Positions 1 to 32,508 of a stretch of DNA of 32,508 nucleotides are shown here, in pieces. The position numbers and the translations under genes were made by a program. Location of the stretch: assembly GCA_947476215.1 (NCBI GenBank), contig CANJQI010000045.1, forward strand, positions 1 to 32,508, in the 5' to 3' direction. The stretch comes from Betaproteobacteria bacterium. GTDB taxonomy: Bacteria; Pseudomonadota; Gammaproteobacteria; Burkholderiales; SG8-41. Numbering within the stretch: position 1 is the first letter of the stretch; every line of letters starts with the position of its first letter. The notes under the pieces were generated by a model. That model saw nothing but the letters and a program-made list of their open reading frames with translations. It had not been told where the DNA came from and made no database searches.

Positions 1-276
1 GGTGCCCAGATAGACGTGCGCCGAGGTCCACCCTTGCACGCTGCCGAGACTGGACTGATAGCTGCGTTTGCGCAAGCCGAGAAGCATGAGCCAGAGAATA
101 AGCACCGCGCCGATGGTTCCCAGCGTGTAACCCAGCCAGGTTCCACCATATGGCTTTAGATATGCCGCAGGCGGCTCGTGCCAACAATAAACGCCGATCG
201 CCGCCACGCACAACAGAAGCGCTACCTTGAAATAGCGTCCATGTTTGAACTCAAGAATCGATTGATGTTGTCGCAT
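1..276 (-). CDS. Partial multi-pass membrane protein (N-terminal 92 residues, runs off left edge)
   Basis: An open frame on the minus strand runs from an ATG at 276 to the window edge without a stop, so only the first 92 residues are present. It begins MRQHQSILEF, has a hydrophobic segment at about residues 18-31 (VALLLCVAAIGVYC), a second at about 46-68 (GYTLGTIGAVLILWLML), then a basic loop (LRKRSY) and the start of a third stretch, GWTSAHVYLG. The His in SAHVYLG followed by a membrane segment recalls haem-ligating ferric-reductase-like or cytochrome b-like membrane proteins, but this is a weak inference from one motif. No convincing ribosome binding site is visible before the ATG. The basic loop is consistent with a cytoplasmic face. 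Function is otherwise unknown. Confidence 0.6.
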   Translation of the reverse strand, partial: MRQHQSILEFKHGRYFKVALLLCVAAIGVYCWHEPPAAYLKPYGGTWLGYTLGTIGAVLILWLMLLGLRKRSYQSSLGSVQGWTSAHVYLGT

Positions 277-506
277 CGCAAATAGTCTAAAACGCTGAAC
301 TGTTTAGGGCACTTCTATAAATGCTGTTTAAAACCGGCGATTCGCCTCTGAATCACCAGATATTCCACTTTCACCAAATTTTACATCTTTTCCGGTTTAG
401 ATCCAATTTTTTGGGGGCTTGGAGTCGTTTTCGAGTGTAATTCAGACCCTTTTTTGGGGCTCTTTGCCACCATGTGTTATGGCGGTGTCCCGTTGGCAGT
501 TGAAGG
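277..506. other. Intergenic, AT-rich, no gene seen
   Basis: This stretch lies between the truncated membrane-protein gene and the end of the IS256-like remnant. It is richer in A/T and homopolymer runs than the surroundings. It may contain the outer end of the decayed insertion sequence, but I could not identify a terminal inverted repeat with confidence. No ORF, tRNA or terminator is evident. Confidence 0.4.
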
Positions 507-1400
507 TTAGAGCGGGTGGCAGAAATGATTCTGCGCCTTTTTTTGATCGCGAATTATAGCAGGCGTAGGCCGAAGAGCGTGGATGAGCGCCGGAATGTTT
601 TTATGCCCCCGGAGTCTGCGAAACGCCTTTTCTGCTTCCAGGAAACCCGCCGCTGCCCAACGCATGGCCATGACGACATCGCGGTAGTTTGTAACTCGGC
701 GACTCACACGTCGGACCACAGAGTTCGGCGATTCGATCACATTGGTGGTGGCCAGGCAGCGCGCCAGCTCTCCGGTCACACCAAGTCGGTTGATTGTGAA
801 CAACTCCTCCAATCCTTCAAGCAGGCTGGCAGCGGCATCCGGATGCTGCGTCTTCAGATGTTTGGCGTGCGCTTTGAGTTTCTGGATGCCGACATCGGCG
901 TCCCCTTTGAGCGATTGGGTGATTACCCAGCGAGTTTGCGCCGCTTTGGACTTGAGCAGGCGCTCGGCAACATTGCGTATCATGTGAATCCGGCAGCGCT
1001 GCCCGCGGGCGGCATCCCCGCACATCTGATCAATGGCAGAGCGCAGGGCTTTCGATCCATCGATCACCCACGGTCGGGCGACGTTCATATCCACGCCGCG
1101 CTCGGCCAAGCTCGTGAGAAGGTCTTAGACCACCCGGGCGTTCTCGCTGGAACCAGAAACCAACCCCAGCACGTTCTTGGCTCCCGTGGCATCAACACCG
1201 ACAGCAGCGATCAGGTGATGCCGGGCAATGATGATGCCGTCCACATAGATCGCCACCAGATCAGTATTGGTGAAATCACGAGCCATCATTTTGGCCAGCG
1301 CCTGCACGCTATCTTTGATGAAATGACGCGCTACCGCGCTTCTGGAAATACCCATCTCGTCCGCACACGGCTGCGTCACCCGCGTGTGGGCGCAAGATGC
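507..1400 (-). pseudogene. IS256-family (mutator-type) transposase, 5'-truncated with in-frame stop
   Basis: Two minus-strand pieces in the same frame (from about 1400 down to 1125, then 1109 down to 507) form one transposase interrupted by TAA at 1125-1127. The catalytic DDE residues of the family are recognisable: Asp in IYVDGII, Asp in WVIDGSKAL and Glu in ATTNVIESPNS. The motif C-x2-H is also present (RCRIHMIRN). About 298 residues remain, whereas IS256 transposases are usually about 400, so the N-terminal quarter is missing where the IS1380-like fragment begins. The retained part starts near SCAHTRVTQPC and includes a helix-turn-helix-like MGISRSAVARHF. A single nonsense codon plus truncation makes it non-functional. 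The larger opposite-strand frame here is a shadow. Confidence 0.85.
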
Positions 1401-1876
1401 TGAATCTGTTTGCCGATGATCCGGTGATCGGCAAGTGGCGATTTAGCGCGCTGGTCGCTGATTTGGCGTTACCTGCCGAATCTGTCTGGCGCCTGTAGCG
1501 CGGCCGCGCGGACTGCGAGAACCGAATCAAAGAACTCAAATACGATTTGGCCGCCGACAGTTTCAATATGAAGGATTTTTGGGCGACCGAAGCGCCGCTC
1601 AATACAGTGATGTTGGCGTACAACCTGATGAGCTTGTTGCGTCAGGTGCTACTCAAAACCAGCACTGTGAAACTGTCATCAAGCACGATCCAACACACCC
1701 TGCAAACGCTAAGCAATTTATAAGCCAAACCGGCCCACATCACCACTGAAAGTCGCAAACCAATCTTAAACCTCGCTATCGCGATGCAGCAGCGCTCATG
1801 GATGCAAGGCCTGTGGGATGCCGCAAAAAAGTTCGATTTGCCCGCTCATTTTGAGTCACTTTATCCGTCTGGATAA
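1397..1876 (+). pseudogene. IS1380-family transposase, C-terminal remnant with two in-frame stops
   Basis: Reading one plus-strand frame from 1397 gives a continuous IS1380-like C-terminal region if two stops are ignored: TAG at 1496-1498 and TAA at 1721-1723, ending at TAA 1874-1876. Diagnostic segments are KWRFSALVADLALPAESVWRL, then RGRADCENRIKELKYD (the conserved Y-x-RADCENRIKELK block, whose Tyr codon appears to be the TAG), FWATEAPLN, MLAYNLMSLLRQ, and the terminal KPILNLAIAMQQRSW and LWDAAKKFDLPAHF. About 160 codons remain of a family normally around 430-460. Both lesions can be explained as point changes with the frame preserved, which suggests fairly recent decay. It abuts the IS256-like remnant in opposite orientation with essentially no spacer. 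Confidence 0.85.
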
Positions 1877-2046
1877 CGGTCTAATGGAAAATCTCGGCTA
1901 ATGGATAATCTCGATTAAAAGTGAGTGAGGCGCTTTTTATCAAGACCGGCCCTGTGAATTTCTGCTAAATTCATGTCTGCTGAAACGGGGTGTATGGATC
2001 GTGGCGCTCCGTTTCGATCACAATTCAATTTGCTCCGAGGTGCAGC

Positions 2047-2841
2047 GTGAAACGCGTGGTATTCAATCAGAAAGGCGGCGTGGGCAAGAGCACCATCACC
2101 TGCAACCTCGCTGCGGTAGCGGCCGCGAAAGGATGGCGCACGCTGGTGATCGATCTTGATCCGCAGGGCAATTCCACGCGCTACCTGCTGGGCGACGGCA
2201 CTGATGGCCTGCAAAATACCGGCAGCGCTTTTTTCGAGCAGATGCTAAGTTTCAAACTGTGGCCCAAGCCCGTGGAAGACTTCATCACGGCTACGCGCTT
2301 CAAAAATCTTTCCGTGCTGCCCGCTGATGGCGGGCTTGAAGAGCTACAGGGCAAGCTCGAGGCGCGCTACAAGATATACAAACTGAGAGAGACACTCGAC
2401 GCGCTTGAAGGTTACGATGAGATATGGATCGATACGCCGCCCGCGCTGCATTTTTACACACGCTCCGCGCTGATCGCCGCTGACACCTGCCTGATCCCGT
2501 TTGATTGCGACGATTTCGCGCGCCGCGCGCTTTATGCGCTGCTCGAAAACGTCGCAGAAATACGTGCAGACCACAACGCTGCGTTGCGTGTCGAAGGCAT
2601 CATCGTCAATCAGTTCCAGCCGCGCGCCAACCTGCCGCAACGGATCGTACAGGAACTACGCAACGAAGGTCTGCCGGTGTTGAACACACTGCTGTCGGCC
2701 TCGGTCAGAATCAAGGAATCGCACCAGCAGGCTACACCGATGATCCATCTTGATCGTCGGCACAAGCTGTCGCAGGAGTACACCGCGCTGCACCAGGAAC
2801 TGGTTGCGGCGATGAAAGACGCTCGGCAGAAAGGTAGCTGA
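2047..2841 (+). CDS. ParA/MinD-superfamily ATPase (orphan ParA)
   Basis: A 264-residue P-loop ATPase of the ParA family, which uses ATP-dependent DNA binding and dimerisation to position DNA or protein cargo. The deviant Walker A KGGVGKST is at residues 9-16 with the signature Lys at 9 and P-loop Lys at 14. The switch-like DLDPQGNST is at about 36-44 and the Walker B-like IDTPPA at about 128-133. GTG at 2047 is chosen because it puts the P-loop at the usual distance from the N-terminus and has CCGAGG six bases upstream; the frame is open further upstream to 1990 but that extension looks non-coding. No parB and no obvious parS cluster is adjacent, so a role in chromosome or plasmid segregation is not shown. 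It sits directly downstream of IS debris, consistent with an accessory origin. Confidence 0.85.
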   Translation: MKRVVFNQKGGVGKSTITCNLAAVAAAKGWRTLVIDLDPQGNSTRYLLGDGTDGLQNTGSAFFEQMLSFKLWPKPVEDFITATRFKNLSVLPADGGLEELQGKLEARYKIYKLRETLDALEGYDEIWIDTPPALHFYTRSALIAADTCLIPFDCDDFARRALYALLENVAEIRADHNAALRVEGIIVNQFQPRANLPQRIVQELRNEGLPVLNTLLSASVRIKESHQQATPMIHLDRRHKLSQEYTALHQELVAAMKDARQKGS

Positions 2842-2908
2842 CTGTCGGGTTACCGCTCGGCAACGTTAACCCACCTTTAACGAGATTCGATCGATTTGCT
2901 TGGCCGGA

Positions 2909-3065
2909 CGTGTCTATTCAGACTCTATGAGAAGGCCTGAAAATTCATGTCGCCAAATGAATTTGGCATTCATGTTCATAGGGAAACATATTTTCGTTCG
3001 AAATTTTGAGTAAAACCCCGTTCCCTCTGTGAAATCGACATTTTCATAGAGTCTGAATAGACACG
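2909..3065. mobile_element. MITE-like element, 157 bp with 25-bp terminal inverted repeats
   Basis: The left arm at 2909-2933 (starting CGTGTCTATTCAGACTC) is matched in inverted orientation at 3041-3065; 22 bp nearest the outer ends (2909-2930 and 3044-3065) are perfect and one mismatch lies further in. The interior is AT-rich and non-coding, and contains a second smaller palindrome near 2954-2969 (GCCAAAT-GA-ATTTGGC). Size, symmetric ends and lack of coding content suggest a miniature inverted-repeat transposable element. No clear target-site duplication is visible at the flanks. As RNA it would also form a long hairpin and could act as a transcription end for both parA (+) and the small gene on the minus strand. 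The parent transposon is not recognisable. Confidence 0.6.
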
Positions 3066-3259
3066 ATTTCCCTACCGACTGACCTCAATTTATACTTACC
3101 TTTCATCACCGCATAAATAACCAAAGCCACTACCAATGCGCAGACCCCCATTTCGCCGTACGTAATTTGTCCGTCAAACGGGACTACCGACAAGTAGTCC
3201 TCTATCGGCATAGGGGTAGGATTTTCTGCTACGTATCTCTCGCGTGCCTTGTTATCCAT
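3044..3259 (-). CDS. Small single-pass membrane protein, hypothetical
   Basis: A 71-residue protein starting at ATG 3259 with a strong ribosome binding site (GGAGGAG a few bases upstream). The N-terminal half is polar and acidic (MDNKARERYVAENP, PIEDYLSVVPFDG). Residues about 38-53 form one hydrophobic helix (GVCALVVALVIYAVMK), followed by a basic tail (GKYKLRSVGRE), which suggests the C-terminus is cytoplasmic. The last residues SIQTL and the TGA stop are encoded inside the right arm of the inverted-repeat element at 3041-3065, so the natural C-terminus may have been replaced by the insertion. It starts 30 bp after the end of the decayed UGSC-family frame on the same strand. I do not recognise the family. 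Confidence 0.6.
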   Translation of the reverse strand: MDNKARERYVAENPTPMPIEDYLSVVPFDGQITYGEMGVCALVVALVIYAVMKGKYKLRSVGREIVSIQTL

Positions 3260-3289
3260 TTCTCCTCCACTCGAATTGTTCTTCGAGTT

Positions 3290-3742
3290 TCATTGCACTC
3301 GCACAGAAGCATCAAAATAGAAAATAATGAATGCGTTAAACGTGTCGGTGGTAATCATCACGGCCGGTATGCCGCGGCTTTCGAGCGCTGCGCTAACGTG
3401 GCCACACCACGTCGTGCAAGACCCTCAATCGCCGGTGGCAATAACCGCGACGTCTATGCGACACGTGATTTCGTCCAGAATTTGACGCATGGCCTCTATC
3501 ACCTTGCCCTTCGAAATGGGCACATCGCGCATCGGCTTTATCATGACCACGGCATCAAGCTCGAAGCGTTTGCCCGACGCCGCGCCCACGCCCTGCAAAA
3601 TTTCGACGGCGGAGGGGCGCCAGTTAGTCAGCAGGCCCGGTCTCTTGCCGGCCAGACTGGCAGGCCGCGCCGCGAGACCTGTTCCGCCGATGCGCTCGTC
3701 GAGTTAGGTCGGCAACGGGGACAGCATGGTGAGATCGGGCAT
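3290..3742 (-). pseudogene. UGSC-family (seleno)protein gene, decayed; in-frame UGA at the Sec position
   Basis: Start ATG at 3742 has GAGGAGG eight bases upstream. The frame reads 12 codons, TAA at 3704-3706, then 92 codons from LDERIGGTG through LAGKRPGLLTNWRPSAVEIL, KPMRDVPISKGKVIEAMRQ and RIDVAVIATGD, then TGA at 3425-3427, then GSCTTWCGHVSAALESRGIP and VMITTDTF before a stop at 3290-3292. The order ATGD-(UGA)-GSC-T-x-W followed by a helix, RGIP and a short hydrophobic strand matches the family named for its U/C-G-S-C motif, in which U is selenocysteine. So the TGA is probably the original Sec codon and not decay. The TAA at codon 13 and loss of homology after TDTF (the tail NAFIIFYFDASVRVQ looks random) make the gene non-functional. 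Family assignment is from memory of the motif; biochemical function is unknown to me. Confidence 0.65.
3396..3427 (-). promoter_or_regulatory. Candidate bacterial SECIS hairpin after UGA
   Basis: Immediately downstream of the UGA (3425-3427, minus strand) the RNA can form a 6-bp perfect stem ACGUGG / CCACGU (3407-3412 with 3396-3401), extendable by one G-U pair, closing a five-base loop UGUGG. The loop begins 18 bases after the UGA and has G as its second base. This spacing and an early apical G fit the loose consensus for bacterial SECIS elements recognised by SelB. A 6-bp stem can occur by chance in GC-rich sequence, so this supports the Sec reading without proving it. Confidence 0.4.
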
Positions 3743-3840
3743 CGGAATATCCTCCTCGAAAATCGCCATGATACGGTCGGCACGGCAGTTCGCGGCAAGC
3801 AAACAGAATACCCGGGAGTTTCGCTAAAAACTATGAGCGC

Positions 3841-3860
3841 TTCCGCCGAAGTCGGCGGAA
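3841..3860. repeat. Short perfect palindrome
   Basis: TTCCGCCGA-AG-TCGGCGGAA is a 9-bp perfect inverted repeat with a two-base centre, about 100 bp upstream of the UGSC-family start on the minus strand. It could be an operator or the stem of a hairpin between the regulator relic and the UGSC gene; no T-tract follows. Confidence 0.45.
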
Positions 3861-3867
3861 ATGTTGC

Positions 3868-4056
3868 CTATGCGCGGCAAACGCGCGTGCGGCTTAGCGG
3901 TTGATCAGAGGCGTCCAGCAGCAGGTTCGTCGGACCAGACGGGACAGCGCCCAATGCGAGATCAGCGTGGGAAACACCCTCAGAGTCAGCAATTTGAGCG
4001 ACTTTAGTTGCAACCAGTTCAAGAACGACCTGCGCATATCCCCCCCCGATTTTCAT
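3868..4056 (-). pseudogene. Possible LysR-type regulator N-terminal (HTH) remnant, frameshifted
   Basis: On the minus strand two overlapping frames each carry half of what resembles a LysR-family winged-helix N-terminus. From ATG 4056 one frame gives MRRSFLNWLQLKSLKLLT, like the conserved L-x-x-L-K-x-L-x-L-L opening. The next frame then gives IADSEGVSHADLALGAVP and NLLLDASD, reminiscent of the helix-turn-helix S-x-A-A-x-x-L-x-x-x-Q-P-A-x-x-x-x-L-x-x-L-E. The effector domain is absent. An eight-C run at 4040-4047 lies near the start and is a likely slippage site. The call is tentative: the HTH match is imperfect and I cannot align it. If right, this was the upstream regulator of the decayed UGSC locus. 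Confidence 0.3.
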
Positions 4057-4383
4057 GCCATGTCCATCTCCATTAACGGAACGATGTATAGAAAACTTGA
4101 AGGTGTCGCTCAATTCCCGCGAAGAATCGCCGTATAGTGCTTCGTTCTTTGGCCAATCCCGCGGAAATCATGACTGTCGCTGCGCGTAGCCTCCAGCGCA
4201 CGTCGCTGACTTCAACTGGTCCGCAACATGTCAGCGTGTCAGAAATGCTCCAAGCGTAGCGTTACTCCGCTAGACCGGCAAACGGCAGCGGTGGCACGGC
4301 GGTTGTGCAACAATAACGTCTCGTCTAATAACGCCCGCAGGCAGCACAGGGAGCTACGGGAAAACGCTGAAAGGGGGACGCTC
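4057..4383. other. Leader/intergenic region before first Bug gene
   Basis: Nothing clearly coding is seen. The Bug-gene frame is open back to 4228 but that extension lacks a signal peptide and is rich in Arg and Asn, so it is treated as untranslated. A Shine-Dalgarno sequence AAAGGGGGA lies at its end, about 4369-4377. No confident promoter could be chosen. Confidence 0.4.
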
Positions 4384-5343
4384 ATGCCGAATGTTCTGAG
4401 CAGAATGATGCTGTTTGGGTTGCTGACTGCCGCCACGGGGGTGGCGTGCGGGCAGAGCTACCCGGCTAAGCCGATACGCATCGTGACCTCGAATGCCGGC
4501 AGCGGCAACGATCTGGTGGCGCGCATACTGGCGCAGGGGGTGACCGGACCGCTTGGGCAGCCGGTGATCGTGGACAACCGGGCAAGCGCGGTTGTCGCGG
4601 GCGAAGTGGTATCGCGCGCACCGGCCGATGGATATACGCTGCTGTTCTATGGCAACAGCCTGTGGCTGCTGCCGCTGATGCGCAGCAGCGTTCCCTACGA
4701 CACGCTGCGCGACTTCGCGCCGATTACCATGGCAAGCTCCGCACCTAGCGTGCTGACCGTGCATCCGTCGCTGCCAGTCGAGTCGGTGCGCGAATTGATA
4801 GCGCTGGCCAAGGCCAGACCCGGCCAACTGAACGACGGCTCACCGGCGGTCGGTACCTCGACCCACCTGGCAGCGGAATTGTTCAAGTTCATGGCCGGCG
4901 TCAACATCGTGCGTGTTCCGTACAAGGGCGGTGCAGGCGCGCTCAACGATCTGCTTGCCGGTCACATACAACTCGCATTTGTGATCACCACGGTGGCGGT
5001 GCCTCACGTGAAATCGCAACGACTGCGGGCGCTGGGCATTACCAGTCCCGCGCCTTCCCCGCAGTTTCCGGACTTGCCTACGATCGCGGCAACGGGCCTG
5101 CCCGGTTACGAATCGTTGGCGCTGGCGGGCCTGCTTGCTCCGAGCAGGACGCCCGACGCCGTGATCCGGCGCTTGAATCAGGAATTTCTGAAGGTGATGG
5201 CGCTTGCTGACGTGAAAGAGCGTTTCCAGGCGTTAGGCGTCGAAACAGCTGGCAGCACGCCCGAGCAATTTACGGCCACGATCAATTCCGAAATCACAAG
5301 ATGGGGCGAAGTTATCCGCAAAGCTGGTATTCGCGACGAATGA
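4384..5343 (+). CDS. Bug/TctC-family tripartite tricarboxylate-type solute-binding protein (1)
   Basis: A 319-residue periplasmic binding protein of the Bug family, which captures small organic acids. ATG 4384 follows AAAGGGGGA at good spacing and gives a Sec signal peptide (hydrophobic MMLFGLLTAATGVA, cleavage about ACG/QSYP). Family hallmarks follow: YPAKPIRIV, DNRA, APADGYTLLF, DFAPIT, VHPSLPVESVRELIALAKARP, HLAAELFKFMAG, VPYKGG, DLLAGHIQLAF, LPDLPTIA, LPGYE and a C-terminal TPEQF. Length is typical. Odd points are GQLNDGSPAVGTSTHL, where most family members read LNY-x-S-x-G. No TctA/TctB membrane genes adjoin. It converges on Bug 2, the two stops being separated by 22 bp. The ligand cannot be predicted. 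Confidence 0.9.
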   Translation: MPNVLSRMMLFGLLTAATGVACGQSYPAKPIRIVTSNAGSGNDLVARILAQGVTGPLGQPVIVDNRASAVVAGEVVSRAPADGYTLLFYGNSLWLLPLMRSSVPYDTLRDFAPITMASSAPSVLTVHPSLPVESVRELIALAKARPGQLNDGSPAVGTSTHLAAELFKFMAGVNIVRVPYKGGAGALNDLLAGHIQLAFVITTVAVPHVKSQRLRALGITSPAPSPQFPDLPTIAATGLPGYESLALAGLLAPSRTPDAVIRRLNQEFLKVMALADVKERFQALGVETAGSTPEQFTATINSEITRWGEVIRKAGIRDE

Positions 5344-5365
5344 TTCTGCAGACTCAGTCCAGCCG

Positions 5366-6340
5366 CTACTCAATCTTGATGCGCGCTTCCTTGACGATTT
5401 TGCCCCACTTTGCGATTTCAACTTTGATCAGCGCCGTAAAATCCTCGGGCGTACTCCCCACCGCCTGCGAACCATCCGCCGCCAGTTTCTGACCGATGTC
5501 CGGCAGATGCATGATGCGCGCTATTTCACGGTGCAATCGCGCCAGAATAGGTTGCGGCGTGCGCGCCGGCAATGCCAGCCCAAACCATCCAGCAACTTCG
5601 AATCCGGGCGCACCCGCCTCGGACACCGTCGGCAGTTCCGGCGTCGTCGGCGAACGGGTCTTGCTGCTGATCGCAATTGCGCGCAGCCGGCCGGTCCTCA
5701 CGAAAGCCTGCGACTGCAGCAGCGTGGAGAAAAGCACTTGTATGTTGCCCGCGAGCAAATCCTGCAGGGCCGGGTTGCTACCCTTGTACGGCACGTGCGT
5801 CATGCGCGTGCCTGAGATGGATTCCAACATAACGCATGCGAGATGACTGGTGCCGCCCAAGCCTGAAGATCCATAGTTGAGCATGCCGGGCTGGGCTTTT
5901 GCCAACGCGATCAGTTCCTTGACACTTTTGACCGGCAGAGACGGATGCACGACCAGCAAATAAGGTTGCGTCGAAAGCTGCGTCAGCGGCATGAAATCGC
6001 GCAGCAGGTTGTAGGTCAGATTCGGATAAATATGCGGATTGATCGAAGTGCCGGTCGAAATAAAGGTCAGCGTATAGCCGTCGGGCGCTGCCTTCATGCC
6101 CATGGTCAATCCTATGGTGCCGTTGGCACCCGCCTGATTGTCAACCAGCACCGGCTGCCCCCACGCCTCCTGCAACTTCGCCGCAACCGCACGCCCGATA
6201 ATGTCAGTGCCGCCGCCGGGCGGAAACGGAATAATGATTCTTATGGGTTTCACCGGGAAGTTATCGGCGGGCTGCGCCCATGCAGTGGAGTAAGCAATGC
6301 AACACGCTAATGCCTTGAATATGATTATCTTTTTAGACAT
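5366..6340 (-). CDS. Bug/TctC-family solute-binding protein (2)
   Basis: A 324-residue Bug protein. ATG 6340 gives MSKKIIIFKALACCIAYS, a signal peptide cleaved about AWA/QPAD. Motifs: FPVKPIRIIIPFPPGGGTDIIG (the classical Bug N-terminal signature, more canonical here than in the other four copies), DNQAGANGTIG, APDGYTL, VHPSLPVKSVKELIALAKAQP, LNYGSSGLGGTSHLA, HVPYKGSNPALQDLLAG, LPTVSEAGAPGFE, PARTP. Its start overlaps the stop of Bug 3 as TGATG, and its ribosome binding site GGAGGAGGG lies inside the last codons of Bug 3, so it is the second gene of a translationally coupled pair. The AGANGTIG motif and ordinary Bug pocket suggest a broader or different ligand from the upstream partner, which is inference only. 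Confidence 0.92.
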   Translation of the reverse strand: MSKKIIIFKALACCIAYSTAWAQPADNFPVKPIRIIIPFPPGGGTDIIGRAVAAKLQEAWGQPVLVDNQAGANGTIGLTMGMKAAPDGYTLTFISTGTSINPHIYPNLTYNLLRDFMPLTQLSTQPYLLVVHPSLPVKSVKELIALAKAQPGMLNYGSSGLGGTSHLACVMLESISGTRMTHVPYKGSNPALQDLLAGNIQVLFSTLLQSQAFVRTGRLRAIAISSKTRSPTTPELPTVSEAGAPGFEVAGWFGLALPARTPQPILARLHREIARIMHLPDIGQKLAADGSQAVGSTPEDFTALIKVEIAKWGKIVKEARIKIE

Positions 6341-7323
6341 CAAGGCCCTCCTCCTGATCTTGCCTGCTTGATGCCGATATTCCTCACCACTTTGTCGAGT
6401 CTGGCTATTTCCGCTTTGATGGAATTCGCCAGCTGCTCGGGCGAACTCCCGACCGGCTCCAGACCGCTTTTCAGCAATCGTTCCCTGACATCGGTCCTTT
6501 CGAGCGCTTTCACGATTTCCTGATGTAGCCTACTGACCACAGGGCCTGGCGTTTTCGCCGGCGCAAAAAAACCGATGAGCTGCTCGGATTCGTAGCCAGG
6601 CAAAGATGCCGCGACGGCCGGCAAGCCTGGAAACATGATGGAGGGTTGCGGACTGCTCACCGCCAGTGCGCGCAGTTTGCCGGCCTGAATATGCGCCGAC
6701 ATGGATGTACCGCTGCCAAAAGTCATCTGCACTTGCCCGGACAGAAGTTCTGCGATCTCCTGCGCGCCGCCCTTATAAGCAATGCGCACAACGTTGATTC
6801 CAGCCATGGCTTTAAATAGTTCTCCACCGATATGTGACGAACCACCCGTGGAACCTGACGAGTAATTGAGATCGCCCGGTCTGGCCTTCGCCAAGGAAAT
6901 AAGCTCCGCCACCGTCTTGACCGGCAATGAAGGATGGACGACCAGCACATTGGGCGCCTTGGTCAGCATGGAAATCGGCGCAAAGTCTCTGACCGGATCG
7001 TACGGCGCATCCTGAAGCAGCGGTGAAATCCACATGCTGCCGCTGTACAAGAGCAGCGTGTAACCATCGGGCGCGGATCGGGCGACCGCATCCCCCAACG
7101 TGACACCGGCGGCACGATTTTCCACCACGACCTGCTGCCCCAAGGGACTGGACATCGCCTGTGCGAGCAGGCGCGCCGTCAGATCGTTGCCACCACCTAC
7201 GCCTGCGGTCAAGATTCGGATTGGCTTCACGGGATAGGTTTGCGCAATGGCGGAGGCCGCGCCGATTGCCCACAAGACCATGAATAGCAATGTCTCAACC
7301 AAACCACAACGGAGCAAATGCAT
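6340..7323 (-). CDS. Bug/TctC-family solute-binding protein (3)
   Basis: A 327-residue Bug protein starting at ATG 7323. The signal peptide spans about residues 1-27 (LLFMVLWAIGAASAIA/QTYP). Motifs: YPVKPIRIL, GNDLTARLLAQ, ENRAAGVTLGDAV, SAPDGYTLLL, VHPSLPVKTVAELISLAKARP, LNYSSGSTGGSSHIGGELFK, IAYKGG, LLSGQVQMTF, LPAVAASLPGYE, APAKTP. The replacement of PGGG-x-D by TAGVGGGND and of the AGA loop by AAGVTLGDA is shared with Bugs 1, 4 and 5 (ND/SD/TD-LxxR plus a short A-G-V loop), so these four look like one subgroup and Bug 2 is the outlier. Its C-terminal SGGGP is created by the downstream gene's ribosome binding site. No strong ribosome binding site precedes its own ATG. Confidence 0.92.
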   Translation of the reverse strand: MHLLRCGLVETLLFMVLWAIGAASAIAQTYPVKPIRILTAGVGGGNDLTARLLAQAMSSPLGQQVVVENRAAGVTLGDAVARSAPDGYTLLLYSGSMWISPLLQDAPYDPVRDFAPISMLTKAPNVLVVHPSLPVKTVAELISLAKARPGDLNYSSGSTGGSSHIGGELFKAMAGINVVRIAYKGGAQEIAELLSGQVQMTFGSGTSMSAHIQAGKLRALAVSSPQPSIMFPGLPAVAASLPGYESEQLIGFFAPAKTPGPVVSRLHQEIVKALERTDVRERLLKSGLEPVGSSPEQLANSIKAEIARLDKVVRNIGIKQARSGGGP

Positions 7324-7339
7324 AAAAATATACCGGAGA

Positions 7340-7369
7340 AATATGTGCGGCCATCATTACCGATCTCAA
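7340..7369 (-). promoter_or_regulatory. Possible promoter for the Bug 3-Bug 2 operon
   Basis: On the minus strand TTGAGA (7364-7369) and CATATT (7340-7345) are separated by 18 bp, about 17 bp before the Bug 3 ATG. The -10 matches consensus at four of six positions, and the resulting leader would be very short, so this is tentative. Confidence 0.25.
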
Positions 7370-7419
7370 AAGATTTGTAAACGTGGCGACGCACGCTCGA
7401 TCGACATCAAGTACGACAG

Positions 7420-7449
7420 TGGCCACTTTTGCGCCGCACGCGGTACAAT
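7420..7449 (+). promoter_or_regulatory. Candidate sigma-70 promoter for parE-parC
   Basis: TACAAT at 7444-7449 is a near-consensus -10. TGGCCA at 7420-7425, 18 bp upstream, matches the -35 consensus at four of six bases. A start near 7456 would leave a leader of about 33 bases before ATG 7489. It lies in the 165-bp divergent gap between Bug 3 and parE. Confidence 0.4.
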
Positions 7450-7488
7450 CGGCCGGAATCGCTCCCCCATAACGAGGCAACAAGAAGC

Positions 7489-9450
7489 ATGGCAGAGAAG
7501 AAATACGATGAAAGTTCGGTCCAGAAACTGCGCGGCATAGAACCCGTGCAGCGGTTGCCGGGCATGTATACACGCACCGGTGATCCGACCCACATTATTC
7601 AGGAAGGCATAGACAACGCAGCGGACGAAGCTTTTGGAGGCCACGCGGACCGCATCGATGTAACCCTGCACCGCGACGGATCCGTGACCGTCACGGACAA
7701 TGGCCGCGGCATACCCGTCGGCATGCACCCCGAAGAAAAAATTCCCACGGTGCAACTGGTGTTTACCGAATTGCATGCTGGTGCCAAGTTTTCGAAAACC
7801 GCGGCTGATGCCGCCTACAAGTTCTCGGGCGGCCTGCACGGCGTTGGCGTTTCCGTTACCAATGCGTTGTCGGAACGCCTCGAAGTCGAGGTCAAACGCG
7901 AAGGGGCAGTACACCGCATCGTTTTCGCCGATGGCGTGGTGGCGGAAAAACTCAAGAAACTGCGCCCCTGCCCGCCCCGGGAGTCGGGCACCTCGCTGCG
8001 CATCTGGCCCAACAAAAAGTATTTTGACTCACCCAAAGTGTCATTGTCGGATCTGGAGCGCATCGTCCGCTCCAAGGCAGTGTTGCTGCCCGGTGTGCAG
8101 GTCACGCTCAATATTGAGGGCCCCAAGGAAACAACCTCGCGCACCTGGAGCTACCCCGAAGGCATGAAAGGTTATCTGACCGAACTGCTGGCTGACGCGC
8201 AACCGGTCGGTGCGATCTTCGACGGCGAAAACTACGTCAAGGAAGCCAACGGCTATGCCGTCGGCGAAGGCGCAGGCTGGGCGTTTGCGCTGGTTGATGA
8301 AGTCAAGGGGTTCGGCGAATCTTACGCAAATCTGATCCCGACGCCCGCCGGCGGCACGCACGAATCGGGCTTGCGCGACGGCATTTTCGAAGCGGTAAAG
8401 TCGTTTGCCGAGCATCACAACATGATGCCGCGCGGCATCAAGCTGATGGCGGATGACGTGTGGTCGAAGACTGTTTACTTCCTGTCCGCGAAAGTACTCG
8501 AACCGCAGTTTCACGGACAAACCAAGGAAAAACTGTCCAACCGCGACGCTTTCAAGCTGGTCGCCAGCATGGTACGCGACCCGTTCGAACTGTGGCTGAG
8601 TAAACACGTCGAATGGGGCCGCAAAATCGCGGAAGTCGTTATAAGCCAGGCGGTGGAACGTTCGCGCTCGGTGCAAAAAGTCGAACGCAAGAAGTCCTCG
8701 AGCGTGGTCATGCTGCCCGAGAAACTGACTGACTGCGAAGCCACCAACATCAAGGAAAACGAGCTCTTTCTCGTTGAAGGGGATTCGGCCGGCGGCTCCG
8801 CGAAACAGGCGCGCGACAAGCGTTTTCAGGCGATATACAAAATGCGCGGCAAGGCGCTCAATTCGTGGGAAGTCAAGCGTGAAGTGCTGTTTTCGAATGC
8901 GGAGATACACGATATCGCGGTGGCGATCGGCGTCGATCCTCATGCGGCCGGCAGCGAACCCGACCTATCGGGACTGCGCTATGGCAAGATCGCGTCGATG
9001 ACCGACGCCGATGTCGATGGCGCGCACATTTCGGTGCTGCTGCTTACGCTTTTCTACCGGCATTTCCCGGCGCTGATCGAGCGCGGCCATATCTATGTCG
9101 CGAGCCCACCGCTCTACAAGATCGACATTCCCGCGCAGGGCAAGCGTCCGGCGAAAAAGCTGTACGCGCTCGACGAGGAAGAACGCAAATCCATCTTCGA
9201 CCGCGCGCGCGACGACGGCATCAAGACTGACTCCATCAAGATTCAACGATTCAAAGGCCTGGGTGAGATGAATCCCGATCAGCTTTGGGAAACCACGCTG
9301 TGCCCGGACACGCGGCGCCTGCTGCAGGTACGCATCGAGGACCGCGATGCCACGCTGGCAATCTTCAATATGCTGATGTCCAAACGCGAAGCCGAAGCGC
9401 GCTGCACGTGGATGGAAGAAAAAGGCGATCAGGTCGAGGCTGACGTATGA
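7489..9450 (+). CDS. parE: DNA topoisomerase IV subunit B
   Basis: A 653-residue type IIA topoisomerase ATPase subunit, which with ParC decatenates daughter chromosomes in the cytoplasm. GHKL ATP-binding motifs: [11 protein letters not shown] with the catalytic Glu at about 39, DNGRGIP at 70-76, [15 protein letters not shown] at about 114-128. The transducer region follows to about 400. The TOPRIM domain has EGDSAGG from Glu 430 and TDADVDG at about 505-511. The C-terminal [10 protein letters not shown] is typical. Length and the paired parC-type subunit favour ParE over GyrB (about 800 residues); no large GyrB insertion is present. ATG 7489 is preferred to an upstream in-frame extension because the protein then starts just before the conserved [14 protein letters not shown]. 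Its stop overlaps parC by four bases (ATGA), so the two are co-translated. Confidence 0.93.
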
Positions 9451-11846
9451 CGAACAAGAAGACAAGTGCAAAAACCGCCATCGCGGAAGACACCACGATG
9501 GACCTGTTTGCCGATACGCCCGCGAGCGGAGGCGCCGGCAACGGCAATGTCACACCTCCGGCGACAGTGTCGGGTGGCGGCGAAGACACTATAGACATGG
9601 CGACGTTCGCGGAACGCAGCTACCTGACCTATGCCATGAGCGTGGTGCGCGGTCGTGCCATTCCGAATGTCGAGGACGGCCAGAAGCCGGTGCAACGGCG
9701 CATCTTGTACGCGATGCACGAACTGGGACTGCGTGCCGGCGTGCAACACACCAAGTCCGCACGCATCGTTGGCGAGGTGTTGGGCAAATACCACCCGCAC
9801 GGCGACGCGTCGACTTACGATGCACTGGTGCGCATGGCGCAGGATTTTTCGCTGCGCTATCCGCTCATTGATGGACAAGGCAACTTTGGCACGCAGGATG
9901 GAGATTCGGCGGCGGCGTACCGGTATACGGAAGCGCGGCTGACGCCGATCGCCGATCTGCTGCTGTCCGAAATCGATCAGGACACCGTTGATTTCACGGC
10001 CAATTATGATGGCCGCCTGAAGGAACCGGACCTGCTGCCGGCACGCCTGCCCATGCTGCTGCTCAACGGCGCCTCCGGGGTGGCCGTCGGCATGGCCTGT
10101 GAACTGCCTCCGCACAACATGCGCGAGGTCGCCGAAGCAGCGGTCCATCTCATACGCCATCCCAAGACCAGCGTTGAATCCGTCATGGAGATGGTACGCG
10201 GCCCTGATTTTCCCGGCGGTGGCCAGATCATCAGTCCGCGCCAGGCGATCATCGACGCTTACACCAGCGGCCGCGGCTCGCTGCGTGCGCGTTGCCGCTG
10301 GAAAATCGAAAATCTCGCGCGTGGTCAATGGCAGATTATTGTCTACGAACTGCCACCGACTACTTCCGCGCATCGCGTGATGTCCGAAATCGAAGAGCTG
10401 ACCAACCCCAAAACAAAGGACAAGAACGGCAAGGTCACCGCCACGCAGTCCAACCTGAAACAGTTGATGCTGGGGTCGCTCGAAAAAGTTAACGACGAGT
10501 CGGACAAGAAATGCAAAGTGCGGCTCGTCCTTGAGCCGCGCTCATCGCGCCAGGACCCGGAAGAATTCATGCGCCTCATGCTGGCGCATACCAGCCTTGA
10601 GGAAAACTTCTCGGTCAACCTCGTGGTACTCGGCATAGATGGAAGGCCCGGCCGCAAGAACATACACGACATACTCAGTGAGTGGGTGCAGTTCCGCATT
10701 GCCACGGTCACGCGGCGCACCACATTCCGGCTGTCGCAGGTCGACAAGCGCATCCATATTCTTGACGGCCGCAACATCGTCTTCCTCAATATCGACAAGG
10801 TCATCAAGACGATACGTGAATCGGACGAACCCAAGCCGGAGTTGATGAAACGCTTCAACCTGACCGAAATACAGGCCGAAGACATACTCGAAATCCGCCT
10901 GCGCCAGCTCGCGCGTCTCGAAGGCATCAAGATACAGAACGAGTTGAAGGAACTCCGGATCGAGCGCAAGGGCTTGAACGAACTGCTCGACAGCGACACC
11001 GAAATGAAGAAGCTCGTCACCAAGGAAATCCGTGACGATGCGAAACAGTTCGGCGACGATCGCCGTACCGTGATCGAGGAAGCCGGCCGCACCACGTACG
11101 AGCGCCCGATTATCGATGAGCCGCTGACTGTCATCGTCTCCAAGAATGGCTGGGTCCGCTCGCGCCAGGGACATGCGCTTGATCTGTCCGGCATCACCTA
11201 CAAGACGGGAGATGCGCCATACGCGATCTTTGAAACCCGTTCGATACACAATATTGCGATGATAGATACCACCGGCCGCGCATTCAGCGTGCAAGCCACC
11301 GACGTGCCCGGCGGCAAGGGCGACGGCGTGCCACTGAGTTCGCTGGTGGAACTCGCCCCCGGCGCGCGTCTCGCACACGTCGTCGACGCGCAACCCGGGC
11401 GCAGTTATCTGGTCGCGAACTCCGCCGGCTATGGCTTCATCGTCAAATCCGAGGAACTGCTGACACGCATGCGTGCCGGCAAAACCTTCATGACGATAGA
11501 AGACGACGTCGAAGTCCTGCGCCCCTCGCTGGTGCCGGACAAACCGGAGATGGCGGTAACCCTCTCGGAACACGGACGCATGCTGCTGTTCGAAGCATCG
11601 GAACTCAAGGAACTGGCGCGCGGACGCGGCATTACGCTGATGGGACTCGATGACGGCGAAAAAATGTGCGCGGTCGGATTCGGCAACGCCAAAGCGGTTA
11701 CCGTCAGCGGCAAGTCACGCTCGGGCAAGGACAAGAACGTGCGTGTGAGCGGCGAACAACTGCAGAAGCACATCGTGCATCGTGCGCGGAAGGGCTGTCT
11801 GCTGCCTGGGCGTTTGGTTCCGAAGCGTGTGGCGGGCGAGAATTAA
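9447..11846 (+). CDS. parC: DNA topoisomerase IV subunit A
   Basis: A 799-residue breakage-reunion subunit that cleaves and religates DNA through an active-site tyrosine. Residues 1-50 are a low-complexity Gly/Thr/Ala-rich extension not found in E. coli ParC; the conserved core begins at [16 protein letters not shown]. The catalytic Tyr is about residue 160 in [11 protein letters not shown]. The quinolone-determining loop is [10 protein letters not shown] at about 116-125, with Ala at the position of E. coli Ser80 and Asp at that of Glu84. The C-terminal third (about 520-799) is the beta-pinwheel DNA-wrapping domain and lacks a recognisable GyrA box, supporting ParC over GyrA. ATG overlaps the parE stop (ATGA). 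Downstream sequence is repeat-rich with no clear terminator. Confidence 0.93.
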
Positions 11847-11858
11847 TCGTCCTAATTT

Positions 11859-11902
11859 CATGACATAGGCTGTCCTTCCGGTGAAAACCGGAATCCAGAA
11901 AG
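11859..11902 (+). repeat. Dispersed REP-like repeat, copy A
   Basis: CATGACATAGGCTGTCC followed by a short hairpin TTCCGGT-GAAA-ACCGGAA and TCCAGAAAG. The same unit recurs at 16684-16728 and, inverted, at 13255-13282. This copy follows the parC stop by about 12 bp and could influence the mRNA 3' end. Confidence 0.7.
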
Positions 11903-12034
11903 CTTTTCGCGATGTCCATTTGCGCCCCTGCAACTCCATCCGTTCCCATTCGGTAGGGTTCGTAGGCCGGAAAAGCGCAGCGCCTTGCGCCGCCCGGTCG
12001 CTATTTCATAGCTGTCGCCAATGATCATTTCAAA

Positions 12035-12069
12035 TTCAAAGTTGCCGGGGACAGCCCGGCAACTTTGAA
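12035..12069. repeat. Strong hairpin, 15-bp perfect stem
   Basis: TTCAAAGTTGCCGGG at 12035-12049 is perfectly complementary to 12055-12069 around a five-base loop. No U-tract follows on either strand, so it is not a standard intrinsic terminator. It lies eight bases from the inverted-repeat element at 12078-12266, and the ATTCAAAG core of that element's arm resembles the TTCAAAG of this stem. Confidence 0.65.
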
Positions 12070-12077
12070 CCAGCACT

Positions 12078-12266
12078 GGGGTGCGATTCAAAGTGATGTG
12101 TGGAATGACTCAATCGGACCACTTCGAATCGCTCGCTTAGCACGGGTAGCACGGAGGAAGCGCAGCGTACTCCGGGGTCATCGTCCCAGACCGGGCACGG
12201 CCCCCGGATTCCACTTCGTTACATCCGGGCTAGGAACTTCGGTCACATCACTTTGAATCGCACCCC
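12078..12266. repeat. 189-bp element with 23-bp perfect terminal inverted repeats
   Basis: The left arm at 12078-12100 (GGGGTGCGATTCAAAG...) is perfectly repeated in inverse at 12244-12266. The interior holds further GC-rich partial palindromes (GTAGCACGGAGGAAGCGCAG and CCGGGGTC...CCCCCGGATTCC) and no credible ORF. It resembles the small interspersed non-coding repeats common in betaproteobacterial intergenic DNA or a MITE. No target duplication is evident. Its right edge abuts the toxin-antitoxin relic. Confidence 0.65.
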
Positions 12267-12269
12267 CAC

Positions 12270-12432
12270 GGCAATCACGCACTCGCTCCAGAACAGAAAT
12301 CATGGGAAATGGCGGCGTTGTTCGTGCGTCTGTTGCGTTCGCTCGACGCGCTAACCGGTTCCAACGAAACGCAGTCGCGCGCATGGCTAAACAGCGAAAA
12401 TCTCGCACTCAACGGCCCACCCCGCCACCTTC
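12270..12432 (+). pseudogene. Xre/MbcA/ParS-type antitoxin (DUF2384) fragment
   Basis: In the frame through ATG 12309 the sequence reads ALFVRLLRSLDALTGSN, then ETQSRAWLNSENLALNGPP, then RHL. This is the toxin-binding region of DUF2384-type antitoxins that pair with RES-domain toxins: the S/F-D-x-L-T-G, R-x-W-L and N-x-A-L-N/G-G motifs are present. The upstream helix-turn-helix part is missing and the usual end (a hydrophobic helix of the type GLVxVVxYLDAxR) is replaced by toxin-derived sequence in another frame. It cannot make a normal antitoxin. Confidence 0.55.
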
Positions 12433-12702
12433 TTACGCCCGCGATGCCAATCGCTGGACGCATCCATCCGCCTACGCCGCCTGCCACGCGCTCGCACGCA
12501 GCACACGCGAATCGGGGCGCGGATTGATAGGGTACGCCTCGGCGCGCGATCCAGACGGCGGGCGGTGCTGCGCCCCGATGCATTCAGCTACGCCGAACCG
12601 GCATCACCGACTCAGACGTGGATATTGACCGTAACGTGGGACTACGCGGTGTGGCAACGTGAACGCGAAGAGTTTGCGTTTGACATGGGGCGCTGGAAAT
12701 AA
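12433..12702 (+). pseudogene. RES-domain toxin C-terminal fragment, frameshifted
   Basis: One frame gives NRWTHPSAYAACHALARSTR, then SGRGLIGYASARDPDGG, matching the RES-domain stretch P-x-x-Y-x-x-x-Q/H-A-L-A-R-x-x-R and I-x-Y-x-S-x-R-x-P. Near 12558-12562 the coding frame shifts and continues as AVLRPDAFSYAEPASP and TWILTVTWDYAVWQ, ending MGRWK with TAA at 12700-12702. RES toxins deplete NAD+. The N-terminal half with the Arg and Glu catalytic residues is gone: the antitoxin fragment runs straight into the middle of the toxin, so one deletion removed the antitoxin end and toxin start. Not functional. Confidence 0.55.
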
Positions 12703-12798
12703 ACTGTCGGAGTAGTCATCTGAATCGGCATGGCAACAGCGCCTATCGATGGTGTCCGCTTTTCGAGAAAATTTAACGGCCGTGAGGATTGCGGTAAC

Positions 12799-13089
12799 AT
12801 GACGGAAAATCATTGTTATATAAAGTTCGGCGAAAGCAAGCTCGAGGAATTTCTACCTGTGCTCGACGAATACGGCACCGAAGCCCACGCGCGCGAAGTC
12901 AATCGCGTAAAATTGGCGATCCTTCAACTGAGCGAAGGTAATAGGGAGAAGTTGCTGTATTGGACCAAGACCGCCAAGGTCGACTATCGCGACCCACTCG
13001 CCGCTCAAGAGCCAGGATCACGCTCGCAGGAAGACGGAGCAAAGTTGCAAGGCGAGGCGAGGCGAGGCGAGGCGAGGCGAAGAATTTAG
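12799..13089 (+). CDS. Small hypothetical protein ending in a (GGCGA)6-encoded tail
   Basis: A 96-residue soluble protein from ATG 12799, with GAGG 11 bases upstream. It reads MTENHCYIKFGESKLEEFLP, then VLDEYGTEAHAREVNRVKLA, with the later helix LQLSEGNREKLLYWTKTAK and DYRDPLA. It is charged, with no signal peptide or membrane segment, and probably mostly helical. It resembles small uncharacterised betaproteobacterial proteins with an Y-I-x-F-G-E-S-K-L opening. The last 14 residues or so (ARRGEARRGEARRRI) come from six copies of the pentanucleotide GGCGA at 13051-13080. The frame extends upstream to 12730, but the ATG at 12799 fits the conserved start better. No function is known to me. Confidence 0.6.
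   Translation: MTENHCYIKFGESKLEEFLPVLDEYGTEAHAREVNRVKLAILQLSEGNREKLLYWTKTAKVDYRDPLAAQEPGSRSQEDGAKLQGEARRGEARRRI
13051..13080 (+). repeat. Pentanucleotide tandem repeat (GGCGA)6
   Basis: Six perfect copies of GGCGA lie inside the 3' end of the small gene. The unit is not a multiple of three, so gain or loss of a copy shifts the reading frame and changes the C-terminus. Confidence 0.9.
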
Positions 13090-13202
13090 TCTATCGCTGG
13101 GGAAAACAGTAGATTGGCAGCGACAAAAGTCAGCGTAACCATGCCCAAGTACCTACCAGTTAACAATTGCATAATTCATTACAGTCCTGCCTTCAAGTGC
13201 TG

Positions 13203-13288
13203 TCGTCCCGGCGCACGCCGGGACCCAGGGTCACCACAGAAAATCGTGAAAAAACTTTCTGGATTCCGGTTTTCACCGGAATGACAAC
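13203..13288 (-). repeat. Dispersed REP-like repeat, copy B (inverted, two-hairpin form)
   Basis: Two hairpins: GTCCCGGCG-CA-CGCCGGGAC at 13205-13224 and the ATTCCGGT/ACCGGAAT unit at 13255-13282, the latter being the reverse complement of copies A and C. The two-hairpin arrangement equals copy C. It is in the 250-bp gap before the first MmgE/PrpD gene, which otherwise shows nothing recognisable. Confidence 0.7.
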
Positions 13289-13340
13289 GGTATGTAACGA
13301 ATGTTGGATTAATCAATAATTTCGACAAAGAAAAATCCCA

Positions 13341-14738
13341 ATGACAAATTCAAACAACCAGCGCCGCCCTCCGGCCTACCCCGATACCATCAGCGGAAAG
13401 ATGGCGCAGTTCGCAGCCAACCTCAAATATGACGACCTGCCGCAGGACGTGCGCGACAAGGCCAAGCTGGTGTTGCTCGACGGACTGGGATGCGGTCTTG
13501 CCGGCTCGACCACCGAAGACGTGCTGCAGATACGCTCCGCCATGCTGGCGGCGGGCGGCGGTGGAGGTGACACGCTGCTGTGGGGCACCTCAAGCCGCGC
13601 TCCGCTGCCGCAGGCCGCACTCGCCAACGGTGCGGCGATGCACTCGCGCGAGATGGACGACTTCGAGGGCTGCCTGCATTCGGGCTCCGTTATTATTCCG
13701 ACGGCACTCGGAACAGGCGCACGGGTCGCCGCGAGCGGACGCGACCTGCTGACAGCGATAACGGTCGGCTACGACATCGCACGCCGCACGCTGGAAGGCT
13801 GCGGCGGCAACAAACCGCTCAAGGACAAAGGCTGGCATTCGACCAGTGTGTGCGGCGGATTCGGCGCGGCGGTTACCGCAGGTTATCTGCTCGGGCTGGA
13901 CGCGGAGAAAATGCAATGGGCGTTGGGCTATGCAGGCAGCAATGCCGGCGGCACCTGGGCCTTCATACCCGACGGCGCAATGAGCAAGCGCGTGCATCCG
14001 GGACTGGCGGCGTTGTCCGGCGTGACCGCCGCCTACCTCGCGGCCAGCAACGTCACCGGGCCGACCAGTATCTTCGAAACGGACTGGGGCGGCTTTTTTC
14101 CGACTTACGTCGGGGAGAAAGCGGTGCCGGCCAGATCCATAGAAAACCTCAGCTCTGATTTCAAACTGCGCATCGTCGGATTCAAGCCGTATGCCGCGTG
14201 TCGCGGCAATCACGGCAGCATAGATGCCATATTGCAAATGCGCCGCGAAGATGGCATACGTCCCGAGAACGTCGATCGCATCGTGATTCGTGGCACGCCG
14301 ACCCACGTCAAGCAACTCGGCAAGCAGGCCGTGAAGACCATGCTCGATGCGCAGTTCAGCCTGCCCTACAGCGTATCGGTGTCACTCGCCACGGGGGGCG
14401 CCATGCTCGACCAGTACACGCCCGAGCAATTGCGCCGGCCAGAGATACTCGCGCTGGCGCGCCGCGTCAATGTCGTAATCGATGCACAGGTCACCGGCAG
14501 CGAACAACCGTTCGTCGACGTGTATCTGACCGACGGCCGCATGCTGACTCGGCGCGTGCTGGTGCCGCGCGGCGCTCACACCAATGCGCTCACCGACGAA
14601 GAATTGCGCATCAAGTTCCGCAGCAACGCGAAGCTTGCGCTTAAAGACGCACAGGTCGATGAACTCGAGGACAAGGTCCAGAAGGTTGATACGCTAGAGA
14701 ATGTCGCCGATATCGCCGCGTTGCTGATTCCGCGGTAG
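13341..14738 (+). CDS. MmgE/PrpD family protein (1)
   Basis: A 465-residue cytoplasmic protein of the MmgE/PrpD family, which includes 2-methylcitrate dehydratase and cis-aconitate decarboxylase and acts on tricarboxylic or related acids. Family features: an N-terminal helical domain with VRDKAKLVLLDGLGCGLAGS, the NGAAMHSREMDDFEGCLHSG region (His and paired Asp in the active-site motif), WHSTSVCGGFGAAVTAGYLL, a G-x-K/R-x-H-P segment (SKRVHPGLAA), FKPYAACRGNHGSIDA, and a C-terminal small domain ending near LENVADIAALLIP. Length is typical. ATG 13341 is the first Met of the conserved region; its ribosome binding site is poor. It is followed after seven bases by the OCD-like gene, so the two are probably one operon. 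Substrate unknown; clustering with Bug proteins suggests an organic acid. Confidence 0.88.
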   Translation: MTNSNNQRRPPAYPDTISGKMAQFAANLKYDDLPQDVRDKAKLVLLDGLGCGLAGSTTEDVLQIRSAMLAAGGGGGDTLLWGTSSRAPLPQAALANGAAMHSREMDDFEGCLHSGSVIIPTALGTGARVAASGRDLLTAITVGYDIARRTLEGCGGNKPLKDKGWHSTSVCGGFGAAVTAGYLLGLDAEKMQWALGYAGSNAGGTWAFIPDGAMSKRVHPGLAALSGVTAAYLAASNVTGPTSIFETDWGGFFPTYVGEKAVPARSIENLSSDFKLRIVGFKPYAACRGNHGSIDAILQMRREDGIRPENVDRIVIRGTPTHVKQLGKQAVKTMLDAQFSLPYSVSVSLATGGAMLDQYTPEQLRRPEILALARRVNVVIDAQVTGSEQPFVDVYLTDGRMLTRRVLVPRGAHTNALTDEELRIKFRSNAKLALKDAQVDELEDKVQKVDTLENVADIAALLIPR

Positions 14739-14745
14739 AACTGAC

Positions 14746-15726
14746 ATGACGATATTGATCACCGAACAGGACGTGAGCCGGCTGGCGATGTCGGTCAAGG
14801 ACGCCATCCCCGTCATGGAAAAGACCTTTCGCATGGCCGGAGAACGTACCGCGGAAAATCCGCCGCGCGTGCGCATGTCATTCAAAAACGGCTTCATGCA
14901 GTTCGGACCGGCGGCGCTGCATGCCGAAGGGCTCGCGGGCTACAAGCTGTGGGCCAACTTCGGACGCGGCCACGGCGTCAAGAAAGGCAGCACAGGGTAC
15001 GGCCACACCTATCTGCACGACATGAATAGCGGAGAACTCCTCGCTATCGTCCAGGCCGGAGCAATCGGCAAAATGCGCACCGGCGCCGTCACCGGCGTGG
15101 CCGCCAAATATTTGACGCCGCAGGACGCCAGCACGGTCGGCATATACGGCGGCGGCACCATCGCCGAGGGTCAGCTTGAAGCGGTCTGCGCGGTACGTGC
15201 GATCAAGCGTATCCGCGTTTATACGCGGACCGCAAAAAATCGCGAGACATTTTGCCGGCTGATGTCCAGTCGTCTGGGCGTTGAAGTCTCACCCGTGAGC
15301 AGCCCCGAAGAGGTGCCGCGCGATGCGGATATCGTCATCACCGCCAGCACGTCGGCTGCGCCTATCCTGTTTGGCGAATGGCTGACACGACCGGGTTTGG
15401 TAGTGGCGGCCGGCGCCAATCATTGGTACAAGCGTGAAATCGACGGCAAGGTATTCGAACGCGCCCATCTCATCATCACCGATGACAGGGCGCAGTCGCG
15501 TATCGAAAGCGGCAACCTGATGTGGGCTGTCGGTCACGGCCTGGTCACCTGGAACCGCGTTGCGGAACTTGGCGATATCGTAGCCGGACGCGTGCCCGTG
15601 CCGGATCTGAAAAGCGCCAATATCCTGTTCGGTTCACACGGACTCGCGTCCACGCAGGTCGCGATTGCGGCGAAAACTTACGAGCTGGCGAAAGCCCAAG
15701 GCATCGGGCGCGAAATCAGTCTATAG
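14746..15726 (+). CDS. Ornithine cyclodeaminase / mu-crystallin family protein
   Basis: A 326-residue NAD(P)-dependent enzyme of the OCD/mu-crystallin family (members include ornithine cyclodeaminase, alanine dehydrogenase and ketimine reductases). Seen: RVRM at 41-44, Lys 67 in GYKLWANF, Arg 111 in GKMRTGAVTGVAAKYL, a dinucleotide-binding loop GIYGGGTIAEGQLEAV at 132-147 after a hydrophobic strand, and AAGANHWYKREID at 221-233. At the position of the catalytic Asp of true ornithine cyclodeaminase (G-x-D-x-P-x-K-x-E-L) there is Asn 225, so ornithine is probably not the substrate. The glycine loop GGGTIA also differs from the common GSGxQA. Starts seven bases after MmgE/PrpD 1, indicating co-transcription. 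Likely acts on an imino or amino acid; not resolvable here. Confidence 0.85.
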   Translation: MTILITEQDVSRLAMSVKDAIPVMEKTFRMAGERTAENPPRVRMSFKNGFMQFGPAALHAEGLAGYKLWANFGRGHGVKKGSTGYGHTYLHDMNSGELLAIVQAGAIGKMRTGAVTGVAAKYLTPQDASTVGIYGGGTIAEGQLEAVCAVRAIKRIRVYTRTAKNRETFCRLMSSRLGVEVSPVSSPEEVPRDADIVITASTSAAPILFGEWLTRPGLVVAAGANHWYKREIDGKVFERAHLIITDDRAQSRIESGNLMWAVGHGLVTWNRVAELGDIVAGRVPVPDLKSANILFGSHGLASTQVAIAAKTYELAKAQGIGREISL

Positions 15727-15820
15727 CAGAAGCGCCCGCCGACGCGGCGTGCCTTTCCGTCGGTGGTGCAAAACCGCGTAACTGAGCCCACCTATATCAC
15801 AACCATTTGTTTTATATAAG

Positions 15821-16648
15821 TTATTCAGCACCCGGATAGACGTCAGGTCCGTAAAAGTCGCGCACGCGCTTGAGAAAATCGCCGGTCGGCGGCGCATATT
15901 GCAGATGCTTGCTGGTAAACACACCGGTGATCTCTTTTAACCGCACCGCGGCTTCGGCCATTTTTATTAATGCCGCATGGCTGACCAATATAGGCGCGCC
16001 TTCCAACTGATAAATGTTGGCGTCGGCAAGGAATACGACGACATCGCCGCCCGCCGGCACGATGACTTCCGCGCCGCGTTTAAGCAAACGTCTGGATGCG
16101 GCCATGATGTCGGCCATGATCGCCTCGCGCAATGTCAGGTCGTGCACCGCTTTCTTGAGTTCGAGCGGCGAGGTGTCGAGCGCTTCGCAGCCGACCAGAC
16201 GGCTGGACAATCCGCAGCGTTCGACGTTTTCGATCAGCCGCGGCGTCCACTTTTCGCTGATCGTGATCAGGCCGAAGGTCGCGCCCATCATGCACGCAAA
16301 ATGCAGTGTCGACTCGCACGCGCCCAGCACAGGAATGTTGACCATCTCGCGCGCCTCGCGCAGACCGGCGTCGCTGATATTGCCGACCAGAAATGCGTCG
16401 TAACCTTCTTTCTCGGCCCGTATCGCGTTATAGATGATTTCCTTGGTGTCGTTGTATTCGAGAAAACGGTAATGCACGCCCATGCCCGAGGAATTCGACA
16501 ATCCTTCTATATGTATTTCCGTGCCCGGGCTCGCACAGCCATTGAGCAACTTCCGCAATAGTCCACCGAATGGCGTCTCCTCCAGCGTCGCGACTTTGAC
16601 GTTGTTGTGATCGATGGGCCGTATAAGGCTTTGGAACCAGAGTTTCAT
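15821..16648 (-). CDS. Asp/Glu/hydantoin racemase-superfamily protein lacking both catalytic cysteines
   Basis: A 275-residue protein with a good ribosome binding site (AGGAGA six bases before ATG 16648). The pseudo-symmetric racemase fold is suggested by EGYDAFLVGNISDAGLREAR (residues 81-100), NIPVLGACESTLHFACMMG (104-122), FGLITISEKW (125-134) and RGAEVIVPAGGDVVVF (191-206), which map onto the D-G-x-G-D-P-G-L, V-x-G-x-x-E, G-x-x-T and I-x-L-G-C-x blocks of hydantoin racemases. The first catalytic Cys would fall at about Asn 90/Ile 91 and the second at Ala 199/Gly 200; neither is Cys. So a two-cysteine racemisation is unlikely, and the protein may be an isomerase or decarboxylase variant. 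It is opposite in strand to both neighbours and converges on the OCD-like gene. Confidence 0.75.
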   Translation of the reverse strand: MKLWFQSLIRPIDHNNVKVATLEETPFGGLLRKLLNGCASPGTEIHIEGLSNSSGMGVHYRFLEYNDTKEIIYNAIRAEKEGYDAFLVGNISDAGLREAREMVNIPVLGACESTLHFACMMGATFGLITISEKWTPRLIENVERCGLSSRLVGCEALDTSPLELKKAVHDLTLREAIMADIMAASRRLLKRGAEVIVPAGGDVVVFLADANIYQLEGAPILVSHAALIKMAEAAVRLKEITGVFTSKHLQYAPPTGDFLKRVRDFYGPDVYPGAE

Positions 16649-16683
16649 GTATTCTCCTGAATTTCATTTATCTCTCCAAAGCT

Positions 16684-16780
16684 CATGACATTCGCCTGTC
16701 ATTCCGGTGAAAACCGGAATCCAGAAAGGCCATCGAGGTTCCCATCAGTGTTTCCGGGTCCCGGCGTCCGCCGGGACGAC
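16684..16780 (+). repeat. Dispersed REP-like repeat, copy C (two-hairpin form)
   Basis: CATGACATTCGCCTGTC leads into ATTCCGGT-GAAA-ACCGGAAT-CCAGAAAG (16701-16728), then GTCCCGGCG-TC-CGCCGGGAC at 16758-16777. It matches copy B in both hairpins and copy A in the first. It occupies the divergent gap between the racemase-like gene and Bug 4. Confidence 0.75.
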
Positions 16781-16956
16781 GATAGCTTGATGCGAGCGTG
16801 TCTTAATATTTGGAAAGCACGATAAGCCCCGAGGTTAATGGGCCGGCAACAACGATGTCAAGCTGGATGACCCGCCGCCGTCGAATATTCGCGTCATCGC
16901 TAACTGGCGTAAACTCGGCAACCCATGAAAAGAACGTTGGGAATCTGGAGAGAAAA

Positions 16957-17916
16957 ATGATGAAGGTGAGATCAATAGTCGGACTCGTCATGTCGGCCGC
17001 GACGATACTGTCGATTGCAACAGCCTCGGGCCAGGCCTATCCCGCCAAAACCATACGCATCGTCACCTCGGAGCCCGGCGGCGGCAGCGACCTGACTTCG
17101 CGTCTGCTCGCGCAGGGCCTCACCGGCCCCTTGGGTCAACCGGTGATCGTCGACAATCGCGCCGGCGTCATCGTGGTGGAAACCGTGGCCAAGGCGCCGC
17201 CGGATGGTTATACGATATTACTGTCGGCGAGCATGTGGTTATCGCCGCTGTTCCAGCCCGAGCTGTCTTTTGATCAGGTCAGGGATTTTCTGCCGATCGC
17301 ACTGGCCGTCAGCACGCCCAATATACTCGTCATACATCCGTCGCTGCCCGTGAAATCCGTCAAGGATTTGATCGCGCTTGCAAAATCACGGCCCGGTGAA
17401 CTTAACTACGCCACCGGCACCACGGGTTCGGCGTCGCACATTGCCGCCGAAAAGTTCAAGAGCATGGCAGGCGTGAACATGATGCGCATCCCGTACAAGA
17501 ATGCCGGGCCGGGAATTACCGCGTTGATCGGCGGTCAGGTGCAGATCATGTTTGCAACCGCGGGCTCGATAACGCCGCACATCAAGGCCGGAAAACTAAG
17601 GCCGCTGGGCGTGACCAGTCCCAAACCGTCCGCGCTGCTGCCCGATTTGCCGACCGTGGCCGCCACCGGCCTGCCCGGTTACGATGCCAACACACTGTTC
17701 GGTCTGTTCGCACCGGCAAAGACGCCCGCCGACATCATCAACCGGCTTAATCAGGAAATCGTGCGTTACCTCAGCCGCGCCGAAGCCAGGGAAAAACTCC
17801 TGAGCGTAGGCGTCGAACCTTCGCCGAGCAGCGTTGAGCAATGGGCGGCGATGGTCAAGGCCGACATGGATGCCGTCAGCAAGATCATCAAGTCAGCCAA
17901 TCTACGCGTCAACTAG
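16957..17916 (+). CDS. Bug/TctC-family solute-binding protein (4)
   Basis: A 319-residue periplasmic binding protein. ATG 16957 (or the adjacent ATG at 16960) follows GGAG at 16947-16950; the open frame extends to 16810 but that part has no signal-peptide character. The signal peptide is about MMKVRSIVGLVMSAATILS, cleaved near ASG/QAYP. Motifs: YPAKTIRIVTSEPGGGSDL, LLAQGLTGPLGQPVIVDNRA (nearly the same words as Bug 1), PPDGYTILLSA, IHPSLPVKSVKDLIALAKS, LNYATGTTGSASHIAAEKFK, IPYKNAGP, LIGGQVQIMF, LPDLPTVAATGLPGYD. The close match to Bug 1 in the 20-residue LAQG block suggests recent paralogy. The stop is three bases from the stop of the convergent MmgE/PrpD 2. Confidence 0.92.
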   Translation: MMKVRSIVGLVMSAATILSIATASGQAYPAKTIRIVTSEPGGGSDLTSRLLAQGLTGPLGQPVIVDNRAGVIVVETVAKAPPDGYTILLSASMWLSPLFQPELSFDQVRDFLPIALAVSTPNILVIHPSLPVKSVKDLIALAKSRPGELNYATGTTGSASHIAAEKFKSMAGVNMMRIPYKNAGPGITALIGGQVQIMFATAGSITPHIKAGKLRPLGVTSPKPSALLPDLPTVAATGLPGYDANTLFGLFAPAKTPADIINRLNQEIVRYLSRAEAREKLLSVGVEPSPSSVEQWAAMVKADMDAVSKIIKSANLRVN

Positions 17917-17919
17917 CAA

Positions 17920-19323
17920 TTACGCCAACGTAAACATGGGCGCTATCACGCCCACATCCGCGATATCGTCCAGACTCCATAGACGTTCCAGTATCCGGCT
18001 TACCTGCTTCGCGCCCAGGTAATCCTCGGTAAGCGAGCGGAATTTTTCCTCGATCTGCTTCTCGGTTCTGGGCGCCGACAGATCGTCGGCATCGCCACCT
18101 GCCGCCGCCACCAGCCGCTCACCGCTGTTGGTCACGACCGTAACCCTGGAATGATGCTCCTGCGGCACGCTTTCGTAAGCGCGCGTAAAGTCGTCGTTGA
18201 CCACAATCTCGACCTTCTGCGTCAGCGCGCGCAGTTCCGGATTCGACAGATGTGCGTCATCGAACGTGCTCAGCGTTACCGAGCCGTCACGCAACGTCGC
18301 CGCGACCAGATACGGCGTGCTGTGGTCGGCATCCTCGCGCGACCCCAGCGGCCACGGCCGCTCGCCGGGCGCAGTGTTCGATTTCGCGAGCTTGTGGACT
18401 TCGACGATGATTTCGTGAATGTCATCCATATTGAGCGGCGCCAGCTTCTCCGCCGCCAATATGCTGGCAATTGACGGTCCGGCGGCGGGACGATTCTTGA
18501 TTCGAGTCCCCAGGATCTTGTAAGGCACGTCGCCACCGCCGAGCGCGCCCAGCGTAAACCGGCCGCCAGCGACGTGAGCGATCCATCCCGCCTTGCCTTC
18601 AAACGGCAGATGCGGTCCTTCCATGCCGGCGCGCGCCAGCAGTGCCGCGAACACGCCGGCGCGCGCTGCCTGCCCCGACGCCACCGCCTTGAACATGGTT
18701 TTCTGTCCGCGCCGCGCCTGCTTCAGTATGTTGTTGGGCACGACCGCCATCGACAGGCAATGCGCCAACTGATCGGCGCTCAATCCCAATACCTTGCCCG
18801 CGCCTGCCGCGGTGCCCAGCAGTCCGAAATTGGTATTGTCGAAACCATCATTACGGAACGCACATGCCACCTGCAGACAAACTTCATAAGCCAGCACGAT
18901 GCTGGTGATGAGATCGCGGCCGCTGGCGTGCGCGTGCTCGGCCGCTGCGAGCACCGGGGTCAGGATATCGCTGGGGTGAGCGACCGAGCTTCCCGGCCAA
19001 TGATAAATATCCGTCAATTCTGCAAATCGCGCCGTGGTGGCATTGACAAAGGCCGCCATGTCCGGCGTACATTTCATGCGCGTGCCGATGACAGACACGC
19101 CTGCATCATCCGGCATCTGCGCCGCGAGATCGCGGGCTATCCTGCACGGTTCACCAAAAAATCCACAGATCAACGCTCCCAAGGTATCGATCAAACACAT
19201 CCTCGCCGCTCGTATTGCGTGCGGCGCAAGGTCTTCATAGCGCAATTGGATTGCATAATCGGTCAGTCGCGCCTGCACACTGTCTATCGCTTTGTTTGCG
19301 GCGTATGCCGATGGTTTACTCAC
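17920..19323 (-). CDS. MmgE/PrpD family protein (2)
   Basis: A 467-residue second MmgE/PrpD protein, divergent from the first: the region equivalent to the HSREMDDFEG active-site stretch reads RFAELTDIYHWPGSSVAHPS, which keeps a Asp-x-Tyr/His arrangement and the conserved H-P-S-D that follows. Other features: IRAARMCLIDTLGALICG, AHASGRDLITSIVLAYEV, GTAAGAGKVLGLSADQLAHC, KAVASGQAARAGVFAALLA, PFEGKAGW, LGTRIKNRPAAGPS and DADHSTPYLVAATLRDG, typical of the IDS-epimerase-like/PrpD fold. It starts at GTG 19323, with AAAGGAAA about nine bases upstream. It is divergent from Bug 5 and tail-to-tail with Bug 4. The two MmgE/PrpD copies are unlikely to share a substrate. Confidence 0.88.
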   Translation of the reverse strand: MSKPSAYAANKAIDSVQARLTDYAIQLRYEDLAPHAIRAARMCLIDTLGALICGFFGEPCRIARDLAAQMPDDAGVSVIGTRMKCTPDMAAFVNATTARFAELTDIYHWPGSSVAHPSDILTPVLAAAEHAHASGRDLITSIVLAYEVCLQVACAFRNDGFDNTNFGLLGTAAGAGKVLGLSADQLAHCLSMAVVPNNILKQARRGQKTMFKAVASGQAARAGVFAALLARAGMEGPHLPFEGKAGWIAHVAGGRFTLGALGGGDVPYKILGTRIKNRPAAGPSIASILAAEKLAPLNMDDIHEIIVEVHKLAKSNTAPGERPWPLGSREDADHSTPYLVAATLRDGSVTLSTFDDAHLSNPELRALTQKVEIVVNDDFTRAYESVPQEHHSRVTVVTNSGERLVAAAGGDADDLSAPRTEKQIEEKFRSLTEDYLGAKQVSRILERLWSLDDIADVGVIAPMFTLA

Positions 19324-19406
19324 GTTGCAGTTTCCTTTTCTCTGTCAAGCGGTTTGCGTCAGCGTTCCGGGCGGTTGTTCAACCGTCGACGGAACAGCCC
19401 GGATAG

Positions 19407-19412
19407 TATAAT
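19407..19412 (+). promoter_or_regulatory. Perfect -10 hexamer (TATAAT), likely Bug 5 promoter
   Basis: TATAAT lies in the 146-bp divergent gap between MmgE/PrpD 2 and Bug 5, 57 bp before the Bug 5 ATG. No good -35 is found 16-18 bp upstream, which may mean activator dependence, but the site is short and could be chance. Confidence 0.4.
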
Positions 19413-19469
19413 TGCACAGCAGTATAGAACGCCTAAGCAGCTATCGCATCAGTGAATTCCGGAGGAAGT

Positions 19470-20456
19470 ATGTTGCGCGCACGAATCACGGTATGGGTAA
19501 TCTCGGCGGCATTGTTGGCTGCCCAAACGGGCACGGTATGGTCGCAGTCCGCTACCAAAGGCCAGTCGCAGGCTTTCCCCACCAAACCGATCCGCATCGT
19601 GACGTCCGGCGCCGGTGGCGGCACCGATTTTGCCTCGCGCATGATCGCACAGGGTCTGACGGAAAATCTCAATCAGCAGATCGTCGTCGACAACCGGGCG
19701 AGCGGTGTCATACCCGGAGATATCGTACACAAAGCCGCGCCCGATGGTTACACCTTGCTGCTCGCCACCGGCATCCTGTGGCTGCTGCCGTTTCTGCAGG
19801 ACAAGGTTCCCTATGACCCGGTCAAGGACTTCGCCCCCGTAACACTGGCGGTCAGCTCCCCAAACATACTGACGGTGACGCCATCGCTGCCGGTGAAATC
19901 CGTCAAAGAACTGATCGCCTATGCCAAAGCACGTCCGGGCGCACTCAACTACGCGATCACATCCCAGGGCGGCGGCGCCCACCTCGCGGCGGAACTCTTC
20001 ATGGTCACCTCCAGCGTCAACATGGTGCGTATTCCTTACAAGAGCGGAGGCACGGCGGTGACTGAACTCATCGCCGGCCAGGTGCATCTGTATTTTGTGT
20101 CCGCCGGTTCAGTAGTGCCGCACCTGAAGTCCGGGCGACTGCGTGGTTTGGCGGTCACCGGCGCCAAGCCCTCGGCCATCTTCCCCGAACTGCCCACGGT
20201 CGCGGCAACCTTGCCGGGCTATGAACTGGAGACCATCTATGGCGTGTTCGCACCGGCGCGGACGCCGGACGAGATCATCAACAAACTGCAGCGCGAAATA
20301 GTACGCGCCATCAACAAGCCCGAAATCAAGGACAAGCTGCTCAATACCTCGGTCGAACCCATAGGCAGCACCCCGGCAGCACTCGCCGCATTGAGAAAAT
20401 CCGAAATGGTCAGAATGGGCAAGATCATCAAGGATGCAGGCATTCGCGCAGAGTGA
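19470..20456 (+). CDS. Bug/TctC-family solute-binding protein (5)
   Basis: A 328-residue periplasmic binding protein. ATG 19470 follows GGAGGA closely; a GTG at 19452 in frame would place that ribosome binding site inside the gene, so the ATG is preferred. The signal peptide is about residues 1-25 (VWVISAALLAAQTGTVWS/QS) with an unusually long linker (ATKGQSQ) before the FPTKPIRIV core. Motifs: GAGGGTDFASRMIAQGL, DNRASGVIPGDIV, APDGYTLLLATG, VTPSLPVKSVKELIAYAKARP, LNYAITSQGGGAHLAAELF, IPYKSGGTAVTELIAGQVHLYF, LPTVAATLPGYE, APARTPDEI. The N-x-Y-x-I-T-S-Q-G pocket loop is distinct from the other four copies. Divergent from MmgE/PrpD 2. Confidence 0.92.
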   Translation: MLRARITVWVISAALLAAQTGTVWSQSATKGQSQAFPTKPIRIVTSGAGGGTDFASRMIAQGLTENLNQQIVVDNRASGVIPGDIVHKAAPDGYTLLLATGILWLLPFLQDKVPYDPVKDFAPVTLAVSSPNILTVTPSLPVKSVKELIAYAKARPGALNYAITSQGGGAHLAAELFMVTSSVNMVRIPYKSGGTAVTELIAGQVHLYFVSAGSVVPHLKSGRLRGLAVTGAKPSAIFPELPTVAATLPGYELETIYGVFAPARTPDEIINKLQREIVRAINKPEIKDKLLNTSVEPIGSTPAALAALRKSEMVRMGKIIKDAGIRAE

Positions 20457-20463
20457 CCCGGAA

Positions 20464-20616
20464 TCAACTAATCCGCTTGTAGCAGTCGATGATTTCCGCG
20501 CCGCCCGCGCACCATACGCCGGGGTGACGCAGGATATGGCCGAGCGCGGCATCCAGGCAGCCGATGCGAAACGGCTGACCGATCAGCCACGGATGCATCA
20601 CCCCAAATGACCACAT
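20464..20616 (-). pseudogene. Polysaccharide deacetylase C-terminal fragment
   Basis: A 50-codon minus-strand frame reads MWSFGVMHPWLIGQPFRIGC, then LDAALGHILRHPGVWCAGGAE, then IIDCYKRIS and a stop. This is the conserved end of NodB-like polysaccharide/chitin deacetylase family proteins (H-P-x-L-x-G-x-P-x-R, then V-W-x-A-x-x-x-E-I-x-x-x-Y). The catalytic domain, normally about 200 residues upstream, is absent and an in-frame TAG lies nine bases before the ATG, so this is a 5'-deleted relic. It points toward Bug 5 with an eight-base gap between stops, so the intact gene probably belonged to the same catabolic neighbourhood. Confidence 0.65.
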
Positions 20617-20790
20617 TCGTTTCTATAGGACCGAACGACGCGACGATTGCTGGCAAAAAAGGCATTGCGAACCCGCCTCGTTAGCGCGTAGGACCAGTTT
20701 GTACCTCGTGGACATCCACCCATGAGGGCGGTTAAAGTGGTGACGGCGTCTCAAGGCGCCATTTCCATCAAATCTCATAGGAACCTCAAC

Positions 20791-21084
20791 ATGCTGGATC
20801 TCACACCATATGGCCGCCTGGCTGAAATCATGAAGCTCACGGACAAGATGATAGGCGAGGCTTCGAAAGAAGCACTGGCGCAGGCGGCACGGATGCTTGC
20901 GATCCAGATTGGGCACTACGAGCGAAAATTCGGCTCGCTGCCGCTAGACGACGCAATGGAGTTGCTTGAAACCGAAGCACTCAGTGAAGACCAGGCAGGT
21001 TGGGTTGCGGACGGACTTGAGAATCTGGCTGTCGCGATCGCATCGGTCAATGATGATCACGAGGAGCCACCGACGGTGCAGTAG
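20791..21084 (+). CDS. Conserved hypothetical protein, 97 residues
   Basis: From ATG 20791 (AGGA eight bases upstream) the protein reads MLDLTPYGRLAEIMKLTDKM, then ASKEALAQAARMLAIQIGHY, ending with an acidic tail DDHEEPP. It is acidic, all-helical in appearance, and lacks membrane segments. Similar small proteins with an M-L-D-L-x-P-Y-G-R-L-A-E-I opening occur in Pseudomonas and Burkholderia genomes, in my recollection often in accessory regions; no function is assigned. The frame continues upstream to 20722, but that part lacks coding character. The flanks (20617-20790 and 21085-21222) show no other gene. Confidence 0.65.
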   Translation: MLDLTPYGRLAEIMKLTDKMIGEASKEALAQAARMLAIQIGHYERKFGSLPLDDAMELLETEALSEDQAGWVADGLENLAVAIASVNDDHEEPPTVQ

Positions 21085-21222
21085 GTTTAAGCCCCACGAT
21101 GTCAAATACCTGAACATAGCCCCCGGAACATAACTTGCCTTGACCTGAGCCCACCGGGGACACATACTGCGCCGCGCCACTTCAACTTCCTTGGCGCGCA
21201 ACACCACCTATCTGGAGCGGCT

Positions 21223-22008
21223 ATGCGGAAATTATTTCCGGCAATGTGTACGGGCATACTCGGAACGATACTACTTGCCGGCTGCTCACCGCCCCCGGGA
21301 ACCTATGCGGTCTGGCTGGTTGCCGCTCCGGGGTCAGTATCCTCGCCTACGCCATCGGCGATCAAGGCTACGGTCACATCGTCAACCGAGCCATTTTCCG
21401 GCATTGTAACGTTCGCGGTATCCGGTTGCGGCACGATAACACCGGCTTCTGCAACAGTCACCGACGGCACCGCAACAGCGACGTTCACACCTAACGTCGA
21501 CTCCGTAGCGGAGAATTGCAACGCAACAATAACCAGTGTAGCCAGTAATGGCCGGTCCTGGCCGTTCAAGGCCATCTTTGCGACGGGAACCGGAACCGTG
21601 TCAGTCCTGCCACCCCCGGTTACAAGTGCGCCAGTCCCCGTGTCGCTCAATTCCCCAGGAAGTGCACCGTCGACTGTCGTTGTGAAACCCAGCGTAACAG
21701 CACAAACATGGGCCTACACCGTGTCGCTGAATCCCATCTCAAGCGCAAACGATCGCATTGCGATGATCAATATAACGCTCAATATAGCCTGTCCGAAACC
21801 CACTTCAACAGCCTTTGCACCGACCATCACTCCGGCCTCCGCCACCAGCACAACGTGGAAACTGGAATACCCGGGTAGCGGCATCTTGACCGACGACATT
21901 ACATTTGCGAAGTGCGCAGGCAAGGCCAGCGGAACAGCACAATTCGATGTTCGTGTGAACACGGCCGAAAACGTTGTGCCGGTCATACCAGTGACGGGAC
22001 CGAAGTAG
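21223..22008 (+). CDS. Lipoprotein with a bacterial Ig-like (Big_1-like) segment
   Basis: A 261-residue predicted lipoprotein. ATG 21223 has GGAG six bases upstream. The signal peptide ends in a lipobox LAGC with lipidated Cys 21 (ILGTILLAGC). Residues about 43-110 look like an invasin/Big_1-type Ig repeat: IKATVTSSTEPFSGIVTFAV, then TITPASATVTDGTATATFTP and a disulphide-capable C-x(30)-C pair (SGCGT and ENCNAT). A Pro/Ser-rich linker (PPPVTSAPVPV) leads to a second beta-rich domain with another Cys pair (NIACPKP and FAKCAGK). This points to an envelope protein, probably inner leaflet of the outer membrane or surface. It is tail-to-tail with the giant RTX gene across a 100-bp gap. Function unknown. 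Confidence 0.75.
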   Translation: MRKLFPAMCTGILGTILLAGCSPPPGTYAVWLVAAPGSVSSPTPSAIKATVTSSTEPFSGIVTFAVSGCGTITPASATVTDGTATATFTPNVDSVAENCNATITSVASNGRSWPFKAIFATGTGTVSVLPPPVTSAPVPVSLNSPGSAPSTVVVKPSVTAQTWAYTVSLNPISSANDRIAMINITLNIACPKPTSTAFAPTITPASATSTTWKLEYPGSGILTDDITFAKCAGKASGTAQFDVRVNTAENVVPVIPVTGPK

Positions 22009-22108
22009 CGGTTTGCTTTCTTCCACGAGCACCATTTCTGATCCGGTTTTTGCGCGAGCGTAACCTCTGCCTGCACTCGTTGTTCGAATTCAGGCAATGC
22101 CAGCGTAA
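22009..22108. other. Convergent intergenic gap without a clear terminator
   Basis: One hundred bases separate the stops of the lipoprotein and RTX genes. No GC-rich hairpin with a T-tract is visible on either strand. Confidence 0.4.
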
Positions 22109-22560
22109 CTAACCCAATTTCAGGATTCCGTCCTGCAACCCGGACAGCGGGCGCAGCGCCTGCGCCGCCATACCAAACTGCGGACTCGCGAGCACGTCTT
22201 GCGCGGCGTTAGCCCCTATGCCGGACAAGCTTGCGTTCAATCCATATCGATACGCAAGATCGCCTCCCAGGGCCTCACCGTCGCTGCCGGCAAGATGCGC
22301 ATCCAGCAGCGCATTCATCATCGCCCAGCGAACGGCATTTCCTTGCGACGCAGCACGCGTCTGATCGAACTTTTGCACAATTTTCCGGAAATCGAAGTGC
22401 TCCACTTTGTTATCACGTAGCGGGTCGGCTCCACCCGGCGCGAAATCACTCATGGCTTCAGCGATAACCTGCAGATCGAATACGCTGCGATTGCCCGTGC
22501 CGGAGTACCAGTCCTTGAACGTGATGCTTTCGTTCGCGCCCGTCTCCAGAACCAGGCTAT
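22109..22560 (-). other. RTX protein C-terminal region with putative type I secretion signal
   Basis: The last 150 residues begin with a final HCBP-related unit (LVLETGANESITFKDWYSGT). They continue as a repeat-free, Cys-free, mostly helical segment (FDLQVIAEAMSDF, KIVQKFDQTR, RWAMMNALLDAHLAG), ending RPLSGLQDGILKLG. RTX proteins carry an uncleaved C-terminal export signal for type I secretion; this is the position where it must lie, although no consensus exists. Confidence 0.5.
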
Positions 22561-25500
22561 TGCCCTGCTTGCTCAGCAGCATGTCGCTGTAACGTATACC
22601 GCCGCCCAGGGAAACTGTGTTGTCCTGGCCAGGACTCGCCACGACGGTATCCTGATCGTCACCGCGATTAAACGCAATGACGTCAGAACCCACGCCCGTA
22701 TCTATCGTATCGTTGCCCTTTCCACCCATGAACAGTTCATTGCCGGAACCGCCGGCGAGCGAGTCATTCCCGTTCATGGCATAGAGCAGATTATTGCCGT
22801 AACGGTCGGTGAGCAAGTCGTTGCCATCATCGCCTTCAATGAGGTCATTGCCCCGCGAGCCATCAAGCGTATCGTTGCCGCTGCCACCCATGACGACATC
22901 GCGTCCCGCACCGCCATATAAATCGTCGTTTCCGGAACCACCTAGCAGCGCGTCATCCCCCGCCGACGTCCACAGCACATCATTGCCATCGCCACCGTCC
23001 AACGTGATATTGCCGTAGGCATAGGTGCCGCTGGTCAGATCAACAACGTCGTTACCGCCACCGGCATCGATACGCTCAATACCCGATATTCTTGGCACAC
23101 GCACGCCGCCATAAGTCGCCGTGTAACTATCATCGAGAAACAAGACGTCATTACCCGCCGTGGCCACGATGACATCCATGCCCGCACCACCTTCGAAGAC
23201 ATCGTATGAACGGTTCTTGCCGGATATCGACGTGGACTTGCCGGTGCCCGGATTACCCGGACTGCCATCATTGCGCGCGACAAATCCCGCCCAGACTCTG
23301 TCCGGAAAATACTGAAATGTGTCGTTACCACTGTTTCCCACGAGCCAGTCGGCGTTACCGCGACCATCGAGCGTATCGTCCCCCTCTCCACCAATCAGCT
23401 TGTCGCCCCCGGAAGTGCCTACCAGTGTTGCTCCGACCGTGCTTCTCGCAACCGACAGATTAAATTCGCCGATAGCGCGCAGATTTCCGGAATCGGTCGC
23501 TATAACCCTGAGTGCAGTTATGCCGGGATCAACTGGGGCACCACTGAACGTCCGTGTCGACGGATTAAAAGCGATCCAGGCGGGCAACGCCGCACCACTC
23601 GCCAGCGTCGCCGTGTACGTCAATACGTCACCCGTGTCTACATCCGTGAATGTACCGGCGGGTACCGTATAGCTGAATGCGGTGAACTGGGTTGCCGTCC
23701 GATCGGCAAGAACATTTGCCAGAACTGGCGCATCGTTAACGCCCATGACGGTTATCGTGACGACACCCGTCGCGCTTGCACCCGCAGCATCGGCTATGGT
23801 GTAGGTTATGGTTTCGACCGCCGTCATCTCCGCGGCTAACGCGTCCAACGCTGCGCCGCTGGCTGAATACGAAAGGAATTGTGCACTTGGATCGAATGCC
23901 ACCGTTCCCAATGCGCCTGAAATAATCACAGCAGTAATCGTGAGCGTATCCCCCAGATCGACATCCGTATCATTTGCCAGGAGCAACGGGACGAGATTAT
24001 ACGACGTCGCATTTTCGGAAAGTATGACACCATCGTTTCTTGCCTCTGGTGCATCGTTAGCATTAAGTATCAACAAACTAAACACGTCCTCCGCGATGGC
24101 ATGGCCAGTATCCGAGACGACGACCCTCAATCCCAGCACGCCGACATCGTCGTTCAAAGGCGTGCCAGTAAACATCCCAGACCGCCCATCAAAGCTCATC
24201 CATGCCGGGAGAGCGGAGCCGTCTTCGCGCATCGCGGTAGAGCTCAAAATCTCACCAATATCTGCATCCGCGAAAGTATCGTTGGGCACACCGAAGCTGA
24301 ATGCCATATCCTCATTCGCGGATTGATCTGCAATCCCATGTGCCAGCGTCGGCGCATCGTTGGTATTTGTCACGAATAGCGCAAATGAAGTGGATGCGAA
24401 CGCACCCGAGGCATCCGTTGCGACCACACTGACTATCGTGCCCCCCACGTCATCATTACCAGGGGTCCCGGTAAATGTCAGAGCGGCGGCGTCAAAATTG
24501 AGCCAGAACGGCAGTGGCGTCCCGTCCGACTGCAGAGCAGCATATTCGAGCGCATCTCCATCCGGGTCGTGGAAGTTGTCGTGAGGAACTGCAAATGCGA
24601 ACGGCGTATCTTCCTGCGCCCCCTGATCCGATATGGCATGCGTAACGAGCGGAGCGTGGTTTACCGGCACAGATTCCACCAGGCTGTCGATGAAGTCAGT
24701 GTTCCATCTTGTCCCGTCGCCGAAGCTAACCAGTTCTATTCGGGAATCGAAAGATTTGAACCAGTTCACCATGGTCAGCGTGTCATCGGTGCCACGAATC
24801 GAAAGCACCATGTCGTCCATGACGCGGTGAACGTCAAGGTCCGCCACAGATACGTCGTCCGACAAGACCACACTGTCGTGGTCGCCCGCCGGCGCGTTAC
24901 TCTCGATCACGATGTCGCGCCCAAAGCCACGCCCAAACCGGTAACGGTCGCTACCCATACCACCCGCGAGACTATCATCGCCGGCGCCACCATTGAGTTC
25001 GTCATTTCCGGAAAGTCCGCTCAAACGGTCACTCGTGTTCGTACCGGTCAAAACATCGTTCTCATTTGACCCCGTAATATCAAACCCGCGCTCAAGCAGC
25101 TCTGCGTAGGTCAATTGACCGCCATCCGCAAACCGGAACAGTTCGATAGATTCCGAACCGTAGACATCTTGTGGATCGAAATGCTCTATGTGAATCGCAT
25201 CTCCATTATTTCCCATCCGTATCATCAGGGACCCGACGTCCAGCGATAACGATCGTGACGTAATTCCAGTTCCAAATTCGATGGTGTCGGCATCTGTGTA
25301 GTCGGGCAGTTCGACAATAAAATCGACCCCGTCTCCGACTTCAAAATGGTAGGCGTCGGATCCCTTACCGCCGTAAAGATGATCTTGCCCCGGCCCGCCG
25401 GCCAACCGGTCGTTCCCTTTGCCTCCAAAAATCACGTCATCGCCGCTTCTTCCGTCAAAACTGTCAGCGACATTCGTACCGTAATACACGTCGTCGCCAG

Positions 25501-28500
25501 CGGTGGCGGGCAATGCCTTGATCATTAACTCAGCCGCATCCCAAATCGTGCCATCGACAAATCGCACCTCCTCGACCACATCGCCTTCCATATCCTTGTA
25601 ATAAACTGAAAACCAGTTATGGAGCGTAATAGTGTCGCCGGTTCCGGCAATCGACAAATAAAGATTGGGCGCATCCGCATTCAGCGCATCCGCCCTCACC
25701 ACAACATTGCCTGGCGTGATCCCTGCGCCAAACACGACCGTGTCGTATCCGTTTGCGATCGACTCTGATTCACGCAGCGATGGAGAAAAATTAAAACGCG
25801 CGCTCCCTTCAAATATCACGTCACTGCCGAAACCAATATCAAACCTATATTGGTCGTCTCCCGGCCCGCCGTGTAGATGATCGCTGCCCCTGCCTCCAGT
25901 CAGGTGGTCGTTACCCGCTCCGCCGTAAATAAAATCTTGACCATCCCCGCCGTGCAGGAAGTCGTCACCTTCATCACCCGCGACTTTGTCGTTACCCAGC
26001 CCGCCGAATAAAGTATCGTTACCGCCACGACCAAACAAGAAATCATCGCCATCCAGACCATCCAGCACATCGTCACTGGATGTCCCGGACAGGAAGTCCA
26101 GATCCGAAGTTCCCTCCTTATTAAAGTGCTCATCAATCTGACTCGGCCCCCACACCGTACCATCGCTAAAATGTATTTCGGTAAATCCTGCCGATGGTGA
26201 CATTCCCCCAAGGCTTGAAAGTCCACTCTTGATGAGTATTTCGTCTCCGGCATCGCCAACGCTTACCTTGATATCTCCGCTCGCGTAGCTTTTGAACACG
26301 AGATTGACGATAGGCTGAAATGACACGTCGTCTGGACTAATGCCCTCCGCAAAGAGGATCCTGCTGTTGCTTTGCAATTCCTTAAATACGTCATGCCCCA
26401 ATCCGGGCGCGAACAAATAGGTATCCATGCCATCGCCACCGTCCAGGGTATCGTCACCGGCTCCTCCCGCCAACGTATCCCGGCCGGAGGCTCCTGTCAG
26501 GATATCGTTACCGCCTAGGCCATCCAACGAGACATCCCGAAACGAACTGCCGGCCGCGCTCAGTATGTCGTTGTCAGCAGTGCCTGCGACTCGATGGTCG
26601 GCATAAGGACTTAAATCCCAGACAGTACCATCCGAGAATTCAGCACGCAGCAATCGATCAACGCTGTTGTTCGCGTTCAAAGCAATTCGGTCATCCCCGC
26701 CGGACAACAAGAGAACAATGAAACCTGCTTCCGTGGTGACAGTGACATCCGTAGGTCGCACCCCCGCCCGGAAGCGCACAGTCTCAACGCGCGGAAGGAG
26801 TTCGCTTTGAGAGATAGGCCTTTCCACAACGTCATGGCCGTACCCATGGCCAAACAGATAAGTGTCATTGCCATCCTGGTCCCACAGCAAGTCGTCTCCA
26901 GAACCTCCATCAATCACATCATCGCCGGGACCCGCGTAAATTTGATCGTCACCATCCCCTCCATAAAGGTAATCCGCGCCTTCATCGCCAAATATCAGAT
27001 CCCTACCCGCATCGGCGGCAACGGTATCATTGCCGCTGCCGCCAAAAATGTGATCGTCGCCTATACTTCCCGTAATAAAATCATCCCCCCCGTTTGCGTA
27101 AACGCTCACAGGAACGACGATTCCACCCGTGATCACATCATCGTGAGAGCTGCCAAATCGGGCGACTCCGGCTGCCGTAACCAGATCACCTGCCTGTAAA
27201 CGCAGATAGTCCAGATCCCAACGGGTTCCGTCCTCAAAAACCACATCCAGGTCATTTCCGTCCCTGGTCAATACAAACAAAGTGATGTGATCTTCCGTGT
27301 CCGTCAGAGTAAGATCGATTTCTCGCTGGGCCCCAGGCCGGCTGATAGAAACATCCGCGGGCCGGATATCCGACCCCATCCGTATGGTGGCGCGCCCCGC
27401 GCTGCTTATATAGTCATGCCCATCGCCGCGTCCAAACTCAAACGTATTGACGCCTAACCCTCCCTCCAGAGTGTCCGCGCCACCTCCACCGATAATGGTG
27501 TCGTCACCTTCGCCCCCGTTTATCCCGTCATTACCCGCGCCACCGTCGATGAGGTCGTTACCGTCGCCTCCGTTTAATGCGTCGTCACCGCCGTTGCCTG
27601 ACATGAGATCGTTTCCGCCACGACCCAGCAAGCTTTCGCTGGTCGTACCGCCATGCAAAACGTCATCAAATGACGTGCCTGACCAATGATCGCTTGAATG
27701 AAGCACTTCCTCTGTCGCCCGCGCTTCTATCTGCGTGGCGTCCAACACGGCGCCCGTCGAAAAAGAGAATTGATTTATCGTTGTTCGCTTTAGCGACCAG
27801 TACCATGCGTCGAAGGTAATCGTGTCGCCGCTGCCCTTAATACCAATAGTTAAAGCGAAGGAACCGTCATTACGATGCACGTCAAGGTCATCGGGCGAGA
27901 CATCCGGTCCAAACATGACGCTATCGCTGTCCACGGCACGGCTATCCGACGAAGTTTCGATATCGTTCTCGTCCACGAAGTCCTTGCCTGAACCACGGCA
28001 AAACAGATAGATGTCATGCCCCCGGCCGCCGACCAGCGTGTCGTCTCCGGCTCCGCCGTCAAGCACATCATCGCCTTCGCCCCCCTTCAATGTGTCGTTG
28101 CTTTTCCCGCCTCGTAGCGAGTCAACACCACCGCCTCCTAAGACAACATCGCTCCCGTTTCCTCCGAAAAGCAGATCATCGCCTCCGTTACCCTCCAGAT
28201 CATCATCGCCGTCTCCGCCGGAGAGCACATCATTTCCTGACAGGCCGATGAGCTCGTCGTCACCCTCGGTTCCATGGTGATTTGCAATGGAAAAACGGTA
28301 GGCCAATTCAGTTTCATCCCAGACTTCGCCATTGGCAAAATGGACTGCATTGACGGAAAGCGTGGAATTGGCAAGCTTAGGCAAGTCGGATCGCTCCGAG
28401 AACCAACCTGGAATTTCCAGGAGTTCGTTGCCACCTCGCAATCCCAGCAATAACGTTATTGCAGAATTCGGAAACGGGCGACTGCCACCGAGAATCACGT

Positions 28501-31500
28501 CAGCCGAAAGCACGCCTGGCGCCATTTCAATAATATTCGTAACGTGGGGGACCAACAAACCGGGCTCATCGTCCAGGTCGATCAGGACGTCATGCCCGTA
28601 CCCATATCCGAAAATATAGCGGTCTTTACCGAATCCACCGCTCAAATAGTCGTCACCAGAACCGCCTTCCAGCACATCATTACTTCCCTCCGCACGAAGA
28701 TCGTCATTTCCGGTTCCGCCGCGCAGCACTGCGTAACTTCCCGGGTTTCCAGTAGGATAATGCGCGCCAGTGCCCAACAACGTGTCATCGCCGGCTCCGC
28801 CTTCGAGAACATCGATCCCGACACCAATCCCCGAGATCAATCTGTCATTGCCGTCGTCACCAAAGAGTAGATCAGACCCTTCCGATCCATCGATGATGTC
28901 GTCCTGCGATCCGCCATGGATTTCATCGTCGCCTTCGTTTCCCGTGAGGTTGTCGCGCCCTCCGTGTCCAAATATGACATCGTTGCTCTCTCCACCGTTC
29001 GCAATATCCGGTCCCTGCGTGCCTATGATCGCATCATCAAATTCACTGCCTTCGAAGCTTGTTGGAAACATGCTCCACAAGTCGTACATAGACAGCATAG
29101 TTCCGTTTGAGAATTCAAAGCTTTCGATCTCATCAGACAGTTTCCCGGTCAAGCTGAGGTAATTGCTGCTAAACGCATTAACCCAACTTCCGCTATAGTC
29201 GATGTTCATCCTATAGCCATTGGCATTGCGCACGGTTTTCACAATCAAGCTCGCGGGATCAACGCCGTCCCCAAAAATAACCCGGTCTACCCCTTCGGCA
29301 TCGGTGAGCGTCACGGTTCCGGCCTCAAACGGGATTTGATAGACATCGTCGCCTGTCCCACCGTCTATCGTGGAATGCGAATTGCTTTCCGACGAAATGA
29401 TGATCAAATCGTTCCCGTCACCGCCGAAGACCGTATTGACACTCCCCAATCCCGTATCAATCACGTCGTCGCCGGAACCGCCTTCCAGATAATCGTTACC
29501 CGGTCCGCCGAACAGAGTATCGTTACCCTCACCACCTTCGATAACATCCGATCCATCGCCGCCATCAATCACGTCATTGAACGGCGTTCCGTGCACCCGG
29601 TCGTTTCCCGCACTAGTGCGTTCCAGGGCATGACTTTTCAACGTTTCGGAATTCCAGATCGTGCCGTCGCCAAACTCCACTGCGGTGATTCCGTTGTTGC
29701 TGTAGGTCCAGCCCGACAGGTCCAGACGATCGCCGTAACCGGCCACGTTGAGAGAAATTCCCCCGCCGGATTCGTCTAATATGCGCAGCCCGGTGGGCGC
29801 GATTCCCGGTCCGATTCTGATCACATAGGCGGAATAGTCGTCCGCCACCCGGTCGTGTCCGGAGCCGACGCCGAAACGTATGACATCGGCGCCAGACTCG
29901 CCGCTCAATACATCGTCGCCAGCGCCGCCATCCAGCGTGTCGTTACCCGCGCCACCATACAGCGTGTCACTGCCCGGTCCACCGTCCAGATCGTCGTCGC
30001 CATCCCGCCCGTCGAGGGTATCGCTTCCACCGCGACCGTCGATTGAGTCATCGCCGCTGGCGCCGACGAGAAAATCCGCGCCATCCGTGGCTGCTGAAAC
30101 CGTGTCCAATAAGTAACTGACATCCCACACCGTGCCACCCGCGAAGCGCACTTCCTCGACCTGATAAGCCGGATCGTCAAACCAGTTACGCAATGTCAAC
30201 GTATCGTCGGCACCGGTTATCGACAGCACAAGATCATGGTAATTACGATTCACCGTCAGTTCGGAAGGTGCGATGTCACCCGAGATTTGCACCGCGTCTT
30301 TGTTCCCGGGCGACATGTCAAAATCGATTATCGTATCCGTGCCCGCGCCTCTGCCGAAGACGTAAATATCGTCTCCCGTGCTCCCCTCCAACAAGTCGCT
30401 ACCTAAACCTCCGTCGAGGCGGTCGTTTCCTGCGCCACCATAGAGCTGGTCGCTACCGTCTTCGCCCTCAATGACATCATTCCCGTCGAGGCCATATACG
30501 ACATCGTTACCGCCACGCCCGTTTATGGTGTCACCCGATGATGTGCCGTAAATGGCATCGTTCCCACTCGAGGCAAGGGTCACAGTGACAATGCCATCCA
30601 GCGCTGCGGGACTCCACTCCGTGCCATCACTAAAAATCGTTCGTTCGATCTGGTAACTCGCCCCTCCGAACCAGTTTGCCACCTGCATCCGGTCACCAGA
30701 GCCGTTGATAGTCAGATAAAGGCTGTAGATGTCGCGGGTCAGCGTCACATCCGCTGCTAATGCGCCAACGAATAGCGTATCTAGATTGCCAGGTGTACCG
30801 TCCGCCTCATAAATCGTATCTTCTCCGCTTCCGGATCCGAACAGATAGGTATCGTTACCGCCCCCTCCCCAAAGCTGATCCGATCCGGAGCTGCCATCGA
30901 GCAGGTCGTCTCCACTGTCGCCATCCAGGAAGTCGTCACCCGCGCCGCCGGCGAGATGGTCATTGCCCGCGCCACCCAGCACATGGTCGAACTCGTCGCC
31001 ACCATCCAGCGTGTCGTTACCCGCATCGCCGGAGAGCATATCGCTGCCAGATCCGCCACGCAGCGTATCATTACCGCCACTGCCGAAGACCTGATCATTG
31101 CCTCCCAGTGCATCGAACAAATCATCGCCAGGTCCACCGGCTATGAAATCGGCGCCATCCGAGATAGTGGTGAATACTCCCAGTATCGTGCCCACATCCC
31201 ACGTAATGCCATTCCCGAATCTGATCTGCTCGACCTTATGGGCGTCGTCGAGAAACCAGTTTTGCACGGTCAGCTGTGAACCATAGTCACTTCTGCTCAG
31301 GAGCAGATCATCGCCCGAACGGGAAAGCAAGATGTCCGACGGCAAGGCATCGGTCTCCACCGTATCGATATTTCCGGCCGTTACGTCATCCTCGACGATC
31401 GTGTCGTTGCGTGCATCACTCTGCCACAAATAAGTGTCATCGCCCGAACCTCCAATGAGAACGTCGGCATCGTCCATGTCCGGCCCGTACGAAAATGCAC

Positions 31501-32508
31501 CGCCGTTCAGCGTATCGTCACCCGCGCCGCCGGTAAGCACATCATTACCGGCGCCGCCATCGATGAAGTCGCCTCCAAAACCAGCGGTGACTTTATCGTC
31601 CCCGGCAAGCGCGTAGATCAGATCTGAACCGTCACCATCCGAGAGAATTTCAGCAACGTCGGTTCCGTAGAACGTGCTTCCAGCAGGCTCGACCAACGTC
31701 GAATGGACGAACACAGCAGCGGCACTCCAGAGGGTGCCGTCGCTGAATTCAAGCTGCTCGATCAAAGCATCCGGCAGATCAACCCAATTGACCACTGTGA
31801 GCTGGTCGGCGCTGCCGTTGATGCTCAGATAGAGATGATGATAATCGCGCGTCAGCGTAATGTCGGCGGGCGCTATGCTGATGCCGAGCCGGATAGTATC
31901 CGTGTCGAAACCGCCTCCTAATTCGAAGATCGTATCCTGCCCGGATCCACGACCGAACAGATAGGTATCGCTGCCACCCTGGCCATTCAGGGTGTCATTA
32001 CCAATCCCGCCATCCAGGCTGTCATCGCCGAAACCGCCATCGAGATAATCGGCGCCGGCATCGCCTATCAGCGCATCGTTGCCATCCCGGCCTAAAATCT
32101 GGTCATTCCCCCCCAGCCCGTCCAACAGATCATCGGCGGCAGTGCCATCGACAAGATCGTCGCCATTCCCGGGCGGCAGCAACGGCAACAAGCTCGCAAT
32201 ATATTCAGCGTTCCAGATCGTGCCATCCGCAAACTTGATGCGCTCCACCTGTTGCGCGGCACTCGCGAACCATCCGCCGATCAACATCGACTCGCCGGTA
32301 TCGTTAATCGATACGCGCAGGCTCTGGAAGTACTTGCCGAGTGTTACAGCCTCCGGAAGGACATCGCCCGCCAATTCAAGCGTATCAATGTTCCCCGGCG
32401 TCGAATCAAAATCCAGGATTTGGTCAAAACCATATCCCCGACCGAACCGATAAGTGTCGTTTCCCGCGCCGCCGTACAGTTGATCGCTGTCGCCGCCACC
32501 ATCGAGCA
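22109..32508 (-). CDS. Giant RTX-type repeat protein, 5' end beyond the window
   Basis: A single frame stays open from the right edge to a stop at 22109-22111, giving at least 3,465 residues; the start codon is outside. It is built of repeated modules of about 120-220 residues: several nonapeptide calcium-binding repeats (GGxGxDxLx, e.g. GGSGNDTLDG), a Y-L-F-G-x-G-x-G-x-D-x-I strand, and a haemolysin-type calcium-binding-related (HCBP-related) unit such as ITLTRDYHHLYLSINGSADQ then LTVVNWV and LEFSDGTLWS. About fifteen such modules precede a cadherin/He_PIG-like block (about 23450-24672), then more RTX repeats and a C-terminal region with features of a type I secretion signal. Such proteins are exported by type I secretion and fold in extracellular calcium as adhesins or surface-layer-like proteins. 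No enzymatic domain is seen in this part. No ABC exporter genes are in the window. Only one Cys was noticed (codon 27998-28000). Confidence 0.9.
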   Translation of the reverse strand, partial: LDGGGDSDQLYGGAGNDTYRFGRGYGFDQILDFDSTPGNIDTLELAGDVLPEAVTLGKYFQSLRVSINDTGESMLIGGWFASAAQQVERIKFADGTIWNAEYIASLLPLLPPGNGDDLVDGTAADDLLDGLGGNDQILGRDGNDALIGDAGADYLDGGFGDDSLDGGIGNDTLNGQGGSDTYLFGRGSGQDTIFELGGGFDTDTIRLGISIAPADITLTRDYHHLYLSINGSADQLTVVNWVDLPDALIEQLEFSDGTLWSAAAVFVHSTLVEPAGSTFYGTDVAEILSDGDGSDLIYALAGDDKVTAGFGGDFIDGGAGNDVLTGGAGDDTLNGGAFSYGPDMDDADVLIGGSGDDTYLWQSDARNDTIVEDDVTAGNIDTVETDALPSDILLSRSGDDLLLSRSDYGSQLTVQNWFLDDAHKVEQIRFGNGITWDVGTILGVFTTISDGADFIAGGPGDDLFDALGGNDQVFGSGGNDTLRGGSGSDMLSGDAGNDTLDGGDEFDHVLGGAGNDHLAGGAGDDFLDGDSGDDLLDGSSGSDQLWGGGGNDTYLFGSGSGEDTIYEADGTPGNLDTLFVGALAADVTLTRDIYSLYLTINGSGDRMQVANWFGGASYQIERTIFSDGTEWSPAALDGIVTVTLASSGNDAIYGTSSGDTINGRGGNDVVYGLDGNDVIEGEDGSDQLYGGAGNDRLDGGLGSDLLEGSTGDDIYVFGRGAGTDTIIDFDMSPGNKDAVQISGDIAPSELTVNRNYHDLVLSITGADDTLTLRNWFDDPAYQVEEVRFAGGTVWDVSYLLDTVSAATDGADFLVGASGDDSIDGRGGSDTLDGRDGDDDLDGGPGSDTLYGGAGNDTLDGGAGDDVLSGESGADVIRFGVGSGHDRVADDYSAYVIRIGPGIAPTGLRILDESGGGISLNVAGYGDRLDLSGWTYSNNGITAVEFGDGTIWNSETLKSHALERTSAGNDRVHGTPFNDVIDGGDGSDVIEGGEGNDTLFGGPGNDYLEGGSGDDVIDTGLGSVNTVFGGDGNDLIIISSESNSHSTIDGGTGDDVYQIPFEAGTVTLTDAEGVDRVIFGDGVDPASLIVKTVRNANGYRMNIDYSGSWVNAFSSNYLSLTGKLSDEIESFEFSNGTMLSMYDLWSMFPTSFEGSEFDDAIIGTQGPDIANGGESNDVIFGHGGRDNLTGNEGDDEIHGGSQDDIIDGSEGSDLLFGDDGNDRLISGIGVGIDVLEGGAGDDTLLGTGAHYPTGNPGSYAVLRGGTGNDDLRAEGSNDVLEGGSGDDYLSGGFGKDRYIFGYGYGHDVLIDLDDEPGLLVPHVTNIIEMAPGVLSADVILGGSRPFPNSAITLLLGLRGGNELLEIPGWFSERSDLPKLANSTLSVNAVHFANGEVWDETELAYRFSIANHHGTEGDDELIGLSGNDVLSGGDGDDDLEGNGGDDLLFGGNGSDVVLGGGGVDSLRGGKSNDTLKGGEGDDVLDGGAGDDTLVGGRGHDIYLFCRGSGKDFVDENDIETSSDSRAVDSDSVMFGPDVSPDDLDVHRNDGSFALTIGIKGSGDTITFDAWYWSLKRTTINQFSFSTGAVLDATQIEARATEEVLHSSDHWSGTSFDDVLHGGTTSESLLGRGGNDLMSGNGGDDALNGGDGNDLIDGGAGNDGINGGEGDDTIIGGGGADTLEGGLGVNTFEFGRGDGHDYISSAGRATIRMGSDIRPADVSISRPGAQREIDLTLTDTEDHITLFVLTRDGNDLDVVFEDGTRWDLDYLRLQAGDLVTAAGVARFGSSHDDVITGGIVVPVSVYANGGDDFITGSIGDDHIFGGSGNDTVAADAGRDLIFGDEGADYLYGGDGDDQIYAGPGDDVIDGGSGDDLLWDQDGNDTYLFGHGYGHDVVERPISQSELLPRVETVRFRAGVRPTDVTVTTEAGFIVLLLSGGDDRIALNANNSVDRLLRAEFSDGTVWDLSPYADHRVAGTADNDILSAAGSSFRDVSLDGLGGNDILTGASGRDTLAGGAGDDTLDGGDGMDTYLFAPGLGHDVFKELQSNSRILFAEGISPDDVSFQPIVNLVFKSYASGDIKVSVGDAGDEILIKSGLSSLGGMSPSAGFTEIHFSDGTVWGPSQIDEHFNKEGTSDLDFLSGTSSDDVLDGLDGDDFLFGRGGNDTLFGGLGNDKVAGDEGDDFLHGGDGQDFIYGGAGNDHLTGGRGSDHLHGGPGDDQYRFDIGFGSDVIFEGSARFNFSPSLRESESIANGYDTVVFGAGITPGNVVVRADALNADAPNLYLSIAGTGDTITLHNWFSVYYKDMEGDVVEEVRFVDGTIWDAAELMIKALPATAGDDVYYGTNVADSFDGRSGDDVIFGGKGNDRLAGGPGQDHLYGGKGSDAYHFEVGDGVDFIVELPDYTDADTIEFGTGITSRSLSLDVGSLMIRMGNNGDAIHIEHFDPQDVYGSESIELFRFADGGQLTYAELLERGFDITGSNENDVLTGTNTSDRLSGLSGNDELNGGAGDDSLAGGMGSDRYRFGRGFGRDIVIESNAPAGDHDSVVLSDDVSVADLDVHRVMDDMVLSIRGTDDTLTMVNWFKSFDSRIELVSFGDGTRWNTDFIDSLVESVPVNHAPLVTHAISDQGAQEDTPFAFAVPHDNFHDPDGDALEYAALQSDGTPLPFWLNFDAAALTFTGTPGNDDVGGTIVSVVATDASGAFASTSFALFVTNTNDAPTLAHGIADQSANEDMAFSFGVPNDTFADADIGEILSSTAMREDGSALPAWMSFDGRSGMFTGTPLNDDVGVLGLRVVVSDTGHAIAEDVFSLLILNANDAPEARNDGVILSENATSYNLVPLLLANDTDVDLGDTLTITAVIISGALGTVAFDPSAQFLSYSASGAALDALAAEMTAVETITYTIADAAGASATGVVTITVMGVNDAPVLANVLADRTATQFTAFSYTVPAGTFTDVDTGDVLTYTATLASGAALPAWIAFNPSTRTFSGAPVDPGITALRVIATDSGNLRAIGEFNLSVARSTVGATLVGTSGGDKLIGGEGDDTLDGRGNADWLVGNSGNDTFQYFPDRVWAGFVARNDGSPGNPGTGKSTSISGKNRSYDVFEGGAGMDVIVATAGNDVLFLDDSYTATYGGVRVPRISGIERIDAGGGNDVVDLTSGTYAYGNITLDGGDGNDVLWTSAGDDALLGGSGNDDLYGGAGRDVVMGGSGNDTLDGSRGNDLIEGDDGNDLLTDRYGNNLLYAMNGNDSLAGGSGNELFMGGKGNDTIDTGVGSDVIAFNRGDDQDTVVASPGQDNTVSLGGGIRYSDMLLSKQGNSLVLETGANESITFKDWYSGTGNRSVFDLQVIAEAMSDFAPGGADPLRDNKVEHFDFRKIVQKFDQTRAASQGNAVRWAMMNALLDAHLAGSDGEALGGDLAYRYGLNASLSGIGANAAQDVLASPQFGMAAQALRPLSGLQDGILKLG
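23450..24672 (-). other. Cadherin/He_PIG-like domain block within the RTX protein
   Basis: About 407 residues between RTX arrays. Three units follow the putative-Ig (He_PIG/CADG) pattern: N-x-A-P-x-x-x-x-x-I-x-D-Q, F-x-x-x-V-P-x-x-x-F-x-D-x-D-x-G-D, a TALPAWIAFNPSTRTFSGAP-like strand pair, then V-x-x-V-A-T-D-x-x-G. A fourth unit between the second and third is VCBS/cadherin-like (NDAPEARNDGVILSENATS, LLANDTDVDLGDTLTITAV). The recurring N-D-A-P linkers and D-x-D-x-G-D motifs are expected calcium sites that would rigidify the stalk. Confidence 0.75.
24690..32508 (-). repeat. Tandem array of about 15 RTX/HCBP-related modules (coding)
   Basis: The coding DNA consists of degenerate repeats. Modules nearest the right edge and the last before the cadherin block keep a TPGN-x-D-T-L-like linker (TPGNIDTL, TAGNIDTV, TPGNLDTL, SPGNKDAV, PAGDHDSV), while central modules (about 25300-29800) vary more in length and sequence. 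Their HCBP units have lost the N-W-F core in several cases (e.g. SLTGKLSDE, IEHFDPQD). One module, around 28560-29070, contains an unusually long run of nonapeptides interrupted by insertions. Confidence 0.8.

Follow-up and report, generated by a model that had tools for sequence, protein, structure and literature searches.

The 32,508-nt window, the whole stretch of DNA analysed here, contains a gene that, judged from its sequence, is a defunct member of one branch of a UGSC selenoprotein family of very large size. The genome to which it belongs, that of an uncultured betaproteobacterium, encodes a complete selenocysteine (Sec) system, 54 UGA-bearing members of the family and a partner domain that accompanies them. 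We regard this account, together with the decoding of the UGA codons as Sec, as very probably correct.

A decayed UGSC gene near probable mobile DNA

A first-pass annotation of the window had assigned the open frame at 3290–3742 to the UGSC family across an in-frame TGA, and the homology does continue across that codon. With TGA read as Sec, the piece of the translation after the TAA matched the Pfam UGSC profile (PF24696) with 88.6 bits (E = 6.9e-25; cut-off 25 bits), a match that is not due to chance because it runs across the TGA. A profile search of the genome contigs recovered the same gene at C45:3329–3712 with 82.4 bits, and tblastn aligned 3736–3329 to a sister homologue at 55% identity over 136 aa. 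The NCBIfam profile NF041046 gave 63.9 bits (E = 1.5e-17; also 55.0), which is below its naming cut-off of 125. Translated from 3742 to 3290 on the minus strand, the frame reads M...PT*LDERIGG...VIATGD*GSCTTWCGHVSAALESRGIPAVMITTDTFNAF..., with two internal stops; the second has the context GD-TGA-GSCTTW, so that the motif reads D-UGA-G-S-C (Table 1).

The gene was also said to be decayed, and the TAA at codon 13 and the lost 3′ end bear this out. Its extent needs correction at one end: the gene and its start stand as annotated, but the homology ends at 3329 rather than at 3290, and the last 12 codons of the frame are unrelated to UGSC. From 3329 on, the last third of the gene is replaced by AT-richer DNA, with G+C content dropping from 61% (3330–3742) to 45% (3060–3329). 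Given the early TAA and the absent C-terminal part, the window copy belongs to the UGSC family by descent and is not a working member. Across the whole window, tblastn gave no convincing match to a remnant of the partner gene (best E = 0.52), and a promoter scan of 3250–4250 returned nothing useful.

The inverted-repeat element beyond the break lies in a stretch of 43–45% G+C, compared with 57% for the window overall, and no second copy of it was present among the 149 loci examined. Because this element, a ParA-like gene and a Mutator-family transposase remnant all lie nearby, the 3′ end of the window copy was likely lost through insertion of, or recombination with, mobile DNA. The Bug-type transport genes that the first reading had placed beside the gene are indeed there, as three adjoining Bug/TctC ORFs (4228–7323).

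Table 1 Features of the decayed UGSC gene and its surroundings in the window
Feature	Position	Strand	Remarks
Mutator-family transposase remnant	507–1109		PF00872, 50.9 bits, profile 230–372 only; near the ParA-like gene
ParA-like gene	1990–2841		Near the transposase remnant; follows the MITE-like element as read from the UGSC gene
MITE-like element	2909–3065		Inverted ends of 25 nt (96% complementary); situated between the ParA-like and the decayed UGSC gene
Small ORF, 71 aa	3044–3259	−	Within the AT-richer segment replacing the UGSC 3′ end
Unrelated end of the open frame	3290–3328	−	Homology stops at 3329; 3′ end of the gene and partner gene missing
UGSC-family gene, decayed	3329–3742	−	Profile homology 3712–3329; start codon 3742–3740
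SECIS-like hairpin	3395–3413	−	8-bp stem, 3-nt loop GUG, 19 nt after UGA; fits published bacterial constraints, −9.6 kcal/mol
Cys codon TGC of the U-x-x-C pair	3416–3418	−	All 54 copies with UGA have Cys at +3
UGA codon 106, Sec position of U-G-S-C	3425–3427	−	No lesion; codon shared with sister homologues and 53 other genome copies
In-frame TAA, codon 13	3704–3706	−	Lesion; sister homologue L145 is open across the site
Ribosome-binding site AGGAGG	3751–3756	−	Kept upstream of the start codon; read from the sequence
Bug/TctC receptor	4228–5343	+	PF03401, 211.6 bits; 515 nt from the UGSC homology
Bug/TctC receptor	5366–6343	−	PF03401, 235 bits
Bug/TctC receptor	6340–7323	−	PF03401, 216.2 bits

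Selenocysteine machinery and the ancestry of the UGA

The first-pass annotation had suggested that the lineage inserts Sec, and the machinery for doing so was located in the genome. Profile searches identified selA (584 bits), selB (446 bits), tRNA-Sec (74.1 bits; gathering score 47) and selD (424 bits), the last with an in-frame TGA of its own in the motif GGG-U-GCK. We strongly infer that SelB, with Sec-tRNA, decodes UGA as selenocysteine in the intact UGSC copies. The chance that UGA instead codes genome-wide for another amino acid such as Trp or Gly, with no Sec involved, is negligible: fused UGSC genes do stay open for hundreds of codons past their UGA, but the reading is ruled out by the use of UGA as an ordinary stop (in 32 of 126 Bug ORFs near UGSC genes, in 6 of 42 control Bug ORFs and as the final stop of 30 of the 54 UGSC frames), and the UGA codons that are read through share a single motif position, in most cases with a hairpin behind them, in a genome with the full Sec machinery.

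On a single contig (C221), selA and selB are followed on the same strand by a thioredoxin-reductase-like gene and then by tRNA-Sec. The thioredoxin-reductase-like gene (L001/L017) matched TIGR01292 with 245.7 bits, short of the cut-off of 343, and has a CxxC motif; its product is a candidate electron donor for the selenoproteins. Near the start of another contig (C119:130–999, L002), a second match to the SelB profile (183 bits) covers the GTPase part (profile 1–264) and may represent EF-Tu or a second SelB-like protein.

Close homologues of the window copy are present in 6 of the 14 other genomes of the genus (G047, G044, G051, G050, G045 and G055), at 50–56% identity over about 120–125 residues, and each match contains one in-frame TGA and no further stop. 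The sister gene at L145 is intact; its 215-residue product reads GDUGSCTTW at the site, and a second protein is encoded by a separate gene following it. In a tree of 59 UGSC domains, the window copy grouped with the sister copies, of which five were included (SH-aLRT 100), apart from the paralogues of its own genome. As its best paralogues there are just 34–37% identical, this grouping leads us to infer that the sister copies are orthologues. Comparison with these homologues, which have UGA at the same site, indicates that the UGA of the window copy is ancestral, as first proposed, and not a lesion.

The copies within the genome point the same way. PF24696 gave 58 matches, 57 of them above the cut-off, and 56 cover the active site (C7:47087 and C158:2894 are fragments that miss it); 54 of the 56 have UGA there, two have Ala (C76 and C80) and none has Cys. 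The first-pass annotation had said that its reading would fall if all close homologues encoded a residue unrelated to Sec or Cys at the site; the close homologues in the six sister genomes have UGA there, and in this genome such residues are confined to the two Ala copies. If the TGA were simply a further nonsense mutation, replacing a former Cys codon of a dead gene, this would suit a gene that is broken anyway, by its TAA and its lost 3′ end; the explanation is nonetheless ruled out by the UGA that homologues in the six sister genomes carry in otherwise open frames and that the paralogues share. The hairpin in the window, which fits SECIS rules, also speaks against it, and we consider it extremely improbable.

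Hairpins of the SECIS type follow most of the UGA codons. Published bacterial SECIS constraints (PMC13188914), coded here with unbroken stems, were satisfied at 47 of the 54 UGA sites, compared with 39 of 443 control windows taken from these genes; the other seven sites, at −3.7 to −6.8 kcal/mol, were outside the energy limit. In most lesion-free relatives the hairpin is positioned 17–20 nt past the UGA. A first type, resembling GUCGUGGA-GUG-UCCACGAC, is found in 30 genes, and a second, with a G+C-rich stem and the loop CGUGUU or similar, in 16; the remaining 8 have other forms. Compared with 200 synonymous shuffles, the 39 nt after the UGA folded more strongly, with a mean z of −2.00 for the fold energy and 44 of the 54 below −1 (mean z −1.30 for 51 nt); control windows up- and downstream in the same UGSC genes had mean z values of −0.26 to +0.12. 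Stem positions 12 and 30 of the 30 type-1 genes are occupied by G-C (22 genes), A-U (5), G-U (2) and G-A (1), a covariation mostly at synonymous third positions (Thr/Asp) with a nominal Fisher p of 1.8e-4 (n = 29, uncorrected for shared descent). His is encoded by CAC in 29 of 29 cases in the stem, compared with 72 of 182 downstream. All five sister copies form the hairpin GACGUGGU-GUA-GCCACGUC after the UGA, and a version of it is retained in the window copy. The window hairpin on its own is not unusual against dinucleotide shuffles (z −0.58; 47 of 200 fold as well), and its value as evidence lies in its position, loop and family, not in its energy relative to such shuffles.

The UGSC family, its partner domain and its distribution

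In all 54 UGA-bearing copies a Cys follows three residues downstream of the UGA, and 53 have the motif U-G-x-C. Four of the 54 are visibly decayed by reading: the window copy, one on C7 (TAG and a frame break), one on C307 (TAG) and C37:36241, which is missing its N-terminus. This leaves the intact paralogues that the first-pass annotation had suggested searching for, namely 50 UGA-bearing copies with no other lesion; the C104 copy among them reaches the end of its contig. With SelD, the genome therefore has at least 51 selenoprotein genes, a count that covers the UGSC and SelD families alone. Just 5 of 56 NF041046 matches in the genome reach the naming cut-off of 125 bits. The broken copies on C7, C307, C37:36241 and C158:2894, together with partner remnants at L150, L153 and L155, suggest ongoing gain and loss of UGSC genes in this genome. 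In the two copies lacking UGA (C76, L068; C80, L069), the Sec column is occupied by Ala and the Cys column by Thr (CNAGITQPTS). Both are full-length UGSC–partner proteins in which the partner Cys is kept, and they are possibly a non-redox offshoot.

A partner domain of about 360 aa is fused in frame to UGSC in 35 of the 54 genes and encoded by an adjoining gene in 18; the window copy is the only one with none. The 18 adjoining genes are on the same strand as UGSC, before or after it, with 8–300 nt between the matches. No partner domain was found in 300 kb of control sequence. Genome-wide, the domain was located 62 times; 56 of these places are at UGSC genes and six are away from them. Among the six, L153 and L155 are truncated, L154 begins at a contig edge, and L150 is complete and preceded, by eye, by just the tail of a UGSC domain. 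The other two, L151 (C94) and L152 (C182), are apparently complete, and no UGSC was found in the stretch read; these two raise the possibility that the domain also functions by itself or with a different partner. Pfam had no fitting family for the two members scanned, nor did NCBIfam for the one member scanned. Invariant residues of the domain include N, R, E and W as well as one Cys (C262 in A1, C82 in A4), which all 35 fused proteins share.

It is very unlikely that mixing within the metagenome bin accounts for the high copy number. The genome (G000) is a draft of 5.75 Mb in 326 contigs, and strain mixing has been raised in a review as a concern for a MAG rich in selenoproteins (PMC13188914). 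However, the nearest paralogues are 34–73% identical (median 61%) and, being at most 73% identical, are not strain duplicates. This divergence and the low contamination (1.17% at 98.46% completeness) rule out strain mixture; in addition, several copies share a contig, with six on C27, and the family recurs in related genomes. UGSC was found in all 36 genomes of the taxonomic family, this one included, with 2–31 matches in each of the other 35; the same run gave at least 48 for the present genome, where 48 of 71 candidates were scored. All 42 genomes from the set of SelB relatives also had it, with 2–40 matches (six of the 48 loci were left out); the cultured Enhydrobacter aerosaccus ATCC 27094 is among them, with 3.

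Further out, the family thins. Elsewhere in the order, 24 genomes of other families were searched and three had UGSC, with 1, 6 and 19 matches. When 398 genomes were sampled evenly across the phylum, it was found in this genome and four others, with at least 1–2 matches in each of the four, counts that are lower bounds as at most 8 candidates of a genome were scored; in one of the four, the match had no stop. By these counts, few members of the phylum have UGSC, and the family has expanded in this lineage. The 48 loci of the nearest SelB relatives are titled mostly as uncultured Betaproteobacteria or Burkholderiales, several of them from groundwater or lakes. Six MAG records (L087, L088, L097, L099, L109 and L112) are titled Bordetella parapertussis and have SelB proteins 58–60% identical to that of this lineage; we consider these titles doubtful.

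Predicted structure, gene neighbourhood and possible function

A structure model of one fused protein (pLDDT 90.9, pTM 0.91) predicts the UGSC part to be an alpha/beta domain, with Sec94 between a strand (86–92) and a helix (95–110) and Cys97 within that helix. Sequence searches of solved structures gave no convincing relative (best E 0.45 for A1 and 0.076 for A2; none for A4). With the fused model, Foldseek returned a single match under 0.001 (TM 0.17/0.43), and residues 21–179 gave middling VIA-align Z scores of 8.7–10.8 among the best 50 matches listed, all to common alpha/beta folds (flavodiiron, receiver, lumazine synthase and TIR). We rejected a function taken from the top VIA-align match, 8s7v_H of the MCR activation complex, as it is barely above unrelated matches. 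Neither GrdB nor PrdB was among the 50 VIA-align matches listed, and the folds listed for residues 21–179 were ones other than the thioredoxin-like fold.

Bug receptor genes are frequent around UGSC. Of the 58 UGSC matches, 45 have a Bug (TctC) ORF no more than 1.5 kb away, and for 4 there was none in the stretch read. The background was taken from 5000 random placements in 20 control regions, picked by contig number from UGSC-free contigs: 39% of placements had a Bug ORF within 1.5 kb, and Bug density was 2.9 per 10 kb around UGSC versus 1.4 in the controls. Such genes are very many genome-wide (PF03401 had 995 candidate places; 150 of them were scored, and every one matched), and the closeness of UGSC to Bug is therefore just about twofold above background. 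Of 115 other neighbour proteins within 3.5 kb, 86 were scanned, and a raw tally gave 16 MmgE/PrpD, 6 CoA-transferase III, 6 TauD and 6 FAD_binding_2 proteins.

We tentatively propose that UGSC and its partner form a two-part reductive selenoenzyme in which a Sec/Cys pair acts with the partner Cys on one organic acid per pair. Sec would be inserted at the UGA, and the U-x-x-C pair and the invariant Cys of the partner would together form the redox site, with Sec at the start of a helix in the alpha/beta UGSC domain. Electrons may come from the thioredoxin-reductase-like protein of the sel cluster. Each UGSC–partner pair would be specific for its own organic acid, brought in by the nearby Bug receptor and broken down by the products of nearby MmgE/PrpD, CoA-transferase or oxygenase genes. 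By extension, and with similar reserve, the lineage might have made one Sec-dependent two-part enzyme into a toolkit of about fifty selenoenzymes, each with its own acid and its own Bug receptor, in an apparently aerobic bacterium.

An appreciable possibility, though one we would not bet on, is that the UGSC–partner proteins are general thiol or peroxide antioxidants, or serve in redox repair, rather than acting as substrate-specific catabolic reductases. The U-x-x-C motif, the thioredoxin-reductase-like gene between selB and tRNA-Sec, and reviews that place such families among the thiol redox proteins all favour this, as does a heme-copper oxidase gene in the genome, which suggests aerobic life. 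Against it, the copies are divergent, number around fifty, mostly have a Bug receptor close by and in many cases catabolic genes, which would be better explained by diversification of substrates.

Substrate-specific selenoenzymes of comparable design are known. GrdB/PrdB-type selenoproteins include the glycine, sarcosine, betaine, D-proline and fluoroacetate reductases, and the GrdB type has several Sec subunits, one per substrate, encoded beside transporters, as in the fluoroacetate operon (PMC10838667). The resemblance to UGSC would be one of working design, by analogy: several substrate-specific Sec subunits, transporters and a second subunit. At the Sec region, GrdB and PrdB profiles gave weak matches (E 0.009–0.08). 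The window copy scored 15.5 of 300 bits for PrdB and 14 of 602 for GrdB, and two intact UGSC proteins scored 15.0 and 14.0 of the 300 bits for PrdB, which places them outside these families by profile. For the UGSC partner, as a possible GrdE/PrdA-type second subunit, there was no fitting match in Pfam (two domains) or NCBIfam (one).

The UGSC family itself, and a UGSC fusion, were already known. A UGSC-containing selenoprotein was described as one of 51 families in Global Ocean Sampling (GOS) data, where Sec forms far outnumbered Cys forms (255 versus 21), and the same 2008 paper reports a fusion of UGSC with a domain named Unknown_1 (PMC2398784). Unknown_1 is perhaps the partner domain of about 360 aa described here. 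The GOS family, as set out in that paper, and the genes of this genome have in common the motif, a UGA at U and a Cys three residues on; the GOS family is spread across a sampled community, whereas here a single genome has 54 UGA-bearing copies, 53 of them with the second domain. In the literature searched, we found no report of a UGSC expansion in Betaproteobacteria such as the one seen here.

Among selenoprotein-rich genomes, a Methylomirabilota MAG has 63 selenoproteins and the Delta 1 symbiont of Olavius algarvensis at least 57 (PMC13188914), Desulfosediminicola flagellatus at least 46 (PMC12013277) and Syntrophobacter fumaroxidans 39 (PMC9312934). The richest clades are described as mostly anaerobic, and aerobic bacteria as rarely keeping selenoproteins (PMC13188914). 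The roughly fifty apparently unbroken UGA-bearing UGSC genes would place the present genome among the richest in selenoproteins reported, its count of at least 51 being comparable to those of Olavius Delta 1, the Methylomirabilota MAG and D. flagellatus. The selenoproteomes of these three are spread over many families, whereas here one family, UGSC, accounts for 50 of the 51 genes counted, in a betaproteobacterium with a heme-copper oxidase. With the Sec codon kept copy after copy and no Cys form found, the family offers a testable case for selenium chosen over sulphur. Its enzymes are easily mis-called: a gene caller that ends at UGA drops the rest of the protein, including the fused partner in 35 genes. 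The partner domain is also a new target for work on structure and function. If the toolkit proposed above is real, no larger selenoproteome built from a single family would be known, and selenium-dependent catabolism would gain a new class, one concealed by gene callers that end at UGA and by naming cut-offs that most of the copies do not reach.

The surroundings of the gene in the window are of the kind seen around UGSC genes elsewhere in the genome, with Bug, MmgE/PrpD, ornithine-cyclodeaminase-like and Asp/Glu-racemase genes. At the far end of the window, a giant open frame on the minus strand (22109–32506; at least 3465 codons) runs off the edge and is full of GGxGxDxLxGG-type repeats; by eye, its product looks like an RTX-like calcium-binding surface or secreted protein.
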